The notes under the pieces: model-generated
The model's database searches: none
What the model was told of the DNA's origin: nothing
Seen by the model: only the letters and a program-made list of their open reading frames with translations
Origin: an uncultured Maribacter sp.
GTDB taxonomy: Bacteria > Bacteroidota > Bacteroidia > Flavobacteriales > Flavobacteriaceae
NCBI GenBank assembly: GCA_947498505.1
Contig: CANMKG010000006.1
Span: 124,001 to 188,000 of the forward strand
DNA length: 64,000 bases
Reading direction: 5' to 3'
In this document: positions 1 to 64,000 of the stretch, one piece after another
Numbering within the stretch: the stretch's first letter is position 1
How the letters are laid out: each line of letters begins with the position of its first letter
Program-made: the position numbers and the translations under genes

Positions 1-115
1 AATTAGGCACATCAATTACCCTTTTGTCCATTAAAAATTCATCCAAATAAGGTTTTACATCTTTTGGTGTGGGACTATCTGGGGAACCTAAATTTACCAA
101 TAAAACTCCTTTCAT
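1..115 (-). CDS. hemH: Ferrochelatase, N-terminal fragment (runs off the left edge)
   Basis: The minus strand reads from an ATG at 115-113 into a protein beginning [20 protein letters not shown] and continuing through a [15 protein letters not shown] stretch, the typical N-terminus of ferrochelatase, which inserts Fe(II) into protoporphyrin IX as the last step of heme synthesis. An AAGGA sequence sits directly before the start codon and a TATTTTTG -7 box lies 20 bases further upstream. Only the first 38 residues are in the window, so the metal-binding His/Glu region cannot be checked. The location beside a cluster holding hemA, C, D, E, F and B supports the call. Family identity is fairly sure despite the short fragment. 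Confidence 0.88.
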
Positions 116-135
116 TCCTTCTTTTTTATGTGAGG

Positions 136-143
136 CAAAAATA
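136..143 (-). promoter_or_regulatory. Probable -7 element of hemH
   Basis: The minus strand reads TATTTTTG, a perfect match to the Bacteroidota -7 consensus TAnnTTTG and the same octamer as in front of hemA. It would give a leader of about 16 nt. No clear TTG -33 element was found at the expected spacing. Confidence 0.5.
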
Positions 144-308
144 CTACTTGTATTGAATATACGTTAGCATTATTCTAATACATTAACAATAGTGCTATAA
201 GTAAAGGTAATTGTGCTGCAAAAAGGTTGCTAATTAAAAGTTAATTCCTAGACCTATATTTTTAAAATCAATTCTTTTAAGCCAACTTTATAAAAACATA
301 TGTGTTTT

Positions 309-3300
309 ATGCGATTAAGTATACTCTTTTTTATGATTTTCTCTTGTAGCGTAACTGCACAAGAAGAAAATAGCTTGTTATGGGAGGTTTCGGGAAATGG
401 TCTTGAAAAAAGCTCGTACCTGTATGGAACTATGCATGTTAGTAAAAAAATTGCATTTAGGCTTGATGATGTTTTTTATGAAGCGTTGGATAGTAGTGAT
501 ATTGTTGCTTTGGAAAGTGATCCTGATACATGGTTAGAGAGCGAAAATCTTGCGAGTAATATGAGATTATCGTATGGGCTGGGGAATGCTTTAAAAGGTT
601 TTTATACGTATTCTTTTAAGGTTAAGAATCCGCGAAAAGAAAATATTGGCTCTTATCTGGCTTATGAGGACCGAATTGTGAATGGAATATTGTACCGTAC
701 AAATGATTTTTCTCAAAATTTTGAGGAAGAGACCTATTTAGATATGTTTATTTATCAAGCGGGCAAAAAGTACGATAAACCTATTGTAGCTCTTGAAGAT
801 ATTGAAGAATCTGCTGCTTTAGTTGGTAGGGCAAGTTTAAATGCAATGAAACAAAAGCCAGATGAATGGCTTCAAAAAAAGATGCAATTACAAAACCCTA
901 TGTTTTTAATGGAAGACGCATATAGGGAACGTAATATTAACCTTTTGGATTCGCTGGATAATGCAATGTATACAGGGCATTATTTAAAAAATATGCTTCA
1001 TATTAGAAACGAAAATATGACTAAGAGTTTAGACTCTGTAATGCATCTTGGAAAAGTTTTTGCAGGTATTGGTGCTGCGCATTTGCCTGGAGAAAAAGGA
1101 GTCATAAATCTTCTTAGGAAAAAAGGGTATAGGGTTAAAGCGCTAACCTCTAAACTCAGTTACAAGGGAAAAAAAATTAAGACCCAACTTGAAACCAAGG
1201 TAAAGGAAAATATATATAAACCTTACAGCCCAGAGGATGGTTTTTTTACTATAAACCTTCCTAATAAACTGTATCCTTTTTCTGAGGTAGGAAAAACAAT
1301 ATATATCTCTCCAGATTTAGCCAATGGTAGCTTCATGGTTGTTGATCGTATTCCTACTTTTTCTTTTTTGAAGCATGATGTTTCATTGGAGTTATCTGAT
1401 ATTAATGAGCTTCTTTTTGAAAACATTCCTGGTAAAATTCTTGAAAAAGATACCATTACAAATGGAAAGTTTATTGGATTAGATATAAAAAACGAACTTA
1501 AAAATGGAGATAAACAACGTTATCATATTTACAAAACGCCCTTAGAGATTATTATATTTAAAATGGGGGGTCAAGGAGACTACGTGACTAAATATTCCGA
1601 TTCTATTTTTAATAGCATTTCGTTTAAAGATTTCAAAAAAACTAAGGAAAAAGTAACTTCCGCTTTTAAAGATTTTGAAGTTGAGGTACCGTCGTTATAT
1701 AGTTTTAATAATGTCTCACAAAAAGGAAATCGGTATATAGAAGCATATGATGAGGATACAGAATCCTATTACTTTGTTCATAAAGTAACTATAAACGATT
1801 TTAATTTTATTGAGCAGGATACCTTTGAATTAAAGCAAATTCAAAAAAGATTTTATCAAGATTTAAAACTTAAGCCTGTTTATGGAGATTTTAATGAGCG
1901 TTCATTATCCTCCAAGGCGGTTTTTAATAAAAAGAAAATACATTTAAAATCAGTGCTTAATGGAAATAGTTATTATTTATTAGGAGTTGTTACTCATTTG
2001 GAGGATGAAGCTCAGTTGTTTTTGGATTCTTTTAAAATTACTAAGGCTGAAGCCACTATACCTTATGAAAAAGTGATAGATACAGCACTTTTTTTTAGCA
2101 CAAAAACTACGGTTAAACCTCCTAAGTTTGTGGAAAATTCCATAAAGCATTATAATGGAGCACCCAAGGTTAAACCTTACGAGAAATATAGAAAAAACAC
2201 CTATTATCAAAATGATAATAATGAGGCAATAGCGGTTGAGCTAGTTAAATCTCATGACCTTTTAATGTTTAGAAATATTGATTCTGTATGGTCATTACGT
2301 AAAAAATTATACGCTAAAAAAAGCTTATTAATTCTTAATGAAGCGAAAAGCACATCTGAAAAAGGATACCATGAATTACTATTAACAATTTCAGATACTG
2401 CCAGTACAAGGGGAATATTGGTAAAGAATATTATAAAAGACGGGTTACTATATGAAATAAAAGCTGGTGTAGATACTATAACTAAACCAAGTAGATTTGT
2501 TCAGGAGTTTTTTAACAATTTTACACCTTTAGATACGGTTATTGGAAAGAGTATTTTGACCGACAAAACATCAGAATTCTTCAAAGCTTTAAAAACTAAC
2601 GATAGTCTAGCAATTACAGGATATAGGTTTTTAAAGTTTGACAAAAAGCATATTGACTCACTAAAGCATTATATTGCTAAACATGAGTATACCAAGAATA
2701 ATAAAGAAATACAGACGTATTTAATTCGAAAGTTAAAAGACATTAATGGGATTAATATTAACCCATTTTTAAGGTCTTTTTATTTAAACTCATACAAAGA
2801 TTCTCAAGTACAAACTATTATACTTCAGACGCTGGCTAAAAATGGAGACGAAGCTTCTATTAAGCTTATGTTGGAGTTAATGGAGATTGACTTACCCTTA
2901 GCATCAAGTAAGTTGCAAACAAATTACATTTTTAGACCTTTTAGAGATAGTTTGCCTTTAGCAAAAAAATTGTTTCCGGAGGTGTTGGCATATAGCGCTA
3001 TAGAAGAATATAAAGCACCTATTTTTTCATTATTATCAAAATTAATGGGGGAGAAATATGTCAAGCAAACTGTGTATAAAAAGTATAAAAAGCAAATTTT
3101 GAATGATGCAAAAATTCAGTTGAAAAGGCAGCTAGGGAGAGATTCAAATTCTGGACAACACGGTAATTTTAGAAGTACACTAAATAGCAAAAATAGAGGT
3201 GTTTTATCAGATTATATAACCTTGCTTTTTCCGTTTAGGGCAGAAAAAGCCACTAGTCAGTTTTTTAACCAATTGTCATTGGTAAAGGACCCGGTTATTT

Positions 3301-3821
3301 GTTCAAAATATTTGGCACTCAAAGCAAAAGAGGATAATTTTATACCAAATGGTTCAATTAAACTATTAGTTAAAGATATTAATAGTAGAAATATAGTATT
3401 CAATGAGCTAAAAAAAATCGAAAGATTAGATTTATATCCTGTTGAATACAAAAATCAGAAAGATTTAGCGGAACCAAATTTATTTGAATATACATTGTAT
3501 GACGATGAAAAAGACCAAGTGGTATACCTAAATAAAAATGAGGTTATCTTGGATAATGTAAAATACACCGCTTTTTATTTTAAAAAGAAAAAGAAGAATG
3601 ATTATGACAAAAACTTTAATATGCACATATTAGTTTATGAAGATGCAAAAGGGTTACAAACGAAACCTTTTTACAAAAATAATGGAATGCGTATTGAAGA
3701 TACTGAGACTGAAGAAGAAGTAATGGGTTATGTTACTGAAAAGTTTTTACTAAAAAACAGAAAGCGAGCTGTTGTGTACAAACCTAATAGTTATAATGCT
3801 TATGGGTATCATGGATATTAA
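309..3821 (+). CDS. Secreted TraB/GumN-domain protein with very long unknown C-terminus
   Basis: The start at 309 gives a clean signal peptide ending near AQEE (residue 20); an in-frame ATG at 300 is the alternative. Residues about 20-275 form a TraB/PrgY/GumN domain: an LYGTMHV motif (His43), a VALESD motif near residue 69, and a GAAHLPGEKGV motif near residue 250 before a final strand. Known members of this fold are predicted metal-dependent proteases or pheromone-shutdown proteins. The other roughly 890 residues match nothing I recognise; they look soluble, Lys/Asp-rich and partly alpha-helical, with a stretch near residues 820-1000 reminiscent of helical repeats. The protein is about four times the length of an ordinary GumN protein. 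Its stop overlaps the start of the DUF1460 gene, so the two are probably cotranscribed. Function is unknown; the TraB domain call is firm. Confidence 0.75.
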   Translation: MRLSILFFMIFSCSVTAQEENSLLWEVSGNGLEKSSYLYGTMHVSKKIAFRLDDVFYEALDSSDIVALESDPDTWLESENLASNMRLSYGLGNALKGFYTYSFKVKNPRKENIGSYLAYEDRIVNGILYRTNDFSQNFEEETYLDMFIYQAGKKYDKPIVALEDIEESAALVGRASLNAMKQKPDEWLQKKMQLQNPMFLMEDAYRERNINLLDSLDNAMYTGHYLKNMLHIRNENMTKSLDSVMHLGKVFAGIGAAHLPGEKGVINLLRKKGYRVKALTSKLSYKGKKIKTQLETKVKENIYKPYSPEDGFFTINLPNKLYPFSEVGKTIYISPDLANGSFMVVDRIPTFSFLKHDVSLELSDINELLFENIPGKILEKDTITNGKFIGLDIKNELKNGDKQRYHIYKTPLEIIIFKMGGQGDYVTKYSDSIFNSISFKDFKKTKEKVTSAFKDFEVEVPSLYSFNNVSQKGNRYIEAYDEDTESYYFVHKVTINDFNFIEQDTFELKQIQKRFYQDLKLKPVYGDFNERSLSSKAVFNKKKIHLKSVLNGNSYYLLGVVTHLEDEAQLFLDSFKITKAEATIPYEKVIDTALFFSTKTTVKPPKFVENSIKHYNGAPKVKPYEKYRKNTYYQNDNNEAIAVELVKSHDLLMFRNIDSVWSLRKKLYAKKSLLILNEAKSTSEKGYHELLLTISDTASTRGILVKNIIKDGLLYEIKAGVDTITKPSRFVQEFFNNFTPLDTVIGKSILTDKTSEFFKALKTNDSLAITGYRFLKFDKKHIDSLKHYIAKHEYTKNNKEIQTYLIRKLKDINGININPFLRSFYLNSYKDSQVQTIILQTLAKNGDEASIKLMLELMEIDLPLASSKLQTNYIFRPFRDSLPLAKKLFPEVLAYSAIEEYKAPIFSLLSKLMGEKYVKQTVYKKYKKQILNDAKIQLKRQLGRDSNSGQHGNFRSTLNSKNRGVLSDYITLLFPFRAEKATSQFFNQLSLVKDPVICSKYLALKAKEDNFIPNGSIKLLVKDINSRNIVFNELKKIERLDLYPVEYKNQKDLAEPNLFEYTLYDDEKDQVVYLNKNEVILDNVKYTAFYFKKKKKNDYDKNFNMHILVYEDAKGLQTKPFYKNNGMRIEDTETEEEVMGYVTEKFLLKNRKRAVVYKPNSYNAYGYHGY

Positions 3822-4659
3822 GAGACTAGTTTTTTTTGTTGTAGCCTTTTTGTTTTGGGTTTTTCATGTTTCGGCTCAGCAAATAACCTGCTCCGCTACG
3901 GATAAAGTTGCGGTGGAAACTAAACTTAAAACTTTAAGCGAAATTCAAAAAGGAGATTTTGGAAATACAATAGTTGCCATCGGAAAATCTTTTTTGGAAA
4001 CACCATATGTTGCCAAAACACTTGAAATAGGTGAAAAAGAAACCTTAGTTGTTAACTTACAAGGGTTTGATTGTACTACTTATGTAGAAAATGTACTTGC
4101 TTTTGCTCTATTGACAAAAAACGATAATAGCGAATTTGTTGATTTTACCAAAACTTTGGAAAAGATTAGATATAAAGACGGAAAATTAGAAGGTTATGCT
4201 TCTCGGCTTCATTATTTTTCGGAATGGATTGCAAACAATGAGGTTAAGGGCTTTGTAAAAGACATTACATCCGAGATAGGAGGCATTGTAGTCACAAAGA
4301 AAATTGATTTCATGAGTACACATAGAAATCTATATCCTTTTTTAAAAGATGAAAATAACTTTGATAGGATAAGGGCTTCAGAGCGTTATTTAAATAATCA
4401 ACCTATTTGTATTCTACCTCAAAATCAAATAGCCGCGAACGAACATCATATTCAATCAGGCGATATTATTGCTTTAACAACATCAATAAAAGGGTTGGAT
4501 GTCACACATACTGGCATTGCAACAAGAGAAAAAGATGGCAGAATTCATCTTCTGCATGCTTCAACATCTGGTGAGGTTAAAATTTCTAAACTTCCCCTTA
4601 CAGATTACCTAAAAGGTATCAAAAACAATACTGGAATAATGGTTTGCAGACCTCAATAG
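3811..4659 (+). CDS. DUF1460 (N-acetylmuramoyl-L-alanine amidase-like) exported protein
   Basis: The ATG at 3811 is chosen because it begins a signal peptide (MDIKRLV, hydrophobic core, then SAQQ at about residue 24) and overlaps the upstream stop codon by 11 bases, indicating coupling. The mature protein carries the DUF1460 signature: a GFDCTTYVENV motif with the predicted nucleophile Cys88 and a VTHTGIAT motif with His233, an NlpC/P60-like papain fold. Family structures suggest cleavage of peptidoglycan-derived amide bonds in the periplasm. Length (282 aa) is normal. The neighbouring TraB-domain giant is also exported, so the pair may act together on envelope substrates, which is inference. 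An ATG at 3802 is a weaker alternative start. Confidence 0.85.
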   Translation: MDIKRLVFFVVAFLFWVFHVSAQQITCSATDKVAVETKLKTLSEIQKGDFGNTIVAIGKSFLETPYVAKTLEIGEKETLVVNLQGFDCTTYVENVLAFALLTKNDNSEFVDFTKTLEKIRYKDGKLEGYASRLHYFSEWIANNEVKGFVKDITSEIGGIVVTKKIDFMSTHRNLYPFLKDENNFDRIRASERYLNNQPICILPQNQIAANEHHIQSGDIIALTTSIKGLDVTHTGIATREKDGRIHLLHASTSGEVKISKLPLTDYLKGIKNNTGIMVCRPQ

Positions 4660-4753
4660 TAACTTTTTTACAAACCCACTGGTTTGCTACTTTAAATTTG
4701 GAGTAGTTTGGTATATAGTTAAGTGCATTTCATCTAAACAAAACAAAAATATA

Positions 4754-4793
4754 ACTGGAATTCCAGTTTACAGAATAGGAATTCTGTAAACTG
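4754..4793. terminator. Palindromic intergenic region between convergent genes; probable transcription end
   Basis: Two adjacent perfect dyads lie here: the 14-bp palindrome at 4754-4767 (ACTGGAATTCCAGT) and a 13-bp stem at 4764-4776 / 4781-4793 (CAGTTTACAGAAT and its complement) with the loop AGGA. They share CAGT, so alternative pairings are possible. A third small dyad, CAAACC/GGTTTG, sits at 4671-4686. On the minus strand a T-rich stretch follows about 12 nt after the long stem. The position between converging DUF1460 and ThuA genes fits a bidirectional terminator, though no strong U-tract adjoins the stem. Confidence 0.55.
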
Positions 4794-4814
4794 AATACAA
4801 ACCAGTCAGTTGTT

Positions 4815-5591
4815 TTATCTATTTAAACAATAGAATATACCACCTAATAAATGCTTTCTAAAATCTGGCTCATCAAAAGCTTCTTTTGTATGACCTCCGC
4901 CAGTATAAAAGGCTCTGCCACCATCAAATTCGTGATACCAAGCTATTGGGTGATGCTCTCCATTAGTTCCACCTTCATACGAAGATTCATCCAGCGTCAT
5001 TAACACATTAGTATCTGGATTAATGTCTTTATAATTATACCATTCATCTTTTCTTGTCCAAGTATCTTTTAAATGTTTTGTTGCAGCGTGGTTTTTGTCT
5101 TTCACATCAATTTTTGCCTCTCTAACATTTGGGTTATTTGGGTGACCATTAAAATATCCTCCAACAAGTTTTCCATACCAAGGCCAATCATACTCCGTAT
5201 CACATGCGGCATGTATTCCTAAAAAACTCCCTCCGGACTGGATATATTTTTCAAAGGCTTTTTCCTCATTAGAGCCTAGTATGTTCATTGTGGTGTTTAA
5301 AAAAATCACCAACTTATACTTTTTAAGATTGGCTGCGTTAAATACCAATGAATCTTCTGTTTGAGTTACAACAAAGTTGTTCTGAGCACCCAATTCTTTT
5401 ATAGTTTCAACTCCTTTTTCTATAGATTTATGTCTCCAACCAGCAGTTTTAGTAAAAACCAAAACCTGATCTATTTTTTCCATTGAAGGTTTAACATTTT
5501 TAGTGGAATCAGATTTCGTTGTTGCTGCTCCACAGCTAATCATAAAAACAAGAGCAAAAGCTGTAAAAGTAATTTTCTGAAGAAATTTCAT
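4815..5591 (-). CDS. ThuA-like domain lipoprotein
   Basis: The N-terminus is a lipoprotein signal (hydrophobic core then FMISC-GAATTKSD, lipidation at Cys20). The mature part is a ThuA-like domain (trehalose-utilisation family, class I glutamine-amidotransferase fold): it opens with VLVFTKTAGWRHKSIEKG, has FLGIHAACDTEYDWPWYGKLVGG in the middle and ends with PIAWYHEFDGGRAFYTGGGHT. These are diagnostic blocks. Family members occur in sugar-processing clusters, often with 3-keto-glycoside enzymes, but their reaction is poorly defined. At 258 aa the protein is a stand-alone domain. It has a probable 5' boundary in the gap next to the AraC gene and no sugar genes beside it here. Confidence 0.9.
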   Translation of the reverse strand: MKFLQKITFTAFALVFMISCGAATTKSDSTKNVKPSMEKIDQVLVFTKTAGWRHKSIEKGVETIKELGAQNNFVVTQTEDSLVFNAANLKKYKLVIFLNTTMNILGSNEEKAFEKYIQSGGSFLGIHAACDTEYDWPWYGKLVGGYFNGHPNNPNVREAKIDVKDKNHAATKHLKDTWTRKDEWYNYKDINPDTNVLMTLDESSYEGGTNGEHHPIAWYHEFDGGRAFYTGGGHTKEAFDEPDFRKHLLGGIFYCLNR

Positions 5592-5663
5592 AATGTTCTA
5601 TTAAGTGAGTCTAAGGTTAAACCCTAAATATCGTAAAAAACATGTAATAAATAATACTCTTTA

Positions 5664-6566
5664 TTACGATAACGACATTATGTATTTTTTTGGAGTAGTT
5701 CCATACTTCTTTTTAAAGGCAGCTATGAAATGGCTTGATGTGCTGTATCCTATTTTTAAACCTATTTCGTTAACGTTAAGTTTCCCAGTAGCAAGTAATT
5801 TTCGAGCATGTTCCATTTTATAGTCAAACAAAAAACTGTAGACGGAGTCTCCATAGATTTGTTTAAAACCTTCTTTCAGTTTTTTAAGACTTAACCCAAT
5901 TTCCTCAGCAAGTTCAGATAAAGAAGGAGGTTCTGCCATATTTGCAATCATAATTTCTTTGGCTTTTCGAATACGTTTTACGTTTTCTTCATCAACCAAA
6001 AACGGACATTGTTCAATATCTGCATTATCAGTTTTATTAAAATACAATGAAATTAACTCGTAGACTTTACCTTTTACATACAACTCTTTAATTGATGGGT
6101 GCAGGTTGTAATTTATTATTTGACTTAAAATAACTGCTATGGCCGGTGAAACTGCTTCTTGAGAATAATATTTTTTTTCTTTATTCTCAGCAGTTAAAAA
6201 AGGAATATAATCTGCTTCTTTTGAAAATAACGCATGAAACTTTCTTATGGTCATGACTACAGAAACTAACCAAGAATTTGGAGCTAGTTCCAAATTCATT
6301 GGTAAATCTACCTGAGTATTATAAAGTAATAAAGAATGTTCTTCTGACACATCTAACGCATAGCGGTTTTCATTAAAAATAAATTTGGCTTTTCCTTTTA
6401 AACAAAAATGAAATTGAATAAATGAACTATCTATTTCGCGTATAACTTTTTGATTTTCAAGGGTGTCGTTTTGAATTTTAAGTACATAAAACCCTTCTTC
6501 AATTAAAACTTCATTATAAGAACTTTGAGCGATATTTTTTTGAGATATATTCATGATTTTTGTCAT
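5664..6566 (-). CDS. AraC-family transcriptional regulator, divergent from hemA
   Basis: The C-terminal third (about residues 196-300) is a two-helix-turn-helix AraC domain: RIRKAKEIM opens it, PSLSELAEEIGLSLKKLKEG is the first HTH and NEIGLKIGYSTSSHFIAAFK the second, closing with GTTPKKYI. The N-terminal part has a cupin-like beta-rich feel (SFIQFHFCLKGKAKFIFNE) and resembles PchR-type iron or siderophore-responsive regulators. It is transcribed away from hemA with a shared 169-bp control region that carries inverted and directly repeated CGTTAT half-sites. A second ATG at 6554 is an alternative start. The regulatory target is inferred from position; a role in heme or iron control is likely but unproven. 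Confidence 0.88.
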   Translation of the reverse strand: MTKIMNISQKNIAQSSYNEVLIEEGFYVLKIQNDTLENQKVIREIDSSFIQFHFCLKGKAKFIFNENRYALDVSEEHSLLLYNTQVDLPMNLELAPNSWLVSVVMTIRKFHALFSKEADYIPFLTAENKEKKYYSQEAVSPAIAVILSQIINYNLHPSIKELYVKGKVYELISLYFNKTDNADIEQCPFLVDEENVKRIRKAKEIMIANMAEPPSLSELAEEIGLSLKKLKEGFKQIYGDSVYSFLFDYKMEHARKLLATGKLNVNEIGLKIGYSTSSHFIAAFKKKYGTTPKKYIMSLS

Positions 6567-6628
6567 ATTATTTAGATGTATTCTAAATAGAATAACACCT
6601 TAACAGTATAAAAATAATGGATTTTGCC

Positions 6629-6696
6629 TTATAACGAGTTATTTAGTACTAAAAACTCCGATATCGTTATAAATTGTTCCTCTAGCGTTATTTTTA
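6629..6696. promoter_or_regulatory. Candidate AraC operator region between araC-type gene and hemA
   Basis: A 9-bp inverted repeat is formed by TTATAACGA (6629-6637) and TCGTTATAA (6664-6672). The second half is followed exactly 21 bp later by another CGTTAT (6686-6691), giving two direct repeats two helical turns apart, the usual AraC-family geometry. The promoter-proximal copy lies where the -33 element of hemA should be, and no TTG is seen there, as expected for an activator-dependent promoter. Further small dyads are ATAACGAGTTAT (6631-6642) and CGATATCG (6659-6666). Binding is inferred. Confidence 0.5.
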
Positions 6697-6711
6697 TCAT
6701 GTTAATGAATC

Positions 6712-6719
6712 TATTTTTG
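6712..6719 (+). promoter_or_regulatory. Probable -7 element of the hem operon
   Basis: TATTTTTG matches TAnnTTTG exactly and lies 16 nt before the hemA start codon, implying a leader of about a dozen bases. A -33 TTG is absent; the CGTTAT repeats occupy that place. Confidence 0.55.
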
Positions 6720-6735
6720 TCCCGTTACATGATTT

Positions 6736-7995
6736 ATGAAAGATTACCACATTTCTCGACATAGTTCTTTTTACACCATTGGTCTTAATTACAAAAAGGC
6801 AGATGCTGTTATAAGAGGTAAATTTAGTTTAGATGAATCTGCTATGGATAATTTGCTAACTCAAGCGAAAAATCAAGGTATTGATGGTCTTTTGGTAACA
6901 TCAACTTGTAACCGTACAGAACTTCACGGTTTTGCACAACATCCTTTTCAGCTAATTAAATTGCTTTGTGATAATACCAAAGGTAATGTTGAGGAATTTC
7001 AGAACGTTGCTTATATCTATAAAAATAATGATGCTATTAGTCATTTATTTAAGGTTGGAACTGGGTTGGACAGTCAAATTTTAGGAGATTTTGAAATCAT
7101 TAGCCAATTAAAGCAGAGTTTTAATAGGTCTAAAAAACAAAATTTAGCAAACCCATTTATTGAACGCCTCTGCAACTCTGTAATTCAAGCAAGTAAGCGT
7201 ATTAAAAACGAAACTGAAATTTCTTCCGGTGCTACGTCAGTTGCTTTTGCCTCTGTGCAATACATTATGAGGAATATTCCCGATATTTCTAATAAAAATA
7301 TTTTGCTCTTTGGTATGGGTAAAATAGGAAGAAATACTTGTGAAAATTTAATAAAGCATACTAATAATTCGCATATAACGCTTATAAATAGAACAAAAGA
7401 TAAGGCAGAAAAGGTTGGAGGTAAGTTTAATTTAATAGTAAAAGACTACGGGGATTTACAAACGGAAATTAGAAATACCGATGTGCTAATAGTAGCAACA
7501 GGGGCAAATTCACCAACAATCTCAAAAGAGCTTATCTACACTAAAAAGCCACTTTTAATTTTAGATTTATCAATACCTAAAAATGTTGATGAAGATGTTA
7601 CGGAATTAGAAAACGTGACGGTAATTCATTTGGATCACCTTTCTCAAATGACTGATGAAACCCTAGAACGTAGAAAACAATTTATTCCTCAGGCCGAAGA
7701 AATAAACAAGGTAATTAAAGATGAGTTTATTCAGTGGCTCGAAACTAGAAAATTTGCTCCGGTAATTAAGGCTTTAAATAAAAAGCTAAAAACAATGAAG
7801 GAGGAAGAATTGGATTATCAATCAAAAAAAATGACAGATTTTAATTCTAAGCAAGCCGATGTTGTTTCAAATAGAATTATCCAAAAAATTACCAAGCAAT
7901 TTGCCAATCACCTTAAAGAAACTGGAAACGATTCTGATGACAGTTTACAACTTATAAAAAAGGTTTTTCAGTTAGAATTAAATAATAATGAGTAA
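6736..7995 (+). CDS. hemA: Glutamyl-tRNA reductase
   Basis: This enzyme reduces the glutamate of Glu-tRNA(Glu) to glutamate-1-semialdehyde with NADPH, the committed step of the C5 route to heme. Visible are TSTCNRTELHG with the catalytic Cys58, the GLDSQILGDFEI substrate-binding block, a Rossmann NADPH domain starting at NILLFGMGKIGRN, and the helical C-terminal dimerisation domain. Length (419 aa) is standard. It is the first gene of the plus-strand hem operon and its end overlaps hemC by 8 bases, so the two are translationally coupled. Control is likely by the divergent AraC protein. hemL (the next enzyme) is not in the window. Confidence 0.97.
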   Translation: MKDYHISRHSSFYTIGLNYKKADAVIRGKFSLDESAMDNLLTQAKNQGIDGLLVTSTCNRTELHGFAQHPFQLIKLLCDNTKGNVEEFQNVAYIYKNNDAISHLFKVGTGLDSQILGDFEIISQLKQSFNRSKKQNLANPFIERLCNSVIQASKRIKNETEISSGATSVAFASVQYIMRNIPDISNKNILLFGMGKIGRNTCENLIKHTNNSHITLINRTKDKAEKVGGKFNLIVKDYGDLQTEIRNTDVLIVATGANSPTISKELIYTKKPLLILDLSIPKNVDEDVTELENVTVIHLDHLSQMTDETLERRKQFIPQAEEINKVIKDEFIQWLETRKFAPVIKALNKKLKTMKEEELDYQSKKMTDFNSKQADVVSNRIIQKITKQFANHLKETGNDSDDSLQLIKKVFQLELNNNE

Positions 7996-8902
7996 AACTA
8001 TTAGAATAGGTACTCGTGATAGTGAATTAGCACTTTGGCAAGCCAATACCGTAAAATCTCAGTTAGAACAGTTAGGCTATAAAACGACCTTACTTCCGGT
8101 AAAGTCAACAGGAGATTTAGTTTTAGATAAACCCCTATACGAACTTGGAATTACAGGAATATTTACGAAAACTTTGGACGTTGCAATGCTTCAGGGGAAA
8201 ATTGATATTGCAGTGCACTCAATGAAAGATGTACCTACTGCATTGCCTCATGGAATTGTGCAAGCAGCAGTTTTAAAAAGAGCTCCTGTAGAAGACATTT
8301 TAATACACAAAGGGTTAGATTTTTTAGAAAACCAAGGTACAATTGCTACTGGAAGTTTACGTAGAAAAGCGCAATGGTTAAGCAAATATCCAAGCCATAA
8401 TGTGGTAGACCTTCGTGGAAATGTGAACACACGCTTGCAAAAATTGGAAAACAACGACTGGGATGGTGCCATATTTGCTAAAGCAGGTCTTGGGCGCTTA
8501 AATATTATTCCAGAAAATACCGTTCGGTTGGATTGGATGACACCAGCACCAGCGCAGGGTGCAATGTTAGTTGTGGCTAATGAGAGCGATACCTTTTGTC
8601 TGGAGGCTTTAGTAAACCTCAATGATACGGAGACCGAAATTTGCACAAAAATAGAGCGTGATTTTCTAAGGAAATTAGAAGGTGGTTGTACAGCACCAAT
8701 AGCAGCTTTGGCTAGTGTTAATGATAGTATGCTTAGGTTTAAAGGGGGCTTGTTTTCCCTAGATGGGAAACAAAAACTGGAGATTGAAGAGGAAATAAAA
8801 TTAACTAGCGTCGAAGGTTTTGGAGAAAAATGTGCGCTAAAAATTTTAAATAACGGAGGCAAGGCGTTAATGGCTGAAATAAAGAAAAGTATTTCTGGAT
8901 AG
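7988..8902 (+). CDS. hemC: Hydroxymethylbilane synthase (porphobilinogen deaminase)
   Basis: It polymerises four porphobilinogens into hydroxymethylbilane in the cytosol. The protein opens with IRIGTRDSELALWQAN, contains VHSMKDVPTALP and ATGSLRRKAQW, the APAQGAMLVV block, and KLEGGCTAPIAA with Cys234, the attachment site of the dipyrromethane cofactor. Length (304 aa) is typical. The start overlaps hemA and the stop is two bases before hemD. A long open frame on the opposite strand (8248-8862) is a shadow of this gene. Confidence 0.97.
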   Translation: MSKTIRIGTRDSELALWQANTVKSQLEQLGYKTTLLPVKSTGDLVLDKPLYELGITGIFTKTLDVAMLQGKIDIAVHSMKDVPTALPHGIVQAAVLKRAPVEDILIHKGLDFLENQGTIATGSLRRKAQWLSKYPSHNVVDLRGNVNTRLQKLENNDWDGAIFAKAGLGRLNIIPENTVRLDWMTPAPAQGAMLVVANESDTFCLEALVNLNDTETEICTKIERDFLRKLEGGCTAPIAALASVNDSMLRFKGGLFSLDGKQKLEIEEEIKLTSVEGFGEKCALKILNNGGKALMAEIKKSISG

Positions 8903-8904
8903 TT

Positions 8905-9552
8905 ATGAAAAGCGTACTTTCAACTAAAGTTCTTTCCCTCTCGCAAAAGGCACTTTTGTCTGATTTTAAAATAAACTTAGTAGAATATGATGCCATTGCT
9001 ATAAAGTTTATAGACTTTGAAATTATTGGCGAATACGAGAATTATATATTTACTAGTAAAAATGCGGTAAAAGCATTTTTAGATAAAGGCAAAAAGGGTA
9101 AAATCAACTGTTTTTGTGTTGGTGAAAAAACCAAAGCACTTTTGGATGAAAATGACTATAAAGTTGTAAAAATGGCTGAAAATGCAGCAGATTTAGCTGA
9201 TTTTATTGCAAAATATCATTCAAATACATCTTTTTTGTTTTTGGCAGGAAATAAAAGAAGAAACGATTTGCCATCCATTTTAACAGAAAAAGGGATTTCT
9301 TTTAAAGAGATAATTTGCTACGAAACGCTGTTGATTCCAAAAAAGTTTGAACAGCATTTTGATGCTATTTTGTTTTTTAGTCCTTCAGGAATAAAAAGTT
9401 ATGTAATGGAAAATACCATTGGAGATAGTAAGCTATTTTGCATTGGAAGAACCACAGCCTCAGAAGCCAAAAATTATACTGTTGACATTAATATTGCTAA
9501 AAAACCTATTATAGATGAGGTAATTAATACACTTACCACATTTTTAAAATAA
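8905..9552 (+). CDS. hemD: Uroporphyrinogen-III synthase
   Basis: HemD cyclises hydroxymethylbilane with inversion of ring D. The family is poorly conserved; what can be seen is the two-lobed alpha/beta pattern with YIFTSKNAVKAF near residue 47, FCVGEKTKALL, a FLAGNKRRNDLP stretch, a FFSPSGIKSY block near residue 152 and FCIGRTTASEA near residue 174. Length (215 aa) is slightly short. The position between hemC and hemE, two bases after hemC, makes the call secure even though sequence signatures are weak. Confidence 0.92.
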   Translation: MKSVLSTKVLSLSQKALLSDFKINLVEYDAIAIKFIDFEIIGEYENYIFTSKNAVKAFLDKGKKGKINCFCVGEKTKALLDENDYKVVKMAENAADLADFIAKYHSNTSFLFLAGNKRRNDLPSILTEKGISFKEIICYETLLIPKKFEQHFDAILFFSPSGIKSYVMENTIGDSKLFCIGRTTASEAKNYTVDINIAKKPIIDEVINTLTTFLK

Positions 9553-9573
9553 TTTATACGGATACCATATATT

Positions 9574-10599
9574 ATGATTAAAAACGATTTATTTCTAAGA
9601 GCACTAAAAGGAGAAACGGTAGACCGCCCTCCAGTTTGGATGATGCGTCAGGCTGGGCGTTACTTGCCAGAATTTATGGAGATTCGTAAAAAATATGATT
9701 TTTTTACACGTTGTCAAACGCCGGAGTTAGCTTCTGAAATTACGGTGCAACCCATAAGAAGATATGGTATGGATGCAGCCATATTATTTAGCGATATTTT
9801 AGTAATTCCACAGGCCATGAATATTGAGGTGGAAATGAAACCTAATTTTGGTCCATACTTACCAAACCCTATTCGTTCGCAAAAGGATTTAGACAGCGTT
9901 ATTGTTCCTGATATTAATGACACTCTTGGTTATGTAATGGATGCTATTAAAATGACCAAGGAAAAACTTAATGATGAAATACCGTTAATTGGTTTTGCAG
10001 GTTCACCATGGACAATTTTATGCTATTGTGTGCAAGGCCAAGGAAGCAAAAATTTTGACAAGGCCAAGGAACTTTGTTTTACGCAACCTGTAGTCGCTCA
10101 TGCATTGCTTCAAAAAATTACAGATACAACCATTGCCTACTTAAAAGAAAAGGTAAAGGCAGGTGTGAACGCCGTTCAAGTTTTTGATTCTTGGGGAGGA
10201 ATGCTTGCGCCTAGCGATTATCAAGAGTTTTCATGGCAATATATTCAACAAATTATAGATGCTTTAAAAGACGAAAGCCCTATTATAGCATTTGGAAAAG
10301 GCTGTTGGTTTGCGCTTAACGAAATGTCTAAATCTGGTGCTTCAGCACTTGGAGTAGATTGGACGTGTTCTGCGCGAAATGCAAGATATTTAACAGGCGG
10401 AAATATTACTTTACAAGGTAATTTTGATCCGTCTAGGTTACTTTCACCTCCAGCTGAAATTAAAAGGATGGTTACTCAGATGATTAACGATTTTGGAAAA
10501 GATAAATATATTGTTAACCTGGGGCACGGTATTTTACCAAATATTCCACTAGAAAATGCTAAAGCATTTATTGATGCCGTTAAAGAATACAAACAGTAG
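9574..10599 (+). CDS. hemE: Uroporphyrinogen decarboxylase
   Basis: It decarboxylates the four acetate side chains of uroporphyrinogen III to coproporphyrinogen III. The N-terminal signature [15 protein letters not shown] (substrate-binding Arg residues), the [12 protein letters not shown] block, VFDSWGGML and the C-terminal VNLGHGILP motif are all intact. At 341 aa it is full length, a TIM barrel in the cytosol. It lies 21 bp after hemD and 17 bp before the EI24-like gene in the same direction. Confidence 0.97.
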
Positions 10600-10616
10600 T
10601 TTATAAACAAACAGTT

Positions 10617-11369
10617 TTGATTAAAAATATTTTCAAAGGAATAAAAGCATATTCTGGAACGTTGAAATTGATCTCTCAATTAAAACTTTGGAAGTATTTT
10701 TTTGTACCTATTGGTATTAGTGTGGTTACTGCGATGTTTATTGGGCTTATAGCCTACACTTTATCGGATAATATAGGTGCCTTAATTGCAAGGTTATGGA
10801 TTTGGGAATGGGGTAAAACAACGTTTACAACCATAAGTAATTTTATTGGAGGAGCAACAGTTATATTACTTGGTTTGGTATTGTATAAGCATATTGTAAT
10901 GGCACTTTCAGCCCCTTTTATGAGTCCCGTTTCAGAAAAAATTGAAACTCATTTAACAGGGAGTTCTCAGCATCAACATCGCATTACCTCTTTTCAAGAA
11001 CAATTGGGGAGAGGTATACGAATTAACCTTAGAAACTTAACCAAAGAAATTATGTTGACCATACCGTTAATACTAATTGGTTTTATTCCAGTAGTTGGTA
11101 TAATTGCAACGGTATTAGTCTTTTTAATTCAGGCATATTATGCTGGTTTTGGTAATATGGACTACACTTTGGAGCGTCATTTTAAATACCATAAAAGTAT
11201 TGAGTTTGTAAAAAAACACAAGGGAGTTGCTATAGGTAATGGTATTGTTTTTATGGTGTTTTTGTTAATACCTCTAATTGGTATAATTCTAGTTTTACCG
11301 CTTTCGGTAACAGCCGCTTCATTAAGCGCGGTGGAAATTATTGATGAAGAAAGGAAAACTATAACGTAA
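10617..11369 (+). CDS. EI24/CysZ-like integral membrane protein
   Basis: The only reasonable start is TTG at 10617, giving MIKNIFKGIKAY; no ATG lies before the first membrane helix. The protein has about four to five hydrophobic segments (near residues 27-48, 70-95, 140-175 and 200-235) and the EI24-family blocks ALSAPFMSPVSEKIE, then a cytosolic loop, then a QAYYAGFGNMDYTLER motif. EI24/CysZ proteins include a sulfate permease, but most bacterial members are uncharacterised. It is embedded in the hem operon and its stop overlaps the next start (TAATG). A role in heme metabolism is not shown by its sequence. Confidence 0.82.
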   Translation: MIKNIFKGIKAYSGTLKLISQLKLWKYFFVPIGISVVTAMFIGLIAYTLSDNIGALIARLWIWEWGKTTFTTISNFIGGATVILLGLVLYKHIVMALSAPFMSPVSEKIETHLTGSSQHQHRITSFQEQLGRGIRINLRNLTKEIMLTIPLILIGFIPVVGIIATVLVFLIQAYYAGFGNMDYTLERHFKYHKSIEFVKKHKGVAIGNGIVFMVFLLIPLIGIILVLPLSVTAASLSAVEIIDEERKTIT

Positions 11370-11902
11370 TGATTTTTGAATTTGACGCATATTACATTGA
11401 TGCTATTCAAGAAAAAGATGCTTGGCGACTTTGTGATTTTGTCATTGCCAATTCAGAACGATTAAAAACCTTTTTTCCAAAAACGCTCAAGGAGAATTTA
11501 ACCCCCGATTTAGCGTCAATATTTGTACAGAAAAAGGTTAAAGAGTTTATAGCAAAAAAAGAATTTCTCTTTACCATTAGAAGTAAGAATGAAAAATCGT
11601 TAATTGGCTTAGTTTATATTAAAGAACTAGACTGGAAAATTAGTCAAGCAGAACTTGCATATGCGGTAGCTTATCAATTTGAAGGAAAAGGAATTACCAC
11701 AAAAGCAGTTAATGCCTTATCGCAATGGGCTTTTAACGAACAACAGTTAAAAACGTTGCAAATATTGGTTCATGAAACAAATAAAGGGAGTATTTCTGTT
11801 GCGAAAAAAAGTAAATACGTTTGGGTTAAAACTTTGCCAGAAGTGTTTACTCCTCCTGGTAGCAAACCTTTAGACATGGAACTTTATGAGCTTTATAGCT
11901 AA
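11369..11902 (+). CDS. GNAT-family N-acetyltransferase (RimJ/RimL type)
   Basis: The start codon overlaps the upstream stop as TAATG. The 177-residue protein has the RimJ/RimL layout: a substrate-binding N-terminus, then IGLVYIKELDWKISQAELAYAV leading into the acetyl-CoA loop YQFEGKGITTKAVNAL and a closing NKGSISVAKKSKYVWV stretch, the usual N-x-x-S-x-x-V-x-x-K region. Such enzymes acetylate N-termini of ribosomal proteins or small amines. The true substrate cannot be told. It is cotranscribed with the hem genes, 23 bp before hemF. Confidence 0.85.
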   Translation: MIFEFDAYYIDAIQEKDAWRLCDFVIANSERLKTFFPKTLKENLTPDLASIFVQKKVKEFIAKKEFLFTIRSKNEKSLIGLVYIKELDWKISQAELAYAVAYQFEGKGITTKAVNALSQWAFNEQQLKTLQILVHETNKGSISVAKKSKYVWVKTLPEVFTPPGSKPLDMELYELYS

Positions 11903-11925
11903 TTAATTTACAATATAAAACAGGT

Positions 11926-12828
11926 ATGAAAGATTCTTTTTACAAATACATACTACAATTACAAGATACTATTACTGCCAAGTTGGAAGAAGTAGATGGT
12001 GTCGCCAAGTTTAAAGAAGATGAATGGAAACGACCTGAAGGTGGTGGTGGAAGAACCCGAGTAATTGAAAACGGAGCTGTTTTTGAAAAAGGAGGCGTGA
12101 ATATTTCTGCTGTTCATGGCAATCTACCTGAAAGTATGCAAAACTATTTTGGTGTTAAAGATGCCGACTTTTTTGCTTGCGGCTTAAGCTTAGTATTACA
12201 CCCTAAAAACCCAATGGTGCCTACAGTTCACGCAAATTGGCGCTATTTTGAAATGTATGATAAGCAAGGTAACATCGTTGATCAGTGGTTTGGTGGCGGT
12301 CAAGATTTAACACCGTATTATTTATTTGATGAAGATGCTAGTCATTTTCATGAGGTATGTAAAAAAGCTTGTGATAAACACAATCCAGATTTTTATTCTA
12401 AATATAAAGAGCGTTGTGACAATTATTTTTGGAATGCTCATAGAAATGAAGCCCGTGGAGTTGGAGGATTGTTTTTTGACTATTGTAAGGCTAGTGAAAG
12501 TATGAAAATGCAGGATTGGTACAATTTTGTTACTGAGGTAGGCGATAGCTTTTTAGACACATATATACCAATTGTTATAAAAAGAAAAGACGTTGAATAT
12601 TCCCAAAAACAAAGGGATTGGCAAGAAGTACGTCGTGGTAGGTATGTAGAGTTTAATTTAGTACATGATAAAGGCACCTTGTTTGGTTTACGTACCAATG
12701 GACGAATTGAGAGTATACTTATGAGTTTGCCACCACATGTGCAATGGAGGTATGACCATCATCCGGAAAAAGGAAGTGAGGAGGAACGCTTATTACATGT
12801 TTTAAAAGAACCTAAAGCTTGGGTGTAA
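11926..12828 (+). CDS. hemF: Coproporphyrinogen-III oxidase, oxygen-dependent
   Basis: HemF oxidatively decarboxylates coproporphyrinogen III to protoporphyrinogen IX using O2, which points to an aerobic organism. Conserved blocks are RPEGGGGRTRVIENGAVFEK, VHANWRYFE, WFGGGQDLTPYY, RGVGGLFFDY, RRGRYVEFNLVHDKGT and LMSLPPHVQWRYD. Length (300 aa) is normal. The protoporphyrinogen oxidase gene is not in the window. The stop codon overlaps the start of the small basic ORF. Confidence 0.97.
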   Translation: MKDSFYKYILQLQDTITAKLEEVDGVAKFKEDEWKRPEGGGGRTRVIENGAVFEKGGVNISAVHGNLPESMQNYFGVKDADFFACGLSLVLHPKNPMVPTVHANWRYFEMYDKQGNIVDQWFGGGQDLTPYYLFDEDASHFHEVCKKACDKHNPDFYSKYKERCDNYFWNAHRNEARGVGGLFFDYCKASESMKMQDWYNFVTEVGDSFLDTYIPIVIKRKDVEYSQKQRDWQEVRRGRYVEFNLVHDKGTLFGLRTNGRIESILMSLPPHVQWRYDHHPEKGSEEERLLHVLKEPKAWV

Positions 12829-12989
12829 TGTCTAAAAAAGGCAAAGAAAAAAATACAACGAACAAGGCAAAGCACACTAAACTTCTTAATCGAAAGAAGA
12901 ATAGGATAAAAAAGGAGAAAGAAACCCGAAAAGAAAGGTTAAAAGTTATTGTAAAAAAGCATCAAGAAAAATTAGACACTAATGAATAA
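12828..12989 (+). CDS. Small basic protein (53 aa), unknown
   Basis: An open frame starts with an ATG that overlaps the hemF stop (TAATG) and ends overlapping the start of the YchJ-like gene (its TAA is read across the next ATG region). It encodes 53 residues, starting MSKKGKEKNTTNKAK, of which over a third are Lys or Arg, with no hydrophobic segment. The tight overlap on both sides argues for a translated linker gene. Composition suggests nucleic-acid or ribosome contact, but there is no recognised domain. It could also be a chance frame between hemF and the next gene. Confidence 0.5.
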   Translation: MSKKGKEKNTTNKAKHTKLLNRKKNRIKKEKETRKERLKVIVKKHQEKLDTNE

Positions 12990-13377
12990 TCAAAACTGCC
13001 CTTGTGGTACTTCTGAGAATTACGAGGCTTGCTGTGGCGAAATTCATAAGCCTATTAAAAAAGCTATTACCGCAGAACAACTAATGCGCTCGCGTTATAG
13101 TGCATTTGTTATGGCTAAAGGAGATTATCTTATGGAAAGTCACCATTCGTCAACACGAGTAATAAGTGATAAGGAAGCAATTATAGATTGGGCAAAATCT
13201 GTAAGTTGGATTCGTTTGGAAGTTATAGAAACCACTCAAGGAAAAGAAAAAGACAATAAAGGAACAGTAACTTTTAATGCTTATTACTACGAAAACGGTA
13301 AGGTTAATGTGCTAAATGAGAAATCGGATTTTGTAAAAGAAAACGGACATTGGGTATATTTAGGGTTGGCAACATAA
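12982..13377 (+). CDS. YchJ-family protein with SEC-C motif
   Basis: The N-terminus CPCGTSENYEACCG is a SEC-C zinc-binding motif; it is followed by ITAEQLMRSRYSAFV, the diagnostic block of the YchJ/UPF0225 family, and an NTF2-like cone ending in FVKENGHWVYLG. Length (131 aa) matches the single-domain form. The biochemical role of the family is undefined. The start overlaps the preceding small ORF, so it is probably part of the hem transcript. Confidence 0.9.
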   Translation: MNNQNCPCGTSENYEACCGEIHKPIKKAITAEQLMRSRYSAFVMAKGDYLMESHHSSTRVISDKEAIIDWAKSVSWIRLEVIETTQGKEKDNKGTVTFNAYYYENGKVNVLNEKSDFVKENGHWVYLGLAT

Positions 13378-13391
13378 ACCGATTGTTTTAA

Positions 13392-14006
13392 ATGAAAAAT
13401 AGAATTTGCTATTTAATATGCTTTTGTACGCTTATATGTATTTCTTGCAAAGAACGACGAAAAAATAAAAGTGATATCGATGTAATTTTTAATTCAGATA
13501 CACTTGAGGTTGCCTATACATATTGGTGGCCAAAATCGGGTCCTTTTATTGGATTATGTGGAGACGAAATGTCATTTGTATTTTCTGGAACAATTACACA
13601 AATTGAAGCCTCAAATAATGACCCAGGACCACTTTATGTTTCTCAAAAAGCGTTTATCGCTATAGAGGCGGTATATAAAATAAAAGACTTGGGAGAAAAC
13701 AGTTATCAAAATCAAAAGTATTTTGTTTCAGACTGTTTTAACAATTTAGGATATCAAATTGGTGATAAAGTACTTGTAGTATGCTATGATTATGAAGGGG
13801 CGTTAAGTATACCAGGAGATAAATCGGCATTGAAAATTAAAAGTTTTGAAAGCCCTTTTATAACATCAATTAAAAAGTATATTGATTTTGACCAAAACCC
13901 TTTAAAAATAAAGAGAGATATTTCGCTTTGGAAACAAAAAGGGTTAGGAGAAGCTTTAAAGACTAATATTTATTGTAAAACAGAGGAGGTTTCTCCAAAG
14001 AATTAA
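13392..14006 (+). CDS. Hypothetical lipoprotein
   Basis: A Cys-rich hydrophobic N-terminus ends at CISCKERRKN, a plausible lipidation site at Cys19. The mature 185 residues show beta-rich sequence with several isolated Cys and a YWWPKSGPFIGLCGDE block after residue 40. The general look (beta strands after an exported Cys, FSGTITQIEAS) recalls OB-fold inhibitors of the TIMP/NTR type, but that is only an impression. It follows the YchJ-like gene by 14 bp and converges on the helicase gene with a 6-bp gap. Function unknown. Confidence 0.65.
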   Translation: MKNRICYLICFCTLICISCKERRKNKSDIDVIFNSDTLEVAYTYWWPKSGPFIGLCGDEMSFVFSGTITQIEASNNDPGPLYVSQKAFIAIEAVYKIKDLGENSYQNQKYFVSDCFNNLGYQIGDKVLVVCYDYEGALSIPGDKSALKIKSFESPFITSIKKYIDFDQNPLKIKRDISLWKQKGLGEALKTNIYCKTEEVSPKN

Positions 14007-14012
14007 AGAGGG

Positions 14013-16649
14013 TTATTTCCAAATAACGGCTTTTTTAGTAGGCTTTTCGTGAGCTTTAGAAATATGTAATATTCTAGCCTTTAATAAAGTACGTCTACCC
14101 TGTTTTTGACGAGTGTATATCAACATGGATTGACCAATTTTTTTGTTCCAATGTTTAAGAAATATTAAGGCTCTTTCTTTTTTATCGCCAAATAAACTAG
14201 GTACTACAAAAAAGGTTTTTATGCCAAGTACTTTTTTGTACCATTTTTTTCTAGTAATTAAATATCTTGGATTTTCAATTGGTGAAACAATTTCTTCTAA
14301 GGCTTTAATAAATATGGAGCTTTCATAATTTGATGAACCTAATAGAAAACAAGAAACTGTCCCTAATTCATTGAGTTTGACTTCTACTTTTAATTTGTTT
14401 TTCGAGGTTTTTAGGTAGTTTAGTTCAAACATGGTTTCTAAAACTGCCCATCCCATGGACTCCATACTTTTATGTATTCTACCATATGATATGTATAACT
14501 TTACTGCTCTATAAGTTTTTAACCCAAAACTAACAAAGAATACTCCAATTAGGGTATATAAGAACGTCCACCATCCTTTAGATAAAAGTGTACTCAAATT
14601 TTTCAGAAAAAATTCTGGCAAAAAAAACGTTAATCCTGTCAAGATTTCAATGAAACTGTAAGCAACCATATCACGATAATATAATTGTTTCTGTTTTTTG
14701 TGACTTAACTTACCTGAGTGATATTTTTTTAGCTCCCTTACTAACCCTGTTCCACTTGAAATTGCTTGTTTCCAATCACTACTAATCTTTTTACGATTAA
14801 TAGCTTTTTCCATTGATTTTTGATTGAGTTTTAAAACACTTTCCTTGGTAACTACTTTGTTTATATTTAGTCTGTCTAAACCACTTTCAATATAAAAAGG
14901 TGAAGTGGTAGAAACCCCCATAAAAGCGCTAAACCGTCTTTGTAAAGTTTCATAGTCTTGCCCCCCTTTTTCATCTGATGGGTCTAAACATGCTAAATGC
15001 CATATGACTGCTGTTTTGTTTTTATGACCATTCATAGAACGGATGGCTCTACCTCTCATTTGATTAGAGGAAACAAAAGAGCCAACAAAAGAAGCTAGAA
15101 TAAGCGTGTTAATTGAGGGTGCATCCCACCCTTCTCCCAACAGAGATTTTGTGCCGATTAGTATTTTTATGTAACCTTTTTGAAAAAGCTCGGTTACTAT
15201 TTCAACTATGGAGTTATTTTGACTACCTACGTCTCTGATTATAACAAAATCTTTATCCGATTCTAAAACTTGCAGACTATATTTATATTTAGGGAATATT
15301 TTATCTAAATTAGCGACAGTTTTTTTACTGATAATTACAATGCTCCCAGTAAGTGTGGCTATTGTTTCTTTATTTGAAATGGAAGCTCTAAGTCTATGAA
15401 ATATAGGTAAAACACCTAATTTGTTAATTTCATTTAGTTGGTCATCCTTAGTATTTAGATACTCTTTTCTGATGTAATCTGTTAAAACAACGGCTCTTAA
15501 ATCTTTTTTTAAATCTTTACCAGAAGACCCAATAATTTCAACAATACTATTTAACTTACTCGGACTAGTAGACAAGACTTTGTAAAACTCATCTCCTCCC
15601 ACCAAATCTATTCGTTTGGTTTTTAATACACCTAATTTTTTCAATCGCTTTGCCCATTCTACTATAAATGTATCGTGATTTGGAAATTTATCTTTGTCTA
15701 CAAAAAACAGGTGGTTTAATAAAATTTCGAGCCAATGGTTATTAAACTCGGGGAAATCTATACTATCTTCATTTTTAAAACCCAATACTTCTAATTTCTC
15801 TTTTCGTATTTTGTTACCAGTAGCGTTTAAATAAATTAATATTGAGGAAAAATATGTGGGGTTTTTATATATCTCTTCAAGGTGTAATTCCGTTTTCTGT
15901 AAAAAACGATGATTTGTAATAAATTTTTGAAAATCAACATCCGCTTGAATATCAATAGAAAGCTGAGCAACTTTTTTTCGAAATTCAACAATATAATTAA
16001 TGGTATAATCATCAGGTATTGATAAATGAACAAAATCTTGATGTGGACATAAATCTCCTTCTTTCACCAAATCAGGAACGGCTATTTCATCATCTACAGG
16101 GCCACAAAGCTCAAAATATCTCAAAATTTCTGCGCTACCGCTATCGTATGGTGGCGTTGCGGTTAAAGCTACTATAGTTAAATCTTGGTCTTGTTTTATT
16201 GCGTTTAAACATTTCCACCATTCATTTTTTAGATGATGAGCTTCATCCAGAACTAAAGTCTGAATACCTTGATGTTTAAAAAAAGCTAGAAAATCTATTT
16301 CGGAAGTTTGTTTTTTATAAAAAGCATGTATAGCTTGATAGGTACTAAATGTTATGTCGGATGGCTGAGAAATGTCAAATGAAAACTCCTTGTAGTCACA
16401 GTCTTTAGTAAAAAACTCTTGTAACCTATCTTCCCATTGATTACGAATAGTTATGGTTGGGCATAGTACCAAAGTTTTCCCACCTATTCTCCTTACAATT
16501 TCTAAACCTAATATAGTTTTTCCTGAACCCGGAGGAGCAATTAAATGTAAATGATTGTCATTAATGTAATCATCAAGATTGGTTAAAAACTTTTTTTGGT
16601 AAGCACGCCAAGGGAAAGAAAATTCTAAGGATTCGAAACTTGAAATCAA
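14013..16649 (-). CDS. SF2 DEAH-type helicase with C-terminal membrane hairpin
   Basis: An 878-residue protein whose N-terminal two thirds form a ResIII-like SF2 motor: a WRAYQ block, Walker A APPGSGKT (38-45), CPTITIRNQW, DEAH (135-138), TAT (163-165), a long lineage-specific insert (about 190-420), then GTKSLLGEGWDAPSIN and the arginine finger region QMRGRAIRS near 529-537. Residues about 659-681 and 693-713 are two hydrophobic segments flanking GWW, predicted as a membrane hairpin, followed by a soluble basic C-terminus of about 165 residues. Membrane-anchored SF2 helicases are uncommon; a defence or conflict role is possible. It is the only minus-strand gene inside the hem region and has no methylase or nuclease next to it. 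Confidence 0.85.
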   Translation of the reverse strand: MISSFESLEFSFPWRAYQKKFLTNLDDYINDNHLHLIAPPGSGKTILGLEIVRRIGGKTLVLCPTITIRNQWEDRLQEFFTKDCDYKEFSFDISQPSDITFSTYQAIHAFYKKQTSEIDFLAFFKHQGIQTLVLDEAHHLKNEWWKCLNAIKQDQDLTIVALTATPPYDSGSAEILRYFELCGPVDDEIAVPDLVKEGDLCPHQDFVHLSIPDDYTINYIVEFRKKVAQLSIDIQADVDFQKFITNHRFLQKTELHLEEIYKNPTYFSSILIYLNATGNKIRKEKLEVLGFKNEDSIDFPEFNNHWLEILLNHLFFVDKDKFPNHDTFIVEWAKRLKKLGVLKTKRIDLVGGDEFYKVLSTSPSKLNSIVEIIGSSGKDLKKDLRAVVLTDYIRKEYLNTKDDQLNEINKLGVLPIFHRLRASISNKETIATLTGSIVIISKKTVANLDKIFPKYKYSLQVLESDKDFVIIRDVGSQNNSIVEIVTELFQKGYIKILIGTKSLLGEGWDAPSINTLILASFVGSFVSSNQMRGRAIRSMNGHKNKTAVIWHLACLDPSDEKGGQDYETLQRRFSAFMGVSTTSPFYIESGLDRLNINKVVTKESVLKLNQKSMEKAINRKKISSDWKQAISSGTGLVRELKKYHSGKLSHKKQKQLYYRDMVAYSFIEILTGLTFFLPEFFLKNLSTLLSKGWWTFLYTLIGVFFVSFGLKTYRAVKLYISYGRIHKSMESMGWAVLETMFELNYLKTSKNKLKVEVKLNELGTVSCFLLGSSNYESSIFIKALEEIVSPIENPRYLITRKKWYKKVLGIKTFFVVPSLFGDKKERALIFLKHWNKKIGQSMLIYTRQKQGRRTLLKARILHISKAHEKPTKKAVIWK

Positions 16650-16771
16650 GGTACAGTATGGTTTTAACTATAAATGTAGGAATTCACGTTTTTAAATACC
16701 AATTATATTCTCCAATTTCATCATTTCTAAAGGTCAATTTCTTTACTTTGTAATTCTATAAAACCAATTTT

Positions 16772-17758
16772 ATGTATCCACTTATTCGAAATAGAAGACT
16801 GCGCAGTAATGAATCTGTTCGTAGGTTAGTTAGAGAAACTATGCTTAGTCCAAATGATTTTTTAGTCCCTCTTTTTGTGGTTGAAGGTAAAGGTATAAAG
16901 GAAGAAATTGCATCTATGCCAGGACAGTACAGAATGAGCTTGGATAATCTTGAAAAAGAGATTAAGGAGTTGTGGAAAATGGGATTATGCGCTGTTTTGT
17001 TATTTGCGAAAGTACCCGATAATTTAAAAGATAATAAAGGAACAGAAGCGTTAAATGCAGATGGACTAATGCAAAGAGCTGTAAAAACGGTAAAAAACGT
17101 TTGCCCTGAAATGTTAGTTATGACTGATGTTGCTCTGGATCCATTTTCTGTTTATGGACATGATGGTATTGTCGAAAACGGACAAATTGCAAATGATGAA
17201 ACCACTGAGGTTTTAGCAGAAATGAGTGTTTCTCATGCGCAAGCTGGAGCAGATTTTGTTGCACCTAGCGATATGATGGATGGTAGAATATTATCAATTC
17301 GTGAAGCTTTAGAAGATGAAGGTTTTATTAATACGGGTATAATGAGTTACAGTGCTAAATATGCAAGTGCATATTACGGACCCTTTAGAGATGCTTTAGA
17401 TTCCGCTCCAGTGGATGTGGCAAATATTCCAAAAGATAAAAAAACGTACCAAATGGACTATGCGAATAGATTTGAAGCTATTCGTGAAACGCAAATGGAT
17501 ATTGATGAGGGTGCAGATATTGTAATGGTAAAACCAGGGCTTTGTTATTTAGATATTGTTCGTGAAATAAAAAATGAGGTTGATGTGCCAGTAGCGGTTT
17601 ATCAGGTTTCTGGTGAATATGCTATGGTTAAGGCGGCAGCTGAAAAAGGCTGGCTAGATCATGATACAGTTATGATGGAACAATTAATTGCTTTTAAAAG
17701 GGCAGGAGCTAATATTATTGCTAGTTATTTTGCAAAAGATGCTGTTAAATTGTTATAG
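16772..17758 (+). CDS. hemB: Delta-aminolevulinic acid dehydratase (porphobilinogen synthase)
   Basis: It condenses two 5-aminolevulinates into porphobilinogen. The protein opens with YPLIRNRRLRSNESVRRLV and has the two active-site lysine regions MSYSAKYASAYYGPF and DIVMVKPGLCYLD. The stretch DVALDPFSVYGHDGIV replaces the Cys-rich zinc site of the classical enzyme by Asp, so this is the magnesium-type HemB. Length (328 aa) is standard. It has its own upstream gap; a partial -7 match (TTACTTTG) lies at 16743-16750. It is separated from the other hem genes by the helicase. Confidence 0.96.
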   Translation: MYPLIRNRRLRSNESVRRLVRETMLSPNDFLVPLFVVEGKGIKEEIASMPGQYRMSLDNLEKEIKELWKMGLCAVLLFAKVPDNLKDNKGTEALNADGLMQRAVKTVKNVCPEMLVMTDVALDPFSVYGHDGIVENGQIANDETTEVLAEMSVSHAQAGADFVAPSDMMDGRILSIREALEDEGFINTGIMSYSAKYASAYYGPFRDALDSAPVDVANIPKDKKTYQMDYANRFEAIRETQMDIDEGADIVMVKPGLCYLDIVREIKNEVDVPVAVYQVSGEYAMVKAAAEKGWLDHDTVMMEQLIAFKRAGANIIASYFAKDAVKLL

Positions 17759-17818
17759 CAAATCTATGCAGTCATTTAAATTAAACCTTATTTAGTACTT
17801 TAGTGTTAAACACAATTC

Positions 17819-18922
17819 ATGGGATTACTTCTTTTTTACGCGTTTGTTTCTATTTTTTTCTCATTTCTATGCTCCATTTTGGAGGCAGTTCTTCTTAGTA
17901 TAACACCAACATTTATAAATGTTAAAAAGAAAGAAGGAAAAGCATATGCTCATACTTTTGAGGAGTTAAAAAAAGATGTAGATAAACCTTTAATCGCAAT
18001 ACTTACCTTAAATACAATTGCACATACCGTAGGAGCAATTTTAGTAGGGGTTCAGGCTAAGGTTGCTTATGCTCAAATGTACGGGCAAGCTTCAAAAACC
18101 TTTTTAGGGATAAGGTTTACAGAAGATATAATGGTAGGTGTTGTTTCTACCATAATGACCATTTTAATATTAGTAGCATCAGAAATTATACCTAAAACTA
18201 TAGGTGCTACCTATTGGAAGCAACTCGCAAACTTTACCGCAAAATCGTTAACAATAATGGTTTTGGCATTAAAATGGACAGGGTTGTTATGGTTGTTGCA
18301 GTTGTTTACAAAATTAGTGGGGGGCAAAGGACATCATGGTAGTGTTTTAAGTCGTGAAGACTTTACTGCAATGGCAGATATAGCGCATGAAGAAGGTGTT
18401 TTTCAGGAGTCAGAATCAAAGGTGATTAAGAACTTAATTAAGTTTGATGAGGTTTTGGCTAAAGATATTATGACTCCCCGTACCGTAATGAAGATTGCGG
18501 ATGAAAATATGCCTATTGAAACGTATTATAAAGAAAATGAAAAACTTCGTTTCTCTAGAATACCACTGTTTGGTGAAAGTATGGATCATATTACAGGCTA
18601 TGTTTTAAAGGATAATATATTTGAAGAGATTATTCATAAAAATGGTAATAAACCTTTAAATACTATCAAGCGAAACTTAATTACGACAACGCGTACAGCT
18701 CGTATACCGGAACTTTTTGAAACCTTAATAGAAAAAAGAGAACATATTGCTCTTGTTGTAGATGAGTTTGGTTCAGTAAGTGGCCTTGTAACGATGGAAG
18801 ATGTTATTGAAACACTATTGGGGCAAGAAATTATGGATGAGAGCGATAATGTGGAAGATCTTCAAAAATTTGCCAGAAAACAATGGGAAAATAGAGCAAA
18901 ACGTACGGGTTTAATTGATTAA
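17819..18922 (+). CDS. CNNM/CorC-type membrane protein with CBS pair
   Basis: Residues 1 to about 165 form a DUF21 (CNNM) membrane domain with hydrophobic helices at the N-terminus and near 95-150; residues about 185-335 carry the EEGVFQESESKVIKNLIKF linker and a CBS pair including DIMTPRTVMKI and HIALVVDEFGSVSGLVTMEDVIE. Such proteins are linked to Mg2+ or Co2+ efflux and are often named hemolysin family. The C-terminal CorC_HlyC domain is missing; at 367 aa this shorter form is common in Flavobacteriia. The gene is followed after 2 bp by the methyltransferase. Confidence 0.88.
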   Translation: MGLLLFYAFVSIFFSFLCSILEAVLLSITPTFINVKKKEGKAYAHTFEELKKDVDKPLIAILTLNTIAHTVGAILVGVQAKVAYAQMYGQASKTFLGIRFTEDIMVGVVSTIMTILILVASEIIPKTIGATYWKQLANFTAKSLTIMVLALKWTGLLWLLQLFTKLVGGKGHHGSVLSREDFTAMADIAHEEGVFQESESKVIKNLIKFDEVLAKDIMTPRTVMKIADENMPIETYYKENEKLRFSRIPLFGESMDHITGYVLKDNIFEEIIHKNGNKPLNTIKRNLITTTRTARIPELFETLIEKREHIALVVDEFGSVSGLVTMEDVIETLLGQEIMDESDNVEDLQKFARKQWENRAKRTGLID

Positions 18923-18924
18923 AA

Positions 18925-19398
18925 GTGGAAGAAGTCTATATTCAAAGTCCTTTAGGAGTAACCAAAATTATTGGTGATACAAATGGTATAGTTTCAATTA
19001 CAGTATTAAACAATAATGAACCTATAAGTGATATTGTTCCAGAAGTGTTGGAAGATGCTGTATACCAACTTCATGAGTACTTTGCTGAAGAACGAAAGAC
19101 TTTTAGTCTAACACTTAATCCTCAAGGAACCGAATTTCAAAAAAAAGTATGGGATGAGTTACTAAATATTCCGTTTGGAAAAACCGTTTCGTATTTGGAC
19201 TTGTCTAAAAAATTAGGAGACCCAAAAGCCATTAGGGCAGTAGCCGCGGCCAATGGTAAAAACCCGCTTTGGATTGTTGTTCCTTGTCATAGAGTAATTG
19301 GTAGCGATGGCTCTCTAACAGGTTATGCAGGTGGATTACATCGGAAAAAGTGGTTATTAGAACATGAGAGCCCAGTAAAGCAACAATCACTCTTTTAA
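18925..19398 (+). CDS. ogt: Methylated-DNA-protein cysteine methyltransferase
   Basis: It removes O6-alkyl groups from guanine by transfer to its own cysteine. The active-site block VVPCHRVIGSDGSLTGYAGG holds Cys121, preceded by the DNA-binding helix region VSYLDLSKKLGDPKAIRAV with the Arg finger. A GTG start at 18925, two bases after the upstream stop, gives MEEVYIQSPLG, the normal N-terminus; no better ATG exists. Length (157 aa) is typical of the stand-alone enzyme without an Ada domain. Confidence 0.93.
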   Translation: MEEVYIQSPLGVTKIIGDTNGIVSITVLNNNEPISDIVPEVLEDAVYQLHEYFAEERKTFSLTLNPQGTEFQKKVWDELLNIPFGKTVSYLDLSKKLGDPKAIRAVAAANGKNPLWIVVPCHRVIGSDGSLTGYAGGLHRKKWLLEHESPVKQQSLF

Positions 19399-19621
19399 TT
19401 TTTTACAGACTACCAAGTTTGTTTACCTAATTTTAAGGCACTATTTTCTTCTTAAAATATACATTTCATCGAAGTTTTATTTTTAATAGTCTTTCAATAC
19501 ACTATTTAATAACTGTTTTGGAAGTAAAAAAACAAACTCATTGGTCGGTTTCTTGAAAAATGCCAAAAAATCATCTAAAATCTGTATTTTAAACCACCAT
19601 TTACTATTAAAACTAAACACA

Positions 19622-20335
19622 ATGCTATATAAAATTAGTTTAGAACATATCCTTTTTTTGGACATTGAGACTGTTCCTGAGCAGGAAAATTATAATGAGC
19701 TGGATGCTGTTAAACAAGAATTATGGGAGCATAAATCGCAATACCAGCGCAAAGATGATTTTACGGCTGAAGAATTTTATGAAAGAGCTGGAATTTGGGC
19801 TGAATTTGGTAAAATTATATGTATATCGGTTGGGTATTTTAATTTTAAGGGAGCGGATAGAACTTTTAGAGTTACCACTTTTCAAGGAGATGAATCTGTA
19901 CTCTTAAAGGAGTTTAAAAATTTGTTGGAAACACATTTTGGTTCAGTAAAGCACTTACTTTGTGGTCATAATGCTAAAGAATTTGATTTTCCGTATATCG
20001 CCAGAAGAATGATTATTCATGGCATTGAACTTCCGTATAAACTAAATCTTTTTGGAAAAAAACCATGGGAAATCCCTCATTTAGATACTATGGAGTTATG
20101 GAAATTTGGGGATTACAAGCACTTTACATCCCTTAAACTTATGGCAAACGTTCTGGGGATACCTTCACCCAAGGAAGATATAGATGGTAGTATGGTTCGG
20201 GAAGTGTATTATATTGATAAGGATATAGATCGTATTTGTAACTATTGTGAGTTGGATGTAATTACAACGGCTCAAGTGTTTCTTCGCTTGCGAAACGAGG
20301 AGCTTTTGGAGGAGTCTGAAATAAAAAGAATATAA
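19622..20335 (+). CDS. PolB-type 3'-5' exonuclease
   Basis: The ATG at 19622 is chosen because the conserved N-terminus MLYKISLEHILFLDIETVPE begins there; the frame is open further upstream but the added residues look like leader. FLDIETVPE supplies the Exo I Asp/Glu pair, GHNAKEFDFPYIARR the Exo II block with Asp, and RICNYCELDVITTAQVFLR the Exo III block. This is the predicted DnaQ-like exonuclease family found as stand-alone proteins (237 aa). It probably trims 3' ends in DNA repair or RNA turnover; the substrate is not known. Confidence 0.88.
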   Translation: MLYKISLEHILFLDIETVPEQENYNELDAVKQELWEHKSQYQRKDDFTAEEFYERAGIWAEFGKIICISVGYFNFKGADRTFRVTTFQGDESVLLKEFKNLLETHFGSVKHLLCGHNAKEFDFPYIARRMIIHGIELPYKLNLFGKKPWEIPHLDTMELWKFGDYKHFTSLKLMANVLGIPSPKEDIDGSMVREVYYIDKDIDRICNYCELDVITTAQVFLRLRNEELLEESEIKRI

Positions 20336-20339
20336 TATA

Positions 20340-21317
20340 CTAATCGTTATATTTTAACTGAATATACACTGGAAAATGGTCACTATAACCACCCAGATAT
20401 TTTTTTCCAGCGTAAGTTCTAAAGGGGTTACCCTTGTATTTTCCTTTATATTCTTTTAAAAATTCTTCGTTAAATATTTTTGCTTGCTCAAAACTGTGTG
20501 TGTCTTTTTCATAGTTTAAAAAACTATACGAGATAAGAATCTGGTCAAACATACTCCATTTTCCATTATAGTTCGAGGTTCCTTGTTCTGCTGGAAAATG
20601 TAATTTTTCCATAGGGTTGTGCAAGTTAGAGTCTTCTAATAGAACTTTAATACTTTTTGAATGCGGATTGGCATTAAAGTCTCCCATTACAATGTAATTT
20701 GGGTCTAAATGAGTTTCTTCAATCTTATGCATAAATGCTTTTAGCGTTTCAGCAGCGGCAATACGTTTTTCTTGTGTAACATCTTCTCCACTTCTTCTTG
20801 ATGGCCAATGATTCACAAAAACATGAACTTCTTCGTTATTTAGCTTACCCTTTACATATAAAATATCTCTTGTAGTATCTCTTTGTCCTTCATCATCATA
20901 AATTAATAGGGGAATAGGTTCAGAATGGATGACTTCAAATTTTTTATCATCATATAATAAAGCGGTATCTATACCACGTTCATCTGGAGACTCGTAATGA
21001 ACATAGCTATAGTCATATTCATTAAGAGGTTTTGTTTTTAATAAATCTTTTAAAACTTCTTTGTTTTCAACTTCTGCAAGACCTATTAACACCGAAGGGT
21101 TTTCAGTAAATTCGAGACCAATTTTAGAAATGGTTTTAGAAAGCTTCGAGAGTTTTTTATGATATCTTTTTTTTGTCCAATTTTTATATCCGTCAGGAGT
21201 AAAATCATCATCTAACGTATCCTCATCGTCTTTAACATCAAAAAGGTTTTCTAAATTATAAAATGCAACGGTATAAAGGTTTGCCTTTTTTTCTTTCTTA
21301 AAAACTGAAAAGCTCAT
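20340..21317 (-). CDS. Endonuclease/exonuclease/phosphatase family protein
   Basis: The EEP fold is clear: VAFYNLENLFD near the start, LIGLAEVENKEVL with the catalytic Glu, HVFVNHWPSRRSGE, YIVMGDFNANP with the Asp/Asn pair, and YSDHFPVYIQL with the Asp-His at the end. Members cleave nucleic acids, inositol phosphates or similar phosphodiesters using Mg2+. No signal peptide is obvious, so it is probably cytosolic. It converges with the exonuclease gene, leaving only 4 bp between stops, and is divergent from hflX. Confidence 0.9.
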   Translation of the reverse strand: MSFSVFKKEKKANLYTVAFYNLENLFDVKDDEDTLDDDFTPDGYKNWTKKRYHKKLSKLSKTISKIGLEFTENPSVLIGLAEVENKEVLKDLLKTKPLNEYDYSYVHYESPDERGIDTALLYDDKKFEVIHSEPIPLLIYDDEGQRDTTRDILYVKGKLNNEEVHVFVNHWPSRRSGEDVTQEKRIAAAETLKAFMHKIEETHLDPNYIVMGDFNANPHSKSIKVLLEDSNLHNPMEKLHFPAEQGTSNYNGKWSMFDQILISYSFLNYEKDTHSFEQAKIFNEEFLKEYKGKYKGNPFRTYAGKKYLGGYSDHFPVYIQLKYND

Positions 21318-21367
21318 TATTATCTTTTAGGTGAGCAAATTTAATAAAATAGCTTAGCTGATTTGTT

Positions 21368-21375
21368 TAATTTTG
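21368..21375 (+). promoter_or_regulatory. Probable -7 element of hflX
   Basis: TAATTTTG matches TAnnTTTG exactly, 15 nt before the chosen ATG, giving a leader of about 10 nt. No TTG is seen 19-21 nt further upstream. Confidence 0.45.
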
Positions 21376-21390
21376 CACTTTATATATTCT

Positions 21391-22602
21391 ATGTTAGAGA
21401 AGAAGAAACACGAATACGAAAAAGCGGTTCTTATTGGGGTTATTAATAAAGAGCAAAACGAAGTAAAAGTAACCGAGTATTTAGACGAATTAGAATTTCT
21501 TACTTATACTGCTGGTGGTGAAGTAATCAAACGCTATGTTCAGCGTATGGATATTCCTAATCCAAAAACATTAATTGGAAGTGGAAAAATGTTGGAGATT
21601 GAAGCCTTTGTAAAAGAAAAAGGCGTTGGCTCAGTAATTTTTGATGATGAACTTTCTCCGGGGCAGCAACGTAACATTGAAAAACAACTGCGTTGTAAAA
21701 TTATAGATCGTACAAGTTTAATTCTAGATATTTTTGCGCAACGTGCTCAAACAAGCTATGCAAGAACACAGGTTGAGCTTGCACAATACGAATACCTTTT
21801 GCCAAGACTAACAGGCTTATGGACACACCTTGAACGTCAAAAAGGAGGTATTGGAATGCGTGGACCTGGTGAAACGGAAATTGAAACTGATAGACGTATA
21901 GTTCGTGATCGCATTACCTTACTTAAAAAGAAGCTGTTAAAAATTGATAAACAAATGGAGACCCAACGAGGTAATCGTGGGGCTTTGGTACGTGTTGCGT
22001 TAGTAGGGTATACCAATGTAGGTAAATCTACTTTAATGAATGTAATTAGCAAAAGTGAGGTATTTGCTGAAAATAAACTTTTTGCAACTTTAGATACTAC
22101 GGTTCGTAAAGTGGTTATTGGCAATCTTCCTTTTCTTTTAAGTGATACTGTAGGTTTCATTAGAAAACTACCCACGCAGTTGGTAGAGAGCTTTAAAAGT
22201 ACTTTAGATGAAGTGCGCGAGGCTGATTTGCTTTTACATGTAGTAGATATATCTCACCCTCAATTTGAGGAACATATAGATTCTGTACATCAAATTTTGT
22301 CAGAAATTAAAAGTGCAGATAAAAAAACCATCATGGTTTTTAACAAAATTGACCAATACAAGCACGAAACTATTGATGAAGATGATTTAGTCACCGAAAA
22401 AACTAATAAACATTTTACTATTGGTGAATGGAAACAAACTTGGATGGAAAAAGTAGGGGATAGGGCATTATTTATTTCGGCACTTAATAAAGAGAATTTA
22501 GATGAGTTTCGTAAACGTGTTTATGATGAGGTTAGAGACATTCATGTAACTCGTTTTCCGTATAACAACTTTTTATATCCAGAGCATTTGGATGAGTATT
22601 AG
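21391..22602 (+). CDS. hflX: GTPase HflX
   Basis: HflX is a ribosome-associated GTPase that splits stalled 70S ribosomes under stress. The N-terminal HflX domain shows NPKTLIGSGKMLEIE and VIFDDELSPGQQRNIE; LERQKGGIGMRGPGETEIE is the family linker; the G domain follows with GYTNVGKST (G1), DTVGFIRKLP (G3) and NKIDQ (G4). The ATG at 21391 is preferred over 21373 because it follows the -7 box at proper distance. Length (403 aa) is normal. The apparent transcript runs over a 280-bp trailer to a terminator at 22879-22902. Confidence 0.95.
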   Translation: MLEKKKHEYEKAVLIGVINKEQNEVKVTEYLDELEFLTYTAGGEVIKRYVQRMDIPNPKTLIGSGKMLEIEAFVKEKGVGSVIFDDELSPGQQRNIEKQLRCKIIDRTSLILDIFAQRAQTSYARTQVELAQYEYLLPRLTGLWTHLERQKGGIGMRGPGETEIETDRRIVRDRITLLKKKLLKIDKQMETQRGNRGALVRVALVGYTNVGKSTLMNVISKSEVFAENKLFATLDTTVRKVVIGNLPFLLSDTVGFIRKLPTQLVESFKSTLDEVREADLLLHVVDISHPQFEEHIDSVHQILSEIKSADKKTIMVFNKIDQYKHETIDEDDLVTEKTNKHFTIGEWKQTWMEKVGDRALFISALNKENLDEFRKRVYDEVRDIHVTRFPYNNFLYPEHLDEY

Positions 22603-22818
22603 TATCTGAATTAGGTAGTTCATCGATCAATTTAAACACTTGATTTTTTTCACAACATTATAGGGATACTTCACAACATAAATTGCTGAAAAACTTAAGA
22701 GTCGTTATATCTTTGGAGTGTAATTAAGTGATAGTGTTTTACCCAAATCCATTGTCAGAGCTTAACCGAAAATGTAGTGTTGATTTCCCCAAAATCGATA
22801 CTTAACCAAATTAAAAAA
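22603..22818 (+). other. Non-coding trailer after hflX
   Basis: About 216 bases without a convincing reading frame. It holds short motifs only: CACAACAT twice (around 22650-22680) and a weak dyad GATTTCCCCAAAATC near 22774. Nothing resembling a known RNA was recognised. Together with the repeat and terminator that follow, it would form an unusually long 3' region on the hflX transcript or a separate small RNA. Confidence 0.35.
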
Positions 22819-22859
22819 GATTACCCAATCTTACAGATTACCCAATCTTACAGATTACC
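22819..22859 (+). repeat. Tandem 17-bp repeat, 2.4 copies, each with a dyad
   Basis: The unit GATTACCCAATCTTACA occurs at 22819-22835 and 22836-22852 without a mismatch, followed by GATTACC at 22853-22859. Each full unit contains AGATT-ACCC-AATCT (with the preceding A), so every copy can fold into a small hairpin. It lies 20 bp before a rho-independent terminator. It is too short and lacks spacers, so it is not a CRISPR array. Confidence 0.85.
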
Positions 22860-22878
22860 TACTTATCAAAAAAATAAG

Positions 22879-22902
22879 GCCCTTTGCAAAAAGGGCTTTT
22901 TT
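22879..22902 (+). terminator. Rho-independent terminator (plus strand)
   Basis: A perfect 7-bp stem GCCCTTT / AAAGGGC with a GCAA tetraloop is followed directly by six T. It is the first good terminator after hflX. Confidence 0.88.
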
Positions 22903-22927
22903 ATGCATTAAAATTTAGAGTTTATGT

Positions 22928-22953
22928 AAAAAAAAGCTCCTCAATTGAGGAGC
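22928..22953 (-). terminator. Rho-independent terminator (minus strand) after DUF3078 gene
   Basis: On the minus strand the perfect stem GCTCCTC / GAGGAGC with an AATT loop (22936-22953) runs into eight T. It begins 27 bases after the stop of the DUF3078 gene. Confidence 0.9.
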
Positions 22954-22979
22954 CTTCAAATATTTTAATTGTTCTTTGA

Positions 22980-23909
22980 CTAGAACGCATAGTTAAGACC
23001 AAATAACCAATACGTTTGTAGTTCGTTATCGATACTATCAAAAGTGGCATTTGTATCTCCATCTGCACGGGTAAGCTCATAGTTTAAGGCCTCTTGTTTG
23101 TTATCTCTTAGTCCAAATTCAAAACCTAAACCAATTCCGTTCCAAATGGTATATCCAAAAGAGTTAATCCATGTCCAGTTAGATAAATCACCATCTTTAT
23201 AACTCTGAAAGGTAGAGAAGTTAGATTTAAAGTTTACTTTACCTATTTTTCTAGTATAGTCCGCAACTATTTTTGCACCAAATGAAGAGTCAAAAACGGC
23301 ATCGTTATCTGCAAATACAAAATTGTAGTTTAGTGGATGAATAACTACAACTAAATCTTGAATAGGTGTCCAAGTAGCACCAATACCTAAATCTAAATAT
23401 CCAGGGTCATTAAAATTATTTAAAATGGTAGTTCTATATTCTCCAAGAGCGGATATGGCCATAGTTTTAGTTAAATTACGACCATATAGCGAAGAAATGG
23501 TAAAAACGTCCGTAGCTTCTTTAAAACTATCATCATCAGTTGAATCGTCTTTATCATCAAACTTTACCCAGCCTAAATTAACGTTGGCAGCATTTCTCCA
23601 AAAGAATTTTTCTTGTTTAAGATTGGCAAAACCATTTATTGTAACACCGATATTTCCAGAAGCGTTATTTGGTGTACCCTGCGCATACCAATTACTAAAT
23701 CCAGAAAGGTTAGCGCCAATAGTACCAAAAGCACCTTTTTTCCACCCTGGTAAAGCATCAATTTTGGATTGTAAAGCATCAACTCTTGCTTGGATAGCTG
23801 CAATGGAGTCTTTTTTTGGGGCTTGTTCAGCTTTTAATTCTTCTAACGTTTGAGCATAAGTACTTGAGAGCGCAAATACTGCAATTAACGCGAATAATAC
23901 TTTTTTCAT
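22980..23909 (-). CDS. DUF3078 outer-membrane beta-barrel-like protein
   Basis: A signal peptide (MKKVLFALIAVFALSSTYAQ) is followed by a short coiled coil around residues 21-53 (LEELKAEQAPKK then IAAIQARVDALQSKIDAL) and a beta-rich body with alternating aromatic/polar strands such as FSNWYAQGTPNNASGNIGV, ending in a C-terminal aromatic (YAF). The body matches the DUF3078 family common in Bacteroidota, thought to be an outer-membrane barrel; ligand unknown. Length 309 aa. The gene is followed by its own terminator and may be a separate unit 71 bp after the DUF2480 gene. Confidence 0.85.
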   Translation of the reverse strand: MKKVLFALIAVFALSSTYAQTLEELKAEQAPKKDSIAAIQARVDALQSKIDALPGWKKGAFGTIGANLSGFSNWYAQGTPNNASGNIGVTINGFANLKQEKFFWRNAANVNLGWVKFDDKDDSTDDDSFKEATDVFTISSLYGRNLTKTMAISALGEYRTTILNNFNDPGYLDLGIGATWTPIQDLVVVIHPLNYNFVFADNDAVFDSSFGAKIVADYTRKIGKVNFKSNFSTFQSYKDGDLSNWTWINSFGYTIWNGIGLGFEFGLRDNKQEALNYELTRADGDTNATFDSIDNELQTYWLFGLNYAF

Positions 23910-23980
23910 AATGTAATTTGTTAAGTGTTTATTTTTTTAGAACCGCAAATGTACTAAAAGTCACATCTGTAAAGAATAAT

Positions 23981-24487
23981 TTATTTATTTTTAAATAAAG
24001 GAACTGAAGAACAGGCTTCTCCATACATAACACTCCTTGCTACAGTCTGAATTTTAGTTGTTAACCATAAATATGCATTTGGCGGTACTGGTTTGTTGCT
24101 ACAACCTTTTATAATTACCGGCTTGTCTTTGAACGCTGAAACATCAATTTTTTCAATTATAGATTGATAAATAGAGGTTTCCAATTGTTCCAAGTTTCCT
24201 TGAACGGTAAGTTTGGCAAAAACGCTTAGTTTGGTGCCAATTAACATATATGCCCATCCTGGAATAATAGCTTCTTCGGAGCAATGGAGCGCAACGTACG
24301 CATTTTGATATTGTTCCCAATTGTGTTGGGCTACATGTTCTCTAAAATCTTTTTCTTTTAAGATTACACCTTCATATAACCAATCTTTAATATCTAGCAA
24401 GATGCGTTTACCTTCGGGATAATAATCCTCAAGGTTAACAGTAATCAATTTGCTTTGAGCAACTCTATTTACAATTTCATCTTCCAT
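23981..24487 (-). CDS. DUF2480 family protein
   Basis: A 168-residue soluble protein opening MEDEIVNRVAQSKLITVNLEDYY-type sequence and containing KDWLYEGVILKEKDFREH, VALHCSEEAIIPGWAYML and a C-terminal IIKGCSNKPVPPNAYLWLT block with Cys, which are the DUF2480 features. The family is restricted to Bacteroidota and regularly sits at the end of the SUF operon, as here, 16 bp after the sufT-like gene, so a link with Fe-S assembly is likely. The molecular role is not known. Confidence 0.87.
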   Translation of the reverse strand: MEDEIVNRVAQSKLITVNLEDYYPEGKRILLDIKDWLYEGVILKEKDFREHVAQHNWEQYQNAYVALHCSEEAIIPGWAYMLIGTKLSVFAKLTVQGNLEQLETSIYQSIIEKIDVSAFKDKPVIIKGCSNKPVPPNAYLWLTTKIQTVARSVMYGEACSSVPLFKNK

Positions 24488-24503
24488 GGCGAAAGGAAAA
24501 ATT

Positions 24504-24821
24504 TTAAAGAAGTCCTATTTCTAGTTTGGCTTCCTCACTCATTAAATCTTGAGTCCAAGGTGGATCAAAAGTAATTTCAACTTCAGCATCGACAACGGCA
24601 TCTAATGATTTTACTTTTTCTTCTACTTCAGCTGGTAAACTCTCCGCAACAGGGCAGTTGGGAGAAGTTAGGGTCATTAATATTTTAACTTGATTATCTT
24701 CATTTACGAAAACGTCATAAATTAATCCCAACTCGTAAATGTCAACAGGTATTTCTGGATCGTAAATGGTTTTTAAAACATTTACGATTTTTTCTCCTAG
24801 TTCTTTCGTATCGATACTCAT
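24504..24821 (-). CDS. SUF-associated DUF59/MIP18 family protein (SufT-like)
   Basis: The 105-residue protein has the DUF59 signature YDPEIPVDIYELGLIYDV, then LTSPNCPVAESLP with the reactive Cys, and ends with FDPPWTQDLMSEEAKLELG-like sequence. DUF59 proteins assist transfer of Fe-S clusters to targets in the cytosol. It follows sufE by 8 bp in the SUF operon. Sometimes named SufT or PaaD-like; the operon context favours the SUF role. Confidence 0.92.
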   Translation of the reverse strand: MSIDTKELGEKIVNVLKTIYDPEIPVDIYELGLIYDVFVNEDNQVKILMTLTSPNCPVAESLPAEVEEKVKSLDAVVDAEVEITFDPPWTQDLMSEEAKLEIGLL

Positions 24822-24829
24822 ATGATATT

Positions 24830-25252
24830 TTATTTAAGTTGTGTTTGGTATGCTACAGCATATAACTTAAGCTGCTTAATCATACTCACTAATCCATTTG
24901 CTCTAGTAGGAGACAAATGTTCTTTTAAACCAATTTCATCAATAAAATTGGTGTTAGCATCAATAATGTCCTGCGGTTTTTGTTCACTGAATGAACGAAC
25001 TAATATTGCAATTATACCTTTCGTTATAATTGCATCGCTATCTGCTGTAAAAACCAATTTATCATTATCTAATTCGGCATGAACCCATACTTTACTTTGA
25101 CAACCTTTTATAATATTATCGTCAGTTTTGTATTGGTCTTCAATTAAAGGAAGCGATTTTCCTAACTCAATCATATATTCATAGCGCTGCATCCAATCAT
25201 CAAACATTGAAAATTCATCAACAATTTCTTCCTGTATTTCCTTTATGCTCAT
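24830..25252 (-). CDS. sufE: Sulfur acceptor protein SufE
   Basis: SufE accepts persulfide sulfur from SufS and passes it to SufBCD. The visible signature is DDWMQRYEYMIELGKSLP, then DNIIKGCQSKVWVHA with the acceptor Cys, and GLKEHLSPTRANGLVSMI at the C-terminus. Length (140 aa) is standard. It lies 74 bp after sufS and is followed closely by the DUF59 gene. Confidence 0.95.
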   Translation of the reverse strand: MSIKEIQEEIVDEFSMFDDWMQRYEYMIELGKSLPLIEDQYKTDDNIIKGCQSKVWVHAELDNDKLVFTADSDAIITKGIIAILVRSFSEQKPQDIIDANTNFIDEIGLKEHLSPTRANGLVSMIKQLKLYAVAYQTQLK

Positions 25253-25326
25253 TTGCTATATTTTATACAAAAGTACAATAAGTGTTAGTGGTTGCCAACA
25301 ATTTAAGATAATGATAACTGGTTAGG

Positions 25327-26550
25327 CTATTGAAGCATGTTTTGAGCGCGTTTAACGCCCTCGACCAAGATATCTATTTCATCTTTCGTGTTGTAAAAAC
25401 TAAAACTTGCACGGATAGTTCCTGGAATTTTATAGAAGTCCATTATAGGTTGCGCACAATGATGTCCTGTTCTAACAGCAACACCTAATTTATCTAGAAT
25501 ACTTCCGATATCATAAGGGTGTAGACCTTCTATATTAAAAGAAATTACAGATGTTTTTTCTTTAGCAGTGCCATATATTTTGAGTTTGTCAATAGTTAAG
25601 AGTTGCTCTGTTGCGTAGGATAGGAGTTCATGCTCATATTCGGCAATTGTTTGAAATCCAATTCCGCTCATATAATCTAATGCAGCAGCAAAAGCTATTC
25701 CACCACAAATATTTGGTGTTCCGGCTTCAAATTTATGCGGTAGGTCTGCGTAAGTAGTTTTTTCAAAGGTAACTTCGGCAATCATTTCACCTCCTCCTTG
25801 GTAGGGAGGTAATTTGTTAAGCCATTCTTCTTTGCCATAGAGTATACCAGTTCCTGTTGGTCCACACATTTTATGTGCAGAAACTGTATAAAAATCAACA
25901 TTTAGCTCTTGCATGTCAGCTTTTATATGGGGAGCTGCCTGAGCACCATCAATTAAAACCGCAGCACCAACCTCATGTGCTTTATTAATTATCTGTTTAA
26001 TTGGGTTCACAGTGCCTAAGGCATTAGAAACATGATTGCAAAAAACTAATTTGGTTTTTGTTGAAAGTAAATTTTGATACGCATCCATTAAAAGTTCTCC
26101 ATCTAAATTCATGGGAATAACTTTTAATATAGCTCCGGTACGTTCACATAACATTTGCCAAGGCACAATGTTTGAGTGATGCTCCAACGCAGAAACAATA
26201 ATTTCATCTCCTGACTGTAAAAGAGCTGAAAATCCGTTGGCAACTAAATTGATACTATGTGTAGTTCCGGAAGTGAAAATTACTTCATGAGCTTTTGCAA
26301 TATTAAAATGCTTCTGTATTGTATGTCGTGCTTGCTCATACTTGTCTGTTGCCTCTTGTGATAATGCATGCACTCCACGATGAATATTTGCATTGTAGGT
26401 GCTGTAATAATCTACAATAACATCAATAACTTGTTGTGGAGTTTGAGATGTAGCGGCATTGTCAAAATACACTAATGGTTTTCCGTTAACCTCTCGGCTT
26501 AAAATGGGAAAATCTCGACGAATAGAGGAAACATTAAAGGTATCGTTCAT
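25327..26550 (-). CDS. sufS: Cysteine desulfurase SufS
   Basis: A PLP enzyme that removes sulfur from cysteine as a persulfide. The N-terminal YFDNAATSQTPQQVID, the HRGVHALSQEATDKYE block, the PLP lysine in FYTVSAHKMCGPTGTGIL and the catalytic Cys in VRTGHHCAQPIMDFY identify group II (SufS) desulfurases. Length (407 aa) is typical. It starts 5 bp after the sufD stop. Confidence 0.96.
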   Translation of the reverse strand: MNDTFNVSSIRRDFPILSREVNGKPLVYFDNAATSQTPQQVIDVIVDYYSTYNANIHRGVHALSQEATDKYEQARHTIQKHFNIAKAHEVIFTSGTTHSINLVANGFSALLQSGDEIIVSALEHHSNIVPWQMLCERTGAILKVIPMNLDGELLMDAYQNLLSTKTKLVFCNHVSNALGTVNPIKQIINKAHEVGAAVLIDGAQAAPHIKADMQELNVDFYTVSAHKMCGPTGTGILYGKEEWLNKLPPYQGGGEMIAEVTFEKTTYADLPHKFEAGTPNICGGIAFAAALDYMSGIGFQTIAEYEHELLSYATEQLLTIDKLKIYGTAKEKTSVISFNIEGLHPYDIGSILDKLGVAVRTGHHCAQPIMDFYKIPGTIRASFSFYNTKDEIDILVEGVKRAQNMLQ

Positions 26551-26555
26551 TTTTA

Positions 26556-27872
26556 CTACAAATCAAAACCAAGGTTAACCCCTAGTTTTTTAGCAATTAG
26601 TTTATTTATTCTTGTCTTTAACTCAGGAATACGAACACTTTCTAAAACATTGTTTGCAAAAGCATACATTAAAAGTGCACGTGCTTCCTTTTTAGGAATT
26701 CCTCTGGATTGTAAGTAGAATAAAGCGTCTTCATCTAATTGACCAATAGTACAACCATGTGAACACTTTACATCATCAGCAAAAATTTCTAATTGCGGCT
26801 TTGTATTAATTGATGCCTTATCACTTATTAAAATATTATTGTTTTGTTGAAAAGCGTTGGTTTTTTGAGCCAATTTTTCAACTATAATTTTTCCGTTAAA
26901 AACACCTGTAGACTTTTCACCGTAAATACCCTTATAATCTTGGTGACTTTCACAATTTGGTTCTATATGATGAACTAAAGTATGATGATCTACATGCTGT
27001 TTCTCCCCTAAAATAGTTACTCCTTTCATTGTAGAGTCTATATGCTCTCCGTTTTGAAAGAAATTTAGGTTGTTACGAATAAGCTTTCCGCCAAAAGAGA
27101 AGGTATGTACTTTAACAGCACTATTTCCTTTTTGGTCTATATATGTGTTGTCAATTAATGATGCGTCTGCATTATCATTTTGAACTTTATAGTAATCTAC
27201 TATAGCATCTTTAGCGGCAAATATTTCAGTAACGGAGTTAGTTAAAACAGCATTACTTGTTAAGCTTTGGTGTCTTTCAATAATTTGTAACTCTGCGTTT
27301 TCTTCAGCAATAACTAAATTTCGCGGCTGAATCATTAAAGAAGCTTCATTGCCAGTAGCAAAGTTTATAATCTCAATAGGCTTTTTGGGCATTTTTCCTT
27401 TAGGAATATAAATGTAAGCACCCTCTCTACTAAATGCAGTGTTTAAAGAGGTTAGTGATTCATCTTTAGAGGCAACTTTATTAAAATAAAGCTCAATAAT
27501 TTGCTTATACATTGGTTTAGTGAGTGCAGAGCTCATTAAACAAACATCAACACCATCGTGGGTAGTTTCAGATAAAAAAGAACTATAAATACCGTCAATA
27601 AAAACAATTTTATAAGTATCTATTTCATGTAAAAAGTACTTTTTAACATCTTTATACTCAATAGCATTATCTGCCTTAGGAAAAATACTGAAATCAATTT
27701 TTCGAAGGCTATTTAACGATGTGTATTTCCAGGCTTCATCCTTTTTGGTGGGAAAACCTTTATTTTCAAAATTCTTAATTGCTTCCGAACGAATTTCGTG
27801 AATAGGACTATCTAAATCCACAGTATTCTCGAAAGCCATAAAAGAAGAAACTAATTTGTCTTTTAATTCCAT
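26556..27872 (-). CDS. sufD: Fe-S cluster assembly scaffold subunit SufD
   Basis: SufD partners SufB and SufC in the cluster-building scaffold. The C-terminal half shows the beta-helix core and conserved blocks HHTLVHHIEPNCESHQDYKG, FNGKIIVEKLAQKTNAFQQN and DDVKCSHGCTIGQLDEDALFYLQSRG (the last shared with SufB). The N-terminal part is helical. Length (438 aa) fits. It lies between sufC and sufS with short spacers. Confidence 0.95.
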   Translation of the reverse strand: MELKDKLVSSFMAFENTVDLDSPIHEIRSEAIKNFENKGFPTKKDEAWKYTSLNSLRKIDFSIFPKADNAIEYKDVKKYFLHEIDTYKIVFIDGIYSSFLSETTHDGVDVCLMSSALTKPMYKQIIELYFNKVASKDESLTSLNTAFSREGAYIYIPKGKMPKKPIEIINFATGNEASLMIQPRNLVIAEENAELQIIERHQSLTSNAVLTNSVTEIFAAKDAIVDYYKVQNDNADASLIDNTYIDQKGNSAVKVHTFSFGGKLIRNNLNFFQNGEHIDSTMKGVTILGEKQHVDHHTLVHHIEPNCESHQDYKGIYGEKSTGVFNGKIIVEKLAQKTNAFQQNNNILISDKASINTKPQLEIFADDVKCSHGCTIGQLDEDALFYLQSRGIPKKEARALLMYAFANNVLESVRIPELKTRINKLIAKKLGVNLGFDL

Positions 27873-27884
27873 GTTAATCTTCTT

Positions 27885-28625
27885 TTAATTTTTAAGCCAA
27901 TCGTATCCTTTTTCCTCTAACTCCAAAGCAAGTTCCTTAGTACCAGATTTAATAATTTTCCCATTATGTAATACATGAACATAATCTGGAACTATATAAT
28001 CTAATAGTCTTTGGTAATGCGTTATAACCACAACTGCATTGTCTTTACTTTTTAATTTATTTACACCATTAGCAACAATTCTAAGTGCATCAATATCCAA
28101 ACCAGAGTCGGTTTCATCTAAAATAGCGACCTTAGGTTCTAGCATTGCCATTTGAAAAATTTCATTTCTTTTTTTCTCTCCACCAGAAAACCCTTCGTTT
28201 AAAGAGCGCGATAAAAATTTACGATCTATTTCTAACAGTTCAGATTTTTCACGAATAAGCTTAAGCATTTCTTTCGCTGGCATTTCTTCCAGACCTCTAG
28301 CTTTACGAGATTCGTTAATAGCCGTTTTCATAAAGTTGGTTACAGATACTCCAGGAATTTCTACGGGATATTGAAAGGATAAGAACACTCCTTTATGAGC
28401 TCTTTCTTCTGGAGCAACATCTTCTAAATCTTCACCCTCCAATTCAACAGAACCCTCGGTAACCTCAAAGTTTTCTTTACCTGCAATTACAGAAGCCAAT
28501 GTGCTTTTTCCAGAACCGTTGGGTCCCATAATAGCATGAACTTCTCCAGGTTTTACTTCTAAATTAATACCTTTTAAAATTTCTTTATCTTCTACTCTAG
28601 CGTGTAGATTGTTAATTTTCAACAT
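27885..28625 (-). CDS. sufC: Fe-S cluster assembly ATPase SufC
   Basis: An ABC-type ATPase: Walker A GPNGSGKSTLASVIAG near residue 35, the Q-loop FLSFQYPVEIPGVSV, signature SLNEGFSGGEKKRNEIFQM (SGGEKKR) and Walker B VAILDETDSGLDIDAL. The SufC-specific LDETDSGLD block is present. Length (246 aa) is normal. It follows the MBL lipoprotein gene by 6 bp and precedes sufD. Confidence 0.96.
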   Translation of the reverse strand: MLKINNLHARVEDKEILKGINLEVKPGEVHAIMGPNGSGKSTLASVIAGKENFEVTEGSVELEGEDLEDVAPEERAHKGVFLSFQYPVEIPGVSVTNFMKTAINESRKARGLEEMPAKEMLKLIREKSELLEIDRKFLSRSLNEGFSGGEKKRNEIFQMAMLEPKVAILDETDSGLDIDALRIVANGVNKLKSKDNAVVVITHYQRLLDYIVPDYVHVLHNGKIIKSGTKELALELEEKGYDWLKN

Positions 28626-28631
28626 TATCTT

Positions 28632-29495
28632 CTACTTTAAATATTCAGGTGCCTTAGGCATTTTATTAAAATCTTTTTTCGAATGCTGTATGTAAACTTT
28701 AGCATTATTTGTTTTTGCAAATTTTTCAAAAGCATCCATACTAGCTTTAGTTTGAGCTACATCAAAATTAAAACTAGGAACTCTTTTGTGTGTACGGTTT
28801 TCATATAAGTGATATAAATCTCCAGATAATAATATAGGACCATGTTCTGGTAAATTGATATATAATACTTGATGTCCTGGAGTGTGTCCTGGCATTGATT
28901 TAATAATTACCGTGCTGTCACCAAAAACATCAAAATCTCCATTAAGTTTTTTAACCACGGTTAAATTTTGAATGGCTTTGTAATTATCTGTTTTTTGCGA
29001 CTCTTCACTTGTAATAAAGTCATATTCACTCTCCTGAACTAACCACGTAGATTTATTAAATACGTTGGCAGTACCAGTATGATCAAAATGAGTATGTGAT
29101 AGTGCTATGAAATCTATATCAGAAGGAGTTAATTCAATTTCTTTTAATTGAGTTATCATGGAGTCTTTTCGTGAGACTGTGAAATTACCATCTGGAGAGG
29201 TGAAAGGTTCAGGAAGTACTACCAGACCATCTGGTAAACCGGTATCCCATATTAGATTTCCCTTGGGGTGCTTAATTACATAAAATGCATCTGAAAATTC
29301 TCTTGACTGACCTTGATAAGTGGTGTCTTGAGAAAATATTTCTAAATTATTAGCTATCACAGTTCCACCATCAAAAGTATATAATTTAACTTCTGGTTTT
29401 TCAACAACTTCCTTAATAGCTGCTTTTTTATTTTCCTTACATCCAATAAAAAAAGTTAAGCTCAGGAATAGCACAATTGTTTTTTTCATTTTCAA
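28632..29495 (-). CDS. Metallo-beta-lactamase-fold lipoprotein (lactonase-like) within the SUF operon
   Basis: The N-terminus is a probable lipoprotein signal (FFIGCKENKK, Cys19). The MBL fold shows the dinuclear zinc motif SHTHFDHTG (H134, H136, D138, H139), a later GHTPGHQ histidine and SGDLYHLYEN with the bridging Asp. Sequence layout resembles N-acyl-homoserine-lactone lactonases, but function in this clade is not established. It is placed between sufB and sufC with 9 and 6 bp spacers, so it is cotranscribed with the assembly genes although it is exported. That placement is odd and may be lineage specific. Confidence 0.87.
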   Translation of the reverse strand: MKMKKTIVLFLSLTFFIGCKENKKAAIKEVVEKPEVKLYTFDGGTVIANNLEIFSQDTTYQGQSREFSDAFYVIKHPKGNLIWDTGLPDGLVVLPEPFTSPDGNFTVSRKDSMITQLKEIELTPSDIDFIALSHTHFDHTGTANVFNKSTWLVQESEYDFITSEESQKTDNYKAIQNLTVVKKLNGDFDVFGDSTVIIKSMPGHTPGHQVLYINLPEHGPILLSGDLYHLYENRTHKRVPSFNFDVAQTKASMDAFEKFAKTNNAKVYIQHSKKDFNKMPKAPEYLK

Positions 29496-29504
29496 AAGTT
29501 TTAA

Positions 29505-30950
29505 TTATCCTACTGAACCTTCTAAACTAATTTCTAATAATTTTTGAGCTTCTACAGCAAATTCCATGGGGAGTTTGTTTAGTACTTCTTTACTAAAACC
29601 ATTTACAATAAGTGCAATCGCTTTTTCGGTATCAATTCCCCTTTGGTTGCAGTAGAATATTTGGTCCTCACCAATTTTACTTGTTGTGGCCTCGTGCTCT
29701 ATTTGTGCCGATTTATTTTTTGCTTCTATATAAGGAAAAGTATGTGCTCCACATTCGTTACCCATTAATAAAGAATCACATTGCGAAAAGTTACGGGCAT
29801 TTTCCGCTTTGCTGTTTACTTGAACCAAGCCTCTGTAACTATTTTGCGATTTTCCCGCAGAAATACCTTTGGAAATGATTGTGCTTTTGGTGTTTTTTCC
29901 AATGTGAATCATTTTTGTACCTGTATCCGCTTGTTGAAAATTATTAGTTACAGCAATAGAGTAAAACTCACCGATAGAGTTATTTCCTTTTAAAACACAT
30001 GAAGGATATTTCCAAGTAACCGCAGATCCTGTTTCAACCTGAGTCCAAGAAATTTTCGCATTTTTTTCACATAAACCTCTTTTGGTCACAAAATTAAAAA
30101 CGCCGCCTTTACCTTCTTTATTCCCTGGGAACCAGTTCTGTACCGTTGAGTATTTTATTTCGGCATCATCAAGGGCAATTAGTTCTACAACAGCTGCATG
30201 TAGTTGATTTTCATCTCGAGATGGCGCAGTACAACCTTCTAGGTAACTTACATAACTACCTTCATCCGCAATTACTAAAGTACGCTCAAACTGACCTGTT
30301 CCTGCTTGGTTAATTCTAAAATAAGTAGATAATTCCATTGGGCAACGTACACCTTTTGGAATATAACAAAAAGAACCATCTGAAAATACAGCTGAGTTTA
30401 ATGCCGCATAAAAATTGTCTTTTTGAGGAACAATTGAACCAATGTATTTTTTAACTAATTCAGGGTGTTCTTTTATAGCTTCTGATATAGAACAGAATAT
30501 AATACCTTTTTCTGCTAACGTTTTTTTAAAGGTAGTTGCCACAGAAACAGAATCCATTACAATATCTACAGCAACTCCCGCAAGCTTTTTTTGCTCATCA
30601 AGAGAAATACCTAGTTTTTTAAATGTATCTAATAGCTCTGGATCCACTTCGTCTAAGCTATTGTATTTAGGCTTTTTATTTGGAGCGGAGTAATATGATA
30701 TGGCTTGAAAATCAGGTTTTTCATAATTTACATTTGCCCATTCAGGCTCTTCCATTTGTACCCAGGTTCTATACGCTTCAAGACGCCACTCTGTCATCCA
30801 CTCTGGTTCCTCTTTCTTTTTGGAAATAGCAACAACAATTTCCTCACTTAATCCATTCGGAAAAGTGTCAGATTCTATATCAGTATAGAAACCATATTCG
30901 TATTCTTTGGTTTCTAACTCTTTTTTTAATTCTTCTTCTGTATACGCCAT
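29505..30950 (-). CDS. sufB: Fe-S cluster assembly scaffold subunit SufB
   Basis: SufB is the cluster-holding scaffold. Conserved blocks are [25 protein letters not shown] in the middle, [38 protein letters not shown]-like sequence (here [15 protein letters not shown]), [20 protein letters not shown] with the cluster Cys, and [21 protein letters not shown] near the end. Length (481 aa) is standard. It follows the sufA-like gene by 60 bp as second gene of the operon. Confidence 0.96.
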
Positions 30951-31010
30951 TATCTTTAAATCTCAATTGTTAGGAAACAACCGATTTATATTTTCATTTT
31001 AAACAAATCA

Positions 31011-31340
31011 TTAGAGCGAAAAACTTTCACCACATCCACAGGTTCTTTGAGCGTTAGGATTATTAAAAACAAATCCTTTTCCGTTAAGTCCTCCAGAATA
31101 TTCTAAAACCGTACCTACCAGATATAAAAAACTCTTTTTATCTACTATAATACGTACATTATTATCCTCGAATACTTTATCAGATTCTCCAGCTTCTTTA
31201 TCAAAATCTAACTCATATGATAAACCACTACATCCTCCGCTTTTAACACCAACGCGAACATAGTCTGAAGAAGCATCAAAGCCTCCCTCTGTCATTAGAC
31301 TAATGACCTTATCTTTCGCAGTTTCAGATACTTTAATCAT
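31011..31340 (-). CDS. HesB/IscA-family iron-sulfur carrier (SufA-like)
   Basis: A 109-residue A-type carrier with the three conserved cysteines: VKSGGCSGLSYELDFD holds the first and RTCGCGESFSL the C-terminal Cys-x-Cys pair. A-type carriers take clusters from SufBCD to apo-enzymes. It is the first gene of the operon, 60 bp before sufB, with a -7 box TATATTTG upstream. SufA, IscA and ErpA cannot be told apart by sequence alone; operon position favours SufA. Confidence 0.93.
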   Translation of the reverse strand: MIKVSETAKDKVISLMTEGGFDASSDYVRVGVKSGGCSGLSYELDFDKEAGESDKVFEDNNVRIIVDKKSFLYLVGTVLEYSGGLNGKGFVFNNPNAQRTCGCGESFSL

Positions 31341-31369
31341 ATTTAATTGGATTAATTCTAAACAGTTTA

Positions 31370-31377
31370 CAAATATA
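31370..31377 (-). promoter_or_regulatory. Probable -7 element of the suf operon
   Basis: On the minus strand TATATTTG matches TAnnTTTG exactly and sits 29 nt before the sufA-like start codon. No TTG -33 element is present 19-21 nt upstream, which suggests activator dependence. Confidence 0.5.
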
Positions 31378-31414
31378 GGTTATAAGTAGGGTTTTTCTAT
31401 AATTCCTGACATTA

Positions 31415-31423
31415 TTATAACGA
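31415..31423 (-). promoter_or_regulatory. TCGTTATAA box upstream of suf, identical to that upstream of hemA
   Basis: The minus strand reads TCGTTATAA, ending 37 nt before the suf -7 box. The same 9-mer stands in the same orientation 39 nt before the hemA -7 box. It may be a shared regulator site; a 9-mer of this composition is expected roughly once or twice by chance in 64 kb, so only the location makes it interesting. Confidence 0.35.
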
Positions 31424-31483
31424 ATATGTAGATAAGATTTATTTATAGTGGACGCTTTTGTATTAAAAAAATAAAACAATTTC

Positions 31484-31491
31484 TACTTTTG
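31484..31491 (+). promoter_or_regulatory. Probable -7 element of thiL
   Basis: TACTTTTG matches TAnnTTTG exactly; a TTTG lies at 31457-31460, a 23-nt spacing that is a little long. The ATG starts only 4 nt after the box, so the transcript would be almost leaderless. Confidence 0.45.
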
Positions 31492-31495
31492 CAAA

Positions 31496-32545
31496 ATGTT
31501 AGAAGATAAAAATCAAGAAAAAACATCGTTAGAGCAATTGGGTGAATTTGGACTTATTGACCATTTAACCAAGCATTTTAAAATAACACATAAATCAACC
31601 ATTAAAGGGGTTGGAGATGATGCTGCCGTATTGGATTTTCAATCAAAAAAGACAATTGTAACAACTGATTTGTTGATTGAAGGGGTCCATTTTGATTTAA
31701 GTTACACACCATTAAAGCATTTAGGATATAAGGCTGTAATGGTGAATTTATCTGATGTATATGCAATGAATGCAAAAGCCACTCATATAACAGTTTCTAT
31801 CGCAGTTTCTAACAGATTTCCATTGGAAGCAATGGAGGAGTTGTATGCAGGAATAGCTTTGGCAGCTGATAAATATAAAGTGGATTTGGTAGGAGGTGAT
31901 ACCACTTCGTCAACAAAAGGAATGTTAATTAGTGTTACTGCCTTTGGAGAAGCCAAAGAAGAAGAAATAGTTTATAGAAGCGGGGCAAAACCAAATGATT
32001 TATTGGTGGTTTCTGGAGACCTTGGCGGGGCATATATGGGGTTGCAAGTTTTAGAACGCGAAAATGAAGTTTTTAAAGTTAACCCTAAGAGTCAACCAGA
32101 TTTAGAACCTTATTCGTACATTGTTGAGCGTCAGTTAAAACCTGAGGCTAGAAAAGATATCGTTGAACTTCTTGAAAAACTAGAGGTTAAACCTACATCA
32201 ATGATTGATATTAGCGATGGTCTTTCTTCGGAAATTTTACATTTGTGTAAAAATAGCGAGGTAGGATGTAATTTATATGAGGATAAAATTCCACTGGATC
32301 CTACAGTAATTTCGAGTTGTGAGGAATTTAAATTGGATAGTACTTTAGTTGCGTTAAGTGGGGGAGAAGATTACGAATTACTTTTTACTATAGACCAAAA
32401 AGAATTCCCGAAAATCAAGGGTAATCCTAACTTTACTGTTGTGGGGCATACGACAGAGAAGAACGAAGGAGCTTTCTTAATTTCCAGGAATAATTCTAAA
32501 ATTCCGTTAACCGCTCAGGGTTGGAATTCATTTGCCAAAGCATAG
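31496..32545 (+). CDS. thiL: Thiamine-monophosphate kinase
   Basis: ThiL phosphorylates thiamine phosphate to the active cofactor thiamine diphosphate with ATP. The N-terminal GVGDDAAVLDF, TTDLLIEGVHFDLSYTPLKHLGYKA, VGGDTTSSTKGMLISVTAFG and C-terminal MIDISDGLSSEILHLC / LVALSGGEDYELLFT blocks are the AIR-synthase-like signatures of this enzyme. Length (349 aa) is normal. It stands alone between suf (divergent) and the small zinc-ribbon gene (convergent, no gap). Confidence 0.96.
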   Translation: MLEDKNQEKTSLEQLGEFGLIDHLTKHFKITHKSTIKGVGDDAAVLDFQSKKTIVTTDLLIEGVHFDLSYTPLKHLGYKAVMVNLSDVYAMNAKATHITVSIAVSNRFPLEAMEELYAGIALAADKYKVDLVGGDTTSSTKGMLISVTAFGEAKEEEIVYRSGAKPNDLLVVSGDLGGAYMGLQVLERENEVFKVNPKSQPDLEPYSYIVERQLKPEARKDIVELLEKLEVKPTSMIDISDGLSSEILHLCKNSEVGCNLYEDKIPLDPTVISSCEEFKLDSTLVALSGGEDYELLFTIDQKEFPKIKGNPNFTVVGHTTEKNEGAFLISRNNSKIPLTAQGWNSFAKA

Positions 32546-32767
32546 TTAAGCAACCTGCTGTGCAGGGGCTCCATGTCTCTTTTGATATATATTTTCAAGT
32601 GTTCTGTTAATGTCTTCTAACTCAGGAGTTAATGTAGATAAATTTCCACTCACATCGGTAGTAACTTCTTTGTTGCAATGTATACATTTATACTCTTTAA
32701 TATGTTCAGTAACTTTTTTTGAAACTGTGTAGTGATGGCCGAAGATATTGCAGAATACTTTTTTCAT
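32546..32767 (-). CDS. Small zinc-ribbon-like protein (73 aa)
   Basis: A 73-residue protein starting MKKVFCNIFGHHY with a KCIHCNKE motif at residues 27-34, so Cys6, His11/His12 and the Cys28/Cys31 pair could bind one zinc. The C-terminal half is acidic and helical. Short proteins of this FGHHY...CxxC design are common in flavobacteria and phages, with unknown function. Its stop directly abuts the thiL stop on the other strand. Identity as a gene is likely because the pattern is not random. Confidence 0.68.
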   Translation of the reverse strand: MKKVFCNIFGHHYTVSKKVTEHIKEYKCIHCNKEVTTDVSGNLSTLTPELEDINRTLENIYQKRHGAPAQQVA

Positions 32768-32924
32768 GCTGGTAGGTTTTAGTTGGGCATTTGTGGTTAA
32801 TTATTCACTAATAAATGCGATATTAATTTTGATTTTTTTTGGTTTTTAAAAGCAATTATAAAAAGCTTTATGACGATAACGAGCAGTATTTACTTTTATT
32901 GGCACAGCTTCTATTTTTTGCAAA

Positions 32925-32959
32925 TTTTTTCGATGAAATTCTTTTTTTTCGACGAAATG
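32925..32959. repeat. Near-palindromic direct repeats in the 311-bp gap before brnQ
   Basis: TTTTTTCGATGAAAT (32925-32939) and TTTTTTCGACGAAAT (32944-32958) differ at one base and are offset by 19 bp. The second contains TTTCGACGAAA, an odd palindrome. They may be binding sites for a dimeric regulator of brnQ. The rest of the gap (32768-33078) shows no gene; it also has a CGATAACGAG stretch near 32874 but no clear -7 box. Confidence 0.45.
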
Positions 32960-33078
32960 CTGTTTAAAAAATTAAAACAAAGATTGTGTTATATATCAAT
33001 ACGAGGGTTAAACAAGAATTAAATTTATGTAATCTAAAAAAGATTATCTTTCCACTACCATGAAAAGTGTTTTTAAAA

Positions 33079-34362
33079 ATGCATAAAATAAAAGAAACAC
33101 TAGTTGTAGCCTTTGCGCTTTTTTCTTTGTTTTTTGGTGCTGGAAATTTAATACTGCCTCCATTGCTGGGTTTTAAATCTGGTGAATTATGGTGGTTAGT
33201 AGCTTTGGGCTTTTGTATTTCTGCGGTACTTATTCCAATAATGGGTATTCTTGCACATGCCAAATTACAGGGCACTATTTTTGATTTTGGCAAAAAGGTA
33301 TCTACCAATTTTAGTTTAATATATGCTACTATAGTGTATATAATATCTATTAGTTTACCATCACCAAGAACAGCTTCTGTAACTCATGAAATGGCTATTC
33401 AGCCTTTTTTTAATTCTTCGTCATTACTTACTAGTGTTGTTTATTTTGTTTTGGTTTTGATTTTTGTTTTAAACCGATCTAAAATTTTAGGTATTATTGG
33501 TAAAATACTTACTCCAGTTATAGTACTTGTACTTTTTACTATCATTGGAATATGCTTCTTTTCTAATGATTTTGTTTTTGACAACGTTTTATTTGAGAGT
33601 CCATTTACTGATGGAATTTTAGAGGGATATCAAACTTTTGATGCTATTGGTTCTGTAGTTGTGGGGGGTGTAATATTGGTCTCAATAGATTTGCGCAGAA
33701 AGGGGATTTCTTATGAGGATAAAAAAAAGCTCGTGATGCAATCTGGATGGTTGGCAGGACTTGGATTGTTTATAATATACTCGGGACTAATTATTACGGG
33801 AGCTCTTATGTTTTCTGAATTTGCGGAAGATGTTTCTAGAACCGAATTGCTTAAAGGGTTAAGTCTTAAAACTTTAGGAAATACTGGAAATATGTTTTTA
33901 AGTGTACTGGTAAGTTTAGCCTGTTTTACTACAGCTGTGGGAATTGTTACCGGAGCAGCAGACTTTGTAAAATCTAGATTTCGAAATTCTCAAAAAGTAT
34001 ATAATATTACTGCAATGATAGGTTGTTTATTGGGAGTTATAATGGGGCAATTTGATGTTCACTATATAATTGCAATTGCGCTACCTGCACTTATGTTTAT
34101 TTACCCAATTACCATTATACTTATTCTCTTAAACATACTTCCAAACAAGTATGCAACTTCAAAAGTGTTCAGAGTAGTAGTAATTACAACTATTATTTTT
34201 AGTGTTCCGGACTTTTTAAATTCCGTTGGACTAGAGGGAATTACGCAACCAGTACAGAGTTATATTCCTTTAAGTAAATATAGCATGGGTTGGGTGCTAC
34301 CCGCTTTTTTAGCTTTTATAATTACCGCTGCATTAAATCCTCAATCTCATCAACCTCAATAG
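33079..34362 (+). CDS. brnQ: Branched-chain amino acid transport system II carrier
   Basis: A polytopic (about 12-helix) cation-dependent transporter for leucine, isoleucine and valine in the inner membrane. The N-terminus IKETLVVAFALFSLFFGAGNLILPP is the family signature, followed by the SPRTASVTHEMA block. The ATG at 33079 (MHKIKETL) fits the family start; the GTG at 33067 would add four residues. Length (427 aa) is standard. Its last 41 bases overlap the 3' end of the convergent pepP gene. Confidence 0.93.
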   Translation: MHKIKETLVVAFALFSLFFGAGNLILPPLLGFKSGELWWLVALGFCISAVLIPIMGILAHAKLQGTIFDFGKKVSTNFSLIYATIVYIISISLPSPRTASVTHEMAIQPFFNSSSLLTSVVYFVLVLIFVLNRSKILGIIGKILTPVIVLVLFTIIGICFFSNDFVFDNVLFESPFTDGILEGYQTFDAIGSVVVGGVILVSIDLRRKGISYEDKKKLVMQSGWLAGLGLFIIYSGLIITGALMFSEFAEDVSRTELLKGLSLKTLGNTGNMFLSVLVSLACFTTAVGIVTGAADFVKSRFRNSQKVYNITAMIGCLLGVIMGQFDVHYIIAIALPALMFIYPITIILILLNILPNKYATSKVFRVVVITTIIFSVPDFLNSVGLEGITQPVQSYIPLSKYSMGWVLPAFLAFIITAALNPQSHQPQ

Positions 34363-35614
34363 GAATGTTTTGCATTAAATTAAAGGGAGCTCCCGTTTCT
34401 TGAATAACAACATTATCTTCAATTCGGATACCCATTTTTTCATCAGGAATATAAATTCCTGGCTCAACAGTAAAAACCATATTTGCTTTCATCGGGGTTT
34501 TTAGAGCCCCATAATCATGAGTGTCTAAACCTATATGATGACTGGTGCCGTGCATAAAATATTTTTTATATGCTGGTTTGTTTTTGTCTTCATTTTGAAT
34601 ATCAGCTTTGTCAAGTAGTCCTAGACCTAATAATTCTGACGTCATTACTTTACCCACTTCCTTATGGTATTCAGCCCAAATAGTTCCAGGCACAAGCATA
34701 TTTGTAGCTTCCTTTTTTACCTTTAAAACCGCTTCATAAACAGCTTTTTGTCGCTTAGTGAATTTTCCACTTACAGGTACGGTTCGGGTTAAATCGCTTG
34801 AATAATTTGCATATTCAGCGGCAACATCCATGAGAATTAAATCACCAGTTTTACATTGCTGATTGTTTTCAATGTAATGCAATACATTTGCATTATAGCC
34901 AGATGCAATAATTGGTGTGTAAGCAAAACCTTTGGATCTGTTTCTAACAAATTCATGCAATAGTTCAGCTTCAATTTCATATTCCCAGACATCGGGTTTT
35001 ATAAAACTTAATAACCTTCGGAATCCTTTCTCAGTAATATCACAAGCTTTTTGCATTAAAGCAATTTCCTCAGGCTCTTTTACACCTCTTATTTCCTGTA
35101 AAATAGGGTTGCTTTTTGCCCAATTGTGAGCTGGATATTCTTTTTTACATTTTAAAATAAAACGGTCTTCTCTGGTTTGTGTTTCTACCGCTTGTCTGTA
35201 ATGCTCGTTTGTATTAAAATATACAGTATCCGCTTCGGTCATTAAGTCAAAAAGCACCTTTTCAAAATCGCTAACCCAGTAAATTGTTTTAATACCTGAA
35301 ACTTTGGTAGCTTTCTCCTTAGTAAGTTTTTCTCCTTCCCAAATGGCAATATGCTCATTAGTTTCGCGAACAAAAAGTATTTCGCGCTGGTTTTGGTCTA
35401 AGGCGTCTGGAAAAAGAATTAAAATAGACTCTTCTTGATCAGCACCACTCAAATAAAAAATGTCACGATGTTGTTCAAAAGGCATTGTGCTATCGGCACT
35501 TACAGGATATATATCATTAGAGTTAAAAACTGCAATACTTTTTGGCTTCATATGAGCCATAAATTTTTGGCGGTTTTTAATAAATAAGGAGTTGCTTATT
35601 TGCTCGTATTTCAT
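34322..35614 (-). CDS. pepP: Xaa-Pro aminopeptidase (aminopeptidase P)
   Basis: It removes N-terminal residues before proline. Residues 1 to about 150 form the AMP_N domain (MAHMKPKSIAVFNSNDIYPV and QHRDIFYLSGADQ); the pita-bread domain has the metal ligands in ILMDVAAEYANYSSDLTRT (two Asp), MHGTSHHIGLDTHD (His), TVEPGIYIPDEK (Glu) and RIEDNVVIQ (Glu). All ligands are intact, so it should be an active dimanganese enzyme. Length 430 aa. Cytosolic. Confidence 0.94.
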   Translation of the reverse strand: MKYEQISNSLFIKNRQKFMAHMKPKSIAVFNSNDIYPVSADSTMPFEQHRDIFYLSGADQEESILILFPDALDQNQREILFVRETNEHIAIWEGEKLTKEKATKVSGIKTIYWVSDFEKVLFDLMTEADTVYFNTNEHYRQAVETQTREDRFILKCKKEYPAHNWAKSNPILQEIRGVKEPEEIALMQKACDITEKGFRRLLSFIKPDVWEYEIEAELLHEFVRNRSKGFAYTPIIASGYNANVLHYIENNQQCKTGDLILMDVAAEYANYSSDLTRTVPVSGKFTKRQKAVYEAVLKVKKEATNMLVPGTIWAEYHKEVGKVMTSELLGLGLLDKADIQNEDKNKPAYKKYFMHGTSHHIGLDTHDYGALKTPMKANMVFTVEPGIYIPDEKMGIRIEDNVVIQETGAPFNLMQNIPIEVDEIEDLMQR

Positions 35615-35821
35615 ATTTCTTACTACTATTTTATCTGTATGTAAAAGTAGCGAATCTAATTGGCAAACTCTTTTTTTATATAGAAAGAGGTAAGCTGTTT
35701 TAAAATTGTCCTAATACTGAGTACTATTGGCTTTTAACTTTATTGGTTGCAGAATTAAATTTGTTGAGGTTAATTTTAAATAAGTTTAATTATGCAATTG
35801 GTTTTGGATTTTTCAAAAAAA

Positions 35822-36625
35822 ATGAAGTTTATTTTTGTGTTTCTTTTTTTGTTGAGTATTTCAGGTAGTGGTTTTGCCCAAGAAAAACTTAAAACATATT
35901 ATGTATGTGACCCATGTGAATGTGAAGATGATGGTAAAATTTCACATAGCGATGGTGAATGCCCTAGTTGTTTAATGCCATTAACAAAAAAAATGGCAGT
36001 TGAAATTCCTGACACAAAAATATTTAAGCCTATAACGCCGCCAAGTAAAGTAATAAATGTAGCAGTATTTTTATTTGCCTTTAATCAAGTTTTAGATTAT
36101 GCAGGACCTTATGATGTATTTGCTTCAGCAGGAAGTAGTTTTAATGTATATACTGTAGGAGCAACATCTGAGCCTATAACTACTTATCCAAAATTAGTGG
36201 TAACCCCTAATTATAATATAAATAATGCCCCTAAACCAAATATTATAATTGTCCCTGCAGGAGCAAAAAATACAGTTAATAAAGAAGCTAGAGAATGGCT
36301 TTTAAAAAGTGCTGAAAACGCAGACTACGTTTTATCTATATGTAATGGGGCATTTTTAATTGCAGAACTAGGGCTTTAGGATGGTTTAGAAGCTACTTGC
36401 CATATTGCTGGGTTGGACAGTTTTGAAAAACAATTTCCAGCGATTAAAAAAGTACATCGCAATAAACGTTATGTTGATAATGGTAAAATAATTACATCGG
36501 CAGGAGTTTCTGCTGGTATTGACGCTTCTTACTACTTAATGTCTAAAATTTTGGGAGAGGAGTTTACTCGAGTTGCTGCTGATAATTTGGAATACTTATA
36601 TTGGAATCCTTCTAACAATAAATAG
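35822..36625 (+). pseudogene. DJ-1/PfpI-family exported protein, interrupted by one in-frame TAG
   Basis: The reading frame begins with a signal peptide (start 35822 chosen; 35792 is a longer alternative), then a Cys-rich YYVCDPCECEDDG...CPSCLMPL metal-binding-like stretch (residues about 20-52), then a DJ-1/PfpI domain with PYDVFASAG, IIIVPAGA and the nucleophile elbow SICNGAFLIAE. A TAG at 36377-36379 stops it within GLL-DGLEAT, and the same frame continues open without loss of similarity to 36625, ending in VAADNLEYLYW. A TTG-to-TAG single change explains it. It may be a recent pseudogene, a sequencing error, or a two-part gene with restart at TTG 36413; no frame shift is involved. Confidence 0.85.
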
Positions 36626-36658
36626 TAGTAAATTATATTAAAAAACAAGTTTCTGGTG

Positions 36659-37240
36659 TTAAATGTTGAAACCTAAATCTTTAAGATTTTTATTATCAAT
36701 TTTTATAATATTTACATCTAAAGTTATTGGAGTAATTGGGTTGTCTAAAGAATCGCGTTTTACATTAACAATTTCGTCCACAACATCCATTCCTTTAATA
36801 ACCTTTCCAAAAATGGTGTAATCGCCATCAAGCCTATGTAAACCTTCTTTGTTTTGAACAATGTAAAATTGACACCTAGCAGATAGTTTTTTTGGGTTGT
36901 CATCTCTACCGGCACCTAAGGCTCCATACTCATGTTTGAGATTTTCATGGAATTCGGGTTCTAACAAATACTCAGGATTAGTAAACCCTTCAGGGGTGTC
37001 AGGACATCCTCCTTGAGCAACAAAATTTGGAATAACCCGATTAAAAGTTAATGAATCCCAGTAGCCTTTTTCTGCTAATTCTATAAAGCTGGCTTTATGA
37101 TTTGGGGTTTCATTATGTAGCCAAACCAAAATTTCTCCATATGGAGTTTTTATTTGCCCTATTTGATAAGTTTTTTCAGAAGTAAAGGACAAAAAAAGGA
37201 TAGTAAGAACCAATACAAATAACAGCAAAATTTTCTTCAT
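36659..37240 (-). CDS. Cyclophilin-type peptidyl-prolyl isomerase, exported
   Basis: The N-terminal hydrophobic stretch (KKILLLFVLVLTILFLSF) is a signal peptide or anchor. The isomerase domain shows GYWDSLTFNRVIPNFVAQGG, GALGAGRDDNPKKLSARCQFYIV and DGDYTIFGKVIKGMDVVDEI, the core cyclophilin blocks. It catalyses proline cis-trans isomerisation, here in the periplasm. Length (193 aa) is typical. It is minus strand, 33 bp after the end of the broken DJ-1 gene. Confidence 0.92.
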   Translation of the reverse strand: MKKILLLFVLVLTILFLSFTSEKTYQIGQIKTPYGEILVWLHNETPNHKASFIELAEKGYWDSLTFNRVIPNFVAQGGCPDTPEGFTNPEYLLEPEFHENLKHEYGALGAGRDDNPKKLSARCQFYIVQNKEGLHRLDGDYTIFGKVIKGMDVVDEIVNVKRDSLDNPITPITLDVNIIKIDNKNLKDLGFNI

Positions 37241-37275
37241 GTATAAAACATTTTATTAGCTGAAAATACTACAAT

Positions 37276-37305
37276 AAAAAAGGAGCTCCAAACTGAACTC
37301 CTTTT
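37276..37305. terminator. Terminator after the Gly-rich membrane protein gene
   Basis: The perfect 8-bp stem AAAAGGAG (37278-37285) / CTCCTTTT (37298-37305) with a 12-nt loop runs into six T on the minus strand. It ends the transcript of the 37329-37625 gene; on the plus strand it also ends in TTTT. Confidence 0.82.
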
Positions 37306-37328
37306 CCAAATTTTTGGTTGGTTTTTTC

Positions 37329-37625
37329 TTATTTAGCCATGGCTTTTTTAATGGCTCCAATGATTGCCATTACTACACCGCCACCTACACCGCCACCAGC
37401 GACGCTTCCAAGTATACTAGAAATATCCATGGCGTCTCCTCCTGCGGCCGCTCCAGCTCCAATGCCAAGCATTCCTAATAATGATCCACCAAGACCGCCT
37501 CCTAAAATTCCAACAATGGAGTTTCCTAAGGTTCCTAGTGATAAGTTTTTAAGCAATTTTCCAGCAACGTTACCACCTAGGGCGCCCGATGCTAACTGAA
37601 TAATTAACGGTAAATACTCTTCCAT
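37329..37625 (-). CDS. Small glycine-rich membrane protein
   Basis: A 98-residue protein made of Gly/Ala/Leu/Ile-rich segments (for example LGGGLGGSLLGMLGIGAGAAA and GSVAGGGVGGGVVMAIIGA), with a charged N-terminus MEEYLP and a C-terminal KKAMAK. GxxxG/GGG spacing suggests glycine-zipper packing of two or three membrane helices. Related small proteins are found across Bacteroidota without known role. A Pro-rich open frame on the opposite strand (37318-37599) is its shadow. It has its own terminator. Confidence 0.75.
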   Translation of the reverse strand: MEEYLPLIIQLASGALGGNVAGKLLKNLSLGTLGNSIVGILGGGLGGSLLGMLGIGAGAAAGGDAMDISSILGSVAGGGVGGGVVMAIIGAIKKAMAK

Positions 37626-37808
37626 TTGTTTATATTATTGGTTATTTGTTAATAAATTAACAAAAATTATATTGTATTTACAATTTTATATCCTGTTAAT
37701 TAGTGTTTTATAAAATATAACAACATAATTTAGAGAATAATAAATTTTTTGTCTTACCCTAAAGTTATTCCTAACTTCCCATAATAAATTGGATAAAATT
37801 TTCTCGAA

Positions 37809-40661
37809 ATGAAGTTAGCTTATTTGTTGCCCGTAATTGGGTTTTCGTTCTTTAGTTACGGTCAATCAGAACCCACCTCTGCACAAGCAATTGAAAAAGC
37901 ACTTTTACAAAAACAGCAGTTGGAAATAAACTCTTTAGTAAAAAACATTCCACTTAAAAACATAGGGCCTTCTGTAATGAGTGGTAGAGTTGTAGATATA
38001 GATGTTAATCCCAATAATCCTATAGAATTTTATGTTGGCTACGCTTCTGGAGGGCTATGGTATACCAATAATAACGGAACTTCTTTTACGCCTATTTTAG
38101 ATAATTCAGAAACCCAAAATGTTGGTGATATAGCGGTAGATTGGAGTAATGGAACAATTTGGGTAGGTACAGGAGAAAACAATGCTTCGCGTTCCTCCTA
38201 TGCTGGGATAGGCATTCTGAAATCTATAGACAAAGGAAAAACCTGGCAAAATATGGGTTTGAAAGATTCTCATCACATTGGACGGATTGTTATAAATCCT
38301 AAAAATTCAAATGAGGTGGTTGTAGGAGTTACAGGGCATTTATACTCTCCGAATAAAGAAAGAGGCATATATAAAACATTAGATGGTGGTCAAACCTGGA
38401 ATAAAACGTTGTTTGTTAATGAGTCAACTGGAATCATTGATGTTGCTCATGCTCCTCAGAATTACAATATAATGTATGCTGCGGCATGGCAAAAAGATAG
38501 GAAGGCTTGGAATTTTACAGGTAATGGTAATAGCTCAGGGGTTTACAAAAGTATAGACGGAGGCAGTTCATGGAAAAGAATTAGTACTGAACAAAGTGGT
38601 TTGCCAACAGGCGAAGGTGTTGGTAGAATTGGTTTGACAGTATTTAATGAAAACACAGTTTATATAGTTCATGACAATCAGTTTAGAAGGAAAAAAAATG
38701 AAGATGCTAAAAGTGATAAAAGCGCTGAGTTAGTTAAAAACGATTTTAAAACAATGACTGTAGAAGCGTTTTTAAAGATTACAGATAAAAAATTAAACGA
38801 TTTTTTAAAAACGAACGGATTTCAGGAGAAATACAAGGCAGAGAATGTTAAAAATATGGTTCGAAGTGGGGCTGTAAAACCTGTTGACTTGGCCAAATAT
38901 CTAGAAAATGCAAATGCCATGCTTTTTGATACTCCAGTTGTTGGTGCCGAGGTTTATCGGTCAGATAATGCAGGTGCAACTTGGACTAAGCAAAATGAAA
39001 ATTATATTGATGATCTTTTTTATAGTTATGGATATTATTTTGCGCAAATAAGGGTTAATCCAAATGATCTAGATAAGTTATATTTAGCTGGAGTTCCTCT
39101 TATAAAATCAGATGATGGAGGAAAAACGTTTGAAAATATTAGTGGAGATAATGTGCATGCTGATCATCATGCGTTATGGATAAATCCTCAAATGCCAAAA
39201 CATATTATTAACGGTAACGATGGTGGGGTTAATATAACATATGATGAAGGCGAGCATTGGATAAAAAACAACTCAGAAACGCTGGGCCAGTTTTATACGG
39301 TAAATGTGGATAACGAAAAACCCTATAATGTTTATGGTGGTTTGCAAGATAATGGTGTTTGGAAAGGAGCTCATAACGCTAAAGAAAATTATAGATGGCA
39401 TCAAACAGGTCAATATCCATGGAAATCTATTTTAGGAGGCGATGGTATGCAAGTTCAAATTGATAATAGAAATTCCAATATAGTCTATACTGGATATCAA
39501 TTTGGTAATTATTTTAGATTGAATCTAGAAACAGGAGATAAAAAATATATCCAGCCAAAGCATGAGTTGGGTGAGGCTCCGTTTCGCTTTAATTGGCAAA
39601 CTCCTATTCTATTATCAAGTCATAATCAAGACATATTGTATCTAGGTAGCAATAAACTGCATAGGTCAATGAATCAAGGAAATGATTGGGAAATCATTTC
39701 TTCAGATTTAACTCAAGGAGGTAAAAAAGGAAATGTCGCATTTGGTACCATTACCACAATTTCGGAATCACCTTTTAAGTTTGGGATTTTATATGCTGGA
39801 ACCGATGATGGGCTTATGCATATAACAAAAAACGGAGGAGGTAATTGGACAAATATTTCAAAATCCCTTCCTCAGAATCTTTGGGTTAGTCGCGTTTTAG
39901 CATCAAAACATAAAGCAGAACGTGTGTATGTTACTCTAAATGGATATAGAAATGATGATTTTACATCTTACGTTTATAGTAGTGACGATTTTGGAAAAAC
40001 ATGGAAGAATATTGCCTCAAATATTCCAGCAGCATCTGTAAATGTAATTATTGAGGATTCAGAAAACGAAAAACTACTTTTTGTGGGAACGGATAACGGT
40101 CTGTATGTTTCGTTTAATCGTGGAAAATCATGGGAAGCTTTTAAAAACGGAATGCCTAATGTAGCTGTGCATGATTTGGTAATACAACCGCGCGCTAAAC
40201 ATTTGTTAGTTGGAACTCATGGTAGAAGTATATATCAAGCAGATATTAGCACATTACAACAATTAACTAAAGAAAATTTTGAAAAAGACCTGTTGATTTT
40301 CGATGTGGATGATATTAAGTACTCAGAAAATTGGGGAAACACCAGAAGTTCGTGGAGCGAACCAACAACACCGGGCTTAGATATTACATTTAAAACGTCA
40401 AAGTCTGGTACTTACCTAGTAAATGTTAAAACCTTAGATAACATTATTATAAGCTCAGTAGAAGTAGAGGCAGATAAAGGATTTAATTTGCTTTCATATG
40501 ATGTAGCTTTTACCAAATCTGGCAAATCCGCGTACTTGAGAAAAAATAAAACAAAACTTAAAGTAGCGAAAAATGGTAAAACGTATTTAACAAAAGGGAG
40601 GTATGTATTAGAAATTTCAGGTAATGGTCAAAATGAGAACATTAGTTTTGAAATAAAATAG
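37809..40661 (+). CDS. Exported VPS10/Asp-box beta-propeller protein (glycosyl hydrolase-like)
   Basis: A signal peptide (ends near YGQSEP) precedes a propeller built of repeated Asp-box motifs: SIDKGKTWQ, TLDGGQTWN, SIDGGSSWK, SDNAGATWT, SDDGGKTFE, DDFGKTWK and others, with GRVVDIDVNPNNP and GTGENNASRSSYAGIGI typical of the sortilin/VPS10-like Bacteroidota family. The 950 residues would form two propellers and a beta-sandwich-like C-terminus without a GH catalytic motif that I can name. Often labelled glycosyl hydrolase, but hydrolase activity is not shown. It probably sits on the cell surface or in the periplasm. Confidence 0.88.
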   Translation: MKLAYLLPVIGFSFFSYGQSEPTSAQAIEKALLQKQQLEINSLVKNIPLKNIGPSVMSGRVVDIDVNPNNPIEFYVGYASGGLWYTNNNGTSFTPILDNSETQNVGDIAVDWSNGTIWVGTGENNASRSSYAGIGILKSIDKGKTWQNMGLKDSHHIGRIVINPKNSNEVVVGVTGHLYSPNKERGIYKTLDGGQTWNKTLFVNESTGIIDVAHAPQNYNIMYAAAWQKDRKAWNFTGNGNSSGVYKSIDGGSSWKRISTEQSGLPTGEGVGRIGLTVFNENTVYIVHDNQFRRKKNEDAKSDKSAELVKNDFKTMTVEAFLKITDKKLNDFLKTNGFQEKYKAENVKNMVRSGAVKPVDLAKYLENANAMLFDTPVVGAEVYRSDNAGATWTKQNENYIDDLFYSYGYYFAQIRVNPNDLDKLYLAGVPLIKSDDGGKTFENISGDNVHADHHALWINPQMPKHIINGNDGGVNITYDEGEHWIKNNSETLGQFYTVNVDNEKPYNVYGGLQDNGVWKGAHNAKENYRWHQTGQYPWKSILGGDGMQVQIDNRNSNIVYTGYQFGNYFRLNLETGDKKYIQPKHELGEAPFRFNWQTPILLSSHNQDILYLGSNKLHRSMNQGNDWEIISSDLTQGGKKGNVAFGTITTISESPFKFGILYAGTDDGLMHITKNGGGNWTNISKSLPQNLWVSRVLASKHKAERVYVTLNGYRNDDFTSYVYSSDDFGKTWKNIASNIPAASVNVIIEDSENEKLLFVGTDNGLYVSFNRGKSWEAFKNGMPNVAVHDLVIQPRAKHLLVGTHGRSIYQADISTLQQLTKENFEKDLLIFDVDDIKYSENWGNTRSSWSEPTTPGLDITFKTSKSGTYLVNVKTLDNIIISSVEVEADKGFNLLSYDVAFTKSGKSAYLRKNKTKLKVAKNGKTYLTKGRYVLEISGNGQNENISFEIK

Positions 40662-40670
40662 ATTTTTTTG

Positions 40671-41009
40671 ATGAAAAAAATAAACTCAAAAAGGCTTCCA
40701 GAAGAAGGGGTTTCTCATAATCCTGATATAATGAAGAAGGTATTTATTAAAAAAGGGGAAATACCGCAATTAATGATGTATGGTTCTGCAGTTTTCAAGC
40801 CTGGAGATTCTGTTGATCTTCATAAACACGAAACTATGTATGAAGTTTTTCATATTACTAAGGGTAAAGCAAATTTTTTAGTTGAAGGAAAAGAAATTTT
40901 AGTTTCAGAAGGAGATTGTATTACCATTGAACCTAATGAGCTGCATGGACAAAGCAATCCTTTTTCAGAGAATGTAGAATGGACGTACTTTGGAATAGCA
41001 ATTGATTAA
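40671..41009 (+). CDS. Cupin-domain protein
   Basis: A single-domain cupin of 112 residues: PGDSVDLHKHETMYEVFHITKG carries the His-x-His...Glu metal site and EGDCITIEPNELHGQSN the second cupin motif with His. The start at 40671 (ATG) is preferred over the TTG just before it. It lies 9 bp after the propeller gene stop and its stop overlaps the start of the DUF2721 gene. The reaction cannot be inferred. Confidence 0.87.
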   Translation: MKKINSKRLPEEGVSHNPDIMKKVFIKKGEIPQLMMYGSAVFKPGDSVDLHKHETMYEVFHITKGKANFLVEGKEILVSEGDCITIEPNELHGQSNPFSENVEWTYFGIAID

Positions 41010-41410
41010 TGTTAATAACAATGAATTTATCTCTCAGTATTCCAGCACTTCTTTTTCCAGCAATTTCATTAACAATGCTGGCTTATAATGCAAGATATTT
41101 AGCAATTGCAGCACTAATTCGACAATTACATCGAAAATATCAAGAAACCGAGTCTGATATTTTAGGGCTACAGGTTAAAAAATTGCGTAAAAGGTTGTCT
41201 ATAATTAAGAACATGCAGGCAGTAGCAATTATAAGTTTTTTGCTGGCTGTAATTACTATGTTTTTAATTTATATAGAGCTTAATTTTTGGGCAAATCTTG
41301 TTTTTGGAATAAGCCTTTTTGCATTAATGATTTCTTTGATTTTAAGCTTAATTGAAGTTCAACTTTCTACTAAAGCACTTTCCATTCAGCTCAGAGATAT
41401 GGAAAAATAG
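41009..41410 (+). CDS. DUF2721 membrane protein
   Basis: The start overlaps the cupin stop as TAATG. Residues about 5-30 (SIPALLFPAISLTMLAYNAR), 70-95 and 98-125 are hydrophobic; the middle KKLRKRLSIIKNMQAVAI is the DUF2721 hallmark. Members are small three-helix membrane proteins without assigned role. Length (133 aa) is typical. Confidence 0.85.
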   Translation: MLITMNLSLSIPALLFPAISLTMLAYNARYLAIAALIRQLHRKYQETESDILGLQVKKLRKRLSIIKNMQAVAIISFLLAVITMFLIYIELNFWANLVFGISLFALMISLILSLIEVQLSTKALSIQLRDMEK

Positions 41411-41569
41411 TTTTAAAATGCTAATTTACCTAAATATAGAAAAACCGACTATGTGGTTCGTTCAAGGAATTGAATAATTGAAATGCTTTGTACAAGTTTG
41501 TAGACTTTATTCTTTAAAATATCGATGAACTGCACAAATTAATACAACAATTTAGGAAGGAGCATATAA

Positions 41570-41589
41570 AACAAACCATTTAGTTTGTT
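41570..41589 (-). terminator. Weak hairpin after the aspartoacylase-like gene
   Basis: AACAAAC (41570-41576) pairs with GTTTGTT (41583-41589) around a 6-nt loop; on the minus strand the stem ends in TTTGTTTTATAT. The stem is AT-rich, so termination would be weak. Confidence 0.4.
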
Positions 41590-41599
41590 AAACACAACC

Positions 41600-42559
41600 T
41601 TAAACTGCTCCAATATGGAATAAAGCATCACCTTGATTGATTACTGCTTGATGATTTAAACAAAAAATATAGCCATCCATAGGAGATTTTACGTTGCTGG
41701 TTTTTTCAGCTATAGTGTCCGTAATGTTTCCAATGATTTCTCCTTTTTTTACAAATACTCCGTTAATAACTGCAGGAATAAACATGCCCGCTTTCGGAGC
41801 ACGTACCCACTTTGTTTTTTGGAGATGAACAGTTTTTTTTTCTTTTTTAGAATTTGTTGACAGCATTTCTAAATGATGTAATACATTTTTTATTCCTAGA
41901 ATACCTTGTTCAATAGCAAACTCATTGAAGCGCATGCTTTCTCCTGCCTCATAAACAATTGTGGGAATTCCCATTTTAAAAGTTGCTTTTCTAAAAGAAC
42001 CTGAAATTAACTTTGAAGGCATATGAAATGGTGCGTTAAATGCCAATGCCAGTTCTTTGCTATTTTCGTCATCAATAGAATATCTCACCTGTGGAAAATT
42101 ATGGCGTTGAGCTCCTCCAGTATGTAAATCTATACCCAAATCTATTTGAGGTAGAATTTCAGAGGTATAATGATACGCAATTCTGTTGGCGAGTGATCCC
42201 ATTTTTGTGCCAGGAAAGCTTCTGTTTACATCTTTTCCGTCAGGTACGTCTCTTGAAAAATGAATAAAACCAAAAACGTTTAAAATAGGAACCACTATGA
42301 TGGCACCTTTTGTAATGGTGAACATTTTTTTTTGAAGCATTCTTCTTAAGGTTTCTACTCCATTAATTTCATCACCATGTAAACCCGCTTGAACTAAAAC
42401 TGTCGGCCCCGCTTTTTTAGCATTAAAAACATGTATAGGAATATCAATTAAGGTTCCTGTTGGAAGTCGAGATATGCCAATACGAACCATTTTATGTTGC
42501 CCCGGTTTTATTACACTTCCATTTATGGTTATGGATTTATTTTCTTCGGTGATATCCAT
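41600..42559 (-). CDS. Succinylglutamate desuccinylase/aspartoacylase-family protein
   Basis: A zinc carboxypeptidase-like (M14) enzyme: VLVQAGLHGDEINGVETLRR carries the first His/Glu ligands, DVPDGKDVNRSFPG the Asn-Arg substrate site, and GIDLHTGGAQRHNFPQVR the third ligand. C-terminal GYIFCLNHQAVINQGDALF is the usual lipoyl-like beta domain. The start at 42559 (MDITEENK) fits the family; longer starts at 42571 or 42595 only deepen the overlap with rimK. The stop of rimK lies inside its first codons, so the two are coupled. Such an M14 protein beside rimK could remove the glutamates RimK adds; this is inference. Confidence 0.88.
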   Translation of the reverse strand: MDITEENKSITINGSVIKPGQHKMVRIGISRLPTGTLIDIPIHVFNAKKAGPTVLVQAGLHGDEINGVETLRRMLQKKMFTITKGAIIVVPILNVFGFIHFSRDVPDGKDVNRSFPGTKMGSLANRIAYHYTSEILPQIDLGIDLHTGGAQRHNFPQVRYSIDDENSKELALAFNAPFHMPSKLISGSFRKATFKMGIPTIVYEAGESMRFNEFAIEQGILGIKNVLHHLEMLSTNSKKEKKTVHLQKTKWVRAPKAGMFIPAVINGVFVKKGEIIGNITDTIAEKTSNVKSPMDGYIFCLNHQAVINQGDALFHIGAV

Positions 42560-43427
42560 TTTTTTCAACATAGTTAATAATCTCTTTGGCAACATTAATG
42601 TTTGTCGCAGCTTCTATTCCTCTTAATCCTGGAGAGGCATTTACTTCAATTAGTAAAGGACCTTTTTTTGAACGCATTAAATCTACACCTGCAACCCCAA
42701 GTCCTAAATGTTTAGTTGCGTTTAATGCAATGTAGCGTTCCTGTGATGTAAGTGTTACTTTTTGAGCTTCCGCCCCTCTGTGCATATTAGATCTAAAGTC
42801 TCCTATTTCACTTATTCTTTTCATACTAGCTACAATTTTATTGCCGACTACTATAATTCTAATGTCTTCACCATTAGCTTCCTGAATGTATTTTTGAAGC
42901 AAAATGCTGGTGTCCATTTTGTAAAATGTATCAATGATAGATTTTGCAGATTTTTTACTATCGGCAAGAATAACTCCTAATCCATGAGTACCTTCTTGAA
43001 GCTTAATTATTACTGGAGCTCCACCTAAAAGTTCTATTTGTTCTTCAATATCATCAGGGTTTATTGAAAACAGGGTTGGGGGAATTGGTATCCCTTTTCT
43101 TCCCATTATTTGCATAGTACGCACCTTATTTCTTGCTCTTGCAATGCTTAGTGCTCTGGCGGTACTAAAAACACCGTTCATTTCAAATTGTTTCACAATG
43201 GCAATACCGTGGCGTGTGACTTTTGATCCAATTCTTGGGATAATGGCATTAAACTCATTGGTAATATTATCGCCTTGATAATATACCTGTGGTTTGCCAG
43301 AACCAAGTTTTACCGAACATTTAGTGTGATCAATTTGTTCAATATTATGGCCAGCTTTTTCAGCTTCTTCAGCAATGCGTTTAGTAGAATAAACACCCAT
43401 GCTTACAGATAATAATCCAATATCCAT
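42537..43427 (-). CDS. rimK: RimK-type ATP-grasp ligase (ribosomal protein S6 glutamate ligase)
   Basis: RimK adds glutamate residues to a protein C-terminus. The ATP-grasp blocks are PVIIKLQEGTHGLGVILAD, ILLQKYIQEANGEDIRIIVVG, RSNMHRGAEAQKVTLT and GVDLMRSKKGPLLIEVNASPGLRGIE, the last carrying the Mg-binding Glu-x-Asn. The N-terminal preATP domain opens DIGLLSVSMGVYSTKRIAEE. Length (296 aa) matches E. coli RimK. Its 3' end overlaps the aspartoacylase-like gene. Confidence 0.93.
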   Translation of the reverse strand: MDIGLLSVSMGVYSTKRIAEEAEKAGHNIEQIDHTKCSVKLGSGKPQVYYQGDNITNEFNAIIPRIGSKVTRHGIAIVKQFEMNGVFSTARALSIARARNKVRTMQIMGRKGIPIPPTLFSINPDDIEEQIELLGGAPVIIKLQEGTHGLGVILADSKKSAKSIIDTFYKMDTSILLQKYIQEANGEDIRIIVVGNKIVASMKRISEIGDFRSNMHRGAEAQKVTLTSQERYIALNATKHLGLGVAGVDLMRSKKGPLLIEVNASPGLRGIEAATNINVAKEIINYVEKNGYHRRK

Positions 43428-43645
43428 TTTTATGCTTAGGTTAATGCTTTAATTTAAAATGCGATTATTATTTATCAAAGTAAGACTGTTTTTTTTTGAT
43501 TGCAAAAATTTGTGTAAAAACGTATGTTTTACATTTAAACCAAGTGGTTGTAAAAGGGATTAATTGTCTTGTAACATAGTGAAAACATTATCTAACATTT
43601 TTTTCTTTAAAGCGATTCTAAATAACAATTCTGGGCTTTTAAAAC

Positions 43646-43676
43646 TTGTTCAAGACTGGTTTGTGGAGTAAATTTG
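43646..43676 (+). promoter_or_regulatory. Promoter of the sdh operon
   Basis: TTG at 43646-43648 and TAAATTTG at 43669-43676 are 20 nt apart, the best full match to the Bacteroidota consensus in the window. The ATG of sdhC lies 19 nt after the -7 box. Confidence 0.7.
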
Positions 43677-43695
43677 TAAAATCAAATTTTATAAC

Positions 43696-44367
43696 ATGAG
43701 TGGATTTTTTAAATCTTCAATTGGTAGAAAGGTAACAATGGCACTTTCTGCATTTTTCCTAATGTTTTTTCTCTTACAACATTTTGCAATTAATATTTTA
43801 TCGGTTTTTAGCCCAGATACCTTTAATGAGGTCTCGCACTTTATGGGAACCAATCCGTTAATTCAATATGCATTGCAACCTGTATTGCTATTTGGAGTAA
43901 TATACCATTTTGTAATGGGGTTTATTTTAGAGTTTAAAAATAGGTCAGCAAGAGTTGTTAGCTATGCAAAAAATAATGGAGGAGCAAATTCTACATGGGT
44001 AAGTAGAAACATGATTTACAGTGGCTTGTTTATCTTAATTTTCTTAATTATTCACTTTATGGATTTTTGGATTCCTGAAATTAACACCAAATACATTGTT
44101 GGTGACATGAGCGGATTACACAATGGCTCATTTAGATACTTTCATGAGTTACAAGAAAAATTTGTTCCAATTTGGCGTGTTGCCCTGTATTGTTTAGGAT
44201 TTGTTTTCTTAGCACTCCATTTATTGCATGGGTTTAACTCGGCTTTCCAATCAGTAGGAGCAAACAACAAATATACCAACGGCTTAAAAGGTTTTGGAAA
44301 AGCATATGCGATTCTTATTCCATTAGGATTTATTGTTATTGCACTTTTTCATCATTTTAACCACTAA
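43696..44367 (+). CDS. sdhC: Succinate dehydrogenase/fumarate reductase cytochrome b subunit
   Basis: The membrane anchor of complex II, b558 type, with five hydrophobic segments in one 223-residue protein (N-terminal [21 protein letters not shown], then near 55-75, 100-125, 155-180 and 200-222). Histidines in the helices (QHFAIN, YHFVMG, IHFMDF, LHLLHGF) are candidates for two heme b ligands. Such single-subunit anchors pair with FrdA-type flavoproteins in Bacteroidota. It is first in sdhCAB, 14 bp before sdhA. Confidence 0.94.
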
Positions 44368-44381
44368 TAATACCATTTCTT

Positions 44382-46397
44382 ATGTCTGTATTAGATTCAA
44401 AAATACCTGCAGGACCCATTAAGGATAAATGGACTTCGTATAAAGATAAAATTAACCTTGTTAACCCTGCCAATAAACGTAATATTGATGTTATAGTTGT
44501 TGGAACTGGATTAGCAGGTGGTTCTGCTGCTGCTACTTTGGCGGAACTTGGATATAATGTAAAAGCATTTGCTTATCAAGATTCTCCTAGAAGAGCGCAC
44601 TCAATTGCTGCTCAAGGGGGAATAAATGCTGCAAAAAATTATCAAGGAGACGGTGATAGTACTTATCGTCTTTTTTATGATACTGTAAAAGGTGGAGATT
44701 ATCGCTCTCGTGAAGCAAATGTGTATCGTTTGGCTGAGGTTTCTGCAAATATTATTGATCAATGTGTTGCTCAAGGTGTTCCGTTTGCGCGTGATTATGG
44801 TGGACTTTTAGATAACCGTTCTTTTGGTGGGGTATTGGTTTCACGTACTTTTTATGCAAAAGGACAAACAGGACAACAACTACTTCTTGGGGCATATTCA
44901 GCAATGAATAGACAAATTGCTCGTGGTAAAATTGAGATGCACAATAGGCATGAAATGCTTGATGTAGTTAAAATAGATGGCAAAGCAAGAGGAATTATAG
45001 CTCGTAATTTGGTTACAGGAGAAATTGAACGTCACTCAGCTCATGCTGTAGTTATTGCTACGGGAGGTTATGGTAATGTTTATTTTTTATCTACCAATGC
45101 AATGGGGTCTAACGTTACTGCTGCTTGGAAAATACATAAAAAAGGAGCTTTTTTTGCTAACCCTTGTTACACTCAAATTCACCCAACTTGTATACCACGT
45201 TCTGGAGACTACCAGTCTAAATTAACGTTGATGTCAGAGTCTCTTCGTAATGATGGACGTATTTGGGTGCCAAAAAATATGGAAGATGTAATGGCAATTA
45301 GAGAAGGTCGTAAAAAACCAACTGATTTGTCTGAAGATGAAAGAGATTATTACTTAGAAAGAAGATACCCTGCTTTTGGTAACCTGGTTCCAAGAGATGT
45401 TGCATCTAGAGCAGCCAAAGAGCGTTGCGATGCTGGATATGGAGTAAATGCAACAGGAGAGGCTGTTTACTTAGATTTTGCTTCAGCTATTGAGCGTTAT
45501 GGAAAAGAACAAGCCAAAATTCAAGGTATTAATAATCCTTCTGCTGCTAAAGTTTACGAATTAGGTCAGGCAATAGTAGAAGCTAAATACGGAAACCTTT
45601 TTCAGATGTATGAAAAAATCGTTGATGAAAACCCGTATAAAACACCAATGATGATTTACCCAGCGACGCACTACACAATGGGAGGTGTTTGGGTAGATTA
45701 CAACTTAATGACTACTGTTCCTGGTTTATATTGTATAGGAGAAGCTAATTTCTCTGATCACGGAGCTAATAGACTTGGTGCCTCGGCATTAATGCAAGGT
45801 CTTGCAGATGGTTATTTTGTATTACCATATACCATAGGAGATTACCTTTCTGATGATATTCGTACCGGTAAAATACCAACGGATTCGCCAGAGTTTGATC
45901 AAGCTGAAAAAGAAGTAAAGGAAAAAATAGATTTCTTTATTAATAACAACGGAACAAAGTCTGTTGATCATTTCCACAAAAGACTTGGTAAAGTAATGTG
46001 GGATAAGGTTGGAATGGCCAGAAACGAAAAAGGTTTAAAAGAAGCCATGGCTGAGATTAAAGCAATTCGTGAGGAGTTTTGGAAAGAGGTTAAGGTTCCT
46101 GGAACTGCAAATGAACTTAATCCGGAATTAGAAAAAGCTGGAAGAGTTGCGGATTTCTTAGAACTTGGAGAGTTATTCGCAAAAGATGCATTAACCCGTA
46201 ATGAATCTTGTGGTGGACACTTTAGAGAAGAGTCTGTAGAGCTTGATGGAGAACAAAAAGGTGAAGCAAAGCGTAATGATCAAGATTATGCATATGTTTC
46301 TGCTTGGGAATATAAAGGAGAACCTGCTGATGCAGTGCTTCATAAAGAAGAATTAGAGTTTAACGATATTGAACTAAAACAACGTTCGTACAAATAA
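44382..46397 (+). CDS. sdhA: Succinate dehydrogenase/fumarate reductase flavoprotein subunit
   Basis: The FAD subunit: dinucleotide motif [19 protein letters not shown], the [22 protein letters not shown] block (flavin contact), [30 protein letters not shown]-type sequence at the substrate site (here [10 protein letters not shown]), and [20 protein letters not shown] near the end. At 671 aa it is the longer form that goes with b558-type anchors. It oxidises succinate to fumarate for the respiratory chain. 74 bp separate it from sdhB. Confidence 0.96.
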
Positions 46398-46436
46398 TTT
46401 ACCAATTGGTGAATGTAACAATAGATCAATTGGTAC

Positions 46437-46465
46437 ATTTTCAAATTGATTAATTTTCAAATTGA
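46437..46465 (+). repeat. Direct repeat in the sdhA-sdhB gap
   Basis: ATTTTCAAATTGA occurs at 46437-46449 and 46453-46465. Just before it, CAATTGGT occurs twice, once inside the palindrome ACCAATTGGT (46401-46410). Possible mRNA-processing or translation element; no known function. Confidence 0.6.
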
Positions 46466-46471
46466 GAATTT

Positions 46472-47218
46472 ATGAATTTAACATTAAAAATCTGGAGACA
46501 AAAAGACGCCAACGATAAAGGTAAAATGGTGGATTATAAGGTTACAGATATCTCTGAACATATGTCTTTTTTAGAAATGATGGATGTTCTTAATGAGCAG
46601 TTAGTTGCTTCTGGTGATGAGCCTGTAGCTTTTGACCATGATTGTAGAGAGGGAATTTGTGGAATGTGCTCTATGTATATAAATGGTGAAGCGCATGGAC
46701 CAGATAGAGGTGTTACAACATGTCAGTTACACATGCGTATGTTTAAAGATGGCGATACCATTACCATTGAGCCATGGAGAGCAAAGGCATTCCCAGTTAT
46801 AAAGGATTTAGTTGTAGACAGAACATCGTTTGAGCGTATCCAACAAGCAGGAGGCTATATTTCTGTAAACACTTCTGGTAATACTCAAGATGCAAATGCT
46901 ATTCCTATTTCAAAAGTTGCTGCTGATGAAGCAATGGATGCTGCAACCTGTATAGGATGTGGAGCTTGTGTGGCTTCTTGTAAAAACTCTTCGGCGATGT
47001 TATTTGTTGGAGCCAAAGTATCACAGTATGCGTTATTACCTCAAGGACAAGTTGAAGCCGTTGAGCGTGTACAAAATATGGTAGCGCAAATGGACTTAGA
47101 AGGCTTTGGTAATTGTACTAATACTGGAGCTTGTGAAGTTGAGTGCCCTAAAGGAATTTCTTTAGAAAATATTGCAAGAATGAATAGAGAGTTTTTAAGA
47201 GCAAGCTTAAAAGGATAA
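46472..47218 (+). CDS. sdhB: Succinate dehydrogenase/fumarate reductase iron-sulfur subunit
   Basis: Three cluster sites are visible: [13 protein letters not shown] plus a later Cys for [2Fe-2S], [11 protein letters not shown] for [4Fe-4S], and [15 protein letters not shown] for the next cluster. Electrons pass from SdhA through these to SdhC. Length (248 aa) is normal. It ends the operon and is followed by a strong terminator. Confidence 0.96.
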
Positions 47219-47239
47219 TAACTCTAAAATTATATGTTA

Positions 47240-47270
47240 AAGCCCAAACCTAAACAGGTTTGGGCTTTTT
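47240..47270 (+). terminator. Rho-independent terminator of sdhCAB
   Basis: A perfect 12-bp stem (AAGCCCAAACCT 47240-47251 and its complement 47256-47267) with an AAAC loop is followed by TTTTTA. Very strong hairpin. Confidence 0.93.
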
Positions 47271-47347
47271 ATTTTGTGCGTGAACAATTAAATATTGGGT
47301 GTTTGGAGTAAGATAGGGTATTAAATAATTTGGTTACTTTTAATGTT

Positions 47348-48496
47348 ATGGAAGTACAATTGTCATCAAAACTGCCAGATGTAAAAACAACTATTTTTAC
47401 TGTGGTTAATAAACTTGCAAAAAAACATAATGCGACAAATCTCTCACAGGGATTTCCAAATTTTGAAGCAGATGCTGAATTAGTAGAAGCCGTTGCCAGT
47501 GCAATGAGGCAAGGGTATAACCAATATGCGCCAATGGCTGGTTCTATGGCATTGAGGGAACAAATAGCTTTGATGATAGAGACTATACACCATACAAAGT
47601 ATAACCCAGATACAGAAATAACAATAACTGCCGGAGCAACTCAGGCCATTTATACTGCGATATCAGCTTTTATAGAAACAAATGATGAGGTTATAGTTTT
47701 TAAACCTGCTTATGATTGCTACGAGCCTGCCATAGAAGTTAATGGCGGAAAAACTATCCATGTTCAATTACAGGGGAGTCAATTTCGAATTGATTGGAAT
47801 GATTTTAAAAATAAAATCACTCCGAAAACAAAAATGGTAATTATTAATACACCTCATAATCCAAGTGGGACAATGTTATCTCATAAGGATATGGAAGAAT
47901 TACAAAACATACTCAAAGGCACTAATATTATTCTTTTAAGTGATGAAGTGTATGAACACATAATATTTGATGGTAACCACCATGAAAGTGCTTGTAGATT
48001 CCCTGATTTGGCTTCTAGGAGTATAATATGTTCTTCTTTTGGAAAAACGTTTCATGTCACAGGTTGGAAAGTTGGATATTGTGTTGGGCCTGATTATTTA
48101 ATGCAAGAGTTCAGAAAAATACATCAGTTTAATGTTTTTTCGGTAAATAGCGCAGTTCAAGAAGGGTTAGCTCAGTATTTAAAAAAGCCAGAGCACTACC
48201 TGCAATTAGGAGCTTTTTACCAGAAAAAAAGAGATTTATTTTTATCTGAACTTCAAGCATCGAAATTTAAAATCATACCATCAAAAGGCACTTATTTTCA
48301 ACTTTTGGATTATTCTGAAATAACAAATGAATCGGATATCGATTTTTGCAAAAGGTTAATAGCGGATTATAAATTAGCTAGTATACCAATATCAGTATTT
48401 AATATTAACAATCAAGATGATAAAGTACTTCGTTTTTGTTTTGCCAAAACGGATGAGGTTTTGATAAAAGCCACGGATACTTTAAAAAACATCTAA
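47348..48496 (+). CDS. ybdL: Methionine aminotransferase-like PLP enzyme
   Basis: A class I/II fold-type I aminotransferase: NLSQGFPNFEADAELVEAV and YNQYAPMAGSMALREQIA at the N-terminus, ITITAGATQAIYTAISAF, NTPHNPSGTMLS with the PLP Asn/Pro, LSDEVYEHIIFDG with Asp/Tyr and SSFGKTFHVTGWKVGY with the Schiff-base Lys. This pattern is that of YbdL, which uses methionine and aromatic amino acids. The ATG at 47348 is chosen; the TTG at 47330 adds six residues. Length (382 aa) is standard. Stands alone after the sdh terminator. Confidence 0.88.
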   Translation: MEVQLSSKLPDVKTTIFTVVNKLAKKHNATNLSQGFPNFEADAELVEAVASAMRQGYNQYAPMAGSMALREQIALMIETIHHTKYNPDTEITITAGATQAIYTAISAFIETNDEVIVFKPAYDCYEPAIEVNGGKTIHVQLQGSQFRIDWNDFKNKITPKTKMVIINTPHNPSGTMLSHKDMEELQNILKGTNIILLSDEVYEHIIFDGNHHESACRFPDLASRSIICSSFGKTFHVTGWKVGYCVGPDYLMQEFRKIHQFNVFSVNSAVQEGLAQYLKKPEHYLQLGAFYQKKRDLFLSELQASKFKIIPSKGTYFQLLDYSEITNESDIDFCKRLIADYKLASIPISVFNINNQDDKVLRFCFAKTDEVLIKATDTLKNI

Positions 48497-48525
48497 CTAT
48501 TTTATGTTGAACTACTTAAATTAGT

Positions 48526-48546
48526 TTGTATTTTGTAAAAATACAA
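48526..48546. promoter_or_regulatory. Perfect 9-bp inverted repeat before the hybrid regulator gene
   Basis: TTGTATTTT (48526-48534) and AAAATACAA (48538-48546) form a perfect dyad with spacer GTA, 25 bp before the start codon. It covers the place where a -7 box would lie. A similar GTAT...AAAATAC dyad is found before the first gene of the downstream module (52566-52585), so it is a candidate site for the regulator itself. Confidence 0.5.
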
Positions 48547-48571
48547 TTCCTTTAATAGCGTTTTTTTAGAA

Positions 48572-51500
48572 ATGACAGCACACAAACATTTTTATCTTTT
48601 ACTTTATGTGTTGCTTTTATTTTATAATAAAGCGTATAATCAAAAATTCGTAGATAATTATAAAATAACACCTTTTAAATTACCTATCGAAACTCCTGCC
48701 CATGATATATTAGAAGACTCTTACGGGTTTTTATGGATTGCAACTACTAATGGTTTATGGAGGTATGATGGTAACAATTTTAAAAGTTACATAAAAAACG
48801 AAAACGACAAAACCAGTATTACGGACAATCATATTTCTTGTCTTTATGAGGATAAGAAAAAAATATTATGGATTGGTACTTATGGAGGGGGGTTGTTAAA
48901 ATATGATAGAAATTGTGATTGTTTTGAACAATTTATTCATAGAGACAACGACCCCGAAAGCCTTAGTTTTAACGAGGTAAAAACCATTTTCGAAACTAAG
49001 GACAGTACTTTTTACATTGGTACCGATGGCGGTGGTCTAAACATAATGAATCGACAAGATGGTTCTTTTAAATCTTTTAAGTACAATATTAAAGACTCTA
49101 CTAGTATTAGTCACAATAATGTACTTTTTATAGAAGAAATTGCCGATGGTAAATTAGCAATAGGCACTTGGATTGGACTTAATGTTTTTGACTCCCAAAC
49201 ACGAAAATTTAAACGAATTTTTAAATCGCCACGTAATGGTCCTCAATACCACTATAGGTTAGCATATTATAACGGAAAATTAGTAACTGCATCTAAAGAG
49301 TTCTATACTTATTCTAAGAACAAGTTTTCTCATTTATCCATTTCAAACGGTACAGCCTATGATGTTAAAAAAATAAATGATGAAAATTGTTGGTTTTTAA
49401 ATCGTACTAATATAATAATCGCAGATTCTGATTTAAAAATAAAACAACAAATAAAACTTCAAGAAGTCTTTAATACTAAAAAAAACTACTTCCTAACAAG
49501 ATTGTTTCATAATACAAATAACAACTCTACATGGGTATTAGATAGGTCTGGAGCTTTTTTTCTCATTGAAAATAAAACTTCGTCTTTTACACCTTTTATT
49601 GAAGAAAATTTTCAGGGAGATATTTCTAAAACTGAGATCAACTTTTGGGTATCTAAAGACAATAGTATTTATATAGTAGACAAAGAAAATCCCAAAAATT
49701 ACCAACAAATAAAGAAAACTTTTTTTGGCAAACCTTATGTTGCAACGCAAGGTAATAAGACCATTTGGGTTGCGGATAATAAATATTACTACGAATTTAG
49801 TTCCAATGGCATTTTGCTACAGCAAATACAAGAAAATATTTGGCCATTCGCTGCTTTACAAACCAGAGACAACCAATTATGGATTGGTGAGGTTTTAGGA
49901 GCATCTAACTATAATATAAAAACTAAGAAAAATATAAAATTTAAATGCGATTGGAACCTTCCTAACGGCATTGGATACTTTCATAAAGTTTATGTTTTAT
50001 TTGAAGATAGTAAAAACTTTATTTGGATTGGTACAGAAGGAGACGGACTAAAAAAGTACGATTCTAAAACTAAAAGATTTACCCATTATAGACATACAAT
50101 TGGAGACAAAACTACGATTAACAATAATTTTGTACATGAAATCTTTGAAGATAGTGAGTATAATTTATGGATTGGTACCAAAGCAGGTTTATGTAGGTTA
50201 GACATAAAAACGGGCACTTTTGTACAAAGTGAAAACCCTGCTATAAAAGATAAAATTGTTCAGTCTATTGAACAGGACATGGAAGGTAATTTATGGATAG
50301 GCACCTTAAATGGATTAATAAAATACGACTACAAAAATAATAAAATAAGGGTTTTGAATGAGCAGGACGGTGTACTATCTCCTAAAATAGGAACCCATAG
50401 TTTATCTTTAAAAACCGGAGAGCTTGTTTTTAATACCAATAAGGGTTTAATGGTATTTAACCCAGAAGATGTTAAAGAAAGTAATAAAAGTCCCAAATTA
50501 TACTTATCTAAACTATGGGTAAATAATGAAATTATTAAGCCTAATAGTAAATACATTACAAAAAATATAGAAGTAGAAGAAAAAATTAACTTAGAATATA
50601 GCGACAAAAAATTTGAAATAGAATTTCAAGTCATAAACTATAATAATAACGGACGCTGTAAGTTTGCCTACAAGTTAGATGGTTATGATAAATCTTGGAG
50701 TAATGTCCAAGATAATCAAAAAGCAACCTATACCAACATACCTTCTGGAGAGTATACTTTTATGGTAAAAGGAAGTAATGAACATGGTGTGTGGAGTAAT
50801 AAAATAAAAGAAATAACTATTACTATAACTCCACCTTTTTGGGAACTTTTATGGGTGAAAATCGCAGGGTTATTATTAGCTATTTTATGTTTTGCTTTAA
50901 TATTATGGTTCGTAATAAAAAAAGAAAGAAATAGAGCCAAATTTGAAATTGAAAAAGACCGTGTATTTCAGTTTGAGGAAGTTACTAAAATGAAATTAAA
51001 ATTCTTCACAAACATATCTCACGAGTTACGAACTCCTTTAACTCTTATTACCTCACCTTTAGATAAATTTATTCAGGAAGACATAAAACCTAATAATAAG
51101 GTTTTAGAAATGATGCATAGAAACAGTTCACGGCTCTTAGAATTAGTTAATCAAATTTTAGATTATAGAAAACTAGAAGGTAATCAAAAGCTTCAAATTA
51201 CCAGTCAAAAAAATCTTTCAGTTTTTAACAACATCAACGCTTCATCACTTTATTGGGCAAAGGAAAAAAACATTAAATATAGCAACGACATTCCACCAAA
51301 TAACTATGAATTATTATTTGATGTAGATGTTATAGAAAAAATAGTAACAAATCTTGTTTCTAACGCCTTCAAATACACTCCAAAAGAAGGCCAAGTAAAG
51401 TTGTTGGTTCATTTTGAAAATATGGATGTAAGTGAAGAAAGCAATAAAATACTTCATGGTATTATGGGGATACATGTAATAGATAATGGATCTGGTATTC

Positions 51501-52504
51501 CATTAGAATATCAAGATAAAGTTTTTGAACGTTTTTATCAATTAGACGAAAATCCAGAATTTGGTTATAGTAGTGGTATTGGGTTATCGCTTACTGCCGA
51601 ATTGGTTAAGCTTCATAAAGGAAATATTGAGTTAAAAACAAGCAAAGAAAAAGGGTGTCATTTTAAAGTTGAAATTCCTATTGGGTATCAAGATTATGAA
51701 ACCTTCTTTACCAAAAACAGTAATGAACTTCCTGAAATAAATACGGCTAAAACTTTAGTCTTAATTGTTGAGGATAATGATGACATAAGAAATTATATTA
51801 ATGACGAGCTGAAAGAAACTTATCAAATTATTGAAGCGGAAAACGGAAAAATTGGATTAAAATTAGCTATTGCAACGTTACCAGATGTTATCATAAGTGA
51901 TATTATGATGCCAGAATCGGACGGTATTCAATTGGCAAATCAGTTAAAAAGTAACGAGTTAACCTCTCACATTCCATTGTTGTTTTTAACAGCAAAAACA
52001 GGGATTCAAAATAAAATTACAGGTTTAACCACCGGAGCAGAAGATTATATTCAAAAGCCATTTAATATTTCAGAAATTAAACTTAAAATCAAGAATGTTT
52101 TAGATAGTAGAAATCACTTACTCAAAAAGGTTGCTAAAGAAAATTCAGAAGAAATAAAAAAAATAAACATTGAAAACACAGATAAATATCTGGAAAAAGT
52201 AAACTTAAAATTAGAAGACCACCTGGAAAATTCAGATTTTTCTGTAGATCAACTTTGTTCAGAATTAGCTATCGGAAGATCTCAACTTTACAGAAAAATA
52301 CAGGCTCTTACAGGAAAATCTATTATTGAATATATTAATTTTCATAGGCTTTCTACAGCTATGACCTTGGTAAAAGAAGGGAACTACACCCTAAAAGAAA
52401 TTGCCTATAAAATAGGATATAACGACAACCGATATTTTAGTCGCGCGTTTAAAAAAGAGTTTGGGAATCCTCCATCTTACTACATTTCCAAGAAGAAAGA
52501 GTAA
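48572..52504 (+). CDS. Hybrid two-component system: propeller sensor, histidine kinase, receiver and AraC HTH in one chain
   Basis: A 1310-residue HTCS regulator. After a signal segment come two Reg_prop beta-propellers (about 30-640) with repeats such as DSYGFLWIATTNGLWRYDG and KNFIWIGTEGDGLKKYD, then a Y_Y_Y domain (about 660-750), a membrane helix (756-785), a HisKA domain with SHELRTPLTL (phospho-His817), an HATPase domain (about 915-1035), a receiver with phospho-Asp1110 (ISDIMMPE) and a C-terminal AraC HTH pair (about 1205-1305). All catalytic sites are intact. In Bacteroidota such proteins sense a periplasmic ligand and activate polysaccharide-use loci. Here the next genes are a redox-type exported module and no SusC/SusD. 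It is followed after 106 bp by that module in the same direction. Confidence 0.95.
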   Translation: MTAHKHFYLLLYVLLLFYNKAYNQKFVDNYKITPFKLPIETPAHDILEDSYGFLWIATTNGLWRYDGNNFKSYIKNENDKTSITDNHISCLYEDKKKILWIGTYGGGLLKYDRNCDCFEQFIHRDNDPESLSFNEVKTIFETKDSTFYIGTDGGGLNIMNRQDGSFKSFKYNIKDSTSISHNNVLFIEEIADGKLAIGTWIGLNVFDSQTRKFKRIFKSPRNGPQYHYRLAYYNGKLVTASKEFYTYSKNKFSHLSISNGTAYDVKKINDENCWFLNRTNIIIADSDLKIKQQIKLQEVFNTKKNYFLTRLFHNTNNNSTWVLDRSGAFFLIENKTSSFTPFIEENFQGDISKTEINFWVSKDNSIYIVDKENPKNYQQIKKTFFGKPYVATQGNKTIWVADNKYYYEFSSNGILLQQIQENIWPFAALQTRDNQLWIGEVLGASNYNIKTKKNIKFKCDWNLPNGIGYFHKVYVLFEDSKNFIWIGTEGDGLKKYDSKTKRFTHYRHTIGDKTTINNNFVHEIFEDSEYNLWIGTKAGLCRLDIKTGTFVQSENPAIKDKIVQSIEQDMEGNLWIGTLNGLIKYDYKNNKIRVLNEQDGVLSPKIGTHSLSLKTGELVFNTNKGLMVFNPEDVKESNKSPKLYLSKLWVNNEIIKPNSKYITKNIEVEEKINLEYSDKKFEIEFQVINYNNNGRCKFAYKLDGYDKSWSNVQDNQKATYTNIPSGEYTFMVKGSNEHGVWSNKIKEITITITPPFWELLWVKIAGLLLAILCFALILWFVIKKERNRAKFEIEKDRVFQFEEVTKMKLKFFTNISHELRTPLTLITSPLDKFIQEDIKPNNKVLEMMHRNSSRLLELVNQILDYRKLEGNQKLQITSQKNLSVFNNINASSLYWAKEKNIKYSNDIPPNNYELLFDVDVIEKIVTNLVSNAFKYTPKEGQVKLLVHFENMDVSEESNKILHGIMGIHVIDNGSGIPLEYQDKVFERFYQLDENPEFGYSSGIGLSLTAELVKLHKGNIELKTSKEKGCHFKVEIPIGYQDYETFFTKNSNELPEINTAKTLVLIVEDNDDIRNYINDELKETYQIIEAENGKIGLKLAIATLPDVIISDIMMPESDGIQLANQLKSNELTSHIPLLFLTAKTGIQNKITGLTTGAEDYIQKPFNISEIKLKIKNVLDSRNHLLKKVAKENSEEIKKINIENTDKYLEKVNLKLEDHLENSDFSVDQLCSELAIGRSQLYRKIQALTGKSIIEYINFHRLSTAMTLVKEGNYTLKEIAYKIGYNDNRYFSRAFKKEFGNPPSYYISKKKE

Positions 52505-52565
52505 TTTCTCTGCTCAATATTTACACCATTATACTCAAAAAGTCCACCACTGCTTTACAGGTTTC

Positions 52566-52585
52566 AGTATATTTTTGAAAATACT
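52566..52585. promoter_or_regulatory. Imperfect inverted repeat before the Tat propeller gene
   Basis: AGTAT (52566-52570) and AAAATACT (52578-52585) face each other; the left arm has two extra bases (AT) relative to a perfect match. It resembles the perfect dyad before the HTCS gene in its GTAT / AAAATAC arms. A weak -7-like TACTTTG follows at 52585-52591. Confidence 0.4.
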
Positions 52586-52610
52586 ACTTTGTTTAAAAAA
52601 CTAAAACCCA

Positions 52611-53669
52611 ATGGCAAACTCGCGTAGAGATTTTATTAAAAAAACAACCTTAGCTAGTACAGCCTTATCTATACCATCCTATGGGTTTACTATTCTGAAA
52701 AAACCAGAAATAAAACCACAAATTATTGGTCATGGAGACTTTAAATATAAAGTGCACAAGGAATGGGGAAATTTAAATCCAAACGTTACTCCTATAAAGA
52801 ACTGTCATGAAATGGTCTTGGATTCTAAAGGCCGATTAATTATGATTACTGACGAAATTAAAAATAATATTATTATTTATGATAAATCAGGAAAATTAAT
52901 AAAAACATGGGGACATGAGTATAAATCTGGCCATGGTTTAACCCTTTTTGATGAAGGAGGAGAAGATGTTTTATTCATTACAGACCCAAATAGCGGAACG
53001 GTTATAAAAACCACGGTAGACGGTAACATATTAATGGAACTGCCAAATCCTAAAGATATTGGTACTTACACCGAAAAGATGCGTTATAAACCAACAGAAA
53101 CTGCCATTGCTCCTAATGGAGATATTTACGTTGCAGATGGGTATGGTTCCGATTTTATATTACAATTTAATAAAGATGGAGAGTTCATAAGAAAATTTGG
53201 AGGTAAAGGGCATAAAGATGAACAACTTAACAATGCTCATGGTGTTGCTATTGATGATAGAGACCCCCAAAATATAACCTTACTATGTACTTCTAGGATT
53301 CATAATTCTTTTAAAAGATTTACGCTAGATGGTAAATATCTATCAACCATATTTCTTCCAGGAGCTTACGTTTGTAGACCTGTGATAGACGGTGAAAATA
53401 TTTATTCTGGTGTATGCTGGTCAAGAATGAAATATTTAGAACGTGTTCCAAATTCGGGGTTTGTTACCATATTGGATAAAAACAATAAAGTGGTTTCTAA
53501 CCCCGGTGGAGCTAAACCAGAATATAAAGAAGGAGAATTGCAACTTATGCTTCAAAACACTACAATTTTTAATCATTGCCATGATGTGTGTATAGATGAA
53601 GACAAAAATGTATACATATGTCAATGGAATGCAAATAAATCTTATCCCATTAAATTAGAAAGAGTATAA
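52611..53669 (+). CDS. Tat-exported NHL/6-bladed beta-propeller protein
   Basis: The N-terminus NSRRDFIKKTTLASTALS is a twin-arginine signal (RRDF), so the protein is exported folded, suggesting a cofactor or early folding. The body has propeller repeats with HGLTLFDEG, AIAPNGDIYVADGYGSDFIL and NNAHGVAIDDRD blocks, like NHL-repeat proteins and the peptidyl-amidating lyases. Paired Cys/His (NHCHDVCIDEDKNVYICQW, near the end) may bind metal. First gene of the four-gene module; the next ATG follows the stop immediately. Ligand unknown. Confidence 0.85.
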   Translation: MANSRRDFIKKTTLASTALSIPSYGFTILKKPEIKPQIIGHGDFKYKVHKEWGNLNPNVTPIKNCHEMVLDSKGRLIMITDEIKNNIIIYDKSGKLIKTWGHEYKSGHGLTLFDEGGEDVLFITDPNSGTVIKTTVDGNILMELPNPKDIGTYTEKMRYKPTETAIAPNGDIYVADGYGSDFILQFNKDGEFIRKFGGKGHKDEQLNNAHGVAIDDRDPQNITLLCTSRIHNSFKRFTLDGKYLSTIFLPGAYVCRPVIDGENIYSGVCWSRMKYLERVPNSGFVTILDKNNKVVSNPGGAKPEYKEGELQLMLQNTTIFNHCHDVCIDEDKNVYICQWNANKSYPIKLERV

Positions 53670-55976
53670 ATGAAATTTAAACTTATTCTTTTAGCTGTAA
53701 TTATACTATGTTCTTGTAAAGACATCACTTCTGATTACACTAGTATCCCCAAAAAGAAAACTCCAAAAATTGTAGACTATAATTTTGATGTAAGGCCAAT
53801 ATTATCGGACAAATGTTTTAACTGCCATGGCCCTGATGCAAATAAAAGAGCTGCAGAACTAAGATTAGATACTCCGGAAGGAGCGTATGCTGCATTAAAA
53901 GACAATGAAAATAAACATGTTATTGTAAGCGGGAATCTGGAAGAGTCTGAAGTTTTTTTAAGAATTACGACAAAAGACACTAGTCAAATTATGCCTCCTG
54001 CAGAGTCTAATTTAAAGCTTACAGGTTATGAAATATCTGTTATAAAAAAATGGATACAACAAGGCGCAAAATACCAAACTCATTGGGCTTTTGTTCCTCC
54101 TACAAAAACGAATCTACCCAAGATTAAAAAAACAGATTGGGTAAATAATGAAATAGATTATTTTATTTTAAATAAAATTGAAAATATTGGTTTAAAACCA
54201 AACCCAAGAGCAAAAAAAGAACGTCTTTTAAAACGTGTTGCTTTTGATATAACAGGTTTGCCACCTTCTGTAGAATTACAAAATCAATTTTTAAAAGATA
54301 CTTTAGACAATGCATATGAAAAAATTGTAGATAAACTTTTGGCAAGTAAACACTATGGGGAAAAAATGGCTAACCATTGGTTAGATGTTGCTCGTTATGC
54401 AGATTCTCATGGCTACCAAGATGACGGAGCAAGAACTATGTGGCCATGGCGAGATTGGGTTATTCATGCATTCAACAGAAATTATCCCTACGATAAATTT
54501 TTAACATGGCAATTGGCAGGAGATTTACTGCCAGAAAAAAATATAGAAGCGATACTTGCAACTGGTTTTAACAGAAATCATAAAATTACTCAAGAAGGTG
54601 GTGTAATTGATGAAGAATATCGGATAGAATATGTTACAGACAGAACCAATACATTTGGCAAAGCATTCTTAGGCTTAACTTTTGAATGCGCTAAATGCCA
54701 TGATCATAAGTATGATCCAATATCACAAAAAAATTATTATCAAACTTTTGCCTTTTTTGATAAAGTTCCAGAAAAAGGCTTATATGGAACTATAGGCAAT
54801 TTTGCAGACCCACCGTTTATCACTGTTACCAATAAATTAATACAAGAAAAACTTCCTTTTATAAACAAAAAAGCCCCAGAAAATGTTCGGGTAATGGTTA
54901 TGGAAGATTCAGTAGGGCTACGAGATACATATATACTAGATCGAGGAGTTTATGACGGAAAAACTGAAGTTGTTACTACGGGAACTCCAAAAGCTGTTTT
55001 AGAATTTGACACTATCAAGTTTAAGGCAAACCGTTTAGGATTATCAAAATGGCTATTGGACGATAAAAACCCTTTGACTTCCAGAGTATATGTAAATAGA
55101 ATATGGCAAAATATATTTGGAATTGGTATAGTAAATACCTCCGGAGATTTTGGAATGCAAGGTGATTTACCCTCGCATGCTAAATTGCTAGACTGGTTAG
55201 CTGTAGATTTTCAAAAAAATGGTTGGGATATTAAAAGGTTATTAAAGAAAATAGTAACCTCCGCAACCTACATGCAATCTACTGTAATAAATTCTAAAAA
55301 ATTAGAGTTGGATCCCCAAAATATATACTTGTCAAGAATGCGAAGAACTAGACTAAATGCCGAAATGATTAGGGATCATGTTCTAAGTAGTAGTGGCTTA
55401 CTAAATAAAGAAATTGGAGGCCCAAGTGTTAAACCTTACCAGCCAGATAATTTATGGGCTTCTGCTAGTTCAAGACGTGGATTATTAGCAAAATATGTAC
55501 AAGATCATGGTGATAAATTATATCGTAGAGGTATTTACACTTTTGTGAAACGGACAGTTTTACCACCTGTACAAACCACTTTTGATGCGGCTGCAAGAGA
55601 CCAATGTGAAGTGAAAAGACAAAGTACATCTACTCCGCTACAAGCATTAATAATGTTAAATGGTCCTGAAGTTTTAGAAGCGTCTAGAGTGCTCTCCGAA
55701 AATTTAAGTGCACAAAATTTAACCCTTGAACAAAAAATAGAAATAGCGTTCAAACGTATTGTATGCCGTAAAATAAAAGAAAAAGAGAAATACATTTTAA
55801 TAAAGTATTACAACGAACAGAAACAACTGTTTGTAACAAAACCAGAGAATGCTTTAGCCTTCATTAATATTGGCGAATATCCTGAACTGAAAAATGGAAA
55901 TGCTATAAATGTAGCTTCATTAATGCAAATTATACATACGCTGTATAATATGGAAGAAACCATTATGAAAAGTTAA
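53670..55976 (+). CDS. Lipoprotein with haem c motif plus DUF1549 and DUF1553
   Basis: A lipoprotein signal (IILCSC, Cys16) precedes a planctomycete-type cytochrome domain with CFNCH (Cys49-His53) and MPPAESNL (a Met ligand candidate). Then DUF1549 (about 160-370) including a second CxxCH, ECAKCHDHKYDP (Cys340-His344), and DUF1553 (about 460-730) with SRVYVNRIWQNIFG and PLQALIMLNGPEV. Such PSCyt1-DUF1549-DUF1553 proteins abound in Planctomycetes and occur in some Bacteroidota; the reaction is unknown, but covalent heme implies electron transfer. It begins directly after the propeller gene stop. Length (768 aa) is normal. Confidence 0.92.
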   Translation: MKFKLILLAVIILCSCKDITSDYTSIPKKKTPKIVDYNFDVRPILSDKCFNCHGPDANKRAAELRLDTPEGAYAALKDNENKHVIVSGNLEESEVFLRITTKDTSQIMPPAESNLKLTGYEISVIKKWIQQGAKYQTHWAFVPPTKTNLPKIKKTDWVNNEIDYFILNKIENIGLKPNPRAKKERLLKRVAFDITGLPPSVELQNQFLKDTLDNAYEKIVDKLLASKHYGEKMANHWLDVARYADSHGYQDDGARTMWPWRDWVIHAFNRNYPYDKFLTWQLAGDLLPEKNIEAILATGFNRNHKITQEGGVIDEEYRIEYVTDRTNTFGKAFLGLTFECAKCHDHKYDPISQKNYYQTFAFFDKVPEKGLYGTIGNFADPPFITVTNKLIQEKLPFINKKAPENVRVMVMEDSVGLRDTYILDRGVYDGKTEVVTTGTPKAVLEFDTIKFKANRLGLSKWLLDDKNPLTSRVYVNRIWQNIFGIGIVNTSGDFGMQGDLPSHAKLLDWLAVDFQKNGWDIKRLLKKIVTSATYMQSTVINSKKLELDPQNIYLSRMRRTRLNAEMIRDHVLSSSGLLNKEIGGPSVKPYQPDNLWASASSRRGLLAKYVQDHGDKLYRRGIYTFVKRTVLPPVQTTFDAAARDQCEVKRQSTSTPLQALIMLNGPEVLEASRVLSENLSAQNLTLEQKIEIAFKRIVCRKIKEKEKYILIKYYNEQKQLFVTKPENALAFINIGEYPELKNGNAINVASLMQIIHTLYNMEETIMKS

Positions 55977-55987
55977 AAAACCACCCT

Positions 55988-57442
55988 ATGGATAAAGAAT
56001 TTTTTGAACACCGTTTAAATGTCAATAGAAGACATTTTTTAGGTAAAATGGCTATGGGTGTTGGCGGCGCTGCTCTAGGGTCATTATTAGTACCTAATTT
56101 ATTTAAAGGATCAAATAATAATAACGCGGAGTTACCTCTTGGTGTAAAACATTTTGCAAGTAAAGCTAAGCGTATAATTATGCTTACACAAAATGGCGCT
56201 CCTTCTCAATTAGAAAGTTTTGACTATAAACCAAAACTTAGAGATATGTTTGGCCAAGATTTACCGGAATCTATTAGACAAGGGCAACGCTTAACCGGTA
56301 TGACCGCTAACCAAAAAAGCTTTCCGTTAGTAGGTTCTAAATTTGATTTTAAACAGTATGGAAAATCTGGAACTTGGGTAAGCGAATTATTTCCTAACAT
56401 CGCAAAAATTACAGATGATATTTGCGTTATAAAAAGTATGCATACCGATGCAATTAACCACGACCCTGCGTTGACTTTTTTTCAAACAGGTTCCCAACAA
56501 GGTAATAGGCCAAGTATGGGGTCATGGCTTAGTTATGGTTTAGGTAGCGAAAATAAAAACCTTCCTGCTTTTTGTGTTTTGTTATCTAAAGGTTCTGGAA
56601 ATGGACAAGGAGTTTACTCTAAATTATGGTCTAATGGATTTTTGGATAGTAACCACCAAGGCGTACAATTAAGTGCTAGTGAAGATCCTATTTTGTATTT
56701 AAACAATCCGGACGGGATGGATAAAGTGCAGCGAAAAAAAATGTTAGACCATTTGGCAGAATTAAATAATCTTGGACATGCTGAATTTGGAGATCCAGAA
56801 ATACATTCTAAAATAAAGCAATATGAAATGGCTTTTAGAATGCAAACTGCTGTTCCAGAAATTACAGATTTATCTAAAGAACCAGCACATATTACGGAAA
56901 TGTACGGAGCAGATTCTATGATACCAGGCACCTATGCATCTAATTGTTTGTTAGCTAGAAAATTATCGGAATCTGGCGTTCGTTTTGTACAATTATACCA
57001 TCAAGGTTGGGATCAACATGGACATTTAGAAAGAGATATGCCTAAACAAGCTATGGATGTAGATAAAGCATCTGCGGCTTTAATAACAGATTTAAAACAA
57101 AGAGGGTTATTAGATGAAACATTAGTTATATGGGGTGGCGAGTTTGGACGCACTAATTATTGTCAAGGAAAACTTACTAAAGATAATTATGGTAGAGACC
57201 ACCACCCAAGAGCCTTTAGTATTTTTATGGCTGGTGGAGGCGTTAAAGCGGGAACATCTTATGGTAAGACCGATGAATTAGGATACAATATAATAGAAAA
57301 CCCGGTACATATTCACGATTTACACGCTACTATTTTACATTTAATGGGCTTAGACCATGAAAAATTAACCTATAAACATTTAGGAAGACGATTTAGATTA
57401 ACCGATGTGCATGGGCATGTAATGAAGGATATTTTAGCATAA
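55988..57442 (+). CDS. Tat-exported DUF1501 protein (alkaline phosphatase/sulfatase superfamily-like)
   Basis: A twin-arginine-like segment NVNRRHFLGKMAMGVGGAALGS at residues 11-32 marks Tat export. The body shows DUF1501 blocks: MLTQNGAPSQLESFDYKP, HDPALTFFQTGSQQGNRPSMGSW-type sequence near residue 160, QLYHQGWDQHGHLERDMP and WGGEFGRTNYCQGKL followed by GRDHHPRAFSIFMAGGG. The His/Asp cluster (DHHP, HGH) would hold metal. DUF1501 is almost always adjacent to DUF1553 proteins, as here (11 bp after it). Substrate unknown. Confidence 0.92.
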   Translation: MDKEFFEHRLNVNRRHFLGKMAMGVGGAALGSLLVPNLFKGSNNNNAELPLGVKHFASKAKRIIMLTQNGAPSQLESFDYKPKLRDMFGQDLPESIRQGQRLTGMTANQKSFPLVGSKFDFKQYGKSGTWVSELFPNIAKITDDICVIKSMHTDAINHDPALTFFQTGSQQGNRPSMGSWLSYGLGSENKNLPAFCVLLSKGSGNGQGVYSKLWSNGFLDSNHQGVQLSASEDPILYLNNPDGMDKVQRKKMLDHLAELNNLGHAEFGDPEIHSKIKQYEMAFRMQTAVPEITDLSKEPAHITEMYGADSMIPGTYASNCLLARKLSESGVRFVQLYHQGWDQHGHLERDMPKQAMDVDKASAALITDLKQRGLLDETLVIWGGEFGRTNYCQGKLTKDNYGRDHHPRAFSIFMAGGGVKAGTSYGKTDELGYNIIENPVHIHDLHATILHLMGLDHEKLTYKHLGRRFRLTDVHGHVMKDILA

Positions 57443-57445
57443 AGC

Positions 57446-59560
57446 ATGAAAAAACTAGAATCTATAACCTTACAAATTTTATTTTTTTTCTATTGTTTTT
57501 TACTAGTACTATTAATTTTTGAAAAAAATATTACTATACCTTTTTGGCTAAAACCAATAGGTAGAATGCATCCGCTTATTTTGCATTTTCCTATAACTCT
57601 TATAGTGCTATTAGTTATTTTAAATTTTTTTAAAACAAAAATAGATATAGAGACCTATAAGCAAATAAATAGGTTTTTAGTGTTATTTACTGCATTCACA
57701 ACAATTATAGCTACCATTATGGGACTATTTTTATCCTTAGAAAGCAGTACAACAAACCTAATGAACATACATAAATGGTTAGGTATTGGGCTTTGCTGTC
57801 TAATATACTTTTTGGTATTTATTAAAAAAGAGTATATATATAAAACTGTACTTTATATTGCGTTTATAGGAGTGCTTTTTACCGGACATTATGGTGCAGG
57901 CTTAACTCATGGTGCTAATTTTATCACAGAACCTCTAACAAAAGCAGAACATAAAGAAATCACTCTAGATACTCCGATTTACCTTGGGTTTATTAAACCT
58001 ATTATAGATACTAAATGTGTGGGTTGTCATAATCCGGAAAAGAAAAAAGGAGATTTAGATATGTCTTCTTTTGAAAAAATAAAGTTGGGAGGCAAAAACG
58101 GAGAAATTTGGGTTAGTGAAAACCCTAATAAAAGTACTTTGCTTAAAAGAGCTCATTTACCTTTAGAACATAAAGAGCATATGCCTCCTGAAGGCAAAAA
58201 ACAACTTACTAAAGAAGAAATTAACTTACTTACGGCTTGGATTAAACAAGGTGCTAATGAAAAATTAACCATAAATCAATTACCAAAAAAAGATTCTTTA
58301 AAAGCACTATTAACAAATAAACTAAAAGCTTTACAAAAGAAAAGAGAGTTTACCTATTCCTTTGATTTTGCTAGCAAAAAAACTATTCTAGCTTTAGACA
58401 ATCCATATAGAACAGTACTTCAAAAATCGCCATTATCACCCGCAATAGAAGTTGTTATTTACGGTAGAGAAACGTATAAACCTAAATTTTTAACAGATTT
58501 AGAAAAAATTAAAAACCAGCTAGTTTCTTTAAACCTATCTTACTTACCTATAAACAAAAGCAGCATTAATTTTATTAGTACTTTAAAAAATTTAGAAGAA
58601 TTAATTTTAAATTTTACAGATATTAATTCTAATGACCTACAAGCATTAAAATCTTGTAAAAATTTAAAAGTGTTATCATTATCCGGTACTAAAGTAAATT
58701 ATACTATAACTAATTTATTAGAACAATTACCTACTCTGGAAAAAGTATATCTATGGAATGTTTCTATTTCTCAGGATGAAATTATTGCTTTAATATCTAA
58801 GAATCCGAATGTAGTTTTTGAAACAGGTTTTAAAGGTTCTGAAGAAAAATTACAGTTGACTCCTCCAATTTTAATAAGCAAAAAAACAGTTATTACTAAA
58901 GATGATTTTGTAGAATTAGGACACAAAATGCCTGGAGTTGAAATTAGGTATACCATTAATGATTCTGTACCTGATGAAAATTCTAGCCTATACAAAACAC
59001 CAATAAAAATTGATTTAAAAAATAAAAAACCAATTAAAACAATTGCTTATAAAAACAATTGGTTACCAAGTACTGTGCAAAACTATTCTTTTGTTGATAA
59101 AGGATATACTCCTCACACTTTTAATCTTGTACACCAAGGGTTAAATAGCGAGTTTATAGGTGAAGCACAAAATATACTTATAGATACTAATAAAGGAAAT
59201 AGTGGTAATGCAAAATCTTCCCCAATTTGGTCTACTTTTAATAAAGAAAATCCGTTAAATGCAGTTGCCTATTTTAAAGAAGACGCAAAAAAAATCGAAA
59301 AAATAATTTTTAGTTATGGTATACATAAACAACAAAAAAAAGAGTCCTTGCATTTTTTAGAAATTTGGGGCAGTCAAGGCAAAGATAAATGGCATTTAAT
59401 TAAACGTATTACAAAACCATACAATATGGTAAACAAAAAGTTACAAAGAGCTAAAACTATAGAGGTAAACGTTTCAAATTCAGGTTATCCCTATTTTAAA
59501 ATTATAGCAATACCTCATGAGAAGGAAAAACTATACGTGGATCAAATATTTTTTTATTAA
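57446..59560 (+). CDS. Membrane DUF2231-like protein fused to a haem c domain, LRR-like region and C-terminal beta-sandwich
   Basis: Residues 1 to about 155 hold four or five membrane helices with conserved-looking histidines (MHPLILHFPITL, IHKWLGIG, FTGHYGAGLTHGANF), resembling DUF2231 proteins and possibly binding heme b. A planctomycete-type cytochrome domain follows with CVGCH (Cys191-His195) and MPPEGKKQLT, then leucine-rich-like repeats (about 360-450: LEELILNFTDIN, LKVLSLSGTKVN), then a chitobiase/hexosaminidase C-terminal-type beta domain (about 475-550) and a discoidin-like end. It starts 3 bp after the DUF1501 stop. The architecture suggests an inner-membrane electron exit for the module. 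Confidence 0.88.
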   Translation: MKKLESITLQILFFFYCFLLVLLIFEKNITIPFWLKPIGRMHPLILHFPITLIVLLVILNFFKTKIDIETYKQINRFLVLFTAFTTIIATIMGLFLSLESSTTNLMNIHKWLGIGLCCLIYFLVFIKKEYIYKTVLYIAFIGVLFTGHYGAGLTHGANFITEPLTKAEHKEITLDTPIYLGFIKPIIDTKCVGCHNPEKKKGDLDMSSFEKIKLGGKNGEIWVSENPNKSTLLKRAHLPLEHKEHMPPEGKKQLTKEEINLLTAWIKQGANEKLTINQLPKKDSLKALLTNKLKALQKKREFTYSFDFASKKTILALDNPYRTVLQKSPLSPAIEVVIYGRETYKPKFLTDLEKIKNQLVSLNLSYLPINKSSINFISTLKNLEELILNFTDINSNDLQALKSCKNLKVLSLSGTKVNYTITNLLEQLPTLEKVYLWNVSISQDEIIALISKNPNVVFETGFKGSEEKLQLTPPILISKKTVITKDDFVELGHKMPGVEIRYTINDSVPDENSSLYKTPIKIDLKNKKPIKTIAYKNNWLPSTVQNYSFVDKGYTPHTFNLVHQGLNSEFIGEAQNILIDTNKGNSGNAKSSPIWSTFNKENPLNAVAYFKEDAKKIEKIIFSYGIHKQQKKESLHFLEIWGSQGKDKWHLIKRITKPYNMVNKKLQRAKTIEVNVSNSGYPYFKIIAIPHEKEKLYVDQIFFY

Positions 59561-59561
59561 A

Positions 59562-60095
59562 TTAATGTACGCTATAATTTGGAATATAAGTTTCGCCTTT
59601 AATAATTTTAAGCAAATCCTTTTCTAATGATTCAATTGGATATTCTATAATGCGGTTTACTTCAATGCCGTTTTTATAAAATATAAATGTTGGAACTCTA
59701 ATAATGTTTAACCCTTTTTCTTCACCGGTTGGACTTTTTTTGTAATTTTCCTTGGTACTGTCTACAGCAATTAACGAGATTTTGTTCTTCGGAAACTTAG
59801 CATTTTCAAGAATTTTATAAAATCTTGGCACCTCTCTTTTGCTGTCTTTACACCAGGTTCCCATGAATATTTGAATATCATATTTTTTTAAGCTTTTTCG
59901 AAGCTTCTTTATTGTTTTTTTGTCTACAATGTAGTTTTGGTAGTTTTTTGTATACCAATCTGAAAAAGGTTTTTTTTGTAATTGCAGTTCATTGATTTTA
60001 CCCAGTAATTTCTCTGTTTTATTTACCTCTTGTGCCGAAGATATTTGTAGTGTTAGAGCATGTACTATAGTAAATAGGATGATTTTGGTTTTCAT
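59562..60095 (-). CDS. Exported thioredoxin-like protein with a single active-site cysteine
   Basis: The start at 60095 gives a signal peptide (MKTKIILFTIVHALTLQISSAQE); an upstream ATG at 60149 lacks one. The thioredoxin-fold block IQIFMGTWCKDSKREVPRFY has the usual TWC but no second cysteine (Cys-Lys-Asp-Ser instead of CxxC), and the cis-Pro loop IIRVPTFIFYKNG is present. Classic disulfide reduction is thus unlikely; a monothiol, peroxidase or binding role is possible. Its stop is one base away from the stop of the convergent module gene. Confidence 0.85.
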   Translation of the reverse strand: MKTKIILFTIVHALTLQISSAQEVNKTEKLLGKINELQLQKKPFSDWYTKNYQNYIVDKKTIKKLRKSLKKYDIQIFMGTWCKDSKREVPRFYKILENAKFPKNKISLIAVDSTKENYKKSPTGEEKGLNIIRVPTFIFYKNGIEVNRIIEYPIESLEKDLLKIIKGETYIPNYSVH

Positions 60096-60288
60096 AATTT
60101 TTAATTTTTTTTTTTGACCAAACATATTTAGGAAGTAGTGTCCTATCAATTTCTTTTTACGTAAAGCCGAAACAATTATGTGAACAGCATAAACCCTATT
60201 TCAAACAACATATTTGGCGTATGTACCTTTATAACTGTTGTTGGTACATCTATTTTGCTACTTGCATAGTTTATTAGTATTTTTCAAA

Positions 60289-61257
60289 ATGACCTTTTTA
60301 AGCCATAAGTTGTTTAAAGTGTTAATTCACGTCCTTTTTTGGATGTTGTTTATTTTTATTTCATTTTTCGTTTTCCCCGAATATCATTGGAAAGAAAATC
60401 CTTTTTTACATTATTTTATTATTCTGTTTGTTATTGTTTACACGAATGACTTTGCACTATTACCATTTTTTGTGAAGAAAAAAATGTACGTGTTATATAT
60501 AATAACCATATGTATGATTGCTTTTTTTGCAACGCAACTTTATTGTTTTGTTTTTGCAGAATGTGGTTGCTCAATCTTAAAATGTCTGTCTAATTATTTA
60601 TGGCAAACCTTGGTGCCTGTTGTGTTCTTTTCTTTTATTTGGATGCTTTTTCACTACATTAAAAAACAGGATGAGATAGAACTTCTAAAGAAAAAAAATA
60701 CGGAAATAGAGCTTCAGTATTTAAAATCTCAGATTAACCCTCATGTGCTCTTAAATACTTTAAATACGATATATTCTTATACTCTAGAAAAACCAAATGA
60801 AGTCGGCAACTTAATTCTTATGTTATCGGATAACTTAAAACATGTTTTATATGAGAGTAGTGCCTCTAAGGTTGCTTTAAAGAAGGAAATTGAATTTATT
60901 GATAATTATATTGCGTTTCAGAAAATTAGAACCGAAAATGTTAAGACTATAAACTATCAAAAAAACATTTTAGATGACAACCATTTAATTGCCCCATTAT
61001 TATTAATTACTTTGATAGAAAATGCGTTTAAGCATAGTGCTCATAATAGCTGTATTGAAATTTTTATTAGAGTAGAAAAAGGAGTGCTAGATTTTACTTG
61101 TGAAAATACCATTGGAAGTGTTAACACCGAAAGCAACAATAAATTGGGGTTAATTAATCTTGAAAAACGATTAAATATCCTTTACAAGAACAACCACAAA
61201 TTTCAGATTATAAAGAGTAATGGCAGTTACAAGGTATTGCTAAAAATAAATTTATGA
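60289..61257 (+). CDS. LytS/YehU-type sensor histidine kinase
   Basis: The start at 60289 (MTFLSHKLFKVL) is taken; an upstream TTG at 60238 adds 17 residues. Four hydrophobic segments (about 10-30, 42-60, 68-90 and 108-123) precede a short coiled coil and the His_kinase domain with KSQINPHVLLNTLNTIYSYT (His152), then an HATPase with ALIENAFKHSAHNS-like N-box (here LIENAFKHSAHN). Its stop overlaps the start of the response-regulator gene (ATGA), a classic pair. No sensing domain beyond the membrane part, so the signal may be membrane-linked. Confidence 0.92.
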   Translation: MTFLSHKLFKVLIHVLFWMLFIFISFFVFPEYHWKENPFLHYFIILFVIVYTNDFALLPFFVKKKMYVLYIITICMIAFFATQLYCFVFAECGCSILKCLSNYLWQTLVPVVFFSFIWMLFHYIKKQDEIELLKKKNTEIELQYLKSQINPHVLLNTLNTIYSYTLEKPNEVGNLILMLSDNLKHVLYESSASKVALKKEIEFIDNYIAFQKIRTENVKTINYQKNILDDNHLIAPLLLITLIENAFKHSAHNSCIEIFIRVEKGVLDFTCENTIGSVNTESNNKLGLINLEKRLNILYKNNHKFQIIKSNGSYKVLLKINL

Positions 61258-61952
61258 CTTGTATAATAATTGAAGATGAAATACCAGCTCAGAATATTTT
61301 AAAAAACTACATTTCTAAAATTAGTTCATTAGAATTAGTAGGAACATTCCAATCTGCTCTTGAAGCTAATGATGGTTTAAAAAAACAAGAGATAGATCTT
61401 ATTTTTATTGATATTAATTTACCCGATATTTCAGGAATGCAATTCGTAAAAACCTTGCAAAACCCTCCTAAAATAATCGTTACAACGGCATATCCTGAAT
61501 ACGCAATTGAAAGTTTTGAAATAGGAGTCATAAATGACTATTTGGTAAAACCAATTTCTTTTGATCGGTTTTTAAAAAGCATAAATAAAATAAACTCTTC
61601 GCCAAAAGAAACGGCTTCTTGTCAAGACTTCGTAAAGCCTGAATCAGATTATATATTTATTAATGTGGATAAAACATTGCATAAGATATATCTTGATAAA
61701 ATTTGCTATTTAAAATCGGATAGGAACTACGTAACCGTAGTAACAGATACCAACAGGTATACTTTTGTTGATGCTTTAAAAAACTGGGCATTAAAATTAC
61801 CTGAAGAAAAGTTTATTCAAGTACATAAATCATTTATCATTAACACACATAAAATACATAAAATTGAAGGAAACATAATGTATGTTTCAAATCATAAAAT
61901 ACCAATAGGTAGAATGTATAAAGAATTGGTGATTAGTAAATTGAATATTTAG
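61254..61952 (+). CDS. LytTR-family response regulator
   Basis: The receiver domain has the acidic pair IIIEDE and phospho-acceptor Asp53 (IFIDINLPDISG), TTAYPEYA and the KPISFDRF lysine. The C-terminal LytTR DNA-binding domain (about 135-232) has YIFINVDKTLHKIYLDKICYL-type start and FIQVHKSFIINTHKIHKIEG. The start overlaps the kinase stop by 4 bases. Its last 4 bases overlap the convergent repressor gene. Target promoters were not identified. Confidence 0.93.
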   Translation: MTCIIIEDEIPAQNILKNYISKISSLELVGTFQSALEANDGLKKQEIDLIFIDINLPDISGMQFVKTLQNPPKIIVTTAYPEYAIESFEIGVINDYLVKPISFDRFLKSINKINSSPKETASCQDFVKPESDYIFINVDKTLHKIYLDKICYLKSDRNYVTVVTDTNRYTFVDALKNWALKLPEEKFIQVHKSFIINTHKIHKIEGNIMYVSNHKIPIGRMYKELVISKLNI

Positions 61953-62656
61953 TCGATTTGTTTTTTAATTACGCAAAATAGTTGTTTTATATCATCCAAT
62001 TGAATGCTAAAATCAGGATATTCAGGCGAAGTATTAAGACTATGACAGGTAATGGTTTTTTCTTTTTTATTATAGTCTATAATTTGTTTGCACATTATTC
62101 CGCTTTCTAGAACCATAACCCAAAAGATTTTTTCATCGGAGTCTCCGTATATTCTTATAAAATTTTTGAGTGTAATTTGTTTGCCTAAAACAATGGTTTT
62201 AATAGGTAAGCTACTTGCACTTCCGTCATACATAGAATTGTTGGTTATTTCAAAGGATACGTAGTTCGCAACAGAAACTTTATCCACGACAAAACCAATT
62301 TTAGGTGTATGTTTTAAAAAATGGGTGTTATTGTATTTTTTAACATATTCATCCTGTTTAAATGAAATAATAAGAGGGGCAGTCAGCAAGTATTTTCCTG
62401 CCTCTAGCTTGGTAATGCTATGGGGTTGTTCTTTACTATTTTTGGTATAATTTACGTCCTCTTCATTTACTTCCACAGCATATAGTTCGCTTATACTCAC
62501 TTGAAAAAAATCTGCAATTTTAGTTAGATTTTTCATTGGAATATTTGCATTCTTTTTTTCGTAAAGTTGTATTGTTCGTAAACTAACTTCAATGGCATTC
62601 GCTAATTCGGTCTGACTAATATTTTTTTTTCGACGCAATAGCTTTAGTGTAAACAT
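61949..62656 (-). CDS. XRE-type repressor with S24 (LexA/CI)-like C-terminal domain
   Basis: An HTH_3 domain (residues 1-60: KKNISQTELANAIEVSLRTI) is followed by an S24-like region in which NNSMYDG carries the Ser141 nucleophile candidate and GIMCKQII the Lys190 general base. An Ala-Gly pair occurs at 86-87 (LEAGKY), but where related flavobacterial proteins have Ala-Gly before the fold (…KAxAGY…) this one reads KQDEYV, so self-cleavage is doubtful. No phage genes lie around it, so it is probably a chromosomal regulator. Operator-like repeats lie directly upstream. Confidence 0.85.
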   Translation of the reverse strand: MFTLKLLRRKKNISQTELANAIEVSLRTIQLYEKKNANIPMKNLTKIADFFQVSISELYAVEVNEEDVNYTKNSKEQPHSITKLEAGKYLLTAPLIISFKQDEYVKKYNNTHFLKHTPKIGFVVDKVSVANYVSFEITNNSMYDGSASSLPIKTIVLGKQITLKNFIRIYGDSDEKIFWVMVLESGIMCKQIIDYNKKEKTITCHSLNTSPEYPDFSIQLDDIKQLFCVIKKQID

Positions 62657-62664
62657 AAAATTGT

Positions 62665-62739
62665 ATTATTGTGTAATAATCTTACGTATTTTGTAATAAT
62701 ATGAAATTAAATTTCGCTTATTTGTAACTCAATTACAAA
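62665..62739. promoter_or_regulatory. Operator-like repeats before the S24-type repressor gene
   Basis: TGTAATAAT is repeated at 62672-62680 and 62692-62700 (20-bp period); the first is part of the dyad ATTATT-GTGT-AATAAT (62665-62680). A second perfect dyad, TTTGTAA-CTCAA-TTACAAA, lies at 62721-62739. The position 9-80 bp upstream of the repressor start fits autoregulation. Confidence 0.5.
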
Positions 62740-62831
62740 CAAATATAGTCAAATGCAGTATTGTTACATATACAAATACGTTATGAATAAAAACTAACTT
62801 AATATGTTAATGCCAAAATTTGTATTGTAAT

Positions 62832-63131
62832 ATGCTTTCAAAAGAAAACTACGGGAAACCAATTAACGAAAAACTCTCAACCGTTTTAAGAAGAAACACT
62901 TCAAAAAATGACTTCGCTGATATATCAGCGAAAACCAATATTAGCTTTTCTACTATTAGAGATGTCGTTTATCGAACAAACAGTTTAACTAAATCCAACT
63001 CGGTTGCAATTTTGTTTTTAATTGAAAGAGCATTTAATAATGCTCTAGGAAGACAACTACTGGCAGAAGGAGATAAATTGTTTTTACATAAAATAGCAGT
63101 TGATAACGAAATAATACTCTCAAAAGCTTAG
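62832..63131 (+). CDS. Small HTH-like hypothetical protein
   Basis: The ATG at 62832 (MLSKENYGKP) is preferred over TTG 62820. The 99-residue product is basic and helical; FADISAKTNISFSTIRDVVYRTNSLTK looks like a helix-turn-helix, so it may bind DNA. There is no family I can name. It is divergent from the S24-type repressor gene, sharing its operator region, which suggests a repressor-controlled partner. Confidence 0.6.
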   Translation: MLSKENYGKPINEKLSTVLRRNTSKNDFADISAKTNISFSTIRDVVYRTNSLTKSNSVAILFLIERAFNNALGRQLLAEGDKLFLHKIAVDNEIILSKA

Positions 63132-63210
63132 TGTTGCTAACGTATTAGTTTTACAACTCTAGCTTTAAGGGTAGCGTATTTATGAAAAACTTAAAAAGAC
63201 GCTATTATTA

Positions 63211-63218
63211 TAGTTTTG
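63211..63218 (+). promoter_or_regulatory. Probable -7 element of the ECF sigma factor gene
   Basis: TAGTTTTG matches TAnnTTTG exactly, 29 nt before the ATG at 63248. No clear TTG upstream. Confidence 0.4.
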
Positions 63219-63247
63219 GTTTTTTAGTTTAATTGTATTTTTAAGCT

Positions 63248-64000
63248 ATGTTGCTAGAAAATAAGGTAGTCGAAAATTTGTTCAGAAATGAGTACGGAAA
63301 AATTATTGCTCTATTGGTTAACAGATTTGGCACTAATCATATAGAAATTATTGAGGATGCTGTTCAGGATGCTCTAATAAAAGCAATGCAAATATGGGGC
63401 TATAAAAATATCCCAGATAATCCAACTGCATGGCTACTGCGTGTTTCAGGAAATTTGCTGGTGGATAAATTACGAAGAGATAAGAGAGTAGTTTTTGATG
63501 ATGAATATGTTTCAACTAAGGACTCCTTTACTCCTAACGAATTGGACTTAAAGAATACTATTTCGGATAGTCAATTACGAATGATTTTCGCTTGTTGTCA
63601 TCCTTCTCTTTCTCCTGAATATCAAATTATTTTAAGTCTAAAATTAATAGGCGGTTTTGGCAATAAAGAAATTGCAAAGGCTTTACTTAAAAAAGAAGAT
63701 ACCGTAGCTAAATCTTTCACAAGGGCAAAAAAGAAATTTAAAGAAACTATTTCAACACTTGATATTCCAATAGAAATGGGATTGCAATCAAGACTAAAGG
63801 TAGTTTTGAAGGTAATATATCTTCTTTTTTCTGAAGGTTATGCAGCAAGTATTGGTACTAGTATCATAAAAAAAGATATTTGTTTAGAAGCTATACGACT
63901 AGCATTGTTGTTAACCGAAAACACATACTGCAATAAACCTGATACAAATGCATTAATTGCATTAATGTGCTTTCACACTTCTAGATTTGAAGCCAGAGTT
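63248..64000 (+). CDS. ECF RNA polymerase sigma factor with DUF6596 domain, 5' part (runs off the right edge)
   Basis: An open frame of 251 codons reaches the window end. Region 2 is visible as EIIEDAVQDALIKAMQIW and NPTAWLLRVSGNLLVDKLRRD; region 4 as GGFGNKEIAKALLKKEDTVAKSF. Between and after them the FACCHPSLSPEYQI block and VLKVIYLLFSEGYAAS are the signature of the long ECF group carrying a DUF6596 extension. Such sigma factors are usually next to a YCII-related gene, which would lie outside the window. No anti-sigma gene is seen upstream. Confidence 0.9.
   Translation, partial: MLLENKVVENLFRNEYGKIIALLVNRFGTNHIEIIEDAVQDALIKAMQIWGYKNIPDNPTAWLLRVSGNLLVDKLRRDKRVVFDDEYVSTKDSFTPNELDLKNTISDSQLRMIFACCHPSLSPEYQIILSLKLIGGFGNKEIAKALLKKEDTVAKSFTRAKKKFKETISTLDIPIEMGLQSRLKVVLKVIYLLFSEGYAASIGTSIIKKDICLEAIRLALLLTENTYCNKPDTNALIALMCFHTSRFEARV

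Follow-up and report, generated by a model that had tools for sequence, protein, structure and literature searches.

A hybrid regulator gene conserved beside a predicted haem-c redox operon in Flavobacteriaceae

The window analysed here, 64,000 nucleotides of contig CANMKG010000006.1 from an uncultured Maribacter sp. (assembly GCA_947498505.1, positions 124,001 to 188,000), contains a hybrid regulator (HTCS) gene and four further genes of one direction (Table 1). The ORF coordinates bear out the preliminary description of this layout, all on the forward strand, with gaps of 106, 0, 11 and 3 bp from HTCS through propeller, lipoprotein and DUF1501 protein to the membrane cytochrome. The interval claimed for the system starts at 48526, 46 bases 5' of the HTCS start codon.

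Table 1. Genes and predicted regulatory elements of the locus (positions in the window).
Feature	Coordinates	Strand	Description
HTCS	48572..52504	+	1310 aa; Reg_prop periplasmic sensor, Y_Y_Y, HisKA, HATPase, receiver, AraC-type HTH
Predicted HTCS operator	52512..52548	+	Two 16-bp direct repeats, 5-bp spacer, period 21; core TACACC-N15-TCCACC
Predicted -7-like promoter element	52570..52577	+	TATTTTTG, fits TAnnTTTG
Exported NHL beta-propeller, putatively PAL-like	52611..53669	+	352 aa; invariant H66, H108, H210, H324, Y178, R229
Lipoprotein PSCyt1-DUF1549-DUF1553	53670..55976	+	768 aa; two haem-c motifs, C49-H53 and C340-H344
DUF1501 protein, Tat-type	55988..57442	+	484 aa; alkaline-phosphatase-superfamily fold, metal-site residues apparently altered
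Membrane cytochrome	57446..59560	+	704 aa; 5 predicted TM, DUF2231-like, PSCyt1 haem-c, LRR-like and Fn3_assoc/CHB_HEX_C regions

The HTCS carries Reg_prop, Y_Y_Y, HisKA, HATPase_c, Response_reg and HTH_18 in one chain, each above its Pfam cut-off. Pfam matches were NHL (5.6e-8) and DUF5128 (1.7e-7) for the propeller; PSCyt1 (1.3e-14), PSCyt2/DUF1549 (2.6e-86) and PSD1/DUF1553 (2.6e-95) for the lipoprotein; DUF1501 (1.7e-155) for the next protein; and PSCyt1 (5.3e-11), Fn3_assoc (1.9e-12) and CHB_HEX_C_1 (9.2e-9) for the membrane cytochrome, whose DUF2231 match (2.4e-4, 21.6 bits) lies under the Pfam cut-off of 26.4. Tat signals had been read in two of the products: against the NCBIfam TAT model (cut-off 16.7) the DUF1501 protein scored 19.4, while the propeller, with the N-terminus MANSRRDFIKK, fell just short at 14.6.

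The PSCyt1-DUF1549-DUF1553 gene adjoins the DUF1501 gene here, the arrangement that defines PSCyt2-PSD1/DUF1501 modules. Among 103 loci picked by the lipoprotein gene, DUF1501 adjoins it in 97 and a membrane cytochrome lies nearby in 87, so that the grouping of these genes goes beyond chance. L142 and L087 are one contig and were entered once in the locus count and tree; L053, whose lipoprotein stretch reads N, was left out of the 103 loci, with its DUF1501 and propeller genes kept in the alignments. Of 577 matches that were confirmed, the best 80 made up the homologue set. A lipoprotein match was found in 20/60 relatives, and the distribution in Bacteroidota is patchy. That the module is peculiar to a single locus was ruled out by two additional copies in the same genome and about 100 other loci.

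An HTCS orthologue lies immediately 5' of the module in 9/9 genomes where an orthologue was found (scored with 2 candidates per genome; 8/299 at the strict threshold of E <= 1e-200), and the nine HTCS-linked modules form a single clade in a tree built by a quick method. Co-occurrence in related genomes, which the preliminary description had set as its test, has thus held so far. All nine loci have, in the HTCS-operon gap, a direct repeat of 21-bp period together with a -7-like box, and the 94 modules lacking an HTCS do not; TAnnTTTG is the Bacteroidota -7 consensus. The operator is the top site by leave-one-out PWM in 9/9 HTCS loci, scoring 32.6 bits within the window (runner-up 8.9), and the -7-like element starts 20–21 bp past the repeat in each. 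In G265 this element falls inside the beginning of the following ORF under the present gene calls. The type of operator expected for an HTCS, direct repeats with a period of about 21 bp close to the promoter under control, is present here as a prediction, and the same combination of repeat and -7-like box has been reported for Bacteroides HTCS motifs.

SusC/SusD loci are the usual HTCS targets, and all 18 SusD matches (17 genes) of this genome lie off the window's contig, so one could suppose that the HTCS stands beside the cluster by accident and that its true target is a polysaccharide locus elsewhere. Six whole genomes were searched for such a different regulon: the operon site was unique at 0–1 mismatch, with no other site below 2 mismatches, and the 44 further operator-like matches at 2–3 mismatches across these genomes compare with 29 for a reversed control pattern. 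Since linkage is conserved in 9/9 genomes, the modules form one clade and predicted operators lie inside the gap in 9/9, the regulatory link is well supported, a chance neighbour was rejected, and a target elsewhere appears highly improbable. As had been proposed, the HTCS very probably switches on the adjacent four-gene operon, judging from conserved linkage and predicted operators.

The haem-c motifs noticed earlier in two of the proteins are supported. Both CxxCH sites of the lipoprotein are invariant in 81/81 aligned homologues, in which invariant charged residues and H304 also flank the second motif, and the sequences hold what a c-type cytochrome needs, a conserved CxxCH with a candidate axial Met. 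The membrane cytochrome has five invariant His in five predicted TM segments, supporting the suggestion of haem b in this one of the two cytochrome proteins. In one relative, L078, DUF2231-PSCyt1 is naturally fused to DUF1549-DUF1553; fusion-like proteins are L067, L072, L078 and L085, of which L078 was the one analysed by Pfam. Because of these invariant haem-c motifs, the five invariant membrane His and the natural fusion, electron transfer by the lipoprotein and the membrane cytochrome is supported at the level of sequence conservation. Against PDB sequence profiles, the lipoprotein and DUF1501 gave no match under E 0.03, and in a Foldseek search with the lipoprotein model 0 of the 27 listed matches reached E <= 0.001, which is no proof of a new fold. 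The preliminary description had read the operon as an oxidation or dehydrogenation system; the haem-c motifs agree with this, whereas the PAL-like propeller and the DUF1501 protein of the alkaline-phosphatase superfamily are no obvious dehydrogenases.

For a possible three-His zinc site, HMMER coordinates map propeller residues H108 and H324 to PAL 585 and 786, which we take to be zinc ligands, and H210 corresponds by position only. Assuming gap-free ends, the same coordinates put Tyr and Arg of the NHL propeller where PAL lyase has its catalytic pair, as given in the available part of PMC10303134, so the propeller may be PAL-like, which we regard as a lead. PDB searches gave PAL at 1.7e-12 and the lactonase Drp35 at 0.66, but PAL was outscored by eleven further proteins with NHL domains (TRIM2/3/71, Thin, Brat). 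A gluconolactonase-like propeller was also weighed; despite SGL matches at E <= 0.01 in 20/33 propeller members, the PDB search favours PAL. The propeller is present in 33/103 loci, including 25/94 without HTCS, and is absent from L144, one of the HTCS loci. Its place is taken in three sister modules by a TIM barrel resembling xylose isomerase, which suggests that this position is a general 'lyase slot'. Animal PAL is likewise an NHL propeller, with catalytic Tyr/Arg at equal spacing and His at the mapped positions of presumed metal ligands; its partner, however, is a copper monooxygenase, whereas the propeller here is bacterial, exported and paired with haem proteins.

The DUF1501 protein has the alkaline phosphatase superfamily fold, and a sulfatase/NPP fold with altered metal residues is our lead for it. 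Positions were assigned by motif to what we take to be the canonical NPP/sulfatase nucleophile and two-metal ligand set: D342, H344 and E385 occur in 76/76 sequences and D404-H405-H406 in 75/76; by the same motif-based equivalence, position 69 is N/S/A in 72/76 and D in 4, and EF (F at 386) stands where NPP/sulfatase has a DH pair in 76/76. By hhalign, DUF1549-DUF1553 scored 35.4 against DUF1800 (P 0.0026, probability 11.6%; four decoys 16.9–25.9), having climbed from 28.4 through 31.1 with deeper profiles, with the probability never above 11.6%, which did not establish homology. The weak co-linear similarity of DUF1553 to DUF1800, a DUF1501 partner that has no haem, may mean that redox is not the core chemistry of the module. 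The DUF1553 profile could not be widened by a phylum sample of 61 genomes, since DUF1553 was found in 1/61, the source genome itself, and DUF1800 in 25/61. DUF1800-DUF1501 gene pairs share the DUF1501 partner and, in the available part of PMC5122149, are tied to a chitin synthase operon and so to a sugar polymer; they differ from the operon here in other partner genes and in a tested DUF1800 protein without haem domain.

The window locus (L048) is not a polysaccharide utilisation locus of SusC/SusD and CAZymes: SusD is absent from its contig, and the 20 kb examined contained none of the sought CAZyme or sulfatase types. The earlier wording 'without SusC/SusD' therefore stands for locus and contig and fails genome-wide, where sister module C2 adjoins GH29 and GH97 genes and has SusC, SusD and GH3 genes at a distance of about 10 kb, on the opposite strand. 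Some sister modules are associated with glycan loci, and CAZyme/sulfatase neighbours occur in only 3/9 HTCS loci (L035, L144, L145), all of a single subclade. Glycan-context enrichment is biased because the query enzymes were taken from the same loci; in that count, GH20 matches may take in small Fn3_assoc proteins, L142 is still among the 25, and Gfo/Idh matches were left out (2/20 controls).

Taken together, we consider it somewhat probable that the locus encodes a dedicated, HTCS-switched oxidative catabolic module in the periplasm, formed by a single operon, for which we infer ligand, substrate, reaction and electron direction. A ligand at the periplasmic Reg_prop sensor would lead the AraC domain to bind the direct repeat and turn the operon on. 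Oxidation of a glycan-derived substrate would fall to the dihaem DUF1549/DUF1553 protein together with DUF1501, its usual partner; the substrate is likely to be either an amino sugar or an oligomer of deoxy or sulfated sugars, and to vary among subfamilies. The haem c of the lipoprotein could hand electrons to the DUF2231-PSCyt1 membrane protein, through whose haem c and probable haem b they would reach the quinone pool, and the PAL-like propeller could then cleave the oxidised intermediate, by hemiaminal/hemiacetal collapse or by elimination beside the new carbonyl. Our literature search found no reaction, substrate or cofactor for PSCyt/PSD and DUF1501 proteins.

Hydrolysis could instead be the core chemistry: DUF1501 would be a hydrolase of the alkaline-phosphatase superfamily that attacks ester-bearing glycans, with the haem proteins attached as sensor or electron sink. 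The metal site of DUF1501 looks altered at position 69 and at the DH pair, the haem motifs do not vary, and one relative has the membrane haem module joined to DUF1549/DUF1553 in a single protein, so we hold hydrolysis to be unlikely. Electron flow might also run in reverse, from quinol by way of the two membrane-protein haems, b and c, into the lipoprotein, one of whose haems would activate oxygen for the hydroxylation of a C-H beside N or O, the propeller then splitting the product in the manner of the animal PHM-PAL pair. The PAL-like Tyr/Arg and His pattern, five membrane His that fit a quinol-facing haem b, and H304 with the charged residues near the second haem motif would agree with such a route; but the analysis turned up neither an oxygenase fold nor a precedent, nor any sign of an open haem site, and most of the modules analysed lack a propeller (present in 33/103), which leaves it very unlikely.

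Periplasmic sugar oxidation to cytochrome c, followed by cleavage by a TIM-barrel or other lyase, is also known from cytochrome-c-linked sugar 3-dehydrogenase/lyase (3-keto) pathways. The logic that we propose for the operon resembles theirs, but the operon has no GMC or Gfo/Idh/MocA dehydrogenase, and DUF1549/DUF1553 would be the catalytic protein here. Bacteroidota HTCS-controlled polysaccharide loci share the HTCS architecture and a 21-bp-period repeat operator, predicted here; the target here differs in being a redox operon, on a contig without SusD and at a locus without the sought CAZymes. PSCyt/PSD and DUF1501 proteins also occur in planctomycetes. In Verrucomicrobia, the available part of He et al. 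2017 (PMC5615132) reports planctomycete-specific modules of unknown function with the same PSCyt/PSD domains, a PSCyt2-type gene beside a conserved, uncharacterised neighbour gene, nearby sulfatases and a suspected carbohydrate role. Compared with those, the Flavobacteriaceae operon adds the HTCS with its predicted operator and the PAL-like propeller, and its DUF2231-PSCyt1-LRR-Fn3_assoc membrane subunit is a protein of its own. The locus had been put forward as an undescribed system; domains and neighbours were already on record in that paper, and it is the HTCS-linked form that stands as new.

The finding is thus one of known but uncharacterised protein families in a new HTCS-controlled arrangement. 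It is decidedly unlikely, in our estimate, that the operon is a copper-free bacterial counterpart of animal PHM-PAL, in which a glycan-sensing HTCS would induce a quinone-linked haem-c enzyme (DUF1549/DUF1553 with DUF1501), oxidising a carbon beside N or O in a glycan-derived compound, together with a PAL-like zinc lyase that splits the product; if true, this would mean oxidative cleavage of glycan bonds in aid of glycoside hydrolases and sulfatases. Concrete enzymatic hypotheses follow from the PAL-like propeller and the natural fusion, and the operon, being compact and having a predicted operator and a ligand-sensing regulator of its own, offers a practical handle, as induction by glycans may reveal the substrate class.

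The preliminary description had proposed that a hybrid two-component system regulator (HTCS) steers an exported redox module without SusC/SusD. Gene calls and Pfam matches recovered all five genes of this locus as claimed in the flavobacterial host genome (4.08 Mb), and the contig of the window gave no SusD match. By reading of translations, a tetrapyrrole/haem synthesis gene cluster lies at 6736-17758, about 30 kb from the haem operon, and at 4815-6566 a ThuA-like lipoprotein gene and a gene for an AraC-type regulator stand side by side in the same orientation.

Features of the haem operon and its surroundings in the window
Feature	Position	Remark
HTCS gene	48572-52504	+ strand
Predicted operator repeat	52512-52548	
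TAnnTTTG-type element	52570-52577	
Propeller, lipoprotein, DUF1501 and membrane cytochrome genes	52611-59560	+ strand
sdh-like genes and aminotransferase-like gene	upstream of operon	by reading of translations
Thioredoxin-like gene	downstream of operon	opposite strand
LytTR sensor/regulator pair	downstream of operon	

HTCS orthologues were found at E <= 1e-200 in 8 of 299 family genomes, with G007 additional, and in all nine genomes the gene stands directly upstream of the module; the propeller is present in eight of these loci and absent from L144. The outer flanks vary, with sdh genes in the window and G209 and sulfatases in G008, G159 and G265. When 95 lipoprotein homologues are placed in a tree, the nine HTCS-linked modules form one group (SH-aLRT 99), and no HTCS was seen in the locus read from its sister, Splendidivirga. 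On the simplest reading, the regulator joined the module once and was then retained.

The gap between the HTCS and the next gene contains TRCACC-15 bases-TCYAC in 9/9 loci, ranked first in every locus at 30.5-41.5 bits by a matrix derived from the remaining eight loci, with next best sites at or below 8.9 bits except in G159 (21.4 bits). The G159 site overlaps the main one, one period upstream, as an apparent third repeat (L144:11292-11324). The half-sites recur every 21 bp, with a mean of 9.44/16 positions identical; no other shift between 14 and 29 exceeds 6.22. The TAnnTTTG-type element begins 20-21 bp past the repeat in all nine. This predicted operator resembles the Bacteroides HTCS motifs reported by Ravcheev et al. 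(PMC3878776), likewise direct repeats of 21 bp on average, among them a pair of 16-bp sites separated by a 5-bp spacer. Upstream of the 94 modules without HTCS (up to 2 kb scanned), the best score was 7.9. A scan of six whole genomes gave 0-1 mismatch at the operon site alone, arguing against a different regulon for the HTCS; 44 further matches with 2-3 mismatches compare with 29 for the reversed control, so that weak extra sites are possible but not indicated.

Lipoprotein matches (E <= 0.001) occurred in 20 of the 60 relatives searched, the own genome included. Loci from this search and from the best 80 of 577 confirmed matches in named genomes gave 104, one without a readable lipoprotein gene; among the other 103, which carry the lipoprotein by selection, DUF1501 is adjacent in 97, the membrane cytochrome nearby in 87, the propeller present in 33 and the HTCS in 9, contig ends and tandem copies explaining part of the absences. 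Four loci (L067, L072, L078, L085) have a second, divergent pair directly upstream of the ordinary module, comprising a fusion-like protein and a DUF1501 protein with about 28-29% identity to that of the window.

The propeller family has four His, Y178 and R229 invariant (33/33). Among its PDB matches, eleven NHL-domain sequences (TRIM2, TRIM3, TRIM71, Thin, Brat) score above the amidating lyase PAL (1.7e-12). PAL has the longest best stretch (150 profile positions) and is the only one of these matches known to use the propeller itself for catalysis. Read from the alignment ends, assuming no gap near them, H108, Y178, R229 and H324 fall on 3FVZ chain positions 94, 163, 215 and 295, of which 94 and 295 would correspond to the PAL zinc ligands His585 and His786. 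On 3FVZ, Y178 and R229 are therefore 52 apart, the spacing of the PAL catalytic pair Tyr651 and Arg703 (PMC10303134). Three loci (L049, L050, L051) have a TIM-barrel protein of AP_endonuc_2 type where the propeller would otherwise stand; the match exceeds the Pfam cut-off in L051 only.

Two more modules occur in the host genome. One (C2) adjoins GH29 and GH97 genes; SusC, SusD and GH3 genes follow at a distance of about 10 kb, on the opposite strand. The other (C1) sits in a group of sulfatases. An HTCS occurs farther upstream on the strand of C1, and the complementary strand carries genes for altronate dehydratase and alpha-L-fucosidase. In other relatives the locus holds GH20, GH92, GH18 and GH123 genes and an Asparaginase_2 gene (L037, L040), or KduI and FAH genes (L039). 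At least one glycan-locus enzyme match was found at 10/25 module loci and 23/80 named loci, against 0/20 arbitrary regions of the same genomes, an enrichment biased because the queries came from these same loci; the window's own locus had none. Near the SusC/SusD genes and the second haem module, L219:2562-4862 encodes a DUF7133-cytochrome c protein, a candidate further haem oxidoreductase.

In its predicted structure (pLDDT 74.7, pTM 0.80) the DUF1501 protein has an alkaline-phosphatase-superfamily fold. Taking its metal-site positions to correspond to the superfamily ligands by motif, the expected metal residues look altered: of 76 sequences, 72 have N, S or A at position 69 and 4 have D, and all carry EF instead of the usual DH pair, with D342, H344 and E385 unchanged throughout. 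Another partner of DUF1501 is the haem-free DUF1800, a pairing seen both here and in PMC5122149. A separate such pair occurs in the host genome (G000 C2:122001-138000; L167:5922-9171), and in Dyadobacter a similar one precedes the haem module by a few kb (L129:4589-7768). Since DUF1800 pairs with DUF1501 and weakly resembles DUF1553, redox may be an added feature of the module, and this is the main doubt on an oxidation mechanism.

For Verrucomicrobia, PMC5615132 describes PSCyt/PSD genes with conserved neighbours, function unknown, and sulfatases often nearby. Our literature search found no paper treating DUF1501 together with DUF1553, and the accessible parts of the literature on DUF1501, DUF1553/DUF1549/PSCyt1, DUF1800, related names and DUF2231 gave neither an assigned reaction nor a dedicated HTCS and operator for a PSCyt/PSD-DUF1501 module. 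The linkage, the predicted operator, the haem motifs and the fusion are visible in the sequences themselves; for ligand, substrate, reaction and electron direction we offer an inference. In the most likely mechanism, a ligand in the periplasm would activate the HTCS, which would turn on the operon; the dihaem lipoprotein and DUF1501 would oxidise a glycan-derived compound, electrons would pass via the membrane cytochrome to quinone, and a lyase in the propeller slot would complete bond cleavage.
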